Of a DNA stretch of 64,000 bases, positions 1 through 64,000 are shown in pieces. The notes below the pieces were generated by a model. That model saw only the letters and a program-made list of their open reading frames with translations, was not told where the DNA came from and searched no databases. The stretch comes from Amanita rubescens (Eukaryota > Basidiomycota > Agaricomycetes > Agaricales > Amanitaceae). Numbering within the stretch: the stretch's first letter is position 1; the number at the start of each line of letters is the position of its first letter. The stretch is taken from NCBI GenBank assembly GCA_015039365.1, contig WION01000157.1, forward strand, positions 55,045-119,044, written 5' to 3'. A program made the translations under genes and the position numbers.

Positions 1-1303
1 CTGTTGGAATCTAAGATTATTTTGAGCACACCACTGTTTTTCTGAGGCTGTAGTGAAACATAGGTCTCAGTCTTATATCCAGTCTCTGATGGACATTTAA
101 ATCCCAGGTATTGAATAGCCAATAGCCGAGCTGTGGCTTGCCACACTGTGCCAAATAACACACAGCCACAAGTGACTTTGCAACTTAAGACAGCTAGTCA
201 CACATTGTGATGACCTTCCTCTTCAGGAAGGAGCACTGAATTTTGACATTGTGTACAGTGACCACCACGCATTCATTAACTCATTAACTAAAATAAAATG
301 GCCTTGGACCTGCCACACAAAGTGGTGGCCCATGCTTGCCAAGTCCATATTGGGTACACATGTGTTCTGCCAACCCTTTTTCATTTTTGTACTATTGTTA
401 ACTGTTAATTCATGTTCCTCTGGCTATGTTTGAACATAAGCTTAAAAGAGGAAATAAGGCTTATCAGGCTGTTTGGGGGGGGGTCACCTTGATCATGTTA
501 TATCTCATCCATATGTATCTTGACAGATTTGCATCTACCAGGGCACAATTTGAAGGGCTTTCACCACCCTTTCTGATGATGCTAGCTGTTTTGTGAGTGA
601 TCCCCTCATTCATCTGCTATTCAATGCTTTCTGATGAATCATGTCCATTTTGGGTGGGCTACTTTGTTCCAGGTCATATCTCATCCATTCCTTAATGGAT
701 TTCCATCATCTAGAGTGTAATTTGAATGCCATTTGATACTAGTAGTATTACACTGTGTGATAAGTTATTATAACCATCAAAAACCAGTCATGACTGGTCA
801 TGCATCAGTTCCACATTTTCTGCATTTCTACAGAACTGTGACTGGAACTGCTATCCAGGCAGCATAACTGGAACCAAAGGTCCAGTCATTACCAGTCATG
901 GTTCAGTCCAGTTCCAGTTATTTTCCAGTCACAAGGACTGGACCTTTAAACACTACTAATCACTCGAGATCGAACGCAGAAATGAGAATGAGACTGGATT
1001 GCATCTATGGATGACAGAAACAATCGTAAGGCTAGCGAATACCTAGGTAGCCTTCAGTATATACAGTAACCCTCAAAACTGTTCCAATGTTTGGCTATCC
1101 TGAAGAGATTGACCTACCATGCAATGGGAAGAATTTACAAAATTAGTGGAAATTCACAGATGATAGTGTAGCATCTGAGCTTGAATTTGAGCCTATAACA
1201 TTGTCAATTGAGTCAGTGGTTCATGATATATAAAATGATCTGTGAGGCCATGTCATTGGAATGGTTTTGTGGCTGCCATTATAAAATTACAAAATATGGT
1301 ATC
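1..1303. other. Non-coding, no gene recognised; CCAGTC-rich patch
   Basis: No convincing reading frame or domain is visible; the short open frames look random. Bases 778-950 contain a dense cluster of CCAGTC and its complement GACTGG in mixed orientation (about ten occurrences), which could fold or mark the end of an old repeat. The stretch just before 1304 should hold one end of the Tc1/mariner relic, but I could not define a terminal repeat. Confidence 0.4.
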
Positions 1304-2014
1304 CTAGTACTTTGTACTGCCTCCCTTTGCTTCTATTACAGCCTGCACCCTCCTAGGCATACTCTCAATCAAATCCTGACAAACCTTGGGGTCAATCTTG
1401 TCCCATTCAACCTGTACCCGCTCCCACAACTCCAGTATCCCATTGGGCTGGGTTTCATAGTTTGCAAGCCTTCTTTTGAGGTGATGCCAAAGGTGCTCAA
1501 TAGGATTGAGGTCTGGAGACTGTGCTTCAATTCCATGGTCATCAAACCACTTCTTGGCCAATTTGCAGGTGTGCTTGGGGTCATTGTCCTGCTGAAAGAT
1601 GACATCTTCAGCTTCCTTTCCATAATAATCAAGGCTGGCTTGAAGGTCATCCTCCAGAATGTCAACATACAGCTGCCCATCCATCCTCCCATCAATTTTG
1701 CAAGCCATACCTGGTCCCTCCCACATCATACACCCCTATACCATCACTGACCCACCCCCAAACTTCAGTGTACCCTGCACCAACCTCTCACTGAGACCCT
1801 CCCCTGCCTTCTTCCAAGCCCATTTCCTCCCATCTGACCCCAGACAATTGATTTTAGTCTCATCTGACCACACCACCTTCTTCCAGTCCTCTAGAGTCCA
1901 ATGCCTGTGTGCTAGAGCAAAATCCAGCCTATTGCGCTTATGTTGTGCTGTGAGTAATGGCTTTTTCTTCTTCACAACAGCCTTCATCCCAGCCTTTTTC
2001 AAGCATCTTGTTAA
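1304..2014 (-). pseudogene. Tc1/mariner transposase, truncated with in-frame amber stop
   Basis: Cut-and-paste DNA transposase of the Tc1 branch (DDE catalytic fold). Three catalytic blocks are visible in order on the minus strand: WSDET (first Asp), QQDNDPKHT (second Asp) and SPDLNPIEHLW (Glu), which gives DD34E-type spacing. The frame is continuous from about 2014 to the stop at 1304 except for one TAG at 1738-1736. That stop falls in the block GGGSVMV-stop-G, where Tc1 proteins normally have Trp, so a TGG to TAG change is likely. The N-terminal DNA-binding part is missing because the sequence runs into a gypsy LTR fragment at 2015. The copy cannot make an active enzyme. Confidence 0.9.
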
Positions 2015-2158
2015 GTTTGTTCGTTCACTGATAAGTCAAGCCTATCAGGTACCGTAGGTTCCTCAAGGGAGTTCCGGCACTTAAGAACGTTCAAAAAATA
2101 AGAGTGTTATCGGATAAGTCCTCAAGGGAGCTTAGACGATAACGAGACAGATTTTGAC
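2015..2158 (-). repeat. Gypsy LTR fragment
   Basis: About 144 bases match 6887-7030, the 3' part (in element sense) of the LTR of the gypsy element at 6881-15377, with only a few differences. The first six bases of the LTR and everything after base 150 are missing. It is flanked by the Tc1 relic on one side and the palindrome on the other, with no target duplication, so it is a leftover of rearrangement. Confidence 0.85.
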
Positions 2159-4995
2159 ACCTGTTAAGCCGGCAAAGAACTGTTAATTAGCAGTGGACAC
2201 AGGCCCTGTGTCCCTTGGTAATTAGCAAGGATGTTGGGCTTGCGGCTCACTTTCAATAAATCCCAATAATTATATAGGGAAATTTTGATGAAGTCCCTTT
2301 TCCCACAACTAAAGTTACCATTTTTGGAAGGTGGGGGATGTTTGTACATGTTATGAGATGGGAATTGGATCAAAATAAAGGAACAAGGGGATAATTGCCA
2401 TATTTGGTAAGATGGGTAGATTCCAAATAAGGAAAGCAAGTTAGGATGCCATTTTTGGAAGGTTGTGAGGGTGTTTGTACATATTTGTACATGTTATGGC
2501 ACAAATTCCTTATTTGGAAATAGTTGCCAGATGTCAAATAAGGTGAAATGGGAAGCAATGTGATCGTGGGAAAATATTTCCTAAAATGGAAAGTGATTAC
2601 GTAATCTCAGGGTCAATGAAATGTGTAGCCTTGGTCAGTGGCTTTCTAAATGTGGTTGTATGACAGTGTTTGGTGCTGATTTCATTGAGATATTCACTAA
2701 TTGATTTTCAGGGTCAAATTTCTAAAAAAGGAAATAGATAATGTAATGTGTGCTTTAGGATCCAGTGGTGCATTTCCAAAAATGGAAATAGCGCACTTCG
2801 GACTTGCCATTTTGGGACATATCTGCTCACTGTTGGTCATGATGAGCAGAAAGAAATTGCAATATCTCCCTTAATACTGAATGTTTTTGTGGCGCGTTTT
2901 TTGGAACATATTCCTTATATGTATATGCACCTATCCACTATGTTAGAATGTAAAAAATGCAAGTGGTTTCTGTCAGAATGCAACATGTCTTGCTCACTGT
3001 TGACAACAGTGAGGAGCAACAAATGACAATATCTCCATCAATACTGGTTATTTCTGTGGCGCTTTTTTTGGTATGTCCCTATTAGGCACATAGGAAGGCA
3101 CTTGGAATGTTAGAATGCAAATAGTATGTACCAATCATGCCACAAATGAAATTGGTGTGCTCACTGTCTGCCATGATGAGCAGCCATATCTCCATCAATA
3201 CTGGTTATTTCTGTGGCGCTTTTTTTGGTATGTCCCTATTAGGCACATAGGAAGGCACTTGGAATGTTAGAATGCAAATAGTATGTACCAATCATGCCAC
3301 AAATGAAATTGGTGTGCTCACTGTCTGCCATGATGAGCAGCCATATCTCCACCAAAACAGGATCTTCCTGTGGCGCTTTTTTGGATTCTGATTCCTTATC
3401 ATAACAGAGTGTCATTCAGGGTATCTGAAAGCAGATTACCCTGCTGATTAATGTGTAGTTTTCAGTTTCATGATAAAAGACTGAACATGATACAGAAAGA
3501 GTGGCTGACAAGTTGACATGTCAGGATAAATGGGAGATTCCACTTGATCTTGCCTAGGGATCCTCTGTTGTGACCCTCCCAATGTTTATCTTTGTTATGT
3601 GTGATCCCAAATCAAAAAAAGCGCCACAGAAAGATCTTGTTTTGGTGGAGATATGGCTGCTCATCATGGCAGACAGTGAGCACACCAATTTCATTTGTGG
3701 CATGATTGGTATGTACTATTTGTATTCTGACATGCCAAACACCTTCCTATATCCCTAATGGGGACATACCAAAAAAGTGCCACAGAAATAACCAGTATTG
3801 ATGGAGATATGGCTGCTCATCATGGCAGACAGTGAGCACACCAATTTCATTTGTGGCATGATTGGTACATACTATTTGCATTCTAACATTCCAAGTGCCT
3901 TCCTATGTGCCTAATAGGGACATACCAAAAAAAGCGCCACAGAAATAACCAGTATTGATGGAGATATGGCTGCTCATCATGGCAGACAGTGAGCACACCA
4001 ATTTCATTTGTGGCATGATTGGTACATACTATTTGCATTCTAACATTCCAAGTGCCTTCCTATGTGCCTAATAGGGACATACCAAAAAAAGCGCCACAGA
4101 AATAACCAGTATTGATGGAGATATTGTCATTTGTTGCTCCTCACTGTTGTCAACAGTGAGCAAGACATGTTGCATTCTGACAGAAACCACTTGCATTTTT
4201 TACATTCTAACATAGTGGATAGGTGCATATACATATAAGGAATATGTTCCAAAAAACGCGCCACAAAAACATTCAGTATTAAGGGAGATATTGCAATTTC
4301 TTTCTGCTCATCATGACCAACAGTGAGCAGATATGTCCCAAAATGGCAAGTCCGAAGTGCGCTATTTCCATTTTTGGAAATGCACCACTGGATCCTAAAG
4401 CACACATTACATTATCTATTTCCTTTTTTAGAAATTTGACCCTGAAAATCAATTAGTGAATATCTCAATGAAATCAGCACCAAACACTGTCATACAACCA
4501 CATTTAGAAAGCCACTGACCAAGGCTACACATTTCATTGACCCTGAGATTACGTAATCACTTTCCATTTTAGGAAATATTTTCCCACGATCACATTGCTT
4601 CCCATTTCACCTTATTTGACATCTGGCAACTATTTCCAAATAAGGAATTTGTGCCATAACATGTACAAATATGTACAAACACCCTCACAACCTTCCAAAA
4701 ATGGCATCCTAACTTGCTTTCCTTATTTGGAATCTACCCATCTTACCAAATATGGCAATTATCCCCTTGTTCCTTTATTTTGATCCAATTCCCATCTCAT
4801 AACATGTACAAACATCCCCCACCTTCCAAAAATGGTAACTTTAGTTGTGGGAAAAGGGACTTCATCAAAATTTCCCTATATAATTATTGGGATTTATTGA
4901 AAGTGAGCCGCAAGCCCAACATCCTTGCTAATTACCAAGGGACACAGGGCCTGTGTCCACTGCTAATTAACAGTTCTTTGCTGGCTTAACAGGTG
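2158..4995. repeat. Near-perfect 2.8-kb palindrome (foldback-like element)
   Basis: Position x pairs with 7153-x. The outer arms 2158-3344 and 3809-4995 (about 1,187 bases each) are almost identical; one clear difference is CCGGC against CTGGC near the tips. The ends are CACCTGTTAAG and CTTAACAGGTG. The centre holds a 157-base tandem repeat and a non-paired spacer of about 225 bases (3391-3616). The arms contain mirrored short open frames with no recognisable protein. No target duplication is visible and the flanks are unrelated (gypsy LTR left, copia gag right). It could be a foldback transposon or a product of hairpin-mediated duplication. Confidence 0.85.
3029..4124. repeat. 157-base tandem repeat inside the palindrome core
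   Basis: Units start with ATATCTCC at 3029, 3186 and 3343 on the left (period exactly 157; the third is partial). The right side carries the inverted units 4124-3968, 3967-3811, a more divergent extra unit 3810-3654 and a partial unit to 3617. A shared inner block reads TGTGGCGCTTTTTT, then GGTATGTCCC, then the AATTGGTGTGCTCACTG region. Unequal unit number makes the centre of the palindrome asymmetric. Confidence 0.85.
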
Positions 4996-6523
4996 CAATG
5001 AAGTCATCTCGACAAGGAGACATGTGCCAGTGGCTGGCCCCGGAATCGTATAAGTCCCAAGCGCAAAGACTATTGCTTTGATTCGTAGCGGCAAAGGCAA
5101 TAACTGCAGGTGGGATAAAAACGGGTGTTTCATCGATTTCCAGGCCATCCCCATTGGGACCGTGATTGTTGTCGAATTTCCGAGGTAAATTCGCTTCACC
5201 CCTACATTCACCGGGTCTAAAAGAAAATTTTGCAAACTTCTCTTCAGACCTTCGACAATTCAACCATGTAGTAAATGCGTCCCAATCTTCCACGAGATCC
5301 ATCAATTCGGATGGTGCGTCCTCGTCCTCCGTGAGATAACCTTCATTCTCATCAATTTCAGTGAGAAAATCATCAAAATCCTCCCCCTCGCTCTCAAGCT
5401 CGACCATTGCGGTCCAAGCTCCGATAACGGATTCGTCAACAGCAGAGTTAGCGCCAGGCTTCTTTGACGAAGACGAGGAGTTGGAAGATGAACCAGAACC
5501 CGACGAACCGCTAGGTCCAGGTCCTTTGCTTCCTCCGGAATTCCCACCAGACTGATTATCTTTCTTTTCTCCTTTCGGACTAGGACAGTTATTCTTTCTA
5601 TGTCCTTTTCCGCCGCAGTTCCAACACTCGCCGAATCGTCCGCGACGATTTTGGTTGTATTGACGACCGCCACCCGCTCTAGTGCCAGGTTTCTCACTAG
5701 AGACGGTTGCAAGTGCTGTACCCGAAGGATTCGCAGTGCTAGGTGAGGGTTTTGTACGACCCTTCCTATCGGCTTCACGCCGATCCCATTCCTCGGTAGC
5801 CAGTATCATCAACGCCTCAGCGTCGAGCCCCATATCTCTCGCCTTGCCTTTATCAGAGGACGTCTCTGATTCCGAAGCAGTCTGCAGATTCATCAAAGCA
5901 AACACCTTCATTCCGGCCGAGATATTTGCGAGGAATGTCGAAATTTCGGATGGAACGAAATTTATGATAAGCGAACGGTAATCCTCCTCGCTGATTGAAA
6001 TACCGAGATTCAGCAATGTAACATGCTTCATACAGACTTTATCAAATTGAACCCGTAAGTCCGCGCCTTTTTCGTATTGCATGCCCATGAATTCCGAGTG
6101 CAAGTTTGACCTCATAAGCATAGACTTCTGGGTAAACTCCTGCACGATGGCCGCCCAAACTTCGGCCACGGTATCCTTATTCAGATACTTCGTGAATATT
6201 GCATCTGGAAGCTTCTGAGTAAGAAGGTAATTGGCAAGATCCTCTTTTTCCTGCCACGACGCAAGTTCTTTATCAAAATCTTTCTGTTCCGTACTCGACG
6301 GATTCTCCTTCGTCAAAACCGGCTTTTTGCTAGACCCGTCGAAATGGCCGTACACCTTCTTCTGTTTCACTGCAATAAGGAAACGACTCTTGAAGATGAC
6401 CCAATTCGACCCTGTAGCCTCAAGCTTTTCGACGGCGCTCGAGAAATCTGTCAAAGAAACAGCTGTAGTACTTTGCTCCGCGAAACTGGACAAAACGGAG
6501 TGAACACTGATAATCTTGTATGA
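4996..6523 (-). pseudogene. Ty1/copia Gag and start of protease, truncated
   Basis: Gag of a copia element: UBN2/DUF4219-like capsid region, then a CCHC zinc knuckle CWNCGGKGHRKNNC, a Ser/Gly-rich linker, an acidic stretch and the start of the aspartic protease with LYDSGAS. The protein breaks off a few residues after this motif where the palindrome begins at 4995; the integrase, reverse transcriptase and RNase H are gone. The frame is open from 6523 and runs without an ATG through its N-terminus (first start-like codon is TTG at 6493). A splice acceptor-like AG lies just upstream (GATTATCAG). Confidence 0.9.
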
Positions 6524-6880
6524 TCATTCGCATTCATCACAATTCATCAGGAGCGAACGTGATCACTGGTGATCACTGGTGATCATTGATGATCACCGAT
6601 TATTGTTGATGATCCATCGTGAGGCGGGGTGAGCGAACGTGAGCCAACCATTAACAGATTTTACCTTCTGAAGCCATTTCATCGTGACCGGCCATTGACA
6701 ATGATGAACGAACGTGACTTAGTGTTAGCAAGCAGCCCGACAGTCTGTAGCACAACAGTGGATGCTCGTGAAGGGTTCGTGAACATGTTTGATCATCGGC
6801 AACCAATAGTGATTCTTTCATGATTTGTAGACGGCAGAACTTATGAGCAAAATTATTGTCTGAGTTATATACAAGTTTGC
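6524..6880. other. Leader of the truncated copia; TGATCA-rich
   Basis: This lies upstream of the copia Gag on the minus strand and up to the gypsy insertion point. It has no gene. Bases 6521-6620 carry repeated TGATCA or GATGATC palindromes and GTGATCACTG units, and GAGCGAACGTGA-like motifs recur to 6720. The last five bases, TTTGC (6876-6880), are the target duplication of the neighbouring gypsy element. Confidence 0.5.
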
Positions 6881-7309
6881 TGTTACGTTTGTTCGTTCAC
6901 TGATAAGTCAAGCCTATTAGGTACCGTAGGTTCCTCAAGGGAGTTCCGGCACTTAAGAACGTTCAAAGTATAAGAGTGTTATCGGATAAGTCCTCAAGGG
7001 AACTTAGACGATAACGAGACAGATTTTGACTGTTAAAACTAGACTGAGGTCTAGTCGTATATTTGCGTGATTTATATAGTACAAAGTACATACGCAAATA
7101 TGGTAAGTATATACACATGTGATAATGAAAACGGTTACATGTGATAATGAAACGGTTAACATGTGAAAACGACATACATGTGATAAAAGTAATTGGCATA
7201 TGATAAACGATGAATGTTCCGGAAGGAACGCATATGCAAATAATGAAATAGGAGGAATGACATAGATGATAAAATAAGAAAAGATAGGCCATGACGTACG
7301 TTTGTAACA
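6881..7309 (-). repeat. 3' LTR of gypsy element 1
   Basis: It begins TGTTACGTTTG and ends GTTTGTAACA and matches 14949-15377 over its whole length. It is preceded on the plus strand by TTTGC, the target duplication. Confidence 0.95.
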
Positions 7310-7311
7310 TA

Positions 7312-7322
7312 GCCCTTCTCCT
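7312..7322 (-). promoter_or_regulatory. Polypurine tract of gypsy element 1
   Basis: On the minus strand AGGAGAAGGGC lies directly before the 3' LTR, the usual site for second-strand priming. Confidence 0.7.
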
Positions 7323-7366
7323 ACATACGAAGTCCAATATTCACCGAATATTGAAATAATTTGTGA

Positions 7367-9595
7367 CTATGTGTCACGGTTGTGTTCGGCGTCGCTATCA
7401 TAGGTGTAAGAGTCTTCGTTTCCTTGCCAAGGGTGACGACGGCGACGACGGTTATCGGTAAGACGTTCTTGAAGAGTTGGTCGTTCTTCTCGTGTATTCG
7501 AGGCGGTCATAGTGGCGACATGTCGTGTCGACTGTCCTCGTGTGGATTGGCCTCGACGGTTTCCAAGGTTTCGTCGTGATGGTGGAGGTCCAGTAGTAGT
7601 AGTAGTGAAGCGGTTGCCTGGAGGACGAGTATTTGTCCCTCGTCGTCTTCTTTCGATAAGCGGGGAAGGTTCGCCTTGTTCGAGTTGGGCGGAATCGATA
7701 GTAGTAGCGGGCGAAGCGGTAGAGATTCGTCTTTCAGGGATTTGTTCAAACGGGGTGGGCAGCGATGATTGTGTCATAGCGTCTGGATAAGTGGGAGGCG
7801 GGGTTTCCTCATGCACCGGTCCTCGGCGTATTTCTCGTCGTCGATGGTGTTCGGTAGTGTGATGCGGGGCTCCGCACATGTAACAACCTTGAGTTCCAGG
7901 GATGTCTTCTCCCTCGAAGGCTAGGTTATTCGGTTCGAATGATACCAGTCGTTCGGCTGAGGGATCAGGTCCGTGCAGGTGAAAGATGGTGCGACGTGTC
8001 GGGTTTTCAAGGATAGGGACATCGCGTCCTTCAATTGTATGTCCTGTTTGAAGTGCGATGACGGCGGCGTCTTGGTATTCGTTACTGGCATTGGGTCTGT
8101 TAGGGTTACGATCGTGCCTCCACACGAGATTGTTAATCGTCGTTTGTAGTTGTCGTAATATAGTTATGTCCCAACCATCAGGGGTCATCATCGGGTTGAG
8201 TTGGTCACTAAGGGTTCGAATTCGTTCGAACGTGGCATTGACGGGAGTGCGGGGAAATACAGGGCGTCCGTGCATCCAGGCCATGCCAGTGTCTAAAGCG
8301 GGTTGTCGTGTCGGTTGGATGAAATGGTGACGATGTCCGGCGGTGGTAAGACGGGTTGCTTCTTCGAGGTATACGTCTCCTCGTAGATCACAAAACCAAT
8401 GAATATTATTCCAGATCATCAAAGTGATCCAGCGGTTGTGTTGCGGTTCTCGGAACCGACGGGTGAGATTAATGATGACGTTGACGAGGGCCATCAGATC
8501 AGGGCGAACATATCTATTCAAGATGAACAGATAGTTGTTGGCAAAGGTCCAGGACGTGAACAACGTCCAGATTCTGTAAAAGGCTCGTCGTATTATCGGA
8601 TCGACGAAGGAGGGGATGGCGTAATGCGTCAAGATGACGTTTATGGTGGGAATGTCGGGTGCGGGTACGTTAAAGTTGTCGTCATTGACAGAGGCGTGCT
8701 GGAAATAGAACCTAGGAATAGGTCCTTCGGCAGGGAGTCTAGGTACTGGGCTCATGGATCGAGCGTGGGTTTCCCTCATTAAATCCAACGGGGTGTAAAG
8801 GGGCCTTGGCGATGGAGTGTCTTCTGGGAAGACAATAGGGATCGAGATGGGATTGACGAGTCTTTCATTGATCTCGTCGTCGGTGATGGCGTTAGCGGTG
8901 ACAACATCAAGTTCGGCGGCGACAGCATTAGCAGCAGCAGAGATGGCGGCAGTGGTTGCAGCATTAGTGGCGGCAATGGTCCTTGCTCTTTCAAGGTAGT
9001 TGTTTACGAGTTCTTCGTCGATGGGAGGAATTCCCATAGTAAAGGCGGTGGTGTTAAACATAAGTAGTCCTTCTCGCATGATCCGGATATCTTCAGGGGT
9101 AGTATCGGGATGTGGTCCGCGTGCGTAGGTGATGACCATTTGGTCTCTGGTGGCGAATACTTGAGCTACCATTTCTTGCATCTCAAGTGACACAGGAATA
9201 TTAGGGGGAATAGCGTTCCCCATATCTGTGACGTTTCGCATTAGTTCTTCTATCGTAGAAGCGTTCGATGATGGGAAGGTATAGGATGAGTCAGAAGATG
9301 AAGAATCTTCATTTCGGGGTACGAATTCCTCGTCAGAAGGAATTATAGGGAACCATTCTGTGCCGATGGATATATAATGTAACATACAGGTAGGAGGAGG
9401 AATTGGCAATGGCGTGGGCGATTCCTCTCTGGAAGGGGTCGGAGGGATGGTTTCCTCGACGACCGTTGAAGTGGCTGGAGTAGCAGCGGCGGATAGGTTA
9501 TCAATGGGGGAGGACATGGTTTCAAGAACGGCGTTTTCGTGATTTATGAGTAGTGGGGATAATTGCTGTAATTCCATGTTGTTCTTTATATTCAT
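7367..9595 (-). CDS. Third ORF of gypsy element 1, zinc-motif protein of unknown function
   Basis: A 742-residue ORF after pol, in the place where env sits in retroviruses; its ATG overlaps the end of pol by 74 bases. There is no signal peptide and no convincing membrane segment, so it is not an obvious envelope. The N-terminus is Ser/Thr/Pro-rich, a mid part (about 195-240) is Ala-rich and probably helical, and a more hydrophobic, Trp-containing core spans about 330-430. A C-x2-C-x3-H-x4-H motif lies at C571, C574, H578, H583. The C-terminus is strongly basic (RRRR and TRG stretches). The equivalent ORF of gypsy element 2 has the same motif spacing. The role is unknown; nucleic acid binding is my inference. 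Confidence 0.85.
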   Translation of the reverse strand: MNIKNNMELQQLSPLLINHENAVLETMSSPIDNLSAAATPATSTVVEETIPPTPSREESPTPLPIPPPTCMLHYISIGTEWFPIIPSDEEFVPRNEDSSSSDSSYTFPSSNASTIEELMRNVTDMGNAIPPNIPVSLEMQEMVAQVFATRDQMVITYARGPHPDTTPEDIRIMREGLLMFNTTAFTMGIPPIDEELVNNYLERARTIAATNAATTAAISAAANAVAAELDVVTANAITDDEINERLVNPISIPIVFPEDTPSPRPLYTPLDLMRETHARSMSPVPRLPAEGPIPRFYFQHASVNDDNFNVPAPDIPTINVILTHYAIPSFVDPIIRRAFYRIWTLFTSWTFANNYLFILNRYVRPDLMALVNVIINLTRRFREPQHNRWITLMIWNNIHWFCDLRGDVYLEEATRLTTAGHRHHFIQPTRQPALDTGMAWMHGRPVFPRTPVNATFERIRTLSDQLNPMMTPDGWDITILRQLQTTINNLVWRHDRNPNRPNASNEYQDAAVIALQTGHTIEGRDVPILENPTRRTIFHLHGPDPSAERLVSFEPNNLAFEGEDIPGTQGCYMCGAPHHTTEHHRRREIRRGPVHEETPPPTYPDAMTQSSLPTPFEQIPERRISTASPATTIDSAQLEQGEPSPLIERRRRGTNTRPPGNRFTTTTTGPPPSRRNLGNRRGQSTRGQSTRHVATMTASNTREERPTLQERLTDNRRRRRHPWQGNEDSYTYDSDAEHNRDT

Positions 9596-12500
9596 TTAAG
9601 GTCTCCTCGGAGTGTTCTAAGTTTTCCTCGGTTTCCCATGAATTGTCAGATGTCGGATAACCTTTCCATTTGACTAAAAATTGCCATTGGTTTCCTTTTC
9701 TTCGGTGCGAGACAATCGTCTCGATTTCGTATTCTTCTTTGTTATCTATAAGGTCTGGGGTTGGTCTAGTAAAGTTTGGACCATGTGTTTCGTTTTCATG
9801 ATAAGGGGTAAAGAGTGAAACATGAAAAACGGGGTGAATCTTCCATCTTGGGGGAAGTTCAAGTTTAGCGGTGACAGGTCCTAAGATCTTTTCGATCTTG
9901 AACGGTCCTTCTCGTCTAGGCGAGAATTTTCTTATTTGTCCAGTTTTCAGGTTTCGTGAGTCTAGCCATACCAAGTCTCCTTCTTTAAATGCGGGAGATT
10001 TCCCTTTGACACGTTGAGTCATTAGCTGTCTAGCTAATTCGTGTGCGGCGAGAGCTTCGTCTCGTATTTGTGTTAAGACCTTGAAGCGGTCTTCAGCGGC
10101 GGGTACGTTGATTCGCGGGAATGCTGTGGGGATAGCCACAGGCTCTATTCCAAACATGATTTCAAACGGCGTCATCTTGGTAGATTGATGTATCCGTTGA
10201 TTGTGCGCGAATTCTGCTAATGGCAGGTGATCTTTCCACTGTTTTGGATGATCAACGCAGTATAACCGGAGGTAGGTTTCTAGCTCCTGATTGAGTCGTT
10301 CCGATTCTCCGTCAGTTTGCGGGTGAAAGGCGGTCGACTTTCTATGGTTAATTCCGAAGATCTTGCAGATTTCTTCGAAAACTTTAGAGGTAAATTGTGG
10401 TCCTCTATCAGAGATGAGGGTTGTCGGTAACCCGTATCGTTTATAAACATCGTTAATGTAAGAGTTGGCGGTATCCATAGCGGTAAAAGATTTTTTGCAT
10501 GGTATGAATATTACGCCCTTTGTTAAGCCTTGATCGACCACGGTCAAAACAGAATCAAAACCGTCGATAATTGGCAGATCTGTGATGAAGTCCATTGAAA
10601 CTTGTTCGAATGGGCGTGTGGCGTGGGATTTAATAGGCATCAAACCCGGTGTGATCGGATGTGTATTAACCTTCATTTGTTGACATAAGGCACAGCCTTC
10701 GACCCATTTAGATACGGTCGTTGTCATTCCAGGCCAATAATAGTCGCGGCGGATAAGCTCTAGTGTCTTCAATCGTCCAGGGTGACCCATAACTACGGGG
10801 TCGTGATGTGACTTGATTATTTCGTTTCGTAATTCTTCGTTTTGAGGAACATAAACGCGTCCTTGATAACGAATGATGTTGTTATCGTTCTTCCAGTCAT
10901 TAAACTTTGATCGGAGGGGTAGTTTTCCGTGTTTGAGACCGTCGATTACAACTTTAGCAAATTTATCTTGTGGCAATAATTCGGTGATTTTGTCTGCCCA
11001 AGATACATTGATCGCGGCGATAACCATGTCATCAGAGATCATGGTTTGTGGGATTTCTTTTGCTTTTGCCTCTTCTTCGTTAATATGGTCAGGGCGTCTC
11101 GATAAAGCGTCTGCCTGAATAAGTTTTGATCCAGGGACATGTTCTAACTTGATATCGAACTCCGTGATTTCTTGCCACCAGCGTGATTGTCTGGCGGTCA
11201 TCTTCTGCGGATGTTTGTAATATGATAAATTCTTATGATCGCAGTGGATCATAATCGTATGTGGGCTTCCTTTAAGAAGGTGTCTCCAGGTTTCAAACGC
11301 TTTCTTTATTGCTAATAACTCGCGATCGTATACTTGATATCTTTGTTCGGTATCGCTTAACCGATGACTGATAAATCCGCATGGGTGCAGTTCTCCATCA
11401 GATCCCCGTTGTTTCAGGACGGCTCCTACCGCCCAGTTTGACGCATCGGTCTCTAATAAAAACGGTTTCGTTGGATCTGGCATAACTAGAACCGGTTCTT
11501 CTAGGAATTTCTCCTTTAACGTGTCAAATGCTTTCTGACATTCTGCATCCCATCGGAAGGGAACTGTTTTCTTCGTAAGTTCCGTGAGCGGAGCTACTAT
11601 TTCGGCGTAATTTCCTATAAATTTCCTGTAAAAGTTCGCGAACCCTAGAAATGACCGTATTTGTTTAACAGTTTTCGGTTCGGGCCATTTGCTGATTCCA
11701 GCGAGTTTCACGGGGTCCATCATGATCTTTCCTTCTTTAACGATCATCCCAAGGAATTCGACTTCCTTGGCGACGAATTTACATTTTTCCAGTTTCAGGA
11801 ACAGATCGTTTTCTTTCAGCCGTTGCAAGACTTGCTTAGTGCGCTCCCTCGTTTCTTCCTCATTCGCTCCATATATCAACATATCGTCAATATAGACGAC
11901 TAGCCATCCTTCGGCTATCATGTCACGGAAGTATTCGTTCATCATCGTTTGAAATGTTGACGGTGAATTGCATAATCCAAAGAGCATTACAGTAGGTTCG
12001 AAGAGACCACGGTTCGTTGTGAACGCGGCTTTCCATTCGTCGCCTTTCTTTATTCGCACATTATTGTAACCCCATCGGAGGTCTAACTTGGAGAAGTATT
12101 TTGCTTTTCTTAGTTTTAATAATAAGTCGGATACTAAAGGAAGGGGATAGGCATTCCGTTTCGTCCAGCTATTGATGTATCGGTAATCTTGGCAGGGTCT
12201 CAACTCTCCTTTTTCTTTTTTTGCAACGTAAAAGAAAGGAGACGCTTGCGGAGATTGTGATGGTCGAATATAACCTTTTTTGAGTTGTTCGTCGACCCAT
12301 TTATTCATTAGCTGTTCTTCATGGATTGATAACGGGTAGTTCTTCGCCACTTTAGGTTTAAACCCTTCTTTCAGATCTATCGCGTGATCCCATTGTCGTG
12401 AGATGGGAAATCGTTCTGACGTCTGTTTATCAAAAACTCTTCTCCATTTGTCATATTCAGGGGGTAATTCTACTTTCGTAGATTTATCTTCGTGTTCATG

Positions 12501-13103
12501 TGCGAGCGCTTGAGATGCTGATGTTTTCGCTTGGATCCAAAGGTGATCAGTCTCGAGATCTTCGTCCTCATCTGCGTTCAATTCTTCTTCTTTTTGGATA
12601 TACCGAAGGTACATTTCGGTTTCTTCGTCGTAATCAAACGTAGTTTCTTCTTCCGGATCGATCTTCCTTTCGTCGGGGAATCTAACTGTTCCTTCAGACC
12701 AATCTATTCTGGGGTTGATTTCTCGGAGCCAAGGTAATCCTAGTATCAGTCGTTGATCGCCTAGTCGTGTGACATAAAACCAGTCTTTAAACCGGTTGTT
12801 TTCGATGTTATAGCTTATCTGGATTTTATACCGTATATCTCCAGACTTGTTATTTGTTCCGTCCACATTTCGCACTGGGATGGGTTTCTTTAAGCGAGTG
12901 ATTTCGTTCCAATTGACGAGTGAGCTATCGACGAATTTTCCTTGTGCGCCTGAGTCGATAAGGGCTTTGGTTTCAGCGGTTTTTAGATTCGAACATTTGG
13001 TAATGGGAATGGTGATTTTATTTCTGGATATAGAAGATACTGTTACACCATTTATACATAGTTGTTCGTCTTCAGAGACGACGGACGCTGATTCATCGTC
13101 GTC
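9522..13103 (-). CDS. pol: Pol polyprotein of gypsy element 1
   Basis: Open frame of about 1,193 codons without an upstream ATG. Visible in order: aspartic protease (ALIDSGAQG, then ILGLPWL); reverse transcriptase with YIDD near residue 400; RNase H (FLLETDAS, HCDHKNLSYY); integrase zinc domain (HHDPVVMGHPG...CALCQQMK); integrase core with MDFITDLP, SDRGPQFTS and the Glu of HPQTDGESER; C-terminal chromodomain (FLVKWKGYPTSDNSWE). It lies in the -1 frame relative to Gag, but the -1 frame has a TGA at 13106-13104 two codons after the T5 run at the gag end. Either this copy is slightly damaged, or expression relies on another route such as readthrough or reinitiation. The chromodomain is known to steer integration to modified chromatin in this clade. 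Confidence 0.95.
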   Translation of the reverse strand, partial: DDDESASVVSEDEQLCINGVTVSSISRNKITIPITKCSNLKTAETKALIDSGAQGKFVDSSLVNWNEITRLKKPIPVRNVDGTNNKSGDIRYKIQISYNIENNRFKDWFYVTRLGDQRLILGLPWLREINPRIDWSEGTVRFPDERKIDPEEETTFDYDEETEMYLRYIQKEEELNADEDEDLETDHLWIQAKTSASQALAHEHEDKSTKVELPPEYDKWRRVFDKQTSERFPISRQWDHAIDLKEGFKPKVAKNYPLSIHEEQLMNKWVDEQLKKGYIRPSQSPQASPFFYVAKKEKGELRPCQDYRYINSWTKRNAYPLPLVSDLLLKLRKAKYFSKLDLRWGYNNVRIKKGDEWKAAFTTNRGLFEPTVMLFGLCNSPSTFQTMMNEYFRDMIAEGWLVVYIDDMLIYGANEEETRERTKQVLQRLKENDLFLKLEKCKFVAKEVEFLGMIVKEGKIMMDPVKLAGISKWPEPKTVKQIRSFLGFANFYRKFIGNYAEIVAPLTELTKKTVPFRWDAECQKAFDTLKEKFLEEPVLVMPDPTKPFLLETDASNWAVGAVLKQRGSDGELHPCGFISHRLSDTEQRYQVYDRELLAIKKAFETWRHLLKGSPHTIMIHCDHKNLSYYKHPQKMTARQSRWWQEITEFDIKLEHVPGSKLIQADALSRRPDHINEEEAKAKEIPQTMISDDMVIAAINVSWADKITELLPQDKFAKVVIDGLKHGKLPLRSKFNDWKNDNNIIRYQGRVYVPQNEELRNEIIKSHHDPVVMGHPGRLKTLELIRRDYYWPGMTTTVSKWVEGCALCQQMKVNTHPITPGLMPIKSHATRPFEQVSMDFITDLPIIDGFDSVLTVVDQGLTKGVIFIPCKKSFTAMDTANSYINDVYKRYGLPTTLISDRGPQFTSKVFEEICKIFGINHRKSTAFHPQTDGESERLNQELETYLRLYCVDHPKQWKDHLPLAEFAHNQRIHQSTKMTPFEIMFGIEPVAIPTAFPRINVPAAEDRFKVLTQIRDEALAAHELARQLMTQRVKGKSPAFKEGDLVWLDSRNLKTGQIRKFSPRREGPFKIEKILGPVTAKLELPPRWKIHPVFHVSLFTPYHENETHGPNFTRPTPDLIDNKEEYEIETIVSHRRKGNQWQFLVKWKGYPTSDNSWETEENLEHSEETLNEYKEQHGITAIIPTTHKSRKRRS

Positions 13104-13108
13104 TCATT

Positions 13109-14911
13109 CTAAAAACCCTTTTTGTTCAATTTTCGGCGGGCACTACGTGGTAATGTTTTCGCCATTTCTCGTATGACGGCGATTCTCTGGTCTTCGTCGT
13201 TTTCACTGTTGGATTCTTCACTTGACGAGCCACTGTCGTCTTCATCGCTATCCGCATTCAGCGCTCTGATTCTTTTTCCTTTTCCTTTCCCTTTGTTGCG
13301 GTTATTATTTCGGCCGCGTGGTTTTCCTCGAAATTGTCCTCTAGGGGCTGCCCTTCCTCGTGAATTCCCAAGGTTTTGTCGTTTCTTTTTGGGACTAGGG
13401 CAGTCCGAGATTAAATGTCCTGTTTTTCCGCATCCATAGCATACAGCGGTTTTTACCCATTCCATGGAGGTTTCAGCAATCTGCATTTGTCGCGCTTGTC
13501 GGTTTAATTCTAGTACAGCCTCGTCGACTTCCATTTTGTCATCAAACTCTTTTACTTGGCCAAAAGTGGAGAATAAGGTGTTCGCCACTTCTATGTCAAG
13601 GATACGAGTTCGTAATGATTTATAGGTTGTCGGGGCACCTCCTAGTCGTAGTTTTTCTCGTAAGGTGTTTGGTAATCCTAAAACTAGGAGATGACATTTC
13701 GTCGTATCATCAGTGATTTTGGCTAAATTGATGTCTCGATCGACGCGCGCAATATATTGATTAATTGATTGCTTTGGGAGTTTTCTCCATGTGAGTAATC
13801 TGTGCATGGCTAGTCCTGCTTCGTCTACTTGTCCCCAATCTTCTTTCAGTTCTTTAATAAAAGCGTCATAGTTGGCATATTTTGTCGTTTCGGCGTCATA
13901 TTCAGTTATTTTGTTGTCGCGCCATTGTTGAGCGTTGCCATCAATATGATACATAATGAACTGTATCTTATCTTGAGCATCCGTCATTTTATTCATTTTC
14001 ATGAATAATTCGGCTTTCGCTATGAACGGATTGAGATATTTTCGATCTCCTTCGAACGGTTTAGGAGGTTTGATCTTCGGTAGATCTGACCTTGGTTCGG
14101 TCCGGGGTCCTGATCCACTCATATCTCGTTCTTTTCCTTTTCTAGAAGGAAATGGGTTGATTGGTGGGGTAAACAAGTATGGAAATACGACAGGGGGTGA
14201 TGGTGCGGGTCGTGTAGCTTCGAGTTTAGATTCGGTTGCAAGGGATAAGGAAGCGATGAGTTGGGCTGAGATTTCGTCTTCAACTCGTTGTTCTACTGTG
14301 GGTATAACAATGTCTTCAGTTCCAGGTGCGTATTCAAGTTTATCTTGGGATTCTTCTTCTTTCTCTTGTTCAGAGGGGGAATCTTTATTGTCTTCTTTAT
14401 CGGACTCTCCTGACGGTTCAGCGCTTTCTCTGTAATGAACGTGTGGTGATGCAACGGGAGTTTCTTGGCTAGTGGTTAAGGTTTCTGGTTCGTTCGCTTT
14501 CTTCCAACGTTGTAGCGCAGTTCGTGTTAACTCCTCTTTTCCTCCTATGAAGGGTTCTCCTTCAAAGTATTCGTCTCTAATAAAGTACGGTTCTTCTCCT
14601 GTTTCCGATTCAGTGGCGTACCAACGTTTACTTCCTTCATGAAAGGCAAGTTTGCGTTCGTTTAGATATAATCCTCCTTCGAACGGGAAGGATTGATTTG
14701 GTGGTCTTCCAAGTTTTTGTTTTACCCAAAACTGGTGACCTGGTACAGGTTTTCCTGAAGCGGTATAACACCAGTCGTTTTCTCGTCTATCCCAATGAAT
14801 GGAATGTTCGTCGAGATAATAGAGATGGTCAAGGGGGTTTCGTTTGGCATTATTCGGAGGGGTACTTTTAGATTGTCGTGGAGCAATGGTGAATGATGGG
14901 AGGTGAGAGCG
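13109..14911 (-). CDS. gag: Gag of gypsy element 1 with ATG-less N-terminal extension
   Basis: The frame is open for 601 codons from 14911. The first ATG is at 14122 (MSGSG), giving a core Gag with a retrotransposon-gag helical region and a zinc knuckle CYGCGKTGHLISDC, then a basic Arg/Gly/Asn stretch and an acidic Ser tail. The region 14911-14123 encodes about 263 further residues with protein-like composition (for example STPPNNAKRNPLDHLYYLDE), then a Glu/Ser-rich linker. This extension has a counterpart in gypsy element 2 (TPPN, then F-W-[VI]-[KP]-Q-K, RPPN and L-Y-L motifs). It contains no ATG, so it must be reached by splicing or a non-AUG start if it is made. The stop TAG is at 13111-13109, after GGTTTTT. 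Confidence 0.85.
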   Translation of the reverse strand, partial: RSHLPSFTIAPRQSKSTPPNNAKRNPLDHLYYLDEHSIHWDRRENDWCYTASGKPVPGHQFWVKQKLGRPPNQSFPFEGGLYLNERKLAFHEGSKRWYATESETGEEPYFIRDEYFEGEPFIGGKEELTRTALQRWKKANEPETLTTSQETPVASPHVHYRESAEPSGESDKEDNKDSPSEQEKEEESQDKLEYAPGTEDIVIPTVEQRVEDEISAQLIASLSLATESKLEATRPAPSPPVVFPYLFTPPINPFPSRKGKERDMSGSGPRTEPRSDLPKIKPPKPFEGDRKYLNPFIAKAELFMKMNKMTDAQDKIQFIMYHIDGNAQQWRDNKITEYDAETTKYANYDAFIKELKEDWGQVDEAGLAMHRLLTWRKLPKQSINQYIARVDRDINLAKITDDTTKCHLLVLGLPNTLREKLRLGGAPTTYKSLRTRILDIEVANTLFSTFGQVKEFDDKMEVDEAVLELNRQARQMQIAETSMEWVKTAVCYGCGKTGHLISDCPSPKKKRQNLGNSRGRAAPRGQFRGKPRGRNNNRNKGKGKGKRIRALNADSDEDDSGSSSEESNSENDEDQRIAVIREMAKTLPRSARRKLNKKGF

Positions 14912-14935
14912 TTAAAGCTATCGTGCTCGGAGAGG

Positions 14936-14947
14936 AGTCTAGTTTTA
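14936..14947 (-). promoter_or_regulatory. Self-complementary primer-binding site of gypsy element 1
   Basis: On the minus strand TAAAACTAGACT starts two bases inside the 5' LTR boundary. Its exact complement AGTCTAGTTTTA occurs in the LTR (plus coordinates 15102-15113). This 12-base match fits the tRNA-independent self-priming known for Tf1/sushi-type chromoviruses. Confidence 0.75.
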
Positions 14948-14948
14948 T

Positions 14949-15377
14949 TGTTACGTTTGTTCGTTCACTGATAAGTCAAGCCTATTAGGTACCGTAGGTT
15001 CCTCAAGGGAGTTCCGGCACTTAAGAACGTTCAAAGTATAAGAGTGTTATCGGATAAGTCCTCAAGGGAACTTAGACGATAACGAGACAGATTTTGACTG
15101 TTAAAACTAGACTGAGGTCTAGTCGTATATTTGCGTGATTTATATAGTACAAAGTACATACGCAAATATGGTAAGTATATACACATGTGATAATGAAAAC
15201 GGTTACATGTGATAATGAAACGGTTAACATGTGAAAACGACATACATGTGATAAAAGTAATTGGCATATGATAAACGATGAATGTTCCGGAAGGAACGCA
15301 TATGCAAATAATGAAATAGGAGGAATGACATAGATGATAAAATAAGAAAAGATAGGCCATGACGTACGTTTGTAACA
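14949..15377 (-). repeat. 5' LTR of gypsy element 1
   Basis: A 429-base LTR that appears identical to 6881-7309. It is followed on the plus strand by TTTGC (15378-15382), the target duplication. The element promoter is expected here. Confidence 0.95.
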
Positions 15378-15437
15378 TTTGCATACTTAAAAGTTTACTT
15401 TTTTGATTTAATGAGCAAATCTCTACAACTTTAAGAT

Positions 15438-15712
15438 CTAGATGTCCTCTTCGTCTGCGTCGTAACCATCATCTTGCTCAACGCTGGTGACTTCGAGGCT
15501 GTACTGACGGATAAAGCACGACGTGTCGGTGTCATTGTCCTCGTTGTCGGCATCATAACCATCGGAGCTAACGTCAGCCTGGGTACTGTTGTCCTCTGGG
15601 TCAGCGTCATAGCCGTCGCTCTCGATGCCAGTGATGTTTTGGCTATTGAGATGGTTTACAGATTCAATGGGACCTGGATCTAATAAATCCGTGCATTGAG
15701 TGAATACAGTGA
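15438..15712 (-). CDS. Candidate terminal exon of an acidic-repeat protein
   Basis: The minus strand reads open from about 15712 to a TAG at 15440-15438. It encodes three copies of a D-G-Y-D-A-D-x-E-D motif separated by Asp/Asn/Ser-rich linkers. A good intron end precedes it: a TTCTAAC branch-like motif followed 12 bases later by TTAG. Upstream on the same strand, GTGAGTAC donors occur (around 15869). I do not recognise the family. The rest of the gene is probably in the repeat-rich region to the right but cannot be assembled by eye. Confidence 0.35.
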
Positions 15713-15920
15713 GCTAAGGGACCTGTTAGAACGACGAAGAAATAAGAGTTCTAGGCACACACTGAGGAACCGCCACCACTCTCACTATTCCTCCCTCCTC
15801 TCCCTCCTTCCGACGCAGGCGCTTTGGATCTGCTATAAGAATACCAGTGATCGAGGAATTTAGTCGTGTACTCACCTTTCGGCGTTGGACGGCATCGCGG
15901 ATCTTTTTGGGCCGATTTTG

Positions 15921-16490
15921 TTGTGGTGGTTGTACTCGACGACTAATGGTGGTGAGTTCTCGTGGTCAATTGAGCAAATAATGTCGTACTTACGTTAGAA
16001 CGCGGTGACTGCGAACGTTTATGGTTGGTTGTGGAACAAAGCGCTAAGGGAAGGTTAGTTCTCGCAGTCAGCAGTTAAGAGAAAATCGTACTAAACGTTA
16101 GAACGCGGTACTTACGAACGTTGTGGTGGTTGTACTCGACGACTAATGGTGGTGAGTTCTCGCGGTCAATTGAGCAAATAATGTCGTACTTACGTTAGAA
16201 CGCGGTGACTGCGAACGTTTATTGTTGGTTGTGGAACAAAGTGCTAAAGGGAAGGTTAGTTCTCGCGGTCAGCAGTTAAGAGAAATTGTACTCGACGACT
16301 AATTGTGGTGAGTTCTCGCGGTCAATTGAGCAAATAACGTCGTACTTACGTTAGAACGCGGTAACTGCGAACATTTATTGTTAGTTGTGGAACAAAGTGC
16401 TAAAGGGAAGGTTAGTTCTCGCGGTCAGCAGTTAAGAGAAAACCGTACTAACGTTAGAACGCGGTACTTACGAACGTTGGTTGTGGTATA
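15921..16490. repeat. Tandem repeat, about 200 bases by 2.8 copies, rich in splice-like signals
   Basis: TTGTGGTGGTTGTACTCGAC recurs at 15921 and 16121 (period 200), and a shortened third copy starts at 16287 (period 156). Each unit contains GCGAACGTT, GTTAGAACGCGGT and GGTTAGTTCTCGC blocks. On the minus strand every unit carries GTAAGTAC and a TTCTAACG branch-like motif, so it may be a duplicated exon-intron unit or a non-coding satellite. Confidence 0.75.
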
Positions 16491-17176
16491 AGCACTGAAG
16501 TAAGCAGTAAACGTCAGTTCTCGAAATCAGTGGAAGTGAATGGTATTGTACTCACGTTTTGTGGTTGTAGTGGAGGTGAGATGCTGAGCGATGGTTAGAG
16601 CTCTTGCAGTAAATGGAGTAAATAGAGTCGTACTCACGGTTTGAATGGGGCGCAACGGGCGCGTGGCCCGTTAGGTAACAGATACTGGAGTGACGGGGTT
16701 GCGGGTTCACGTGCATAATGCGTCGTCTCATCAAACTCGCCTTCGTTGTCACTGCCGCTCTCGGTTTCCTCCTCCTCCCCAATTTGGTCTCCCTATCTTC
16801 AAGATTGTTGTTCGATTGATCGGTTATACCGACGCCGATCAAATATGCCCGTGACGTCAATGATCATTACTACTAATACCTAATTAGGAAAAGAGTGACC
16901 GCCAGCGCATTTCAGTTAAAGTGTAAGGATCTCACTCGTGGTCAATCTTAGTGTGAGTGTTTGACTATAATACCGTAATTACTGAGAAGACGAGGTGGTG
17001 CTCTAAAAGACACTGCATGACCTCACCAAGGTCACGACGATTAAAGGAGGTTTCAGGTACTGGGTATACGGAAGACATCGGCTTCTTGACCTGAGGGGTG
17101 AGTGTTAAGAGATTTAACGATTCAGAATTTATAAGTGCTCATGACGAATGGCCAGATGGCACAATTAAGTTGAAGG
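16491..17176. other. No recognised gene; flank of copia copy
   Basis: A 102-residue minus-strand open frame (16860-16552) has no recognisable domain. The remainder shows nothing beyond GTGAGT-like motifs continuing from the tandem repeat. It ends at the copia LTR at 17177. Confidence 0.4.
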
Positions 17177-17583
17177 TGTTAAATATAGAATTATATTTAT
17201 AGAATGATTAACTACTGATTGACTACAATCAATGTTACTCATATCGCTCGCGTCATCCTTTATGTATGACATAGAGATGACATCATAATTACTTCATTAT
17301 GATATCATGGTGACATCATGATAGACTCATGATCACACCTTATGGTGTGCTTAGCACGCCATATCTTCTCATCTATACTATACGCTTACACATATGTAGA
17401 CACATATTTGTTCTCTTTTAGTATATAAACCTGTCCTGTATCGTAGAATAGGACAATCCATTCTCTTCCTCTTACTATCACTACTACGCCGAAGGGTAGT
17501 GTTAAGATCATATCGCAATAGGTAAGCTATTGCACCTGCTCATGCTGTGGACACGCTCTCGCGTAGACCTGTCTTCTTCGTCA
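17177..17583 (+). repeat. Copia LTR of the truncated copy
   Basis: Same length and ends as 30493-30899. It is followed directly by GGTTATGGGCCC, the primer-binding site. Confidence 0.9.
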
Positions 17584-17839
17584 GGTTATGGGCCCCGCCG
17601 TCGATATTGCCAGGACCCACATCACCGCTCGCTTGCTCGTCATCCGACATGATGTCCCACTGGTATAGTATCGCAGCGAGCCTGATATGGTCTTATCATC
17701 TTGATATCACTAATCCTTGATATGGCATATGCGCTAATGACATGCGCCCGGACCCTAGGGCTTTAGGGGGATCTCCTAGACACCCAGGGATAAGGGTACT
17801 ACCTATGTTTCTCGACGCTGGCTTGGCAACGTCGGCCCC

Positions 17840-17867
17840 CATGGTGTTTTCGCGCTTGCGCACCATG
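17840..17867 (+). ncRNA. Leader stem-loop, truncated copia copy
   Basis: CATGGTG (17840-17846) pairs with CACCATG (17861-17867) around a 14-base loop. At the same place in the intact copia the stem is CACAGAG/CTCTGTG, so both strands of the stem changed and pairing was kept. Flanks (GTCGGCCCC and TGACTGGGGTATT) are conserved. Confidence 0.65.
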
Positions 17868-18484
17868 ATATGACTGGGGTATTATTGCACGCTATACCAT
17901 TATAAGCCCCTTAGAGGCTTTATAATACAATATGGCTCGTATATAGCAACTTCTAGTATAAAGGACGTGCTGACACCTCATTGTGGGTGGTACACGCAGT
18001 CTATTAAGGATGCGCCCTTAGGGACTCCTTTAGTCAGAATGATCGTTAGGATCATTCTAAGTTTGGGCTCTATGGTGATCCCATAATCCCATTTAGAAGT
18101 TTCATATTGATTACCGGTCGTGCTTATATAATGGTCTGGGGGGTTTAAGGACCAGACATTATTTCTATTTACAATCGCAACGGGTAAAACCGTGGTTCAC
18201 CCAAGAGTGCTTGAGCCAGCGATTGATTTTGCATGTCATTTACAGCATTCAGGGATAATCCGAGCTTTCAAGACCGAGTGGACCTGTGGACCTGAGCTTT
18301 ATCTAAGCTTGGCTTGTAACTAAGTTACTCAGGGTCGGTTGGTTTAACCGAATATGGACTGTACTCATAACCGAGGAACTCTATATAGTCTGACGTTCTA
18401 GTCTATGGCACCCTGGTAACTTAATAAAGACGAATTAGACTTTTAGCTTTAATTAAGCTTTAAGCTCATTAAATTCTCTTATAG

Positions 18485-18981
18485 GAAAGAAAACTGGATT
18501 CCAAAACTAGTACTCCGTTACCAGTTTACGAAGCCGAAGGAGAATCGTTTCCTCCTGCCCGGAGATTACCTCCTTCTTACGACGCTCCAATCCCACCGTT
18601 TCCCTTAATCTTAGGGGACCGGACTTTTATTGATACACCGGCACCAATTCCATCTTCGTCCTATTCTAGGACGATAGTTCGTGTTGTCAATCCTGATACC
18701 AGATTCGGTATCACAACTCGTGGACCTGTCACAGTTCACGATCGAAGAGATCACTTCCTAGCCACACGACTTAGAAACGGTCGTACCTTGCAAGACGAAA
18801 TAATACATCGTTGTTGACAAGCAGCTATCGAAGAAGGAGTTCCGCCTACCTTAGATCTTTGGATTCCACCCAGGGGCACTTCAGTAGCCCAACACATAGC
18901 AAATAGGCGTACACACCGTAATCTCGAAAGAGATAATCAAGAGGTCGAAAACCTCGAAAATCAAAGAAACTTCCGTTTCTT
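18485..18981 (+). pseudogene. Copia leader ORF, broken copy
   Basis: The same frame as the intact ORF at 31798-32349 (starting ERKLDS after an AG splice-like site), with a TGA at 18815-18817 and loss of the C-terminal membrane segment at 18981. It contains no ATG. Confidence 0.8.
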
Positions 18982-19026
18982 CATCAGGGAAACGTCATAT
19001 CTGGATTTGGGGCCTTTGGGTACTTT
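18982..19026 (+). repeat. Left terminal inverted repeat of the Plavaka-type element
   Basis: Pairs with 42162-42207. The inner end runs into a perfect 13-base hairpin: CTTTGGGTACTTT (19014-19026), GA, then AAAGTACCCAAAG (19029-19041). Confidence 0.85.
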
Positions 19027-19170
19027 GAAAAGTACCCAAAGTGTCCCAAAGTACTCAAAGTGCTTTACGGCCTTTCAAAGAAAGGTCATTTCACCTTTGA
19101 TACCTTTCAAAGCACATTTTTTACCTTTCAAAGCATTCAAAGGCCTTTGGGTACTTCAGATCGAGGCTTT
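19027..19170 (+). repeat. Left subterminal CAAAG/CTTTG repeats
   Basis: The block contains about a dozen CAAAG or CTTTG units, including TTTCAAAG four times and CCCAAAGT twice. The right end of the same element (42050-42185) has the same composition. Arrays like this often act as transposase-binding sites; that role here is inference. Confidence 0.6.
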
Positions 19171-19394
19171 CTTTGTACGAATACCACATTTTTATTGCAC
19201 CACAAACTATAGTAAAACTAGGCTATTGACAAAGAAGGACTGGTGTGATAGTGATGGCACAAACACGACTTGCAAGATGTAATAGGTAACAATGCCATGA
19301 CGAGCATGAAAGACGACATTAAAGACACCGACCACGGGAGACACCGGCGAGCGCTGGGTGCGAAAGACGTCCAGTAGAGAAGACGAAGAAGACG

Positions 19395-19715
19395 ATGAGC
19401 CCGAAAGACGCCGAGAGTACAAGACGAGCCCGAAAGATGCCGAGAGCAAAAAGACGAACACGAAAGACGCCGAGAGCAAAAGACGCCGACATTCTTGAAC
19501 GTTCGCAGTACGATGTAGCAATAGTGGAAACTACAAGAATTCTGAGTAAGTATCGTCCACCACAACAGCAATATTTTGAATGGGACAGACGAGAGAGCTT
19601 GACGAATACTCTTGAATGGGATAAAAAAGACTTCATGGATAATGATATTGATCTTGTGAAAGCGACAGTGAAGGACGGCCTCGGATATACTAGCGACGAT
19701 GATTCAAATGCGTAA
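19395..19715 (+). CDS. Small ORF inside the Plavaka-type element, unknown
   Basis: 106 codons from an ATG. The N-terminal third is a basic repeat (SPKDAES, then TRRARKMPRAK-like units) encoded by about three 29-base DNA repeats of CGAAAGACGCCGAGAG type at 19409-19490; the C-terminus is acidic (TSDDDSNA). It runs convergent to the minus-strand gene. It may be part of another exon set or simply a repeat-derived open frame. Confidence 0.3.
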   Translation: MSPKDAESTRRARKMPRAKRRTRKTPRAKDADILERSQYDVAIVETTRILSKYRPPQQQYFEWDRRESLTNTLEWDKKDFMDNDIDLVKATVKDGLGYTSDDDSNA

Positions 19716-19866
19716 CTTGCAGGCAGGCTTGAAACGTTCTTGAACAGTAGAATAGAGCAATGTGGCGATGGTACTATCTGCGAGCGTCTGCAATAAGTAC
19801 ATTTCGACGCGACAAAATGAAACAGTTGGATTGTTAACTTCATACCATTATCAATCTGACACGTCA

Positions 19867-19945
19867 TCATTCTGAGTCATCTCTTGCGACAAAGCGTCGC
19901 CGTTTACAAGATGCGTCTTCAACAACGACAACGTCGTCCGGTATC
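19867..19945 (-). pseudogene. C-terminal end of the DUF6532-like gene, cut off by gypsy element 2
   Basis: The minus strand reads PDDVVVVEDASCKRRR, ending DDSE and a TGA at 19869-19867. This frame is the direct continuation of the last exon at 28079-28390 once the gypsy element and one GTATC copy are removed. The KRRR run looks like a nuclear localisation signal. Confidence 0.8.
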
Positions 19946-20397
19946 TGTTACAACACGGTACGGACTCCCGCATTATGCTTACATGATACGTCGGACATGT
20001 TTATTTCTTTATGCCTACCTTACTTGTCGTCTCCCTTATGCCTGATTCATACGGACAAGCTCGTTTCTTTAACTATACCATCCCTTGTTCCACATATGAC
20101 GCCGTCCTTATACTTACTTCCGTACTTACCATTATTCATTAATTAGTACGTCTCATTGTACTTACTAGTATAAGTACCGCATGTATCCTAGAGTCGAACC
20201 CTAAGTTCGACTTAGCTGTTTATTGTCGTCTGGCAATATAACTTCACTCTTAAACTCATCTACCACAATCGTCCTCAGATCCTAAGTCAACGTCTTGACT
20301 TAGTATTGAACTTATAATCTTAACGTTTGACTTAAGACTTGTAATCGTGACTAGAGTTGCCATTGCAACTTAGGTTGAGATTAACGAGTTCGTAACA
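19946..20397 (+). repeat. 5' LTR of gypsy element 2
   Basis: 452 bases matching 27627-28078. It contains TAAGTTCGACTTA at 20202-20214, the complement of the primer-binding site, which should lie near the transcript 5' end if self-priming holds. Confidence 0.95.
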
Positions 20398-20399
20398 AT

Positions 20400-20412
20400 T
20401 AAGTCGAACTTA
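20400..20412 (+). promoter_or_regulatory. Self-complementary primer-binding site of gypsy element 2
   Basis: TAAGTCGAACTTA lies two bases after the LTR and is the exact complement of 20202-20214 in the LTR (13 bases). This matches Tf1/sushi-type self-priming rather than tRNA priming. Confidence 0.75.
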
Positions 20413-20488
20413 TCAATAAGCCTGAACATCGATTCATTGGCATTTGATAACACACACTTCGACGAACTTCCGGAAAGCCAGCCCGTAG

Positions 20489-22225
20489 GTTACTGGCCAC
20501 GTTGTCAAAACGGATTGGAGAGCTCCACCGAATAGAGCTACACGAGATCGTAAAGGGAACTATATTCTTGACGGATACTACGTCAGACTAAACGGTACAA
20601 AACGAATCTGGGAAGATACAGGAGGAAATCCAGTTAAAGAACAAGAATTCTGGATACCACAAAAAGAAACTAGACCTCCGAACGAATCATATTATTATTT
20701 CGCAGATCTATATCTTCAGGAACAACACATCAGATTCGATCACCTCACAGAACGTTGGATAGCATCCGAAACACAAGAATTTGTCCCTAACGAATACTTC
20801 AACACCCCCATTTGGATAAAGGGGACCGTTGACGCTCTACCAGAGAACTTAAGACCGAAAACTCTCCCTTCCATACAGACAAAAGGCAAAAAGAAAGCAA
20901 AATTTGGCCTAAACGATAGTGAATCCGAGAAAGAAGGAGAAACAGATCAAAAACCCGATCTATCCCTTGATTTTCTCAGTGACCTTTCAGTTGGAACGAC
21001 ACCAACACCTGCCCAACAACCGACCAATCCCGAATCAGGTCCTTCGAACCCTGAAGAAGAAAAGGACGAAGAAGACCCGTTTGACTCTGACAGAATCGAA
21101 GTAGACGAACCTAAACCCGATCCAACTCCACCACGCAGAGATCCATCACCCCCACCATCACCAAGAATGTCTGGAGGAAGTACAGACCCTATACCCAACC
21201 CACGAACCCCTAGTCTCATCGGAGATCTCCCTGAATTCAAAGGGAAGCGAAAGGATGCCAATACGTTCATAGAAGATATCGAAATCTTCTTTGACATGAA
21301 TCCTGAACGGATGAATACAGACCGTTTAAAGATCCTTGCTGCCCTGAACAAGATCTCAGATGGAGCTAGACAGTGGAAAAAGAATAAATTAGCGGAGTTA
21401 CGAAAATCACGCGCTACCATTGAAGGAGGCGTCACAAGACCCGCTTTATTCGATGACTGGGAAGCATTCAAACTATCATTCTTGACAGATTGGGGAGAAG
21501 TTGATCCAAGCGGAAATGCATACACAAAAATTCTCAATCTACAGAACAGATCGTCCATGAAAGGAAAGAAACAGATGACCTTGCCTAATTACGTAAATCA
21601 GTTCAAGGAACAAATCACGAAAGCAGGAATCGAAGGAGAAGCAGCATTCCATATGTTCGGAAAAGGACTTACAGCACCCGAGTTCGAAAAAGCAATGCTC
21701 ATGAACCCAAAAACATTACAAGATTGGTACGACATTGCTATCAAACTCGACAACATCCGAACCCGTTCATACGCTTACTCCCCCCGATCTGGAAATGGTC
21801 ATTCATCATCCTCTCATAACGACGAATCATGGGCTATGCAGATCGATCATAAATTTCTAGAACAAGAAGACGACCCAGAACTAGAACTTATGATCAGATC
21901 TATGACCAAAGAAGAAAGAGAACGCTACATCAAAGACGGTTTATGTTTTATCTGCGGAATCAAAGGACACATGTCAGGACAATGCCCGAAGAAGAAAAGA
22001 AACAAAGGGAAAGGCCGATTTAAAGGAGGGAGGAAAAGAGGATTCACGCCCAAACGTCACATTCGAGCCACATCAAATGATGGTGACGGAAATTGGGAAG
22101 AAGAAGAAGTCCGAGAGTCTAAACCAAATTACACCAAGAACATCCGAGCGCTGATGAAAGGGATGTCAACCAACGAAAAGAATGATCTATTACTATCTCT
22201 TGCCGATGATAACGAGGATTTTTGA
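20489..22225 (+). CDS. gag: Gag of gypsy element 2 with ATG-less N-terminal extension
   Basis: Open from 20489, just after an in-frame TAG at 20486-20488 that would also serve as a splice acceptor (CCCGTAG). The first ATG is at 21167 (MSGGS), at the same place as in element 1; the core from there is 352 residues. The 226 codons before it include TPPN-like, FWIPQKETRPPN and LYLQEQ blocks that resemble element 1, followed by a Glu/Asp/Pro-rich linker. The core has the helical Gag region (WKKNKLAELR, FLTDWGEVDP) and a zinc knuckle CFICGIKGHMSGQC. The end GATTTTTGA overlaps pol and offers a T5 run for -1 slippage. Confidence 0.85.
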   Translation, partial: VTGHVVKTDWRAPPNRATRDRKGNYILDGYYVRLNGTKRIWEDTGGNPVKEQEFWIPQKETRPPNESYYYFADLYLQEQHIRFDHLTERWIASETQEFVPNEYFNTPIWIKGTVDALPENLRPKTLPSIQTKGKKKAKFGLNDSESEKEGETDQKPDLSLDFLSDLSVGTTPTPAQQPTNPESGPSNPEEEKDEEDPFDSDRIEVDEPKPDPTPPRRDPSPPPSPRMSGGSTDPIPNPRTPSLIGDLPEFKGKRKDANTFIEDIEIFFDMNPERMNTDRLKILAALNKISDGARQWKKNKLAELRKSRATIEGGVTRPALFDDWEAFKLSFLTDWGEVDPSGNAYTKILNLQNRSSMKGKKQMTLPNYVNQFKEQITKAGIEGEAAFHMFGKGLTAPEFEKAMLMNPKTLQDWYDIAIKLDNIRTRSYAYSPRSGNGHSSSSHNDESWAMQIDHKFLEQEDDPELELMIRSMTKEERERYIKDGLCFICGIKGHMSGQCPKKKRNKGKGRFKGGRKRGFTPKRHIRATSNDGDGNWEEEEVRESKPNYTKNIRALMKGMSTNEKNDLLLSLADDNEDF

Positions 22226-25200
22226 CAGTGGGACTCATGACAGTGGATGAAGTCTCAGACACACCAGATTCAACTCTCGATATATCTCATGTAACAGTAC
22301 AATCTATTTCGAAACGAAGATTATCTGTCCCTATCAAAGTTGAAACTGAAAACAACACTGAAAACCTCGTTGCCCTTGTCGACTGCGGAGCCGAAGGGAT
22401 ATTTATCGACAAAAGGATAGCACACAAATGGAGAAAACGAAAAACTCTACGACCAATTAGAGTTTATAACGTCGATGGCACTATAAACAAAGAAGGAGAA
22501 ATTGATGAACAATGTCTAATCACCTTCGAAATGAACGGAAAACGCATGACCGAATGGTTTTACGTATCAGCTATAGGAAAACAAACGGTTATACTGGGGC
22601 TTCCTTGGTTAGAGAAGCATAACCCTGACGTAAACTGGAAAGAAAAGACTCTAGAGTTCCGAGACTCTGAACAGGATAAGATCAAGGCATCACTTCGGAG
22701 CATCTGTCAACAGATTGACAGAATAGCTATGCCTGAAAGGGAAGAAGATCTCGTCATCGGATATTTGATGTCACACAAAGGATCACAGACGACAGATCAC
22801 GGATGGAACACGCATACATTTGAGGATATAGGAAGCTGGTCAGAAGACGAATACGACCAAGTAACTATCGCACGATATACACCAGCTCAACAAATGGAAC
22901 ACAAATACCATCAAACAGAGGAGGTTTACACGCTCCCTCCTGAATACTCGGCATGGAAAGATGTATTCGAGAAAAAAGCAAGTGAACGATTCCCGGAAAG
23001 CCGATCTTGGGATCACCAGATAGAACTTCGCGATGATTTCATACCAAAAAGAGGAAAAATCTATCCCTTATCTCCGAAACAGCAGAACACACTGGATGAA
23101 TGGATCAAAGAACATGTTGAAAAAGGCTACATCAGACCATCGAAATCACCGCAGGCATCGCCTTTCTTCTTTGTAGAAAAGAAAGAAGCACAAAAACTAC
23201 GACCCTGCCAAGACTATCGATATTTGAACGAATACACTAAACCAAACGCATATCCATTACCCCTTATCTCCGATCTTATGATTAAACTCAAAGATTCGGA
23301 ATACTTCACGAAATTGGATATCCGTTGGGGATATAATAACGTTCAAATCAAAGAATCTGACAGATGGAAAGCCGCCTTTATCACCAATCGAGGTTTATTT
23401 GAACCTAACGTCATGTTCTTTGGATTACGAAATTCACCAGCAACGTTCCAAGCTATGATGGACGATTATTTCAGGGATTTTACAGAAAAAGGATGGCTCG
23501 TCATCTACATGGATGACATGCTAATACACGCGCGCACTAAAGAAGAACTCGAGATTCGAACAAAACAAGTACTTGAACGATTACAGAAACACGATCTTTA
23601 CCTCAAGCTTGAAAAGTGTAAATTCGCTGCCAAAGAAGTTGATTTTCTAGGCACCGTCATATCCAAAAATACAATAAAAATGGACCCGATCAAACTTGCC
23701 GGAATTAGGGACTGGCCAACCCCTTCTACCGTTAAACAAGTTAGATCCTTTTTAGGATTCGGAAATTACTATCGAAGGTTTATTTTCGGATTCGCCCACC
23801 TCGCACGACCCCTGCACGACCTAACAAAGAAAAACAAATTATGGACATGGACCGCAGAATGCCAAGTCGCATTTGATCTATTAAAAGAACGCTTCACATC
23901 CGCGCCTGTCTTAATGATGCCCGACGTTAACAAACCTTTCATTCTACAAACGGACGCATCAGACCGCGCTATCGGAGCAGTTCTTATGCAGAAAGATGAC
24001 AATGGCGACTTACACCCATGTGGATACCTATCCCACGCTTTAACACCGACTGAAACACGATGGCAAATCTATGACCGAGAGTTATTCGCCATTTACTACG
24101 CTCTTTACAACGAATGGAGATACCTGCTTGAAGGAGCAGAACACCCTGTCATTATTCATTGCGACCACAAGAACCTACTCTACTATCGAGAACCACAACG
24201 TCTTACAAACCGCCAAGCACGATGGTGGAACGACTTGTCTCGATTTAATATTAAATTAACGCATGTTCCCGGAGCAAAACTAATAATAGCGGATGCCTTA
24301 TCCCGCCGACCCGATCATATGACAAAAGATGAACCAGAAGAGTTAATAACAATGCTCCCAAAAGAACTCTTTGTTCGCACGATCGCCGAAGATCTCCATG
24401 ACAGAGCAATAGAAATAACTGTCAAAGATGAATTCGCTCAATCAATCAAGAAATGCCTAAAAGAAAAAGGAACACCGCCTTTACGAACAGCCCTTTCTGA
24501 TTGGACCCTCGACAACGAATTAATCCTATACAAAGGGAAATCTTTTATCCCTCCTGACACCGATCTTCGCCGAGATATTATTAGAGATTTTCATGAATCA
24601 CCAACAAGCGGACACCCCGGTTTCTTCAAAACACTAGCCTTATTAAAGGAATATTACTGGTGGCCATTAATGTCTAAAATGGTTAAACAGTTTATTGACG
24701 GATGCACGGCATGTCAACAAATGAAATCGAATACTCACCCTACCGCCGCACCCCTGATGCCAATCAAGTCTCACGCACACCGACCCTTCCAACAAATAAC
24801 CATGGATTTCATAACCGACTTACCCATAAGTGACGGTTTTGATTCTATCTTTATCGTGGTCGATCAAGGACTTACAAAGGGAGTAATTCTCATGCCTTGT
24901 AATAAAACTGTCACCGCCGACGAAACCGCAGACCTCTACATTCGGAATGTATTCAAAAATTTCGGTTTACCCGACATCATGATCTCCGATCGAGGACCAC
25001 AGTTCGCATCACATGTTTTCAACGGCATAATGGACTCATTAAAGATCAAACATAAAATGAGTACCGCCTTCCATCCACAAACTGATGGACAAACGGAACG
25101 ATATAACGCCGAATTAGAAGCTTATCTCCGAATATTCTGTGCCTATGAACCAGATACTTGGAACAAGATGATACCAATAGCACAATTCGCGCATAATTCA

Positions 25201-25833
25201 CGCACTCATGAAGCGTTGAAACAATCACCCTTTCAATTGATGTATGGAACATCCCCGGTTGCACTTCCCCTTGTCTCAAATAAGACAAATACACCAACCG
25301 CCGATAACCGCATCAACTCTCTGTTCCGCGCACGAGAAGAAGCACTCGCCGCACATGATCTAGCACGAGCTAAGATGATGGAAAGAACAACGAGAAAGAC
25401 TAAACCGTTCAAAGTCAATGACAAAGTATGGTTAGAGTCTAGGAACCTGAAGATTCCTTATCAGAGCAGAAAGCTCGCACCTAAACGAGAAGGTCCCTTT
25501 TCCATCAAAGAAGTCTTAGGACCAGTGACATATCGTCTCACGCTACCAAGACAATGGAAAATTCATAACGTATTCCACGCCGCCTTACTAACGCCGTTCA
25601 AAGAAACTTCCTTTCACGGAATAACAGAAACAAGGCCCCCTCCCGATCTGATCGAAGGAGAAAAAGAATACGAAGTGGAAGCACTGCTTGCACATCGCAA
25701 GTTTAGAAGGAAATTACAATTCCTAGTAAAGTGGAAAGGCTATGACACCAGCGAAAACACATGGGAACCAGAAAATAACTTGACGCATATGGAAGACCTC
25801 CTTCTAGAATATAAAAGACGAAGGAAACTCTGA
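22222..25833 (+). CDS. pol: Pol polyprotein of gypsy element 2
   Basis: 1,203 codons in the -1 frame relative to gag, opening with TTG at the overlap; slippage on TTTTT would fuse it to Gag. Domains in order: protease (ALVDCGAEG with D54, then ILGLPWL); reverse transcriptase with YMDD near residue 429 (a Met variant of the usual Y-[IV]-D-D); RNase H (FILQTDASD, HCDHKNLLYY); integrase zinc finger (HESPTSGHPG...CTACQQMK); core D, D and E in MDFITDLP, SDRGPQFAS and HPQTDGQTER; C-terminal chromodomain (FLVKWKGYDTSENTWE). There are no stops. It should give enzymes for reverse transcription and integration. Confidence 0.95.
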   Translation: MTVGLMTVDEVSDTPDSTLDISHVTVQSISKRRLSVPIKVETENNTENLVALVDCGAEGIFIDKRIAHKWRKRKTLRPIRVYNVDGTINKEGEIDEQCLITFEMNGKRMTEWFYVSAIGKQTVILGLPWLEKHNPDVNWKEKTLEFRDSEQDKIKASLRSICQQIDRIAMPEREEDLVIGYLMSHKGSQTTDHGWNTHTFEDIGSWSEDEYDQVTIARYTPAQQMEHKYHQTEEVYTLPPEYSAWKDVFEKKASERFPESRSWDHQIELRDDFIPKRGKIYPLSPKQQNTLDEWIKEHVEKGYIRPSKSPQASPFFFVEKKEAQKLRPCQDYRYLNEYTKPNAYPLPLISDLMIKLKDSEYFTKLDIRWGYNNVQIKESDRWKAAFITNRGLFEPNVMFFGLRNSPATFQAMMDDYFRDFTEKGWLVIYMDDMLIHARTKEELEIRTKQVLERLQKHDLYLKLEKCKFAAKEVDFLGTVISKNTIKMDPIKLAGIRDWPTPSTVKQVRSFLGFGNYYRRFIFGFAHLARPLHDLTKKNKLWTWTAECQVAFDLLKERFTSAPVLMMPDVNKPFILQTDASDRAIGAVLMQKDDNGDLHPCGYLSHALTPTETRWQIYDRELFAIYYALYNEWRYLLEGAEHPVIIHCDHKNLLYYREPQRLTNRQARWWNDLSRFNIKLTHVPGAKLIIADALSRRPDHMTKDEPEELITMLPKELFVRTIAEDLHDRAIEITVKDEFAQSIKKCLKEKGTPPLRTALSDWTLDNELILYKGKSFIPPDTDLRRDIIRDFHESPTSGHPGFFKTLALLKEYYWWPLMSKMVKQFIDGCTACQQMKSNTHPTAAPLMPIKSHAHRPFQQITMDFITDLPISDGFDSIFIVVDQGLTKGVILMPCNKTVTADETADLYIRNVFKNFGLPDIMISDRGPQFASHVFNGIMDSLKIKHKMSTAFHPQTDGQTERYNAELEAYLRIFCAYEPDTWNKMIPIAQFAHNSRTHEALKQSPFQLMYGTSPVALPLVSNKTNTPTADNRINSLFRAREEALAAHDLARAKMMERTTRKTKPFKVNDKVWLESRNLKIPYQSRKLAPKREGPFSIKEVLGPVTYRLTLPRQWKIHNVFHAALLTPFKETSFHGITETRPPPDLIEGEKEYEVEALLAHRKFRRKLQFLVKWKGYDTSENTWEPENNLTHMEDLLLEYKRRRKL

Positions 25834-25834
25834 A

Positions 25835-27586
25835 ATGTCATTCACATACCAAGTTATTATGCAAAATGGAAACGACACCACTGACGCCGTTCAGCACTTC
25901 CCCTGGTCTGAATTCTACGCTGGAGAGAACACCGACACCCGATTCACCACTGCACCCCACCGACCTCGACTCGTTCTTCATACCACCGACACCGACGAAG
26001 AAGACACTGACCCGAACGACTTCGTTGATGTTCCCCACAGATCTCCCGATCAAACCTCGTCTCAGACGATCCCGATCACTCCCACCGAAACCCAGGAAAT
26101 CCACCACGGAACATCAGAAACTCTGGCTGTACCTGGACGAATTACGGAAGATCGCAATAGCCGACCGATCCCACCTAGAAACGCTGAAGACATTAGCGTT
26201 ACCTTACATAGAGAGACGGTACTTGCCGGTCACGCTTCGACTCAACCTCATAACGAATCTATTCGAGGCAACGACCAGAGTCACGGTACAGATGGGACTA
26301 ACCGCGATATGGCTGGCCCCATCATACGAACCACCCCCGATCTCTATCTCAGTTATCACGGAATTACTACTTACACCAAGGTTAGAGATCGCGTCACTCT
26401 AATCTGTAACGCCGCTAGATTACAGGTCGACATCTTTGACCAAGAAAGGATAGCTCGAGTCTGGCGACTTCTCATGGACTTCCGAACCGCCACTACCCTT
26501 GCCGGTCAAGCCCGAGATCAGTACAACTATCATTGTGCCGATTTAATCGAAACGTTTGTAAACGTTACGTCACTATACTGGGAAGACATTCATCCGAAAG
26601 GAGGAAACCTAGATCAATTGGCGATAGATCTATTACGACGACTTCTCACAGCTGACATCGAACGTTACATCATCCTTGCTATAGAAAGCATTGACGATCA
26701 AAGGTTTGGACTAAAAATACAACCTCACGATCAGAATAACCGCATCGCTGTCAACCATTGGTTTCGCGCTACCGAAGCTACACCCGACCGACACCGAGCA
26801 ACTAGATGCATTATGGAAACAGATCGTAAATCAAGAGAAATCTGGTGCCTCACCGGAAAGATCCGAGATCTCCTGTCCAGTATCCAAGGAGACACGGAAT
26901 GGACCACGGCCGAATTCGCAGATGGAGTTCCCCTGCATCAACTCACTAGCGACCACATTGCGCAGATCAATAATGCGATCAGTGATCTCGATCTTCATCG
27001 CCGAATCCGTACAACAGGCGATCTCATTGAGGAAGAACCGAAACGAGATAAGAAGGCTCCTCCTCCTCCTCGATCCGCATCACCCCCAACCACCACCGTT
27101 ATTCGCCACGGAGTCTGGAATATTCCTGTCCCCACTGCTCGACGAAACGACACTCCGCCTTCTCGACGACCTACGACCCGCAGTATGACAAATGCCGCCA
27201 ATCAACGCCCCCATCGTTACAACCGCTGCATTCACTGCCGAGGAAAGCATGCCTCTGAGGATCACCATCTCGCTACTGCAATTCCTCCTATGTCTACTCT
27301 ACCTCCACGCGCTCCCACGCGCCGACGCGATCCGACGCCCGGTCCTTCCACTAAGAAGAAAGGACGTTCTCGAACTACCGCAGATGCCGCCAATACCTCC
27401 GCTTCCACTAGCCGCCGCCCTCATCAGCCGAAGAAGAAGGGAAAGAAGAAGGCACACCACGCGTCACAGTGTCAGGCATGCGTCAACGGACGACAGTGCG
27501 ACGGAGCCGACGACGATGCCTGCGACCTTTACGGCGACTACGGCTATCAGCACGATGACGACGCCATGCACAACATGAACACCTGA
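25835..27586 (+). CDS. Third ORF of gypsy element 2, zinc-motif protein of unknown function
   Basis: 583 codons from an ATG one base after the pol stop. There is no signal peptide or membrane segment. The N-terminal half is Thr/Asp/Pro-rich; a helical middle (about 190-330) includes ARVWRLLMDFRT; then comes a Pro-rich basic hinge, then C465-x2-C468-x3-H472-x4-H477-H478. The tail is rich in Lys/Arg and Ser, with a second Cys cluster (C-x2-C...C...C). The zinc-like motif has the same spacing as in element 1, while the rest is barely alignable by eye, which argues that the motif is functional. Its position resembles env, but nothing suggests a glycoprotein. Confidence 0.85.
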   Translation: MSFTYQVIMQNGNDTTDAVQHFPWSEFYAGENTDTRFTTAPHRPRLVLHTTDTDEEDTDPNDFVDVPHRSPDQTSSQTIPITPTETQEIHHGTSETLAVPGRITEDRNSRPIPPRNAEDISVTLHRETVLAGHASTQPHNESIRGNDQSHGTDGTNRDMAGPIIRTTPDLYLSYHGITTYTKVRDRVTLICNAARLQVDIFDQERIARVWRLLMDFRTATTLAGQARDQYNYHCADLIETFVNVTSLYWEDIHPKGGNLDQLAIDLLRRLLTADIERYIILAIESIDDQRFGLKIQPHDQNNRIAVNHWFRATEATPDRHRATRCIMETDRKSREIWCLTGKIRDLLSSIQGDTEWTTAEFADGVPLHQLTSDHIAQINNAISDLDLHRRIRTTGDLIEEEPKRDKKAPPPPRSASPPTTTVIRHGVWNIPVPTARRNDTPPSRRPTTRSMTNAANQRPHRYNRCIHCRGKHASEDHHLATAIPPMSTLPPRAPTRRRDPTPGPSTKKKGRSRTTADAANTSASTSRRPHQPKKKGKKKAHHASQCQACVNGRQCDGADDDACDLYGDYGYQHDDDAMHNMNT

Positions 27587-27613
27587 ACGTTTTGTTGTTG
27601 CGGTCAACAACGT

Positions 27614-27622
27614 AGGGGAGAG
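27614..27622 (+). promoter_or_regulatory. Polypurine tract of gypsy element 2
   Basis: AGGGGAGAG sits four bases before the 3' LTR start at 27627. Confidence 0.7.
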
Positions 27623-27626
27623 CTAG

Positions 27627-28078
27627 TGTTACAACACGGTACGGACTCCCGCATTATGCTTACATGATACGTCGGACATGTTTATTTCTTTATGCCTACC
27701 TTACTTGTCGTCTCCCTTATGCCTGATTCATACGGACAAGCTCGTTTCTTTAACTATACCATCCCTTGTTCCACATATGACGCCGTCCTTATACTTACTT
27801 CCGTACTTACCATTATTCATTAATTAGTACGTCTCATTGTACTTACTAGTATAAGTACCGCATGTATCCTAGAGTCGAACCCTAAGTTCGACTTAGCTGT
27901 TTATTGTCGTCTGGCAATATAACTTCACTCTTAAACTCATCTACCACAATCGTCCTCAGATCCTAAGTCAACGTCTTGACTTAGTATTGAACTTATAATC
28001 TTAACGTTTGACTTAAGACTTGTAATCGTGACTAGAGTTGCCATTGCAACTTAGGTTGAGATTAACGAGTTCGTAACA
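27627..28078 (+). repeat. 3' LTR of gypsy element 2
   Basis: 452 bases matching 19946-20397, followed by the target duplication GTATC. Confidence 0.95.
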
Positions 28079-30295
28079 GTATCGTCCTCTTCAACATCTT
28101 CTCCTTCTTCTTCCCACCGTTCTTCTTTTCGAGCTTCTTATAATGCTTGTAGGCATCGTCGAGGATTACCTTCCAATGAGTTTCCGAAAACTCTTCGATG
28201 CTGTCGGTCATGGTGGTAGTAACGTGGGTTACAACTTTCTTGTACAGTCTACGGTGTTGACCAGGCTCGACGACGTGGTGTTCCTTGTTGGCGTAGTTCT
28301 CTGCCGAGAATTCTTTTGCCGACTTTACGAATTTTCCAGTAGTATATTGTTGAAGGACGTGCTCAACCTATGGCAACAGCACATCACTGAAGTATTGAAA
28401 TAGAGTGAGATAGCTTACAGCCTGTGCGGCGAGGACTAGAGCGCCCACCGGCTTTTCCTCACTAAAATCAATCAGCGTTTCTGGGAGCTTCGCAAAATGG
28501 CCAGCGCCGAGAGTGTCAGCAATACACGGTGCAGCCAAAAATCCCTGCGTTTGTTCTTAGCGAGCTATATGGAAGATAAAGATCGTACCTTTCTCTTTCT
28601 ATTTTCGCTGTCGTATTCTCTCCACTGGTATACAAACGTCTCTTCATCGTGTGTTTTTGTCAACCAGAACTGAACGGTCGTGCCTTTCGTCTCCGTTGAG
28701 CTGAAATGGTCTGGGTAATCCGCGAAGAGGATTTCGATGCTGGATTTTGCCGCTTCAACAAAACCACGGCGCCAAGTATTCACACGAGCGTTAGCCTTGA
28801 ATAATATTTCAGGTCATCTCGTGCATTGAGTATGAGTTACGTACCAAGCGAACCCAGAAACTGTTCTTCGTCACGACGTGAGTCCCTTTACCATACACAT
28901 CATCAACAATAGCTTGAATATCGGTAATTTCAAGCGATTCCCATGGAGGAAGCGAACCGATCTTTTTGCGCATGCGGGGAGCCACGACTTCTTCAAAATC
29001 TCTTCGGATATCATCAGGCAAGTACTTGAGGGACCAGTTCTTGACGCCCGCCGGAAGACCATCGGCCATAGGTTTCGGCGCAGCTGGATTTGCCTCGATC
29101 TTCGTCATCTGCAATGATAATGCGGGGGATCAGAAAGGCCAAAAGCTAGAATTTGATACATTACATTTTCATCTTTCGATCTCTTTGTTCTTTCAACCTT
29201 CGCTGCCTTGATCTCAACTTCGTCTGACTCGTCATCATCCACGTATCCGCCAAATTTGACCACGTCGTTATTATCTTCAGCGTTCTCGTCATCATCAGTA
29301 GGCCGAGCGCAGGGGCGTTTTTTCAACGGTTTTTTCTTATCCCATCCAGGTATCAGGCCAGAAGGAGCCGGTGATACTTGTTTCTTGCTCTTGCTTTTCC
29401 TTATTAAGCGTACGGCCCCCCGAGTCAGAAAATGAATGATTATATCATGGAACTGACTTACGCATTCCCCTCCTTGGTAACGTGAGTAGTTTTGGGTTCA
29501 GTCGTCCTGAGTTCTGGTGTACCAAGTCCTGGCTGCGTTTTCCTGAGTTTATTAATCTCTTCCCGTGCAGCCGTCTTCTTCTTCTTGCGCTTGGCCGCTT
29601 CGTCTTCTTCTGAAGCGACATATTTGTCGCCTGAGTCGCCTGAGTCATCAAACGAGTCTTTTGACAACTCTGATGCTCTGCGTAAGTAAAAACTGAAGCA
29701 TATGATGTAAATGACATACCGTTGACCCTATATTGACGGTTTCTTTTCTGTAACTGCCTCTTGGATGTCATACACTCATCGTGGTCGATATTCTCTGCAT
29801 CGGAGTCGTGATTGGAGGTGTTACGGTCCTTGTATGCACGCGCCGTTGATGTCGCTGATAATCATGGGTCGTGAGAATGCAGCGATAAACAATCAGTGAT
29901 GGCTGTGACGTACCAGCCTCATCTGCGTCATCCCGTGAAGAGTTCTTGGACGCTGAAGGAGATGGCGAAAAGGTAAGCAGACAATAAAAACTGCGCATAT
30001 AGTGAGCTCAACCAGCAGCCTTAGCCTTCTTGCGTGCATCTGCTTCTCTGCGTCGTTCAGACTCGCGACGCTCATCTTCACGTCGCTGGGCATCTTCGAT
30101 TGCAGCAACCATTTCCATGTGCTTAGTACGTTCTTCTTCTTCTTTTCTTGCCTTTTCTTCTTCCTGACGACGGGATTCTTCAACTTCAGCATGTGTACGA
30201 CGTGGTTGAGGCTTGTCGATGTCACCAGGATGTTTATCCTTATTCGACGCCCTTGTGACGCGATCCGATGGTAGGGGGATGAAGGGCAGAGGCAT
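28079..30295 (-). CDS. DUF6532-like protein gene, multi-exon, 3' end split by gypsy element 2
   Basis: It starts at ATG 30295. The N-terminus is a charged coiled coil (Arg/Glu/Lys repeats, about residues 35-95); next come an acidic and Lys-rich nuclear-type linker (KRKKKK) and a folded C-terminal region spread over several short exons: VKNWSLKYLPDDIRRDFEEV, then TWRRGFVEAAKSSIEILFAD, then GFLAAPCIADTLG, then QQYTTGKF and SAENY. The last blocks resemble DUF6532 of agaricomycetes as I remember it; the match is from memory. Clear introns include GTAAGC...CATAG at about 28417-28370. The last exon reaches 28079 and continues at 19945-19867. Only 69 bases separate its start from the divergent transposase. 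Without the gypsy element the protein would end KRRR...DDSE. Confidence 0.6.
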
Positions 30296-30364
30296 GATGG
30301 AAGTTTGGAAAGAAGTTCAACGCGAGTTGGACTTTGTGATGAAATCGGTCACGCACCTGTCAAT
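30296..30364. promoter_or_regulatory. Short divergent promoter region
   Basis: Only 69 bases lie between the ATG codons of the minus-strand DUF6532-like gene and the plus-strand transposase, so the two genes of the transposon probably share a bidirectional promoter. No TATA box is evident. Confidence 0.4.
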
Positions 30365-30492
30365 ATGCCTCCCCTCCGTCGCAAACAATTCCATCCGCAA
30401 AATATCCCATGTCATAATGGGTGCGGCAAGTTTTTTTTGAGTACTTCAGGCATGAAGTGCCATCTGAACACTTGTAAACGAGTACCGCAACC
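30365..30492 (+). CDS. Plavaka-type transposase, first part of exon 1 (zinc finger)
   Basis: ATG at 30365. It encodes a Cys/His-rich N-terminus, IPCHNGCGKFF...GMKCHLNTCKR, a zinc-finger-like module (C-x3-C-x12-H-x4-C or similar), then PQ-. The frame is cut after CCGCAACC by the copia element. Joining 30492 to 38585 keeps the frame without any change. Interrupted gene; see 38580-41822. Confidence 0.75.
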
Positions 30493-30899
30493 TGTTAAAT
30501 ATAGAATTATATTTATAGAATGATTAACTACTGATTGACTACAATCAATGATACTCATATCGCTCACGTCATCCTTTATGTATGACATAGAGATGACATC
30601 ATAATGACTTCATTATGATATCATGGTGACATCATGATAGACTCATGATCACACCTTATGGTGTGCTTAGCACGCCATATCTTCTCATCTATACTATACG
30701 CTTACACATATGTAGATACATATTTGTTCTCTCTTAGTATATAAACCTGTCCTGTATCGTAGAATAGGACAATCCATTCTCTTCCTCTTACTATCACTAC
30801 AACGCCGAAGGGTAGTGCTAAGATCATATCGCAATAGGTAAGCTATTGCACCTGCTCATGCTGTGGACACGCTCTCGCGTAGACCTGTCTTCTTCGTCA
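30493..30899 (+). repeat. 5' LTR of the copia element
   Basis: 407 bases; matches 38173-38579 almost or fully by eye. A TATATAA-like box (AGTATATAAACC, near 30738) is a likely promoter element. Confidence 0.95.
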
Positions 30900-30911
30900 G
30901 GTTATGGGCCC
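30900..30911 (+). promoter_or_regulatory. Copia primer-binding site (initiator Met tRNA type)
   Basis: GGTTATGGGCCC directly follows the LTR. This is the complement of the anticodon stem-loop of initiator Met tRNA (GGGCCCATAACC), the same internal-tRNA-fragment priming known for Drosophila copia. Confidence 0.8.
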
Positions 30912-31155
30912 CGCCGTCGATATTGCCAGGACCCACATCGCCGCTCGCTTGCTCGTCATCCGACATGATGTCCCACTGGTATAGTATCGCAGCGAGCCTG
31001 ATATGGTCTTATCATCTTGATATAACTAATCCTTGATATGGCATATGTGCTAATGACATGCGCCCGGACCCTAGGGCTTTAGGGGGATCTCCTTGACACC
31101 CAGGGATAAGGGTACAACCTACGTTTCTCGACGCTGGCATGGCAACGTCGGCCCC

Positions 31156-31180
31156 CACAGAGTTATACTTGCCCTCTGTG
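31156..31180 (+). ncRNA. Copia leader stem-loop with covarying stem
   Basis: CACAGAG (31156-31162) pairs with CTCTGTG (31174-31180) around an 11-base loop. The corresponding stem in the truncated copy (17840-17867) is CATGGTG/CACCATG. Conserved flanks with a swapped stem point to selection on RNA structure, for example for packaging, dimerisation or translation control. Confidence 0.65.
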
Positions 31181-31797
31181 ATGTGACTGGGGTATTCATG
31201 CACGATATAACATCATAAGCCCCTAGAGGCTTTATAATACAATATGGCTCGTATATAGAAACTTCTAGTATAAAGGACGTGCTGACACCTCATTGTGGGT
31301 GGTACACGCAGTCTATTAAGGATGCGCCCTTAGGGACTCCTTTAGTCGGAATGATCGTTAGGATCATTCTAAGTTTGGGCTCTATGGTGATCCCATAATC
31401 CCATTTAGAAGTTTCATATTGATTACCGGTCGTGCTTACATAATGGTCTGGGGGGTTTATGGACCAGACATTATTTCTATTTACAATCGCAACGGGTAAA
31501 ACCGTGGTTCGCCCAAGAAGCGCTTGAGCCAGCGATTGATTTTGCATGTCATTTACAGCATTCAGGGATGATCCGAGCTTTCAAGACCGAGTGGACCTGT
31601 GGACCTGAGCTTTATCTAAGCTTGGCTTGTAACTAAGTTACTCAGGGTCGGTTGGTTTAACCGAATATAGACTGTACTCGTAACCGAGGAACTCTATATA
31701 GTCTGACATTCTAGTCTATGGCACCCTGGTAACTTAATAAAGACGAATTAGACTTTTAGCTTTAATTAAGCTTTAAGCTCATTATATTCTCTTTTAG

Positions 31798-32349
31798 GAA
31801 AGAAAACTGGATTCCGAAACTAGTACTCCGTTACCAGTTTACGAAGCCGAAGGAGAATCATTTCCTCCTGCCCGGAGACTACCTCCTTCTTACGACGCTC
31901 CAATCCCACCGTTTCCCTTAACCTTAGGGAACCGGACTTTTATTGATACACCGGCACCAATCCCATCTTCGTCCCGTTCTAGGACGATAGTTCGTGTTGT
32001 CAATTCTGACACCAGATTCGGTGTCACAACTCGTGGACCTGTCACAATTCACGATCGAAGAAATCACTTCCTAGCCGAACGACTTACAAACGGTCGTACC
32101 TTGCAAGACGAAATAATACATCGTCGTAGACAAGAAGCTATCGAAGAAGGTGTTCCGCCCACCTTAGATCTTTGGATTCCACCCAGGGGCACTTCAGTAG
32201 CCCAACACATAGCAAATAGGCGTACACGCCGTAATCTCGAAAGAGATAACCAAGAGGTCGAAAACCTCGAAAATCAAAGAAACTTCCATTTCTTTTGGCG
32301 TCTTCTAACCGCCTATATCATAATCATCACCTCCGCCTTCCTCGTTTAA
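31798..32349 (+). CDS. Copia leader ORF with C-terminal membrane segment, no ATG
   Basis: Open for 183 codons from the AG of CTCTTTTAG (31789-31797) to TAA at 32347-32349, overlapping no other frame; Gag starts at 32351. The protein is Pro-rich at first (PPARRLPPSYDAPIPPFPL), then a conserved middle (TIVRVVN, GVPPTLDLWIPPRGTS), a charged stretch (RRNLERDNQEVENLENQR), and it ends with a hydrophobic segment LLTAYIIIITSAFLV that could anchor it in a membrane. There is no Met at all. The frame is preserved in the truncated copy at 18485 (one stop aside). It is probably joined to an upstream AUG by splicing, or uses a non-AUG start. I know no family match. Confidence 0.6.
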   Translation, partial: ERKLDSETSTPLPVYEAEGESFPPARRLPPSYDAPIPPFPLTLGNRTFIDTPAPIPSSSRSRTIVRVVNSDTRFGVTTRGPVTIHDRRNHFLAERLTNGRTLQDEIIHRRRQEAIEEGVPPTLDLWIPPRGTSVAQHIANRRTRRNLERDNQEVENLENQRNFHFFWRLLTAYIIIITSAFLV

Positions 32350-32350
32350 C

Positions 32351-33637
32351 ATGTCTAACGACTTGACGATTCCTAGTTCCATTCCCGTTTTGAATGGAAC
32401 TAACTATAAAGAATGGGAACGCATGATGCGTTTCCTATTACAAACAAAGGGACTGTTTCAGTACCTTAAAGATGATTATATTCATCCCCCGCGGATTACT
32501 CCGCTACAACAGTTCTTCATTGATACAGGTGTTCGTGCAGCCATAACTGCACAACCTGCGGTAGCAGCAGTTGCCGCACATGGTGCACATCCAGCAACAC
32601 CTGCAATCCCAGCCGTTGAGGGTGAACCGGCTATCACCCAACAAATGGTTGATGATGCAAAGGCCGTCAAAAAGGCTTTTGAAGATTGGGTCGTCGAGGA
32701 TGATCGCATCCTCGGATCCATAAACATGAAATGTTCTGCTACTATACAGCAGATCAATTCAGAAGTAAATGCCGCCAGAGTTTTATGGCGGAATTTAGCA
32801 AATCAATACGGTGTGACAACGTCTGCCGGTATATATAATGACTTCCAATTAGCCGTTACTTGGAAGTTCCAAGACAAAAAGGATCCCACACAATCCTTAA
32901 ACGACCTCCTCGCCATAATAAACCGCTTATCGTCTAGCGGAATCGTATTGCCTGAAAATGTACAGGCAATGATTGTACTTTCAGCTGTCCCCCGTCATTG
33001 GGACAATTTTGCTGCTGTGGTTCTAGCAACAACAGAACCATCGGATCTTACGATCCAAGGGATACTTCCCTTAATCCAGAATGAGTGGCGCCGAAGGCAC
33101 CCTGAATCTGCCGCGACGGCAAATACGTCGCAACAACAGCAGCAACCATGGCAACAAGTACGTGGTCGAGGACGAGGACGTGCTCGCGGACGTGGCCGCG
33201 GAGCAGGTCGTGGACGTGGGGGGAGGCCTTATTCTAGGCCTCCACAAGGCGCTCAGACACCGGCTTCAAATCCTCCTCCGGCAAATCAAAATTGGCCGGG
33301 TAAAGTTGAGGGCCAAACACGTGGTCCTAACTGGGAGAGGAACCGAGAACGCCGAAAGGCAGATGCAGCCGAGAAGAAGGCTGCCAAAGCCGCAGAACAT
33401 ACTATGAGTTCTGCACATACCGTTGCCCGTATTGGGCCTTATGACATCACTGAGCCAGTTGCCGGCTCCAGCAAAGGCAAACAAAGAGAAAAGGATGAAC
33501 TGGACTTTGAGTCCTATAAATCGAACCGAGGAATGGGGATATCGTCAGACGATATCGACTATAAAAATATGGATATAGATCAGGAAGCTGAACTATATTA
33601 TGACGATTATTACTATGAGGATAACGGCGAACAATGA
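32351..33637 (+). CDS. gag: Copia Gag, RG-rich, without zinc knuckle
   Basis: 428 residues from ATG, one base after the leader ORF stop. The N-terminus has the copia Gag start (SIPVLNGTNYKEWERMMRFLL), followed by the UBN2-type helical domain (VLWRNLANQYG, NDLLAIINRL). It then lacks the usual CCHC knuckle and instead carries an Arg-Gly repeat near residues 270-295 (RGRGRGRARGRGRG-like), a plausible RNA-binding substitute. The C-terminus is acidic with Tyr (YYDDYYYED). It overlaps pol by 38 bases. Confidence 0.9.
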   Translation: MSNDLTIPSSIPVLNGTNYKEWERMMRFLLQTKGLFQYLKDDYIHPPRITPLQQFFIDTGVRAAITAQPAVAAVAAHGAHPATPAIPAVEGEPAITQQMVDDAKAVKKAFEDWVVEDDRILGSINMKCSATIQQINSEVNAARVLWRNLANQYGVTTSAGIYNDFQLAVTWKFQDKKDPTQSLNDLLAIINRLSSSGIVLPENVQAMIVLSAVPRHWDNFAAVVLATTEPSDLTIQGILPLIQNEWRRRHPESAATANTSQQQQQPWQQVRGRGRGRARGRGRGAGRGRGGRPYSRPPQGAQTPASNPPPANQNWPGKVEGQTRGPNWERNRERRKADAAEKKAAKAAEHTMSSAHTVARIGPYDITEPVAGSSKGKQREKDELDFESYKSNRGMGISSDDIDYKNMDIDQEAELYYDDYYYEDNGEQ

Positions 33638-36600
33638 GGCAGCAATGAAAATGGTGTTCCCTAAATTGGGACATCATCGTCGTACTATAAATTCCTTCTT
33701 TGAACAATCTGTACTATATGATAGTATAAATTATAAAGAAAATTTAGACGAAAACTGCCTCGTAAGAGATAAGTCGTGTGACACTGCCATTTATAATGCA
33801 AATATGATTGAACGATCATATAATATTGGTAACATGTTTAAGAAACCTTTTACATGTTTAGCGGTCAATAAAAGAAAATTTAAGGATAAAGTACATCCGA
33901 CATGTCCCTGTCCGGAATGTGTTGAAAAACGTACTGGAGATACACTATGGATGTGTGACTCCGGTGCATCTGACCACTTTACCTTTAGTAGGAAAGACTT
34001 CTCTGAATACAGAGAATTTCCTGCAAATGAAAACCACAGTGTTAAAACTGCTAATGGTTTAGATCGTCTTGAGGGACTTGGCACAGTTATTCTTGAACAC
34101 AAGTTATCCACAGGAGAAGTAACACTCGTAAAGCTCTTCCCTGTCCTCTATATGCCACGGGCAACTGCACGCTTGATTTCAAACGGCAGATTAATCCGAC
34201 AAGGATTAACTTGTAAACAAGATGAAAAGATGGTAGTCTTTTCCTTTACAGACTCGGGTAGAACGTGTATCGAAGGACATTACCTTATGCCCGATGATAC
34301 ATTAGTTTACGCTCGAGGCAGGATTATTATAATGAATCCTACACTGGTTTCTGGTCCTGGTTTAGCCAACAGGAATTCTAAATTAATTCTTGGAAGACCG
34401 ACAAAGAAACCAAACGCAGAGTCTATAGAAAAACTATTAGACTACGAGACCTGGCATAAACGTTTTGGTCATCCATCTAACGAAGTCTTTTCAAAGATAC
34501 CGTTAAATGTTAATGGATGGAAAGAAGTTACACTTCCAGAAGGAAAACTACGTTGTGAAGGTTGTCTAAAAGGCAAAATGAAGGCAAAACCTTATAAACT
34601 GTCTTCGAAGAGAGCGACTCGTCCCTTCGAGTTACTCCATATGGATCTTATGACCGTACCGGCCATATCTTACCACAAATACAAATATATTGGTGTTATC
34701 GTTGACGATTTCACCTCGTATACGTGGATTGGTTTATTAAAAACCAAAGATCAAACTCTAGAATATTTTACCGGATGGTATAATGAGTTTGTAGATCCCA
34801 AACAACCTATTTCTCACCTCCGTTCTGATCGAGGGGGGGAATTTGTAAATAAAGCCTTTGAAGAATTCCTTAAATCTAAAGGAATTAAACATCAACAGAC
34901 AGCTCCTTACACCCCACAACAAAATGGTCGCGTCGAACGCATGAATCAGACTTTGTCAGACAAAGCTGAGGCTATGCGATTAGACGCAGGATGTCCGAAA
35001 TCTTGGTGGGAGTTCTCATTCAGAACGGCTGTGCATGTGTACAACCGCACTCCCCTAAAACGGACTAAATGGAAGACCCCTCTGGAAAATCTTCTTAATA
35101 AAAAACCAGACGTATCATACTTTCGAGTATTTGGATGTGAAGCCTGGGTATTTATCCCTGATCAACGGAGACCGGATAAGCTGTCCGAGAAATCCGTTTT
35201 ATGTACTTTTGTAGGATATGAATCAGGAACCAAAGGCTATAGGTTCATGACGTCGACAAACACACTGGTTATATCCTCCCAGGCTACATTCTTTGAAAAC
35301 AGGTTTCCGCGCAAAGGAAAGACTGCAGATATAATTACTGAAGATCTTGGTCCGATCTGGGAGGCGATTCCTCAAGAGGAACCTAACTGCCCTCCACAAA
35401 ATTTGGATTTAGATGACTTACTCCCAGAGAACCGTAGACGTTCTCCGAGCAGAAGACGCTCACCTGGTTTGAATCGAAGGGGTGCATCTCCTGATAGACA
35501 GCAATCAGACCCTTCTGATGATTCAAATGATGATGATGACGGTGATGAATTTGCCGATCGTCAAAGAGATTTTTTGGATGATAATATCCAAAGGCAAAGG
35601 GAAGAAAGAGAACAAGAAAGACGTGACAATTATCGTAGACAACGCGATGATTGGAAAAGGGGTCAAGGAATTGATAAACAGTCTCGTTTACGAGATCAAT
35701 TCAAACGTCAAATGAGTGATATGTTTAAGAAACGTAAAACTCCTGAACCCTTTAGACGTACTCCCTCTCCACAAATAAAAGAGGAGACTCCTGTTCCTTC
35801 TAGACCTATAACACCGATACCATATGTATCTAGGTCACCTTCGCCTCGTAGTCCTATGGATGAAGATAATCCCTTCTCTTTGAATCAAAGAGATCAAGAT
35901 GAAATAGAAAACCCATTTATGACGGATCGAGAATTTGATCAATTTGAACAACGTCAAAGAGATCGTTTTAGAGAATTTGCTCAGAGACCTAGACCTCCTC
36001 CACCGATCATATCTGATCCAGGTCCACCCTCTGTACAAATAGGTCCTCGCCGTTCTGGTCGTTTTCCAGTTCCAAGGGTACAAAGAGACAACGCATATGG
36101 AGATAAAACTCCTGCACAGATAGAAGCGGAAATTCAGCAAAAGCGAGATGCTTTAAGAGAACAGTTAAAAGATAAAACTCCGAGTTCTTCGACTCAGGAT
36201 CCACCGTCAGCAGACAGGAACCCTGATAGAATGAATGAATCTGCTTCTCTACTTAAAGAAATCTTCGCTTTAAAGTCTGAATTAAAATCTGCGGAACATG
36301 ATCATTTAACTCGAATGATTAATGAATCTGGAAATGAATTCCTTCATTTTCTTCTAAAAGCGGCTGTTCCCCTTGTCGATAATATTCCATATGACTATAG
36401 AGATATATCTAAAATGCGCTCCAGTAATCCTCAATTGTATAAACAATGGAAGATTGCAATGGATGACGAATTTAAATCTCTTCAATCTAGAGATATTTGG
36501 GAGTTGGTTGATCTTCCAAAAGGACGAAACCTAATCAGATGTCGTTGGGTTTTCGACTTAAAAACCGATGGACGCAAAAAAGCTCGCGTCGTAGCTAAAG

Positions 36601-38150
36601 GTTTTAGTCAACGTCCCGGATTAGATTACGACGAAACATTCTCGCCTGTAGCGAGATATGAAACAATCCGAATACTTCTGGCCACATCAGTGCTTGAAAA
36701 CTGGGATATACAAGCCCTAGATGTAAAAACTGCCTTCTTATATGGCGATCTTGATGAAGATATTTACATGGCCCAGCCAGAAGGTTTCGTTGTAAAAGGA
36801 CAAGAATCTAAAGTATATAGGCTGAGGAAAGCCATATATGGATTGAAACAGGCATCATATGCCTGGAATAAACAAGCTGATAAATCGTTGAAATCATTGC
36901 ATTTCGAGCGATGCTTGTCTGATTCTGGCGTTTACGTTCGTAAAGGCAAGAATACTATCACGATATGCATATTGTATGTCGATGATATACTCTTTATGGG
37001 AAATGATGATTCCACCATCGCATCCATTAAAAAGAAATTTATGGAGATGTGGGAATGTCGTGATCTAGGAAAGATCAAAGAGTATTTACGAATCCAAGTC
37101 AATTACAACCGTGATTTAGGATTCTTAGTTATAGATCAAGGTCCTTATGCCTTGAAGGTTGTTAAGCGATTTGGACTTGAAGATTGCAAGTCTGTACGCA
37201 CACCGTTACCTGCTGGGTATGCTCCTATAAAGAATGAAGGAGAATGCACACCACAGGAACGTTCTTATTATCAACAGATAATAGGATCCCTTCTATATCT
37301 AGCCTTAGGAACTAGGCCTGATATAATCTATGCAGTAATTTTGATGTCCCAATTTTCATCAAACCCGTCCCAAGAACACATTCAAAAAGCCTTGTATATA
37401 GTCAAATACATTGCTCATACCTTAAACGTCAAAATCGTTTATAGCGCCAAAGGCAATAATAAATTTAGAGCCTACGCTGACGCTGACTGGGCCGCTGATC
37501 GTAATACACGACGATCTATAAACGGTTATGTCTTAATGTTAGCTGGTGGTGCAGTAGCTTGGACGAGTAGAAAACAAAAGACTGTAGCCTTGTCTTCGAC
37601 TGAAGCAGAATACATATCTTTATCAGATGCTGCAAGACAAATTGCATGGGTTGAAAATCTATTTTACGAAATAGGTGCACCCATTAAAAGCATCTTACTT
37701 AGCGTAGATAACCAAGGCGCTATATTTTGGGCACAAAATCCTGCACAAGAACATCGTTCCAAACACATCGATATTCGCTATCATTTCGTTCGCGAGTTGA
37801 TCGAGACTAAAAAGGTAGTCCTCGAATATATACCAACAAACGAACAGAATGCGGATCTCATGACTAAGAATTTATCCTTTGAAAAGGTCAAATTCTTTAG
37901 AGAACGATTAGGACTTTCCTTAGAAGAGTATCCGACTTCTACAAATGCATTAATCAAAAGACCAGATCGATTAGAGACTGAAGAAATCCGTGATCTGACG
38001 AAATTTATTCTTGATTGGCAAAATCTTGAATTAGATGATATTGATCGTCTATCACACAAGAAGTTGATGGAACTTCTTGATGGTCTTATTGATCAACAAG
38101 AATCGGATATAGATCCCTTCTATGATGAAAACATCATAGACTTTAAATAA
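33600..38150 (+). CDS. pol: Copia Pol polyprotein
   Basis: 1,516 codons from ATG in the +1 frame relative to Gag. Domains in order: protease with MCDSGASDH near residue 120; integrase zinc finger (WHKRFGHPS...CEGCLKGK); integrase core with LLHMDLM, SDRGGEF and the Glu of PYTPQQNGRVERMN; a long charged linker (about 615-940) with RS, Arg/Glu and Pro-rich stretches; reverse transcriptase (FDLKTDGRKKARVVAKGF, DVKTAFLYGDL, YVDD near 1125); RNase H (ADADWAADRNTRRS, SSTEAEY, HRSKHIDIRYHFVRE). Integrase before reverse transcriptase is the Ty1/copia order. There are no stops; it looks functional. Confidence 0.95.
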   Translation: MTIITMRITANNEAAMKMVFPKLGHHRRTINSFFEQSVLYDSINYKENLDENCLVRDKSCDTAIYNANMIERSYNIGNMFKKPFTCLAVNKRKFKDKVHPTCPCPECVEKRTGDTLWMCDSGASDHFTFSRKDFSEYREFPANENHSVKTANGLDRLEGLGTVILEHKLSTGEVTLVKLFPVLYMPRATARLISNGRLIRQGLTCKQDEKMVVFSFTDSGRTCIEGHYLMPDDTLVYARGRIIIMNPTLVSGPGLANRNSKLILGRPTKKPNAESIEKLLDYETWHKRFGHPSNEVFSKIPLNVNGWKEVTLPEGKLRCEGCLKGKMKAKPYKLSSKRATRPFELLHMDLMTVPAISYHKYKYIGVIVDDFTSYTWIGLLKTKDQTLEYFTGWYNEFVDPKQPISHLRSDRGGEFVNKAFEEFLKSKGIKHQQTAPYTPQQNGRVERMNQTLSDKAEAMRLDAGCPKSWWEFSFRTAVHVYNRTPLKRTKWKTPLENLLNKKPDVSYFRVFGCEAWVFIPDQRRPDKLSEKSVLCTFVGYESGTKGYRFMTSTNTLVISSQATFFENRFPRKGKTADIITEDLGPIWEAIPQEEPNCPPQNLDLDDLLPENRRRSPSRRRSPGLNRRGASPDRQQSDPSDDSNDDDDGDEFADRQRDFLDDNIQRQREEREQERRDNYRRQRDDWKRGQGIDKQSRLRDQFKRQMSDMFKKRKTPEPFRRTPSPQIKEETPVPSRPITPIPYVSRSPSPRSPMDEDNPFSLNQRDQDEIENPFMTDREFDQFEQRQRDRFREFAQRPRPPPPIISDPGPPSVQIGPRRSGRFPVPRVQRDNAYGDKTPAQIEAEIQQKRDALREQLKDKTPSSSTQDPPSADRNPDRMNESASLLKEIFALKSELKSAEHDHLTRMINESGNEFLHFLLKAAVPLVDNIPYDYRDISKMRSSNPQLYKQWKIAMDDEFKSLQSRDIWELVDLPKGRNLIRCRWVFDLKTDGRKKARVVAKGFSQRPGLDYDETFSPVARYETIRILLATSVLENWDIQALDVKTAFLYGDLDEDIYMAQPEGFVVKGQESKVYRLRKAIYGLKQASYAWNKQADKSLKSLHFERCLSDSGVYVRKGKNTITICILYVDDILFMGNDDSTIASIKKKFMEMWECRDLGKIKEYLRIQVNYNRDLGFLVIDQGPYALKVVKRFGLEDCKSVRTPLPAGYAPIKNEGECTPQERSYYQQIIGSLLYLALGTRPDIIYAVILMSQFSSNPSQEHIQKALYIVKYIAHTLNVKIVYSAKGNNKFRAYADADWAADRNTRRSINGYVLMLAGGAVAWTSRKQKTVALSSTEAEYISLSDAARQIAWVENLFYEIGAPIKSILLSVDNQGAIFWAQNPAQEHRSKHIDIRYHFVRELIETKKVVLEYIPTNEQNADLMTKNLSFEKVKFFRERLGLSLEEYPTSTNALIKRPDRLETEEIRDLTKFILDWQNLELDDIDRLSHKKLMELLDGLIDQQESDIDPFYDENIIDFK

Positions 38151-38158
38151 AGGATATC

Positions 38159-38170
38159 TAAGCGAAGGGG
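38159..38170 (+). promoter_or_regulatory. Copia polypurine tract
   Basis: AAGCGAAGGGG (about 38160-38170) lies just before the 3' LTR start at 38173. Confidence 0.6.
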
Positions 38171-38172
38171 TG

Positions 38173-38579
38173 TGTTAAATATAGAATTATATTTATAGAA
38201 TGATTAACTACTGATTGACTACAATCAATGATACTCATATCGCTCACGTCATCCTTTATGTATGACATAGAGATGACATCATAATGACTTCATTATGATA
38301 TCATGGTGACATCATGATAGACTCATGATCACACCTTATGGTGTGCTTAGCACGCCATATCTTCTCATCTATACTATACGCTTACACATATGTAGATACA
38401 TATTTGTTCTCTCTTAGTATATAAACCTGTCCTGTATCGTAGAATAGGACAATCCATTCTCTTCCTCTTACTATCACTACAACGCCGAAGGGTAGTGCTA
38501 AGATCATATCGCAATAGGTAAGCTATTGCACCTGCTCATGCTGTGGACACGCTCTCGCGTAGACCTGTCTTCTTCGTCA
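38173..38579 (+). repeat. 3' LTR of the copia element
   Basis: 407 bases, followed by the target duplication CAACC at 38580-38584. Confidence 0.95.
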
Positions 38580-41500
38580 CAACCGATCCAGCGTCAGCCT
38601 TCAACTGTAACCAGCCCGGATGATCGGATACATTCCCCTTCCCCCCCTCCTCCCCAACCGCAGCATAGTGACGATGAAGATTATTATTTTGGTGGCACAG
38701 ATGATTTCCGAGGTTGGGGTGATGCTCAGCCGGACCCCGAGCATGACGATGATCTGGCATCGGCACCTCGGAATTTAAGGCGCTGTTCATCAAATCGAGA
38801 AGCAACTGCCAATGAATCTATGGGACGTAAATGGAATGTCGAATTCCATCCCCAGATCAATGGTGAGTTTCCTACTTTCATTACTAACGAAATACGTGCG
38901 CTGATACAAGACGCTGGCAGGTCGCCCTTGCAATGCTCAAGGGGAATTTCTTCCAGATGGGTCACCCCCTCCACCCTGGGAGGATCCTGATCCCGACGAT
39001 TTCTATCCATTTGCTGACCGAGCAGACTTTGAGATGGCCGAGCTACTTTACAAGCGCGCGCAAATGTCAAAGACCGAAATAAATGACCTAATGCAAATAC
39101 TAGCGCGAAAACTCACTGAACAGTATGATCCGGATGCAGAGCCGCCCTTCATCAATGCAGAACACTTGTACGCAACAATCGACGCAATTACCCATGGCGA
39201 CGTTCCCTGGGAATCTTTCACTGTATCTTACAACGGCGAAATAAACGAGGAGAATGATGCGCCGTGGAAGCATAGGAAATATGACATATGGTACCGCGAT
39301 CCTCTCAAAGTCTTGAGCCGACAGCTCTCAAATCGAGATTTCGCAACCGAAATGGACTTTGCTCCAAAAATAATCTCAGATGCGAACGGAACTCGTCGGT
39401 ACGAAGATTTCATGTTGGGTAGATGGGCTTGGCGTCAAGCCATTCGTAAACTTTACAATTTTGCCGAAGTTGGCTCATTTATCTCCTTTTAGGACATCCT
39501 TGCTGAAGACACGGGAAATCACGGCGCAACATTTTGTCCTACTGTCGCTGGCAGTGACAAGACAACGGTCTCGGTAGCGACAGGCCAAAACGATTACCAT
39601 CCATTTTATCTATCAAATGGTCTCATACATAATAATGTTCGACGTGGGCATCGCAATGGGGTTTCGTTAATCGGCTTTCTAGCTATTCCAAAAAGTGAGT
39701 TAAATTTCCTGTAATTGCTTCGTAAAACTAACATACTCATAGCGGACAGAGAACACGAAGACTCCGACGAATTCCGCAAGTTTCGGCGCCACCTCTTCCA
39801 TGAATCGCTTCGCCAAATACTCGAACCGCTTTTACCTTCAATGACTAAACCGACAGTTTTGTGGTTTGCAGACGGTCATTACCGTCGGGTGATCTTTGGT
39901 CTTGGGCCGTATATCGGAGACTATCCGGAACAAGTACAGCTTGCTTGTATCGTGCAAGGATGGTGCGCCCGGTGAGCAGTGTTTGAATTCTCTGTTTATC
40001 AGCCTTAACTGTACACTGGTATAGATGTACAGCACATAACGACAACATGGATGGACCCAGAGGACGGCGAAGTCATCAACACACTGTGGCCTTGCGTGAA
40101 GCACTCTCCACTTGCAATTTATGGACAAATTATGGAATTGTAAACGGAATAATGGTACGATTACTTTCACCTTTTATTCAGAGTGTTTATCCAATCTACC
40201 ATACAGCCATTTACCGCTCATTTTCCACGTGCCGATATCCACGAGTTGCTATCACCCGATATACTTCACCAGCTTATCAAAGGAGTATTCAAAGACCACT
40301 TAGTGACCTGGGTCGGACAATACATCCGCATAGCGTATCCGGCTGACGCTAATGCACTTTTGGCAGAAATAGACCGGCGGTACGTAGTCCTCTTCCCAAA
40401 TTACTGTTTTAGTAATCAATCTACTTCAGAGTCGCAGCCGCTCCTCATTTTCCCGGTCTACGACGGTTTAAGGAAGGGAGAGGGTTCAAACAATGGACAG
40501 GTAAAGATTCAAAGGCGTTCATGAAGGTGTGTATAAGATCTTTCAGATGTGTTGTGCCGTTCAGTCGTTTCTCCAGGTATATCTACCCGCAATTTCTGGA
40601 CTTGTACCACCACGCATGGTTCAAGCCATCCGATACTTTACCGAGTTCTGCTACTACGTACGACGCTCAGTGCTAGATGACGATGACTTGGATCGACTCG
40701 ACGAGCTGCTGGCCAAATATCATGAAGCGCGGGAAGTTTTCATTGAAGAAGGGGTCCGAGAAAATTTCAACCTTCCTCGTCAGCACTCCCTTACACATTA
40801 CCGGGAACTTGTCATGGAATTCGGCGCCCCAAATGGCCTGTGTTCATCAATTACCGAATCGAGGCATATTGATGCAATCAAGGGACCATATAAGCGCAGC
40901 AGTCGCAATGAGCCGCTCTCAGAGATACTCGTTATCAATCAGCGATTGGATAAAATAGGAGGCGCCCGTGTCAACTTCACAGCGTGCGGGATGCTGCACG
41001 GCTCAGGATTTCAAAATGCGCCACCTCCGAAATTGCCTGACGACGACGACGATGACGGAGGCCCAGTAGAAGATCAAGACATCGTCAGTGAGATTTCGTT
41101 GGCTCGCAAAGCTAGTGAGTCATAACTATTATGAAGGTTTGCAAATCATTTATGGTATTACAGTTCACGCGTACCCACGTAATATCAACGATCTTGCCAA
41201 ACATTTGAATCTCCCGCTACATGAGCACATTTCAAGATTTCTGTATGAACGAGAACACCCTGAATCGGATATGCCGATTGAGGACGTGCCGATTGAGCTA
41301 TGTCCAACATATTCTGAAAATATTCTCGTCTACCCATCAGCCATCGCTACGTTCCGTGCCCCGAGCGATATTTCTGGTGTCGGTGGGATGTATCGTGAAC
41401 GTATACGGTCAACAGAATCATGGCGCAAAGGTCCAGAGCGTCGCGATTGTGTTTTCGTTGAGCAAAACCCCGATTTACCAGGATTTCGGGGACTATATGT

Positions 41501-41822
41501 TGCGCAAGTCCGTCTTATTTTCAAGATACGATATAAGAGGCGTTCTATACCATGTGCACTTGTTGCATGGTTTTCTCAGATTGGCAACGAGCCATGTCCT
41601 GACAGTGGCATGTGGCAAGTTGAGCCTGATTTTAATGCAGACGGGGAACGCTCTATGTCGGTGATACATCTTGATGCAATATTTCGAGCTGCGCACCTTG
41701 TCGGAATCGCAGGTGAAAATTTTCTTCCTTACCATATGAAACACACAGACAGTTTAGATTCATTTCGTGCTTTCTTTGTGAACAAATTCATTGATTACCA
41801 CTCGCATGAAAGTATTTTTTAA
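38580..41822 (+). CDS. Plavaka-type transposase, main part (multi-exon)
   Basis: Continues the zinc-finger exon at 30365-30492. After a Pro/acidic linker (SPSPPPPQPQHSDDEDYYF) come hallmark blocks of basidiomycete Plavaka transposases: HPQING joined over an intron (GTGAGT 38863 to CAG 38920) to RPCNAQGEFLPDGSPPPP; PFADRADFEMAELLY; GSDKTTVSVATGQNDYHP; SLIGFLAIPK; FADGHYRR; IGDYPEQVQLACIVQGWC; RQHSLTHYRELVMEFGAPNG; ITESRHIDAIK. Another clear intron is 41115-41163. The stop is TAA 41820-41822. Plavaka belongs to the large basidiomycete transposase set described together with KDZ elements. Some exon joins (near 39450-39500 and 40140-40200) are uncertain by eye. Confidence 0.85.
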
Positions 41823-41870
41823 ACTCTGTTAACATACATAATTTTGTAGCTAAATTGCAGTATTTGAGAG

Positions 41871-41917
41871 AGCGAGATAAAGAGAGATAAAGAGAGATAA
41901 AGAGAGATAAAGAGAGC
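41871..41917. repeat. Microsatellite, (GATAAAGAGA)n
   Basis: Four units of a 10-base repeat. It is followed to about 42030 by a GGCC/AGCCCAAGC-rich stretch with many short self-complementary pieces, all inside the right end of the Plavaka-type element. Confidence 0.85.
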
Positions 41918-42049
41918 AGCACAGCCACTACAGGCCTGGCTGCTGGGCCAAGGCTAAAGCTTGGGCTCATGGCTCAGCCTGTGCTTTTTACAAGCCCAAG
42001 CCCTGGCTTTCAGGCCAAGCAGGGCTGGGAACATCTAAAGAAGGCTGAG

Positions 42050-42161
42050 AGTTGGAAAGTCAAAGACTCAAAGTTCACAAAATTCTGACCTCCAAAGCTA
42101 AAATACTCAAAGGCTGCCAAGTCAAAGTACTAAAGTATTCAAAGCCACCACACCCAAAGCT
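42050..42161 (+). repeat. Right subterminal CAAAG repeats
   Basis: About a dozen CAAAG or TAAAG units (for example TCAAAGTACTAAAGTATTCAAAG in part), mirroring the left subterminal block at 19027-19170. Confidence 0.6.
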
Positions 42162-42207
42162 AAAGCACCCCAAAGGGCCCAAATCAAAATATGACGTTTC
42201 CCTGATG
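42162..42207 (-). repeat. Right terminal inverted repeat of the Plavaka-type element
   Basis: The reverse complement begins CATCAGGGAAACGTCATAT, then GATTTGGG and CCTTTGGGG, matching 18982-19026 with about five mismatches and one gap. Confidence 0.85.
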
Positions 42208-42627
42208 TCCTCTTACAATGGCGTGAACACCAACTAGAGTCGAAAAGGCACGGTGTCGATCGTCTGGACCCATGGTATTGAAGTCATCAAGAGTCATCTG
42301 ACTCAGGACAATAGCAGACGTGGATCGATTCATTCCGGAAGCAGTGGCCAAATTTTCCTCGTCCTTGGAGAGTATAAGGAAAGGGACACAGACATCGCAT
42401 TACAACGCGCCTCATCGATATGATCTAGCCATGATCGGTCTCCCCAGAGCACACCTTCCGTTTGGTCTAAGCTCTGAACCATATCACCGACATTTGGGTC
42501 GGGTTCAGGGGTTCCATCCCTTGGCTCCTAGGGAGCAATCTAGTGTCCTACAGCGTCAAGAGTTTCCGTTCTGCATATATGTACATGAGTCTGTCAAAAT
42601 CTCCGTTAATTTCAGTTGCATTGATAT

Positions 42628-42890
42628 TTGAACGACGGTTTCGATGTCGCCCGTTCAGGCGTCTCCCATCACCACGTCCTCCTGAGGTTCCCCCATCTCC
42701 GGTTCCCCCATTTCAACGTCGTCGTTAGGTCCCCTTATCTTAACGTCGTCTGGTTCCCTATGTCAATGTCGTCTCGTAAACATTTTTATGCCGCCCACCT
42801 ATCTCAATGTCAGTGTCGCCGTCCGGTTCACCCTCTTGATCAGGCCCTCCCATTTGTACGTCGATGCCGGCCCCGTCGTTGGCCGCCGGT
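42628..42890 (-). pseudogene. Degenerate acidic repeat, possible gene relic
   Basis: The minus strand encodes imperfect copies of a D-[VI]-[EQK]-[MI]-G-x-P unit (DDVEMGEPEMGEPQEDVVMG, DVQMGGPDQEG), in two frames with stops between them. The DNA shows GACGACGTTGAAATGGGGG-like repeats. It is probably the remains of a disordered acidic protein region; the family is not identifiable. Confidence 0.35.
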
Positions 42891-43859
42891 TTAAATTCAT
42901 TGTCAAAGGGGGTGACGAAGATGCTACGAACATATTAGAAGGAACTCTAGAGAGAACGAGGTACATACGGTTCATCGATAGCGGTAGACATTGGGAAAGT
43001 ACGATTTTGTGCCTTTTCCAAAAAGGCACGCTAAGAAGAAAAGCATATATTATCAGAGATACAAAGAAGCGTCATCACTTAGATTTGCAATCCGGAGACA
43101 GGATCCTGGTCACGATTTAACTCCGCATCTGTTCCCTGAGAAGTTGGTCAGGCAAGATGGGTGCATTCGGTGCGCGAGCTTACCGATTTAGGTGTAAGCT
43201 GTGTGCCTTAGGCTTAATATGGGAAATCCAAAAGGTATAGCCGACTACAGAAAGAATCATGAAACTCATGTACGCTTGATGTTGTCGGGTATGCTGTGCA
43301 TCGAGGAATTTCTTTCCATAGAAATATCTTCGTACGTTGGCATACAACATTAGGGTCAAGTACAGGCACGACCTTGTCTAGTTTGGAATTCCTGTATGTC
43401 CTTTGGTCGGCTCCGTCGAGCGTCTGCCAGAACACGGACTGGGACCCTCGTTATACGATGAAAGTCAGAAGTCGGCAGATGAATATTACATACTTGTTCA
43501 ATCCGATGCCGTTGGGCCTCGAAGAGGTCTTCGGCACCCTGAAAGAAGGTGACGTATCGTTCCGTGAAAGATTCGAATGATTCTTGTGCATGGGGGCTCG
43601 CAAATCAAATGAACGTGAACCTCGCACTAATGGTAACGGGTCTGGCGGCTGTTCAAAGGATGGACAGTATCCCCGCAACCTGAAACCTAAAAGTGGGTTT
43701 TTAGTGTATGGCGCTTGGGTTGGGTGAACGCGACTTGTCCCGTGATCGATTGATCTGTGACAATGTCACATCTTCAATTTCGAGAGTTTTATGCATGCTG
43801 GTTGCGCCATACACATTCCGGTGTTTAGGCCTCTTTCTTGGACCGCAACCGAGCACATG
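42891..43859. other. No recognised gene
   Basis: Several short open frames (for example 43296-43580) without recognisable domains or consistent splice signals. It is likely degraded host DNA. Confidence 0.4.
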
Positions 43860-44160
43860 GTACACTTGAAAAACATCTTCCAGCCCAGCTACGAAACCTC
43901 GTGAGCCTTGACCTCTGCGACTGCTTTGGAGGGAATCTGGAGAGTAATACCTTGGTATAAATCGGAGTCGCTCGATCTTCGATTTGATATACATTCCAGG
44001 ACGTGTTTTGATGTCATTCTTCGCCAAGGAACATCGCTTAGGCATTGCAATCTACTATCTACCTCAGATCCTCCATTTCTTATGATGAACGTCTTATCCC
44101 TCCTAAAATGGTGAGACTGCGGTTGCCTTGCTGTTGAGATATTCGAACAAGCGTTGTTGG
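43860..44160 (+). pseudogene. F-box gene fragment, degenerate
   Basis: Out-of-frame pieces match the F-box protein at 54111-55205: LPAQLRNLVSLDLCDCFGGN (compare LPNLVDLTLCNCFAVN), then TCFDVILRQGTSL (identical in both), then ATGGTGAGACTGCGG coding MVRLRL (compare MERLVL). Frame changes and stops separate the blocks, so this is a decayed duplicate. The F-box itself and the N-terminus are not found. Confidence 0.75.
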
Positions 44161-45537
44161 CTTGAGATGGTTCTTTTCGATAAATCAGATGTTCGTTACT
44201 GATCCATTTTGTTCAAACGCCTTCGCTCGCAATCGCCAACAGGTTTCGTGTACGGCTCTACATCATATTCACGTATTATGGCCATTTCTGATCTTCCCAC
44301 CAGATTTACGTTCGTTGTTGGGAGAGGAAGTAGAGCACAGACCCAGCGCTGGCACCGCTTGATCCAGCTATCCCAGTCCGAATGACCACGAAAGTACCTG
44401 AGCTAACAACGACACCCATCTGAGCCGTCATAGCGGTCTAGCTACAACGTTTATGCGGTCACCAGGCGAGATCGTCAAAATTCGGAAACGCTACGTACCA
44501 CTGCACGCTTGCCGAGGAACATCTAAAGTGATGTGGTACGAGTGCATTCTCTTGGGTGGGGATGAAGCCGGTCACAGTCAGCAGGCTAGCGCGAAAGAAT
44601 AAAGGGCAAAAGCACGTTACTAATCTTATCAACGGCGTTTTCCGGTTTCCAACGCGCTCATCGCTCTGCTGAAAAACAAGACAGCGACAGCGCCCATTGG
44701 CATGATGTACTTCCACGTCCTTGTGAACTTATGTCATACTGGTGTCAAGTGCTCGGACATGTTTTGGTCAACTTCCATATTTGGCGACATCGCTTCTCCG
44801 GGAGCAACGGACCTGCCTTCCCTGACAGCATTGAACTCCCACCATTGCGAGTGGCATGTGGTTCATTTTGTCCCAATGCAACACTGCTTATCCCAGCGAA
44901 CGCAACAACGACAGAAACAAAGTCTGTGTCATTTTGAATCCGGATCCTGAAGCAGGGCATAGTCCAGCTAGCGCGTGAGACCAGGTCTGTTTTTTTCTCC
45001 CTTGCCACTCGACATGATCCGGGACTTGACTCCTGATAGACATGCCATCATTTGTGGTAGGGATCTGTTGTACAGGAAGCACTGACGTCGCCTTCCGCCC
45101 TTCCTCATGACATGCGAATGTCCCGCATTTGCACACCCCTCAGAGTTATATCCGCGCGCCGTGGTGTCGTTTTCGTAATCCAAAGTCGCTAGGGAACAAC
45201 GTCATGGATGCGGTTAGAGTGAGAAAGGGGCGTCATGTTCTTCCGGTTGAAAGGAGGTCCAGGACCAGGCACCAATGACGAAATGCGGAAAGTCTGGGTT
45301 CGCAGGGACTTTCAAGTTCATGAACGCAAAGTCCCACCCTTACGAACAAGATGACTATCACAAGCGCTAGCCTCCCTTTATCCCCACATCGGCAAGGCAC
45401 CCCGTCTTTCCTACGCTTAGATGGAGTGTGCTATCTATAACAGGCTTGACAATTGATCGCTTGGCCATCGCGTGGCTGCCATGACTTTCTTCTAGAATAT
45501 AAATACCCGTTCAAATCCGTCCTTCATTCCTCGCACC
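44161..45537. other. No recognised gene
   Basis: Scattered short open frames on both strands with no domain and no convincing exon chain. The last 50 bases contain an ATATAAATA box (about 45497-45506) that could be the promoter of the downstream secreted-protein gene. Confidence 0.4.
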
Positions 45538-47549
45538 ATGGTTCCCTCTTGGTTCCTCGCGCTATCGGCTCTTCTGGTCAGCATTACTGACGTTGCTGCC
45601 ACGGGTGGGTTCCCGCCTGTCGTGGCACCTCCCGGCGCTTGCGGAGTAGAACCTGCTGATGCTAGTTGCGCCACCGTCTTTCTCGAATGTGTCAATACGT
45701 TGGTACGTATCCAAGCTCTCTACAGCTTCGTATCGATAATGAGCATCATTTAGCAAACTAAATCGGATCCATATGGCAACGAAGCTTGCGTCGCCGCCGC
45801 CTCGTGCTATCCCATGAACCCAGATTCATTCCTTGCTAACCTTTTCTGTCGCGTCGGTGGAGGTATGTTTGGAAATCCGCCCAAAAGCGCTAACATCCCT
45901 CGCGTCAATGCATCGGTATGACGGGTTGCAATCTAAGATACCTTGCATATATACTAAGACTTTACGCCCAGATTGCCACTCAAATGAGTGTTCAAGGCTT
46001 CAAGTATGCTACGTTCGAATCTTATGCGAGTTGGTACATCGGTATCACCTCTACTGCGAATCCCAAGGTGACCCCACTGTACGTGGAGTGCCCCTAACTT
46101 CGATGTATGCGGCACCTAATTAACTCACAGGATTGATACCGCTTTCGTGAAGATGAGCTTTGATATCATGTTGGCATGGACTGGCTTTTGTTCGACTGGA
46201 AAGATACCCGAGCAAAACCTCATCGACTGGTTCCAATTTTTCAGCTCCGTTAAAGGGCCATCTACGACTTGCGGTATTATCAAGAATTGCCCGTTGACTA
46301 ATTACCCATATACGATGGACTTGACGGTTACATGTGCCAAGGACAAAGTATGTTGACCATCTAATCTCTTCAAACGGTCACTAAGATGCTACTCACAGAA
46401 TGCAGTTTCCAACCCCTTCTCCATCAAATCCTGCGTAGCGGCTGGACTGAACTGGATAGATGGCGTCGATTCGTTCCTTGCAGCCGTCACCTGTCGGTAC
46501 AATCTTAACTTTGGGACTAGCAAGAGCGTTCCTGCAAGCAATACTCTTCCGGCGCTCTCGTTTAATTTGCCAGTCGCGAACCCTCCACCGTACACGCAGC
46601 AGAATTTCATCGATTTCACTTCCGGGCAGCTTTCGGCCATTGGAACGAGTGCCGTCCGTTTTCCTTCGACGTAAGTAGCCTCTCCCACTAAATCCTTCAG
46701 TCCTTGACGCTTTCTTTTCAAGTAATGACTTCCTTACGCATACCTGGGCAATCATTGTTGCGTAAGTGGATAACTTGCTATGAACCCGCTTCTCTTGGAG
46801 CTGATGACGCTGTCGTTTAGGTGGACGAACTTTTGCTTGAGCGGTCAAGTTCCTCAGAAGAATTTGTCTGATTTCCTCAAGTACTCCCATTTGGCTCTTA
46901 CGAGTACTACGTGCACGTGCCCCGCAGACCCCAACCCGAGTTGTGCGCAGCTTTTCAATGTTTGCCTTACCTCTCCTGTGCGTCGTTCGCCGGACCCTTT
47001 TTTTTTCATGATATTAATAGCTAATCAGACCATTCTTACGAACCCCTACGCCGATCGTAATTGTGTCTTGGCCGCTACATGCTGTACGTAGCATCAACTT
47101 TTATCCTTGTCTGCTCTTTTTACGTTCATCTCACCATAGATAATGGTGGCGTGAAAGCATTTGGTAACGGTATCTCCTGTGCCAAGAATACCTTTGGCAG
47201 AAATGCCAACCCGGAATTCTGGCCTCGGCTAACTGAAACTGTGAGTAACTTTTTTCCAGCGCTTTCCTTTGATTTTAAACTATTAATTTAAGGTCTTCAA
47301 CACTATCGGGAAGAACGGCGTCGCGAGTCAGCAAAACTACGTTGACGGGTTCTATGGTGCTCTTTCTAAGCTTCCTTCTCCAATTTGGCCGTCCAGGTAA
47401 ATCATGCCAAATCTCTTTGTGAAATCTGTCTGATTTGGAAAAGTGTGAGTTACGTCGTTGGCAGATGGACCATCATTAAGACCTGGACCGGCTTCCCCTC
47501 TGGCAACATTCCTTACAAGAATTTTGCCGATTGGACCCAGTTCTCTTAA
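45538..47549 (+). CDS. Secreted protein with three homologous repeats, unknown family
   Basis: Eleven exons with consensus introns of 38-68 bases: 45538-45702, 45754-45915, 45972-46078, 46131-46347, 46399-46670, 46723-46761, 46821-46977, 47029-47083, 47140-47240, 47293-47396, 47465-47549. A signal peptide (MVPSWFLALSALLVSITDVA) and many Cys indicate secretion. The mature chain repeats a module three times: a Cys-rich part (SCYPMNPDSFLANLFC / SCVAAGLNWIDGVDSFLAAVTC / NCVLAATC), then W-x-x-F-C-S-G-K-I-P-x-x-N-L-x-D-W (LAWTGFCSTGKIPEQNLIDW / VAWTNFCLSGQVPQKNLSDF / KTWTGFPSGNIPYKNFADW). The third copy has lost the Cys and ends just after it. An extracellular or cell-wall role is inferred from the signal peptide only. 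Confidence 0.75.
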
Positions 47550-47721
47550 GGGACTGATAACTTTTTTCACGGACTTGTCGAACACTGTGGAAATGGACAA
47601 TTTTTTTGACTGATTTCGGACTTAATGGACCTAGTACTAGTGTAATCCTTTGTTGAAGAAAATGCTTGTAGAGTATGTACAGAACTGCAATTTGTGGCAA
47701 CGCTGAGAGCGTAAAAGTCAT
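47550..47721. other. Short intergenic stretch
   Basis: Nothing recognised; likely 3' end of the upstream gene. Confidence 0.4.
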
Positions 47722-48105
47722 TCAACTTGAGATGTTACAGCATTCCCTGTTGAAAACATCCCCTCTAGACTTGTCGGCGACAGCCGTTGTCCCGATCGCC
47801 GCACTTATCAAAGGGAGAAAAACTCTAACGACGTTCGACCAAGCCCATTTCATCATTAAACCCGGAATTTCATCATCCCCCTTCATCTTTGCCTTCTCCT
47901 CTTCCGTGCCAATTTGGGTACCTTCTTTACCCTCAGCGGCAGCAGATTCGTAACTAGCCGCAATGATAGCTGGTGCATTGTACAAAACTGTTATGAGCAT
48001 TCCCACAAAGACACATCTGATGACACTGCCTGCAACCGCACCAGTGCTGAATTTAGATAAATGAACAGAAATGCTAACCGATTCAAAGCTCAGGGATATC
48101 AGCAT
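47722..48105 (-). pseudogene. Diverged duplicate of the CFEM-like gene membrane exon
   Basis: The minus frame reads LSKFSTGAVAGSVIRCVFVGMLITVL, which parallels SSKIDGGEIAGIVIGCIIGGALISAL in the neighbouring gene, with DNA similarity over about 80 bases. It is followed by a Glu/Lys-rich stretch and another hydrophobic segment (RVFLPLISAAIGTTAVA). No signal peptide or Cys-rich exon accompanies it, so I read it as a relic or a badly diverged paralogue. Confidence 0.45.
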
Positions 48106-48228
48106 AGTATTGTCCGACTTGGCCCCAATGATGTTCCGTGTTGGGAAGCAGTCCGCGTGGGCCTTCGTCTCTGAACCGAGGAGTTGTAGAGGATGTATGG
48201 ATATCGTCGGAATCCTACAGCACTTATA

Positions 48229-49102
48229 TCAGCATCCCAAGTCAAAATGGCAGCAACGAATGCTTACGTAGGTTTTTTGAAGAGCATCCTGATATACTTG
48301 CTGCACAGGGGTCAGAGAGTCGGCCAACGGAGGCAAGGATATAGGTGGAGTATCAGTCCATGAAGGAGCCGAGGGAACAGCTGGAGTGTGAGGTGAGGGA
48401 ACAGCCGAAAGCTCAGTCAATGGATGCGGATCCGCTACCCTGCGTTCACTCGTCTGGGGCAACGTTCCAGGGTGAGGCCGGGAAGCCCTGTGATTCGTGT
48501 AAAGCCAGAACAGCAACGCTGAGATTAACGCCCCTCCAATTATACATCCGATGACGATGCCTGCAATCTCGCCACCGTCGATTTTAGATGAATGAGAAGA
48601 GGGGAAGTTTGACACCGACGATGCCGAACTAGAGGGCGCGCTGGTGGCACCAGAAAACGCGGAGGAAGCACCGGAGCCGGTGGCAATGGAACTGCTGATG
48701 GAAAATCCACTGGAGCCTGTGACACGTCCGAATCAGCAACGCGATATGTTTAGTCTCATTACTCACCGCAAACGGCATTTTCGAGTTGTATAGCGGCCGC
48801 CGTGTCAGATGCTGAGCACTTGGACGTCAAGCACGCCATAGCAGACTGTTGGTACGTGGTGTTGGTGCAAACACAAGAATCGACGCTGCAAATGCAAGTG
48901 TCAGTACCCCATACTTGTTGGCAGAGAGTAAAAGGACGAACATGGACGTGCAAGCACCGTTGGTGCTCTGGAGAGCAGACTCCAAGCAGGTGAGAACACA
49001 TTGGGGGATTTGGCTGGTGCTGGTGGGAGCAGCAGCGGTGTCAGTCTCGGTCTGGGCGTGGACGACGTCAGCGAGGATAGCAACAAGAACAAGAGGTAAC
49101 AT
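48229..49102 (-). CDS. CFEM-like cysteine-rich membrane protein
   Basis: ATG at 49102. A signal peptide (MLPLVLVAILADVVHA), a Thr-rich spacer, then Cys pairs in CFEM-like order: PQCVLTC, TCICS, SCVC, ACLTSKC and a final Cys (NAVC). Introns inferred: a short one with donor GTGCTT around 48960-48915, and GTGAGT...CACAG at about 48768-48720. A Ser/Thr/Gly-rich stalk leads to a membrane segment (IAGIVIGCIIGGALISALLFWLY), then a Pro-rich cytoplasmic tail. The count and spacing of Cys differ from the canonical eight, so the family call is tentative. Fungal CFEM proteins act at the cell surface, some in haem or adhesion roles. The 3' end may have one more exon past a GTAAGC near 48270. Confidence 0.65.
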
Positions 49103-49258
49103 GATCTGAGCAAAAATCAGTTTAACGAACAGGCGCCATGCACAATTAACGTGTACGGTTATCGCCGCTTTGGGCAACCCTCGATCTCACGCCTCGAAAC
49201 CGAATTGCACTGCTCTTGCTCGAGCTAGCGTGGAGTTGTTTCAGTCTATAGAACGCGG

Positions 49259-49770
49259 TTGCATATATCGCGTTCGTCTCTGACGTTCTCCAACCCTGCC
49301 AATTCTACTCTCGCTACTTCATCAAGCTTTTCGTTCCCCAAGTGGCCTTATAAAGATGGTGAAAAGCCAACGTGGGTCTCCCTCGGCAAGATGTTTGTCA
49401 AGTATTCGGCGGATGGGATGCTGACGAGCCCGGGTGGAGAGGCGAAAGAGGCGCTCGAGTTGAACGCACTGTGTGGGTATCGGATGAGATTGAGAGATCG
49501 GATTATGGACCAGATGGTCGTTTTGGGAGGACCGTGGGCAGAAGTTAGGTTCCGAGAACGTGGAGGATAAGGATGACAAAATTTTCCCTCAAGTCATCCT
49601 CATGGGCACTGTGCGATTGAAAGACTTGGTTAACAGCTTCCAACGCGAAAATACATTGGAAGGCCGCATGATCTGGACAGGAACGCCGTAGGTGCAGGCT
49701 ATATCAACCCAGCAATTGGAAAAGCGCTTGCCACTCAAGTTGGCTTGGACGCCGTACAACTTCTTTTGAG
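49259..49770 (+). pseudogene. Unrecognised coding relic
   Basis: An open frame from 49259 carries FPKWPYKDGEKPTWVSLGKM and GGEAKEALELNALCGYRMRL, ending at 49570. The coding-like sense continues in other frames (FPQVILMGTVRLKDLV, GRMIWTGTP, then GYINPAIGKALATQVGLDAV). Repeated frame changes suggest a broken gene or short introns that I cannot place. Family not recognised. Confidence 0.35.
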
Positions 49771-50976
49771 CTTCGCTTTACTAATTTTCTTGTATACTCG
49801 AAGAATGATAACGTATATGAATTAACATGTAATTCAGGTCTATATCCTACATTGTCATTGCACAACCGAGATCCGCAACTCCAACAGACGTCTAACTGCG
49901 CATTGTTATATTGTCCTGTAAAAGTTGCGTAAGTGAGGAAAGTGGAGAGCGCGTACGCATACATACGTCATCGTCTGCGTTGGACGTTGAACTAAGAGCC
50001 CCAGAAGTATTGATAAGCATCCCCACTGCCAGCGACGCAGTGTGTTCAATACGTCTAACGCATCCCATAGCGCATCGAATCGCATCTTGTGCCGAACAGA
50101 AGGACTTGAGAACCTCCGTCATGGCACTTCCGTTGCTGCATATAAGAAATGTTATCACTTGAAACAGAACAACGATCCTTGAAAACGTACATGAGCCATA
50201 ATCTATCCGTCCTGTCACTTCTTCCGCAGCGCATACCTGCTGGCGGGCTGAGCTTTCTCAAGCATATCCACAAGTCCGAGGTAGGAAATGAATGTAGCTG
50301 GATGCGGCACATGTGGTCGCGGCCGTCGTAGCGTCGATGAGCAGCACAGGTAGGCAAAGGAGCGGTGTTGATGGAAACGAGACTAGAGGGACGGGAGAGA
50401 AGGTATCGGAGAGGTTGGATCTCCTATGCAAGTGTTAAGGAGGATGTCGGCGCAAGAGATGGAAACGTACACAGCTGGGGTTGTTCTCAAGCTTGCAGGT
50501 TCGTCGATTTGGACGACGATGAGATCCCGACGCTCCCACACTGATTCAGCCGACAACACGACAGCACAGCGCCTGCGTGTCAACGTTTCAGCCTAAAATC
50601 CCGATGACAGGCGTCCAAGACTTACTGCTCATGAAGATCGGGGACGGCTCATGTGCGTTTTCTTCATTTGAGGATACGAGCCCTTGTGGGACACGGAGGA
50701 GCAGGCTACCAGAAAACGTGGACTCGTTTTGTTAGACTTGGGGCCGAGAGGCTGGTATGTTCAAGTCGTTCTTCTCTCGCCGGTGACCGGACCTCTAATT
50801 CTAACCATTCCAATCTTGCAGGATCTCGGAGACGACCTGCATGGCGGATGAGTTTCAGGATCCTCTTCGATCTTCTTCACCCTCTCTTTCCTCTCCATCT
50901 CGAGGAGGCTTTCGTTGAGAGGGCTTACTGTCAGAATCCACATCCATAGCCACGTCACTGCTGGACTTTTTTCCGT
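49771..50976. other. Possible minus-strand coding sequence, unresolved
   Basis: The minus frame around 50218-49960 encodes a Cys-containing stretch (EVLKSFCSAQDAIRCAMGCV, then ALSSTSNADDD) with a GTATG-type donor nearby. It could be an exon of a small secreted protein, but no signal peptide or exon chain can be assembled. Nothing else is recognised. Confidence 0.3.
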
Positions 50977-51680
50977 TTACGCAGTGACGAGGGCGACAAT
51001 GCCGTCCTTATCGGACTCTTTGCCCTTGATCGGCACTATTACAACCCAAAATCAGCTCCGTCCCGAAGGTCAATAAAAACGCAGAAAAACACACCTTGCG
51101 CTTTGCACCACCTTCCCCCTCGCCCTCCTCTTCCTCCGTCGCCTCTTGGGCGACGACGGAGCGGATGATGTGTGGGGTAACCTGCACATTCTGTTTTTTT
51201 TTTTTAGAATATCAGTTAGGAATCATCTCGAGAGGAGGGGAGCACGTACACATCCCAAACGCGGTATTTATACACGAATTTCCGTACGTTCTTGATAAGA
51301 TCGAGTCGGGAGGTTCTTCCCAGTGCAAAATCTGTGCTGAGATTCTTGTTGTTGCAACTCGTACCAGGTATAGTGCAAGCCCAAAGCGTCGTTGGTCATC
51401 ATGTCGTAGTTCTTGCAGTTTTTGGTCTAGAGCTTCTTGTTCTTTCGCTTTTCGATCTGCTTCTTCTTCTTTGAGAGCTTCAGAGTCTTCAGAGTCTGTA
51501 GAGTCCTCTCCTGAAGATGAAAGTGTGATGGGAGGAGATAGGAGTGACGGCGGGTGGCGGGTGTTGGTACTTCGGGGCTTGGACGGTGATGGTAGATGAC
51601 GACGTTCCTTTCTTTCTGCCTAGAGAGTTGAGTCGTGCTCGTACACCGATTCGACTTGGAAGGGTGTTTGACAATGGACG
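50977..51680 (-). CDS. Multi-exon gene, acidic coiled-coil protein, unknown
   Basis: The minus strand shows coding pieces joined by good splice sites: a Ser/Asp-rich part and coiled coil (SGEDSTDSEDSEALKEEEAD, AKEQEALDQKLQELRHDDQR), then DLIKNVRKFVYKYRVWD, a GTGTAC...AACAG intron, VQVTPHIIRSVVAQE, a Glu/Gly tail (EEEEGEGEGG) with AKRK, an intron GTGTGT...TCAAG, and a last exon GKESDKDGIVALVTA ending at TAA 50979-50977. The start is uncertain: an ATG at about 51674 (MSNTLPSRIGVRARL) lies in another frame. I do not recognise the family. Confidence 0.45.
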
Positions 51681-51904
51681 TCGACTTGAGGTGATTTGTC
51701 ACCCTGTCCGGCAGTAGTTGGACTTAGAGCGCCAGAAATGTCCTTGAGGCCTCGAATTTCTTCTTGAAACCACACGTTGACTCGGTACAGCGAATACGGA
51801 GGCGGACAACAAAGAGGAGCCGAATATGGCAGTCGCGGCCCGGTTGCTCGGACCGGCGATCGCTTACATCATCATCAGACGGCTCTCATGAGTACAGTAA
51901 CAAA

Positions 51905-53587
51905 ATGCACATCGCTCACGCCGTTGCACGTCACTGCATTTCAAAACGTCTTTACCTGGTTGGTCGCATCCATAATGGCCCTCCACGGAAAGGACTACTC
52001 AAGTATGTCGACCTCGCCGAAAACCGGGACGGGACTGTGGGCGGCGGTTTTCTAACCTCCCTCTTGCGCAAGGCAAAAAACTCACGAGAAGTACGAGAAA
52101 TCGTTAACGAGGCCACCCGCAGATTCGAAGGCGCTGTCCCCTGGCAATTGCTATCGGCAGCCGCCCACGTCAGTGCTGGCCCCTCTGTCGACGACCCACA
52201 GTTGGCGGGCACCCTCCTCGCAAGCATCTCCCCCAAGGACATCCCTTACGTCTGGGAAGGGGTTCTTAGGGCGGTACTCGGAAACGCATCAAGGCACAAG
52301 AATGGTGCAGTGGCACTCAACGCCTTTCGCCTCCTCGCGGCCCGAAATACTCCCCTGACCACCACGGACTACGCCCGCATCATTCATAGTGGCATCGACT
52401 CAAGTGAAGAAGAGGCTCGACTCGTGGACGTGCTGCTCCAGCAACCTTGTCCAACCGACCTTGACCCACGCACCATCGGTGTACTGCTCAAAGTCTGCCA
52501 TGTACGTCACGACTTGGACTTGGCGGGCCGAGTATGGCAGTGGGCTGCACCACGACGGCACGTTAGGCACGGAGATCAGGATTTGTGCTACGTCACGGCT
52601 CAATACCTGCTTTTGTGCGGCCGAGCGGGCAATATAGCGCTCGCGCATCAGGTCTGGCAGGAAGCTAGGAACATGGGCCTTGCTCACCTCCCAGTTGTGA
52701 TTGGAAGCATGTTGTCAGTACTTGCTATGCATGGTGCCGACGGCGAGACGCTAGAACTACTCAAGGACATTCCTCCCGCTTCCCTTAATTCGTACATGGT
52801 GACTGCGGCGCTCACCGCCTTCTCCCATTCGGGCAACGTCGATGCAGCCCACGCGTTGTTGGACCAAGTAGAATCCCAAACTCCTAGTGCAAGCATACAG
52901 TCGTACACCGCCCTCGTGGACGGCTACGCGCGCAGTGGGGACTTTGCATCTGCTCTCGCGATCATCGACCGCGCAAAGTGCCAAAGTAGGGTTGGAGAGG
53001 ATGACGTGATGTGGATGACAGTGCTCGGTCCCTGTCGTCGTTTCAAAAACCTTCCAGTCGCACAGACCGCATTTGCAGCCATTCAGAGGCTAGGCTCCCC
53101 TGAACACCGTGCATCGGCATACGTCCTCATGTCTGACATCTACAATGCCTGTGGTGACACCATGGCTGCTCTCCGCATGCAACAGGAGAGACTGAAGAAG
53201 GGACTCATGAAAGAGCGGGGTGCGGTCACGCTAACGATGGACAACGGCGAAACACATGTGTTCTATGTACGGGAGATCCCGCCTGCGCTCGTATCTGCCA
53301 CACGTGCTATAGAACAGAAGCTCAAGGAATGGAGTCGCTGGTTAGGGTTATGTGGCATCAGTGATGAGTCCATCCGTTGCCAGCACAGCGAGAAACTCGC
53401 GCTTGCATATGCTGTCACGCAGGGCATGAGACAAATTACCCTACGGAAGAACCTTAGGATATGTGATGCCTGTCATGAAGCCTCGAAGCAGATTACAATT
53501 TTTGAATCCATTTCAATCCATCATTGGGACAGGTCCAGGCTGCATGTTATGAAGGATGGGAAGTGTTCTTGTCATGATCGATACTGA
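51905..53587 (+). CDS. PPR protein with plant-like E and DYW domains (predicted C-to-U RNA editing factor)
   Basis: 560 residues from ATG 51905; the frame is open back to 51764 without another ATG. The N-terminus (MHIAHAVARHCISKRLYLVGR) is basic and could target mitochondria. At least six helical-hairpin PPR repeats follow (for example SYTALVDGYARSGDFASALA, AQYLLLCGRAGNIALAHQVW). Then an E-type region (AYVLMSDIYNACGDTMAALR...LKKGLMKERG, ETHVFYVREI) and a C-terminal DYW deaminase: H494-S-E496, N-L-R-I-C520-D-A-C523-H, R-L-H547, C554-S-C556-H-D-R-Y. These are the zinc and catalytic residues of plant editing factors; the last tripeptide is DRY instead of DYW. No introns. This architecture is standard in land plants and very rare in fungi. 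Predicted role: site-specific cytidine deamination of organelle RNA. Confidence 0.9.
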   Translation: MHIAHAVARHCISKRLYLVGRIHNGPPRKGLLKYVDLAENRDGTVGGGFLTSLLRKAKNSREVREIVNEATRRFEGAVPWQLLSAAAHVSAGPSVDDPQLAGTLLASISPKDIPYVWEGVLRAVLGNASRHKNGAVALNAFRLLAARNTPLTTTDYARIIHSGIDSSEEEARLVDVLLQQPCPTDLDPRTIGVLLKVCHVRHDLDLAGRVWQWAAPRRHVRHGDQDLCYVTAQYLLLCGRAGNIALAHQVWQEARNMGLAHLPVVIGSMLSVLAMHGADGETLELLKDIPPASLNSYMVTAALTAFSHSGNVDAAHALLDQVESQTPSASIQSYTALVDGYARSGDFASALAIIDRAKCQSRVGEDDVMWMTVLGPCRRFKNLPVAQTAFAAIQRLGSPEHRASAYVLMSDIYNACGDTMAALRMQQERLKKGLMKERGAVTLTMDNGETHVFYVREIPPALVSATRAIEQKLKEWSRWLGLCGISDESIRCQHSEKLALAYAVTQGMRQITLRKNLRICDACHEASKQITIFESISIHHWDRSRLHVMKDGKCSCHDRY

Positions 53588-54110
53588 AGTTGTTATTTTC
53601 TGGTGTCGACCTACATGCTCCTGTAATCATTTAAGCCGTTGCACTCGTAACAATAGGTATGCGCCCCATCTGCTCTCATCATCTGCGATACTGACTGCCG
53701 TCTTAGCTTACTAGTTGTGGGCGAGCTTCAGCATTGAGCTCCAATGGCCGGTGTTCGTCCGCCACCACCTCCGTTTGGCCACCGACTTAGACATCCTCTA
53801 CACAGATTACGAGTGTCTCGCAAGGCAAGAATCGTGTAGCAAGACCCCGGTTACCGTAGCAACCACCAGTGAATCGAGTGGCATTGCTGACGGCGTTGAC
53901 TGCCTCTGGCCGCTCCCGCTCAGAGCTGCACGCTTGACGAGCACAACATATCGATCTATCATTCATCCGTAGCAATGTCTTTGGACGGATTTCTAGCGAA
54001 GCCGCTCCTGCTCGTCACGTAAAACAATCCCCTCTTGTATTACTGTTCTCTGAATATAGATTGACACTATATAGTAAATAATTCGAAAGTGAACTCGTGT
54101 TTTTGAATCG
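53588..54110. other. Intergenic, no gene recognised
   Basis: An 85-residue open frame at 53715-53972 has no domain. The two flanking genes converge here, so the stretch should hold both transcription ends. Confidence 0.4.
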
Positions 54111-55205
54111 CTACCAACCTACGTTACAACTTACAAAGTCATCATCATCGTAATGATCCCGATAGGCATCAACCCCAAAGAACGGATGTGTGCTAATATA
54201 TCGAGTAGATGCAGTTGGGGTAAGCACTAGACGGTTGAACATCTCAACTCCTATATGGCCGTCACAATGCAATACTAAACGCTCCATATGTGGAAGGACG
54301 ATCGGCGATTCTGTATCAGGTAGTGTGGAAAGTTTAGCATCCGAGGTAGGCTTCAAAGCGCAATTCACGAGGGACGTTCCTTGGCGTAAGATTACGTCGA
54401 AACATGTCATGGATGGTATACCAAATTGAAGGCGAAGTTCCTTCAAGTTATGCCAAGGGACAGCTGGGATGAGCTTGTCAACATTCACTGCGAAGCAGTT
54501 GCAGAGGGTGAGGTCCACCAGGTTTGGTAGCCGGACTGGAAGCTGCAATGTAGCTCGAACACGGGAGAAAAACTCCATGTCGTAATATCTGCGGTACCGG
54601 TCAGAATTGTAACACCCAATATGCAGTAATTGCAAGTGTGACAAGTGCTCGGGTGGGATTTCGCTGAGAGATTCTATTTCGCTCCGTTCGAGTGCAAGGC
54701 GTAGTTTCAAAAATGGGAATGGCGCAACTAGCCGTTGCACTACGTCCGAATGTAAGCCATTACTGTTCAGGTGGTCGATCATTAGTTCCGCCCTGGGAAT
54801 GGAGCCTCCGCGTATTAGCCACAGGCGGTATATGCGGTGTTTGAGGAGGTTCAAACAGATATCTATCTGAACACGGCTCCTCGGCAACATTCTCCCAGTA
54901 TGGTACTTTATTCGCAACGGGTACCGGGACCAGACACGAGGCATCTCCAATATGATGTGCCGCCATGCAGAGCACACATATGACAAGATCATGGCCGGAT
55001 GAGTACGGATTGTAAGACGAGCACCAGGCTCTAACTGGCAGACGAGATCGAAGATGATTCGCAACACATCTTCGGGGAGCTCAGTGATGTGGGACGCGAG
55101 AGCCTGAGCCGTTTCGTATCGTGCGATTTCTTCATTATGCTCAGCGACGAGCGCTTTTCTGTTGAACGTCTCCTCTTTGGATGAGTTGTCTACCTCGCTT
55201 GCCAT
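54111..55205 (-). CDS. F-box protein
   Basis: 364 residues, single exon from ATG 55205. A short N-terminal helix (ALVAEHNEEIARYETAQALA) precedes an F-box (ITELPEDVLRIIFDLV...LSYVCSAWRHIILEMPRVWS), the typical layout of the expanded basidiomycete F-box family. The remainder is Leu-rich (LQLPVRLPNLVDLTLCNCF, HNLKELRLQFGIPS, LPHMERLVLHC) and probably forms irregular leucine-rich repeats for substrate recognition in an SCF ubiquitin ligase. The C-terminus is acidic (YDDDDF). A decayed copy lies at 43860-44160. Confidence 0.85.
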   Translation of the reverse strand: MASEVDNSSKEETFNRKALVAEHNEEIARYETAQALASHITELPEDVLRIIFDLVCQLEPGARLTIRTHPAMILSYVCSAWRHIILEMPRVWSRYPLRIKYHTGRMLPRSRVQIDICLNLLKHRIYRLWLIRGGSIPRAELMIDHLNSNGLHSDVVQRLVAPFPFLKLRLALERSEIESLSEIPPEHLSHLQLLHIGCYNSDRYRRYYDMEFFSRVRATLQLPVRLPNLVDLTLCNCFAVNVDKLIPAVPWHNLKELRLQFGIPSMTCFDVILRQGTSLVNCALKPTSDAKLSTLPDTESPIVLPHMERLVLHCDGHIGVEMFNRLVLTPTASTRYISTHPFFGVDAYRDHYDDDDFVSCNVGW

Positions 55206-55245
55206 CAGATCTGAACTTGGGGGGTCGATTGATGGTTGAACAACT

Positions 55246-55400
55246 TGATAGGATGTGTGATGGCGTACCGATTAGTCCTAATCTCGTGTCTGTTGCTCGG
55301 TAAGATCGCAAATATGATGTGACCCGGTGGCTGTCGTTAAATGTCAGGGATGCGCTGGAGGAGGATAGTGCAACAGACGTGCCTTGTAATGACCGTGTGA
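55246..55400 (+). repeat. Dispersed direct repeat, copy 1
   Basis: TTGATAGGATGTGTGATGGC... through GATCGCAAATATGATGTGA to CCTTGTAATGACCGTGTG matches 57207-57335 in the same orientation, with gaps. It lies just upstream of the F-box gene start. It may be a duplicated promoter-proximal segment or a short non-autonomous element. Confidence 0.65.
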
Positions 55401-56467
55401 GAGTGAGTTTGATGGCGGCTGAGGACTTTCTCGAGATCTCCATGATTCCCACCGAACGGTGGGGCAACTGCAATCTTTGTTTTCTTTGTTGTCGAAACTC
55501 TAGGGCGTAAACTCTCAAAGTTGTCCATCTCTGCTGTGAGCATGGGGATTGTGTTTTACATTTTAGATGCTCCTCCCGTACCTGGGGAGAGCCCTCCCCC
55601 CTTCCCCCCTTCCAGCAAAGCTATGGCGGCTATCATGCTCTACCTTTACGTTTGCTTCTATAGCATGGGCTGGGGTGAATTCACGTTCACTTTGCGTCGT
55701 CTACTGACCATTGGTATACGGTACAGTGGATCTACATGTCTGACATCTTTCCCACTCGCACAAGAAATTACGACCTTGCGCTGGCAAGTGATTCGCAGCG
55801 GTGGCTATGGAGTGAGTCACCATGTATCGAGTGCCTTAATGACTTTCTCTAGACTTCGTCGTGACCAAGGGCACTCTCCAGATGATTACCAACCTAGGGT
55901 ACAAGATCTTTATCATGCAGACGCAAACGCGGTTGGATTGATTGATCGTATCGTATTATGCTAACTACTGGTTTATCGGCATGGGTACATTTTCAATGAC
56001 AACGTGATGGAACTGTTCATTTCAATTACCCACAGTTGACATACGAACGACATAAAAGGGCTGATGGTATGGCATGCCGGCTACCTATATTTAACTTCTG
56101 GCGCTAGGCGGGCTCGTCTGACCGTGACTAGGCTCAATTACGCTGCATCTATCTGGTGGTACCAAGTACTCCCATCGAACGTTGATAGGCTTCCGTCAAA
56201 GGTCGTCATAAAATGAAATTATTCCTCACCGTTGCAAGAGCCGTATGCTGATAAACATCGAATGCACAGCATGTCGCATGCGGATCACGATGCCGAAGTT
56301 CAGGCAAGCTTGTCCATTCAATATATGCGTATCATAAGTGCCACGCTGAGTATTCCACGGGCAACTACCACCGTCGTTAATAGCGGACATGATCAATGAA
56401 CGGTAGCGGGTGCAGAGTTCACGGGATATAACCAGGTCGGAGCCGAGAGTCCAAGTTCGTGCCCAAT
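55401..56467. other. No gene recognised
   Basis: A 147-residue open frame (55521-55964) has no recognisable domain or splice support. The rest is featureless to me. Confidence 0.35.
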
Positions 56468-57123
56468 ATGCACTTCCCTCTTTCTGTCTCTCAAGTCCTA
56501 TCAGTTGCAGCTCTAGTCTCCCTCGCTGGAGCCGTTGTTGTCCCAGGCGCAAGCACGCCATCTTTCTACCTTGTTGCCAGCACGAATGCCACGACAGGTG
56601 CCAACCTTCTGGTGAGTCACATTCCAAAAAAGACCTTATCAATAGATACTCACTATATCATAGCCATTGCGAACCACTGGCGGCGCAAACGGCTATGCCA
56701 CGCTTACTGGCAATGGTCCAATTGGAGTATTTTACTTCTACCAAGGGGCATTGACCGCCGCGTCAGGTTCCACCACCGAGAAAGCCTTGATCGCCGCGAT
56801 TCCCGCTTCAGATTGCACAACTTATGGCCAACTCGGATTTGCCCAAAGTACCTCGGACAAGTGTGCATTGTTTAACACATTCAGTATCCAGTCCGATACG
56901 GAGAACTCACAGCTAGGCGCACAACTGTCATTCAACTCTGTGGGCGGCTTCTATGCCTGTGGATCCGGGCAAGATGTTAGTGTGATGTTTTAGAAGTCTC
57001 GAGTCCTCCGATATTGACCGATGAACTTTATTTTAGGTATGGTATCAGGCGAGCGCTAGCTCGGGCCCTCCTGGGTTGCAATGCGCACCCATCGCATTGT
57101 GGACCGTCCCAGTATATGGATAA
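56468..57123 (+). CDS. Small secreted protein, unknown family
   Basis: Three exons (56468-56611, 56664-56975, 57037-57123) with GTGAGT...ATAG and GTTAGT...TTTAG introns give about 180 residues. The N-terminal signal peptide (LSVSQVLSVAALVSLAGAVV) is followed by a compact beta-rich-looking chain: SFYLVASTNATTGANLLPLR, TTGGANGYATLTGNG, ALIAAIPASDCTTYGQLGFA, then FYACGSGQD and VWYQASA. Four or so Cys could form disulfides. It looks like a single-domain extracellular or cell-surface protein. I do not recognise the family. Confidence 0.7.
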
Positions 57124-57206
57124 ATATGCGCCAGGTGGGAGGGATACTTAGAGCCTAGTACTTGAATAGTACTGTTGAAATACCTGTTGATATGTACTTG
57201 ATAGAA

Positions 57207-57335
57207 TGTGTGATGGCGTATCGATGTGTCCTAATCCAGTGCCTGTCGCTCAATTGGATCGTAAATATGACGTGATCGTGAACCGTTGGCTCTCCCTAAA
57301 TATTGTACATACCTTGTAATGACCGTGTGGAGTGA
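57207..57335 (+). repeat. Dispersed direct repeat, copy 2
   Basis: Partner of 55246-55400: TTGATAGAATGTGTGATGGC..., TGCCTGTCGCTC, GATCGTAAATATGACGTGA, CCTTGTAATGACCGTGTG. It lies between the secreted-protein gene and the Mpv17 gene. Confidence 0.65.
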
Positions 57336-57535
57336 GCGGCGGCGCACAACCACATGTCAGCCGAAGCTGGAGGACGAGAGCAGACAGAATTTTTCCTCAG
57401 TTATGAGGAGGCTCCTCCTCGGACAAGTCAGACTAGATCCAGAGCCATCAGTATGACTGACCGATGGGATTGCAAATGCAATTATGACCCCTGACTGGGC
57501 CTAAACGTCAACTAACGACCGTGAGAGCGCATTTG

Positions 57536-58470
57536 ATGGCAGCTTTCTTTCGAGCGTACAAGTGTGTACTGCGTTTATCGCCAAATTCTAACTCTAACCA
57601 AAACCAGCGCTTCGCTCCTCAATCGTCCACTACTTACAAACTGCCTTTCCGCAGCGTTCTTGTTCGGAGCTGGAGATGTCATCGCACAGCAGGTTATCGA
57701 GAAAAAGGGAGGCTTTCGTGGGCACGATGTACGATCCCAAGTCAAACCTAGCCTGTTCACGACTAATGGACGATGTGAAAGTATGTGAGAACGGCTAGAT
57801 TGACGTTTTACGGAGGTGGGTAGAGTTCAACGAGATTGATTACCCCTTCGTCGGACCAACTCGGATGAAAGGAGCGTTGTTTGGACCACTCATAACGACC
57901 TGGTATGGGTTTTTGCATCGGATCAAGTTTACGAGTCCAACGAAGGCGGTGGTGTATCGGGTGAGTGTTCGCATTATGAGTCCAAGACTTGTTTGTGCTC
58001 ATTTAGTTTCGCTGGCAGGTTTGGCTTGATCAAGCAGTGCTCACGCCTGGTTCGTGGTCAACTTTATCTATGCATATATCTACTTAACAGGGTACCCAGT
58101 CGGTGTGATGTTTTTCTACGGGGCGATGAGCACGTTGGAAGGCAAACCTCACGAGGCCATCGATAGGATACAACGTGTACGTACCCTCACTTCTGCATCA
58201 CACCAGCTAACCATATATGTGCAGGCTTACGTCCCTACGCTCATAAGAAATTGGGCTGTCTTTATACCCACTCAAATCATCAATTTTGCACTCGTACCAC
58301 ATCACTTGAGATTCCCCGTTGTGAGCGTGGTTGGACTGTTCTGGAGTACGTTCCGGCCCTTCTTTCGCTTTGGCTTGCTTAGTCTTACCTTGCATCCAGA
58401 CACATACCTGAGCTATGCCAATGCTCAACAACAGCAGATAGAAATAGAAGCTACGGAGAAGGGAACATGA
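57536..58470 (+). CDS. Mpv17/PMP22/Sym1 family membrane protein, apparent frameshift
   Basis: Inner mitochondrial or peroxisomal membrane channel-like protein of about 200 residues. The exon chain spells the family motifs: MAAFFRAY|NASLLNRPLLT (intron 57562-57607), FGAGDVIAQQ, TARLTFYGG|ALFGPLITTWYGFLHRIKF, VVYR|VWLDQAVLTP, then WFVVNFIYAYIYL, IQR|AYVPTLIRNWAVFIPTQIINF, VPHHLR, and LFW|NTYLSY, the hallmark end, over a last intron (GTACGT...CCAG). At 58046-58050 the frame shifts by one base: CCT (Pro) and TGG (Trp) share a T. Either one base is missing (assembly error or mutation) or splicing is unusual. One exon border near 57729-57790 is also unclear. Confidence 0.8.
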
Positions 58471-58849
58471 TGTGGTTTGTTTGTTTACGTTAGAGTTACG
58501 TTTGTTTGTGAAGATACCTCCGCTTCTGCCGAAAATAGAATGGTTGGTGCCCGGTGCCGTAACTCTTGTACCATTCCTTTGACCCAGAAACGAATACCCC
58601 AAGCAAGCAACGCGACAGTGAACGAGTGGTATGAATGCCGACGCAAATTGCTATATGAACGCGTCATGATCAAAAGCAAGAGTTCCCTTTATTATATAGC
58701 TTCCGTCATTAATTAAACTTTGACAGTAGGCACCGTTTTCCCGGGACAAGGCTCAGCGCTCAGGGCAGCCTAATGTAGGCGCATGTCAAAGACATATAAC
58801 CATCGTACTATCAGTTCCTCGGTTCCCCTTTATCCGCTCTTCCTGCAAC
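58471..58849. other. Intergenic between two same-strand genes
   Basis: A 79-residue open frame at 58477-58716 has no domain. It likely contains the 3' end of the Mpv17 gene and the promoter of the next gene (CTCTTCCTGCAACATG before its start). Confidence 0.4.
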
Positions 58850-59896
58850 ATGTCTTCCGACCTCGAGGCGGGATTTGTCCTTCCGCAAAGCGCGGAGATA
58901 TTGGCCTACGATGAGAGGGTGAACACCAGCAGTGACAGCTTAGAGCCTGGCACCAGCAAGGTGCAAGTTTCTGGCGTAAAGATCAGTACGTTGCCTTTTG
59001 GTAAGAATTTGAAGGAGGCACTTACTGACGTCAACTTGATAGAACAGAAACCGGTTGGTGGTAAAAAAGGTGGCAAACGCTCCAGCGGAAGACGACAGTA
59101 AGCGAGGTTTTTAACCGTTTCTTCCCAAACAAAGTTAGCTAAATCTATGCGACATAGCAAAAGTGGTGAGATCGAAGCAAAGGCATGGGAAGGTCGCGTT
59201 CCGGAGCGTCTCAAACTAGTCCAGAAAGGATATCAAGCTTTGGCGATCATTGTAAGTACCAACACCTTTCGCATTATCGACGGAACCCCAACCTTTAGTT
59301 GCCAACAGTGTACCTTCTTGGCGGGCGTGCAAGTTGCGCTTTTCGCCAGGACCGCAACTCAAACTGACGTCAGTGCCCAAATCGTCAATGGATTCTTTTT
59401 TGCCGGTCTCTTAGCCGACATCGGTGCTGCCATCTTGAGTGCCGCCTCTCAGCGGTGGTTTGAGATGATAAGACGCGAAGAAGCGGAACACGTGTACGAC
59501 TACTTGAACAAACCTCACTCGTCGGAGATTCGTCCAGAAGAGGGTGACCAACTTGTGGTAGAGGAAAAGTTATTTTCCCAGACCGTGGTTGGAAAAGAAA
59601 GGCAAGAAGAAGAGCACGTTAGTAATGTGGCCGCGGCGGTTGTCACTTCCAAACGATACGTTATCGAACAATGGCTCTTCCTTGCATTGAAGGCCCCTCC
59701 TTATGCAGCCGTATTAGGATTCGCATTCATGGTCATGGGAGTGATGCTCTGGGTATGGTCGCACGAGGCGATTGTCGCCAAAGTCCTGTGCACGGTGCTC
59801 TGTGTGTTGTTGGTGATCCTCCTCCCGCCGTTCGCGATCCAACACGATCGTAGAGAGACTTTGAAGCGTTTTAAGCTCAAGAGAGTCTCTGGATGA
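58850..59896 (+). CDS. Multi-pass membrane protein, unknown family
   Basis: Four exons (58850-58985, 59043-59097, 59158-59251, 59309-59896) with consensus introns. The N-terminus is acidic and polar, with a basic patch (GGKKGGKRSSGRRQ). Then: ERLKLVQKGYQALAII, a first hydrophobic region CTFLAGVQVALF, NGFFFAGLLADIGAAILSAA (second), a charged middle domain (EEHVSNVAAAVV, EAEHVYDYLNKP), then APPYAAVLGFAFMVMGVMLWVW and VLCTVLCVLLVILLPPFAI, with a short basic tail (RRETLKRFKLKRVSG). Four membrane segments with cytoplasmic charged loops are likely. I know no assigned function; it resembles common agaricomycete membrane proteins of unknown role. Confidence 0.75.
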
Positions 59897-60769
59897 CGTC
59901 ACGTATGCTTTTGATATTGTATCGATTTGGAAACCTTTCGCTTATATTAGTTTCAATTTAAGTGACCGGAGTATAATAGACTCGTCATATACAAACCTTC
60001 CCCATCCCATGCCATCTTTAGCAATACATCCGCCTATGACCCTGTACGAGAACAATGACAAGAGTTAATCTAACGCTACTCATTTGATGTCACTGCACCC
60101 GTTGTTTGCTCGCGGCCCACTGCCTCGAGGGCAAAGACTCTGGCCCAGCGTGATGATATTGCCATATGTTGCTCTCTTTTCTTCAAGCAGAGTCGCAGGG
60201 CCGCTTGATTAATGGGCGCATCAGAAGGTCACAAGCGCAGCAGGCGTCTGTCATCTCCACGACCATTGATATTGAAGATGGCTGGACAAACTCTAAGATG
60301 CCATTAATAACAACGACATTCTGAACAAACCCGTATACGTATACACTATAACCGCACGTGCAAACCGGAAAAGACCTCCGAGCCTCGGCCCCGTTCTGAA
60401 AGATCGTAAGGCACCAAATTTTCTGGACGCCAGAAGCTCACCGCAGAACGAACAAGTAATAAGTAAAGTGAGCGAGTTATCTTGTTGAAATTAAGATTGA
60501 CTCGTCGCGTACGTTTGCATTTATACTATGCCCGTGTAAGGGAACCAGGCCAGTTGGGGCGGGATAAAGGGCAGGGACTCATGAATGCATGATCGGACAC
60601 CAGCCCATTATAACCTGCTTCTCTTGACGCGCGAGTTGGGCGTACAAAAGCTTTCAAAGGAGCCAAATGTAAACAAACAACGGAAGAGTCCATTCTCCAG
60701 CTTTCACAGGGACCCGGGGTGCAGGGCTTGTCAATGACGGTCTTTACTTAAAGTTCACCGGCACTGCCA
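59897..60769. other. Intergenic, no gene recognised
   Basis: No coding stretch over 60 codons. It contains the promoter of the next gene; its last part (AAAGTTCACCGGCACTGCCAATG) resembles the sequence before the paralogue at 62438, showing that the duplication included the promoter. Confidence 0.5.
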
Positions 60770-61661
60770 ATGGTTTTAACTCTCCGTGCCATGTTTTCAC
60801 CCTCATTATTATTCGGCTCGTCCTCCACACATTCCGGGGACAGCTCATCTTGCCGCATAGATGACAAAATCTATGGACATTATCCCAACACGAACATCGA
60901 CTGGCTCGAACTCAGAAAAGAAAGAGAAGAGCCCCAACATGAGTTCATCATCCTCCGAACCAACAATGACTTTTATCGCATTGAACGGAGACCACCGAAA
61001 GGAGCGAATATCCCTTCCAAGTTGCACGGTATCAAGGCGGAGGATACCATTATTCATCTCAACCACCAGGATTATGAGAAAGTCTGGGAGTCCGCGGATA
61101 TCAAGATCATCGTGGCATTTTATCATGATCTAAAGCCTGGCTTGCATTCCCTTTTTTCTCTCTGTGATGCCATCCGCGTTGACCCCGACGCCGAGAAATA
61201 CACGTTGGCGCAATTCAACTGTTACTTCTTTGCACGCACTCTCATCCTACTCCTTACTCGCCATTTCCTCATACGCCAATATTGCAATCAAGGATTGCCT
61301 AGAAACGACTTTGCCAACCTTTCAGGACCTGACATTAATGTCATCGTGGACCAGGTTATGATTAGAGTTATGAACATTTGGCTCTCGCAGACAGTCGAGA
61401 ATGTAAGTAAATAATGTTCCATCCAGTGGTTGGGGAATGCACGAATAACGGATTACCATTTTTTTTTAGACAAAGTGCACTTATGAAAAACTTCGACAAC
61501 GGATAGATGAAATGAATCAAAAACACTGTGCGATGGTTAATTTGTTGGGCGAGAACGGAGGTGCGGTGTATGATAGCTTGGATCGGAAAACGAATGAAAT
61601 ATGGCGCCACATGTATTCCAATCATAGGGTCCTGTCGCGCCTTCCCCGCATTCGAGCTTGA
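60770..61661 (+). CDS. Tandem-family protein 1 with conserved His and Cys motifs
   Basis: Two exons (60770-61402 and 61470-61661; donor GTAAGT, acceptor TTTTTTTAG) give 274 residues. Blocks shared with the paralogue: EREEPQHEFIILRTN (H57), YRIERRPPKG, SKLHGIKAEDTI, KYTLAQFNCYFFARTLILLL (C151), LTRHFLI, then in exon 2 EMNQKHC and IW-R. The His in a strand-like HEFIIL followed far downstream by NCYFFA recalls the LRAT/NlpC-P60-like thiol fold (H, then N-C-x-x-F-[AV]); this is an inference from pattern only. A hydrophobic helix follows the Cys. There is no signal peptide. Confidence 0.7.
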
Positions 61662-62437
61662 ATCGGGTAGGACATGGCGGCACATTACGCGGGATCAACA
61701 TTGGATGCCGGCTACTAGTGTAAAGGAAAGGAAGTGTACGGATACTTTGAATTGATCTTCGAGTTGTCGGAGCAGGAACATGACATAGCAAGTGGAGTGG
61801 TCCGACCACTAAAGGACCCCCTTGAGGGGAATGAGGAGGGGAGGTGGCAGCCGAAAGCTCCATTCGGTGTCTGTCACTGCGAAGCCAGTGCCACGGGCTA
61901 GCGTAACAGGCGTGGATTGTAAACATGCAGCGATAAGAGAGCAAAAACGGGGGAGAGCAAAATATAAACAAATAACTTAGTCATTGACGTCAATGACATG
62001 GCATCAGATGGATGGATCTTCTTTGGAATGGAAACACCGGGGAGCCTGAGATTGTGCGGTAAAACTACGGTGAATGATGAATCCGTCGAAGATGAGCGCA
62101 TCTATCTCCACGTGCCCGCCATGAGGTCTGAACCATCCGAAGATCTTGCAATGGCAATTGGTTGTCGCGATCTGCTCGGAATCAATCCAATAACATTGAC
62201 CAGTCAAATATCTACAGGGGAAACATTGAACCCTGACATTTGCTGTAAAGAGGGTCGGCATAAACGACAAACCGGCGAATCCCATGCTGTTCGGCACGTT
62301 GTTATTGATGGATGAGGCCTCCAGCATTTACAGGGTCCCTGTAGGTCCCTGTGCACAGGTTTCGCTGATGGGGCTTAAACTTAAAGCTTCAACCTTCGCA
62401 GGCACTGCCAATAGTAACTCTCCGCCGACCGCAAGTC
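61662..62437. other. Intergenic between tandem paralogues
   Basis: Open frames on both strands (for example 62327-62004 minus) carry no recognised domain. The last 60 bases resemble the promoter of the upstream paralogue. Confidence 0.4.
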
Positions 62438-63487
62438 ATGTCACACCTCTCATTATTGTCAATAGCCTTTCGGTCCTCATCCGCCTCACGTTCGCGCGAT
62501 GATTCATTATTGGGGATGGCCTTTCGATCCTCGTCCACCTCACGCTCGCGCGATAAGTCATCTCTCCCGATAGATGATAACATCTATCAACATTGTTCCA
62601 ACCTTGTCATTATCTCTCTCCGATTCGTGAGAGAGAGAGAAGATCCCGAGCACGAGTTCATCATCCTCAGAACTAACGCGTCCGACTATTATCGTGTTGA
62701 ACGGCGACCATCAAAAGGAACGGGTATCAGTTCCAAGTTGCGTGGCTGCAAAGCAGAGGATACCATTACTCATCTCAATGGATGGCAACACACGAGCGTC
62801 CTCAGGGTCGTGAGTTCCAAGATAGAGCTGCACTATCGCGGTAACCCAAAGCCTGATTTGCATACGGTTTTTGATTTTTGCAATGCAATCCGCAAGGACC
62901 CTGAAACCAAGAAATACTCGTTGGCACAATTCAACTGTTACTTCTTTGCGCGCGCTCTCATGCTACTCATTACTCGCCATTTCCTCATAGGCCAATATTC
63001 CATCCATATATCACCGAGAAACGACTTTGGAAGCCTTCCAGGACCTGATATTGATGCCATCGTGGACGAATCGCTGAAAAAAGTGCCACCCAAGAGCTGG
63101 ATAGTCATGTCTTTCCTTGATCCAAGGGTAAGGATGATATCACTCAAGTTTTGATTACTTAAGGAATGACATATTTTTTCAGATCAAGGGCAATACTTAC
63201 AAGGACGTTCGACGGTATATTCTCGAAATGAATCAAAAACACTGCCAGAGAGTTACTCAGTTTGGCGGGAAAGGAGATGTGGTGTATGAAACCTTGAACA
63301 AGAAGACGGAAGAGATATGGCGCCGTATACATTCGATCCAATACCGTCCGAAAAACGAGCCGATCTTGACTTGGCCTTGGATTCTCATGCGACGGCTCAG
63401 TCCGACGAGGATATCAAGGAGTTGTTGCTGTCTCGCGCCGAGCGCAGCGACGACACATCACTATCACGCCTCGTTGAGGCACTTTAA
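62438..63487 (+). CDS. Tandem-family protein 2 with conserved His and Cys motifs
   Basis: Exon 1 is 62438-63127 (donor GTAAGG), exon 2 starts at 63183 after TTTTTTCAG. It shares with paralogue 1: EDPEHEFIILRTN (H72), YRVERRPSKG, SKLRGCKAEDTI, KYSLAQFNCYFFARALMLL (C167), EMNQKHC and IWRRI. The N-terminus has a 57-base internal DNA duplication (AFRSSSASRSRDDS and AFRSSSTSRSRDKS). After IWRRIHSIQ the natural-looking C-terminus (SEKRADLDLALDSHATAQSD...SRLVEAL, TAA 63485-63487) is in a different frame, so a frameshift or a missed splice lies near 63335-63350; the unshifted frame runs to 63554. Confidence 0.65.
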
Positions 63488-63559
63488 ATGCTCCCCACCT
63501 CATCCCCACCAACCTCGTCCGGTTTCGTACTCCTACGTCTCTCGAACGCGGTGACATTC

Positions 63560-64000
63560 CTGCTACAGCACGTCGCGCAAATCACATTTATTTATTTGTT
63601 GCTTGTATGATAGACTACGAGGTTGAACTGGTCTTCGCATTATCGCGTCGAACCAAATGGAGATGGCACATCGTCCCGGACAAGTCACCGCCTTCCTGAT
63701 AGATACAGTGTTATTCCAACAAGTCCATTTCTTCGCACAGAGTCAGAAAGGAAAGGGATTGTGTCCGAACAGGTAAAAATACTAAGCGCCGATCGGCGAC
63801 CGTTGGAAGGTACGAACATGAACTCCAAGCTGCGTGGCTGTGGGGAAGAGGATATCTCAACCTAAGAGAATTGCAAGTGAAAGGTCCGGGGCGAGAACGG
63901 ATTGCAGGATCAAGGTGGGAATTTCGGGTATGATGCAAAACCTGATGTATACATACCATTTGTCAACGTCGAGAAATACTTGTTGGCGCAGTACAATTGC
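63560..64000 (+). pseudogene. Tandem-family relic 3, cut by window end
   Basis: Fragments match the two paralogues: DRYSVIPTS, RRPLEGTNMNSKLRGCGEED, then stops, then NVEKYLLAQYNC at the very end (compare KYSLAQFNC). The HEFIIL block is lost and replaced by unrelated residues. The reading frame is broken at least twice, so it is probably inactive, though the window ends before the 3' part. Confidence 0.65.

Follow-up and report, generated by a model that had tools for sequence, protein, structure and literature searches.

How does a mushroom, Amanita rubescens, come to carry a gene that looks like a plant RNA-editing factor of the E/DYW PPR class, and what might its product do? DYW-type editing is usually regarded as a plant trait, with scattered cases in protists. 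The gene lies in the window analysed here, a stretch of 64,000 nucleotides of contig C65 (positions 55045–119044), from an assembly of 75.7 Mb in 786 contigs. Our preferred reading, to which we give a probability of roughly 0.7, is that it encodes a mitochondrial C-to-U editing factor from a single PPR-DYW family, found in agarics and Balamuthia, which has been passed horizontally between agarics.

An uninterrupted ORF had been claimed for this locus, and the claim holds. The frame encodes a protein of 560 residues (Table 1), and a stop-free run of this length has a chance of ∼7e-12, by a simple independence estimate at the stop-triplet frequency of the window. Upstream of the ATG the frame stays open as far as position 51764; the start in relatives likewise lies at MH-I-A-H or close by, and the haplotype copies described below carry indels immediately 5′ of the ATG (51905). 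GC content is 55% in the gene versus 46% in the window. The annotated protein F5887DRAFT_848187 (partial) lacks residues 1–37 and 30 internal residues, the latter as if removed as a predicted intron, and is otherwise identical to the window protein.

Table 1. Features of the window, with strand and basis of assignment
Feature	Position	Strand	Basis and remarks
PPR-DYW gene	51905..53587	+	560 codons + stop, intronless; ORF, Pfam, alignment to 9kfx, genome scan
N-terminus, residues 1-33, probable mitochondrial presequence	51905..52003	+	Composition: 7 R/K, no D/E before D36
PPR-like helical hairpins, residues 80-366, mostly divergent	52142..53002	+	Pfam, model; limits from predicted helices, by eye
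P2-like motif, residues 267-295	52703..52789	+	Hand-assigned; code residues G267, N295 identical in 14/14
S2-like motif, residues 335-366	52907..53002	+	Hand-assigned; code residues T335, D366 identical in 14/14
E1 and E2-like motifs, residues 367-438 (MWMTVLGPCR..., AYVLMSDIYNACG...)	53003..53218	+	Alignment to synthetic PPR-DYW 9kfx
PG-box-like strand region + DYW deaminase domain, residues 439-560	53219..53584	+	
HSE: H494 (zinc ligand), E496 (catalytic)	53384..53392	+	Sequence, family alignment
CDACH: C520, C523 (first zinc), H524 (second zinc)	53462..53476	+	Sequence, family alignment
H547, C554, C556 (second zinc)	53543..53572	+	Sequence, family alignment
LTR retrotransposon pol-type long open ORFs	9522-12875, 22222-25833, 33600-38150	-, +, +	Pfam

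The original prediction described a C-terminus built on the E/DYW plan, and each of its blocks (AYVLMSDIYNACG, KKGLMKERG, HSE, CDACH, RLH and CSCHDRY) was found in the protein. Pfam recognizes DYW_deaminase at 56.7 bits (cut-off 24) and PPR at 29.5 bits (cut-off 25), the latter above cut-off solely at residues 333–356 of the hairpin tract. Both families are matched in all 14 members of alignment A1, in which 13 of the 21 family members described below are aligned with the window protein. The zinc and catalytic residues are present, as had also been claimed: H494, E496, C520, C523, H524, H547, C554 and C556, whose roles we take from plant DYW structures, are identical in 14/14 members, including those at 49–51% identity. 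A structure model shows the DYW fold, with low pLDDT at residues 1–33. The E region aligns block by block with the synthetic protein 9kfx, and the Pfam E_motif is matched in one of the 14 members, not that of A. rubescens. Several details depart from the canonical form. The PG-box region reads RGAVTLTM...HVF, the C-terminal D-Y-W triplet is altered to DRY (DRY, GRY, DHY or GYY across the family), and the DYW domain has a two-residue gap relative to 9kfx. These data confirm a genuine PPR protein of the DYW type with an E-like region, encoded in a fungal genome.

Two homologue searches of 5.8 billion proteins, with about 8,000 candidates scored in each, list the same 21 family members, followed by six plant proteins at 22–29% identity (best E value 3.2e-20, first search); the second search adds one alga, matched over 4%. 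Among the matches listed, full-length members 49–94% identical to the A. rubescens protein come from agarics and Balamuthia and include further sequences. Identity to the window protein is 87% for Hebeloma cylindrosporum and 82% for Amanita phalloides, and 65–94% for the remaining sequences apart from three at 49–51%. The closest named relative outside the fungi, again among the matches listed, is from the amoeba Balamuthia mandrillaris (P0016; 586 aa, on a contig of 85,327 bases), with 65% identity over 95% of the length. By region, identity to the Balamuthia protein is 62% (residues 30–366), 74% (367–438) and 72% (439–560); given the first of these values, the likeness extends through the PPR tract. 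On sequence grounds, membership in one orthologous family with agarics and Balamuthia best explains the A. rubescens gene.

A conflict between these identities and taxonomy was noticed before Amanita monophyly was tested. We built a tree of 20 rows from 18 of the 21 members together with two A. rubescens copies; the three members left out were the partial A. rubescens model (P0010) and two short sequences, P0017 and P0018. In this tree A. rubescens, Hebeloma and other sequences form a clade (support 100/99) that excludes A. phalloides, and distances from A. rubescens are 0.172 for Hebeloma, 0.279 for A. phalloides and 0.790 for Balamuthia. Monophyly of Amanita is rejected at a cost of 64.2 log units with unnamed rows placed freely (p-AU 0.0004), and at a cost of 17.5 log units on the five named rows (p-AU 0.0019). 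A three-row version gave p-AU 8e-37, or 2.8e-7 without three long rows, but is unfair in that it bars unnamed rows from Amanita. The Balamuthia homologue branches outside all fungal-type rows, and contamination of that assembly is a formal possibility; the AU test allows either it or P0015 as the first branch below the fungal clade (p-AU 0.069).

As a control we used a 726-aa ordinary PPR gene on contig C331, a weak match and the sole non-allelic one in a scan of the A. rubescens genome, which contained no second PPR-DYW paralogue. Relatives of the control gene follow taxonomy: A. polypyramis (67%), A. phalloides (66%), A. inopinata (60%) and A. thiersii (50%) precede Lyophyllum (47%) and Gymnopilus dilepis (41%). 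In the control tree (our gene plus 22 of 35 matches, 13 being left out), the Amanita rows group together (100/100); A. phalloides lies at 0.504 and Gymnopilus at 2.035 from the A. rubescens gene. Gymnopilus and Hebeloma belong to the suborder Agaricineae and Amanita to Pluteineae. Applying the ratio 2.035/0.504 to 0.279 gives an expected Hebeloma distance of ∼1.1 under vertical descent, compared to 0.172 observed; even Balamuthia (0.790) is nearer than a vertically inherited Hebeloma gene should be. One caveat here is that the calculation has a thin basis, a single control gene in which Gymnopilus stands in for Hebeloma.

Topology and branch length agree in setting the DYW gene against taxonomy. 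One could instead suppose that the gene descended vertically in the Agaricales and was lost many times, or that an old duplication left different copies in A. rubescens and Hebeloma versus A. phalloides. Loss is compatible with a patchy distribution, and evolutionary rates may differ from that of the one control gene. Presence in Amanita does look patchy: of the four Amanita species in the control list, A. phalloides alone is also in the DYW list, among the matches listed, although an annotation gap or limited candidates could mimic this pattern. We nonetheless consider such a history unlikely, given the short Hebeloma distance and the lack of a second paralogue in the A. rubescens genome; old paralogues, too, would be ∼1.1 apart across suborders. 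These comparisons support the view that the gene has probably passed horizontally between agaric lineages.

What would the protein do? Under our preferred reading, a nucleus-encoded protein would be expressed and imported into mitochondria, where its PPR tract would bind one or very few transcripts and its DYW domain would deaminate a single C, a few bases further downstream, to U; the family as a whole would move horizontally between agaric lineages. The N-terminus fits a mitochondrial presequence in most members, to judge by composition. Of the 19 members compared, 17 lack acidic residues ahead of the conserved GLLK/ILK anchor, the exceptions being Hebeloma (one) and Balamuthia (four); in this count the N-termini of P0019–P0021 are short or incomplete, P0019 being without a start and P0021 having only a few residues. 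By the plant PPR code, the T335/D366 pair presumably reads G, at –4, and the G267/N295 pair perhaps reads A, an assignment we take to be weak. These two pairs are identical in 14/14 members, and two other motifs checked vary. Two fixed pairs are too few for naming a target, and with divergent upstream motifs and most code positions variable, specificity is only putative.

RNA editing is a likely, predicted activity of this protein. The protein might alternatively serve in mitochondrial RNA binding, for stability or processing, with a deaminase that acts rarely or off coding sites. Consistent with this, the PPR code is degenerate in most motifs, the PG box and C-terminal triplet are altered, and we know of no editing site in fungal mitochondria. 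However, all eight zinc and catalytic positions are kept in 14/14 members, even at 49–51% identity, which points to selected catalysis. Such a role strikes us as quite improbable. The mitochondrial DNA is taken as missing from the assembly, since the COX1 and Proton_antipo_M (nad2/4/5-type) families have no match there. An A. rubescens mitogenome obtained from Mycocosm is mentioned in PMC13424474. Generic cox1, cob and cox3 queries against viral_contigs gave 6, 1 and 0 loci, respectively. Five intron-rich cox1 or cob loci on four contigs of this viral collection (L025–L029, IMG/VR) look fungal-mitochondrial to us, and L028 also carries what we take to be phage-like ORFs.

Where did the family come from? 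The original prediction invoked horizontal transfer, which is supported for the history of the gene among agarics, whereas the data do not favour a direct gift from a plant. Direct uptake from a land plant, such as a tree partner of the fungus, would accord with DYW proteins being typical of plants. In PMC4202320, as far as available, early land plants are argued to be the source from which DYW proteins spread horizontally, and Laccaria bicolor is listed as a carrier outside the plants. The accessible text of PMC11946409 leaves room for a plant ancestor of the clade formed by fungal and paradinid sequences. Yet the six plant proteins are just 22–29% identical, compared to 65% for Balamuthia and 49–94% across the family, and no close plant donor appeared among the about 8,000 candidates scored per search. 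We regard direct uptake as very unlikely; the whole family may have an older plant origin.

Within A. rubescens the gene lies on three contigs: C65 (the window), C568 (212,710 bases) and C497 (34,280 bases). These are collinear over ∼20 kb, with 90.7–99.9% identity per piece, and we read the three as haplotype copies. A dikaryon is expected to carry two copies, so one is too many. The C568 copy (L008) is intact and 98% identical in amino acids to the window protein. The C497 copy (L005) has a broken frame: over the coding stretch eight bases are inserted, at seven or eight places, none is deleted, and 25 substitutions separate it from C65; these defects reflect either uncorrected read error or decay. 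Between C65 and C568, 11 codons differ synonymously and 11 by replacement (dN 0.0087, dS 0.0303), giving a dN/dS of ∼0.29 between two haplotypes, a value based on only 22 differing codons. All replacements fall in residues 17–255 and none in 256–560. The latter segment (52670–53587) is protein-identical, although the haplotypes differ by several percent nearby; either strong constraint or gene conversion could account for this.

The gene was also said to sit among host-like genes. The fungal setting is borne out, the host-like genes only in part. Pfam scans of 10 flanking ORFs identified three LTR-retrotransposon polyproteins, one match below cut-off only and six ORFs without a match. The polyproteins, all to the left of the gene, include two with chromodomain and RVT_1 (Ty3-like) and one with RVT_2 (Ty1/copia-like). 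ORFs at 38526–41822 (+) resemble, in our judgement, pieces of a Plavaka-like fungal DNA transposon, and the two of them scanned had no Pfam match. The ORF beside the gene (54111–55205, –) we take to be F-box-like, and it too lacks a Pfam match; related stretches occur at several other places in the genome at 66–78% identity. Among the matches listed, flanking DNA reaches at least 94% identity solely at the three gene-bearing contigs. Weaker matches elsewhere are at most 78% for the right flank and up to 90% over ∼240 bases for the left, and no empty insertion site was identified among them. A separate DNA search with the right flank (38 of 79 candidates scored) did not list C568 and C497, which direct alignment recovered. 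A family profile run against viral_contigs and prokaryote genome_contigs for a possible vector gave 11 and 29 pattern matches, with none confirmed for the few patterns used. Contamination by plant or protist DNA can be dismissed as a negligible prospect, given the ∼20 kb of collinear surroundings on three contigs, the adjoining retroelements and multi-copy ORFs of the A. rubescens genome, and relatives on a 1.97-Mb Hebeloma contig and a 660-kb A. phalloides contig.

The identity of recognition residues in two motifs across 14/14 members suggests one target common to mushrooms, amoeba and other members. Tentatively, and with the odds against it, one might go further and envisage a mobile single-target editing factor jumping among mushrooms and amoebae with recognition residues and target constant. 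If so, each recipient would have to possess the target already or receive it too. The target would be a site in a universal mitochondrial gene that repeatedly becomes C or, alternatively, would belong to a mitochondrial element (an intron, a homing-endonuclease gene or a plasmid) that is itself mobile among these hosts. On this view, fungal mitochondria would gain C-to-U editing by horizontal transmission. Under our preferred reading, the conflict in the Agaricales gene tree and the amoeba copy at 65% turn a scattered presence into testable horizontal spread of an editing factor, and pose the question of which target an incoming DYW gene finds in its new host. With one DYW gene per haplotype, a mushroom would offer about the simplest natural editing system, easily dissected.

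In the literature searched, which leaves out most subscription papers, no link between DYW proteins and the ectomycorrhizal habit was found, and Balamuthia appears alongside DYW only as a reference-list entry. As far as is known, every fungal carrier named here (A. rubescens, A. phalloides, Hebeloma, Laccaria and Piloderma) is ectomycorrhizal. The original prediction saw a near-unique fungal case, which is superseded: according to the accessible text of a 2025 paper (PMC11946409), several Agaricales and Piloderma croceum carry PPR-DYW proteins. There, all fungal carriers but Piloderma are Agaricales; its sequence branched within Agaricales in a tree of 24 DYW domains and 92 positions, and may be horizontally acquired. 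Seven fungal proteins are predicted to be mitochondrial in the same source. Neither Amanita nor Hebeloma nor Balamuthia is named in its main text; the supplements may name them. According to the available part of PMC10532568, Coprinopsis cinerea and Ganoderma lucidum yielded no PPR-DYW orthologue. PPR-DYW genes in Laccaria, several Agaricales and Piloderma are thus already on record, as far as these sources go; new here are a full-length family spanning agarics and Balamuthia, the conflict of its gene tree with taxonomy, and constant recognition residues in two PPR motifs.

Among known systems, the fungal and paradinid proteins are closest in kind. They share with the A. rubescens protein an Agaricales host, the DYW domain and probably the two-residue deletion reported as common to fungal and paradinid DYW domains (PMC11946409, accessible text), which we think is the gap seen against 9kfx. 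Acrasis kona likewise has non-plant DYW proteins, and two mitochondrial C-to-U sites (atp6 and cob) are confirmed there; it has 12 DYW ORFs with a PG box (PMC4202320, as available), whereas A. rubescens has one gene per haplotype and an altered PG box. No Acrasis sequence is among the homologue matches listed. Moss DYW proteins suffice for RNA editing in E. coli, as the available part of PMC6397227 has it. With land-plant E/DYW factors (OTP86, synthetic 9kfx) the A. rubescens protein shares the order of PPR tract, E1/E2-like motifs and DYW domain, along with HSE, CxxCH, H...CxC and the DYW fold. It differs from them in its 22–29% identity, divergent PPR repeats, a PG box reading RGAVTLTM and C-terminal DRY, and in being encoded by one gene per haplotype where land plants have many.
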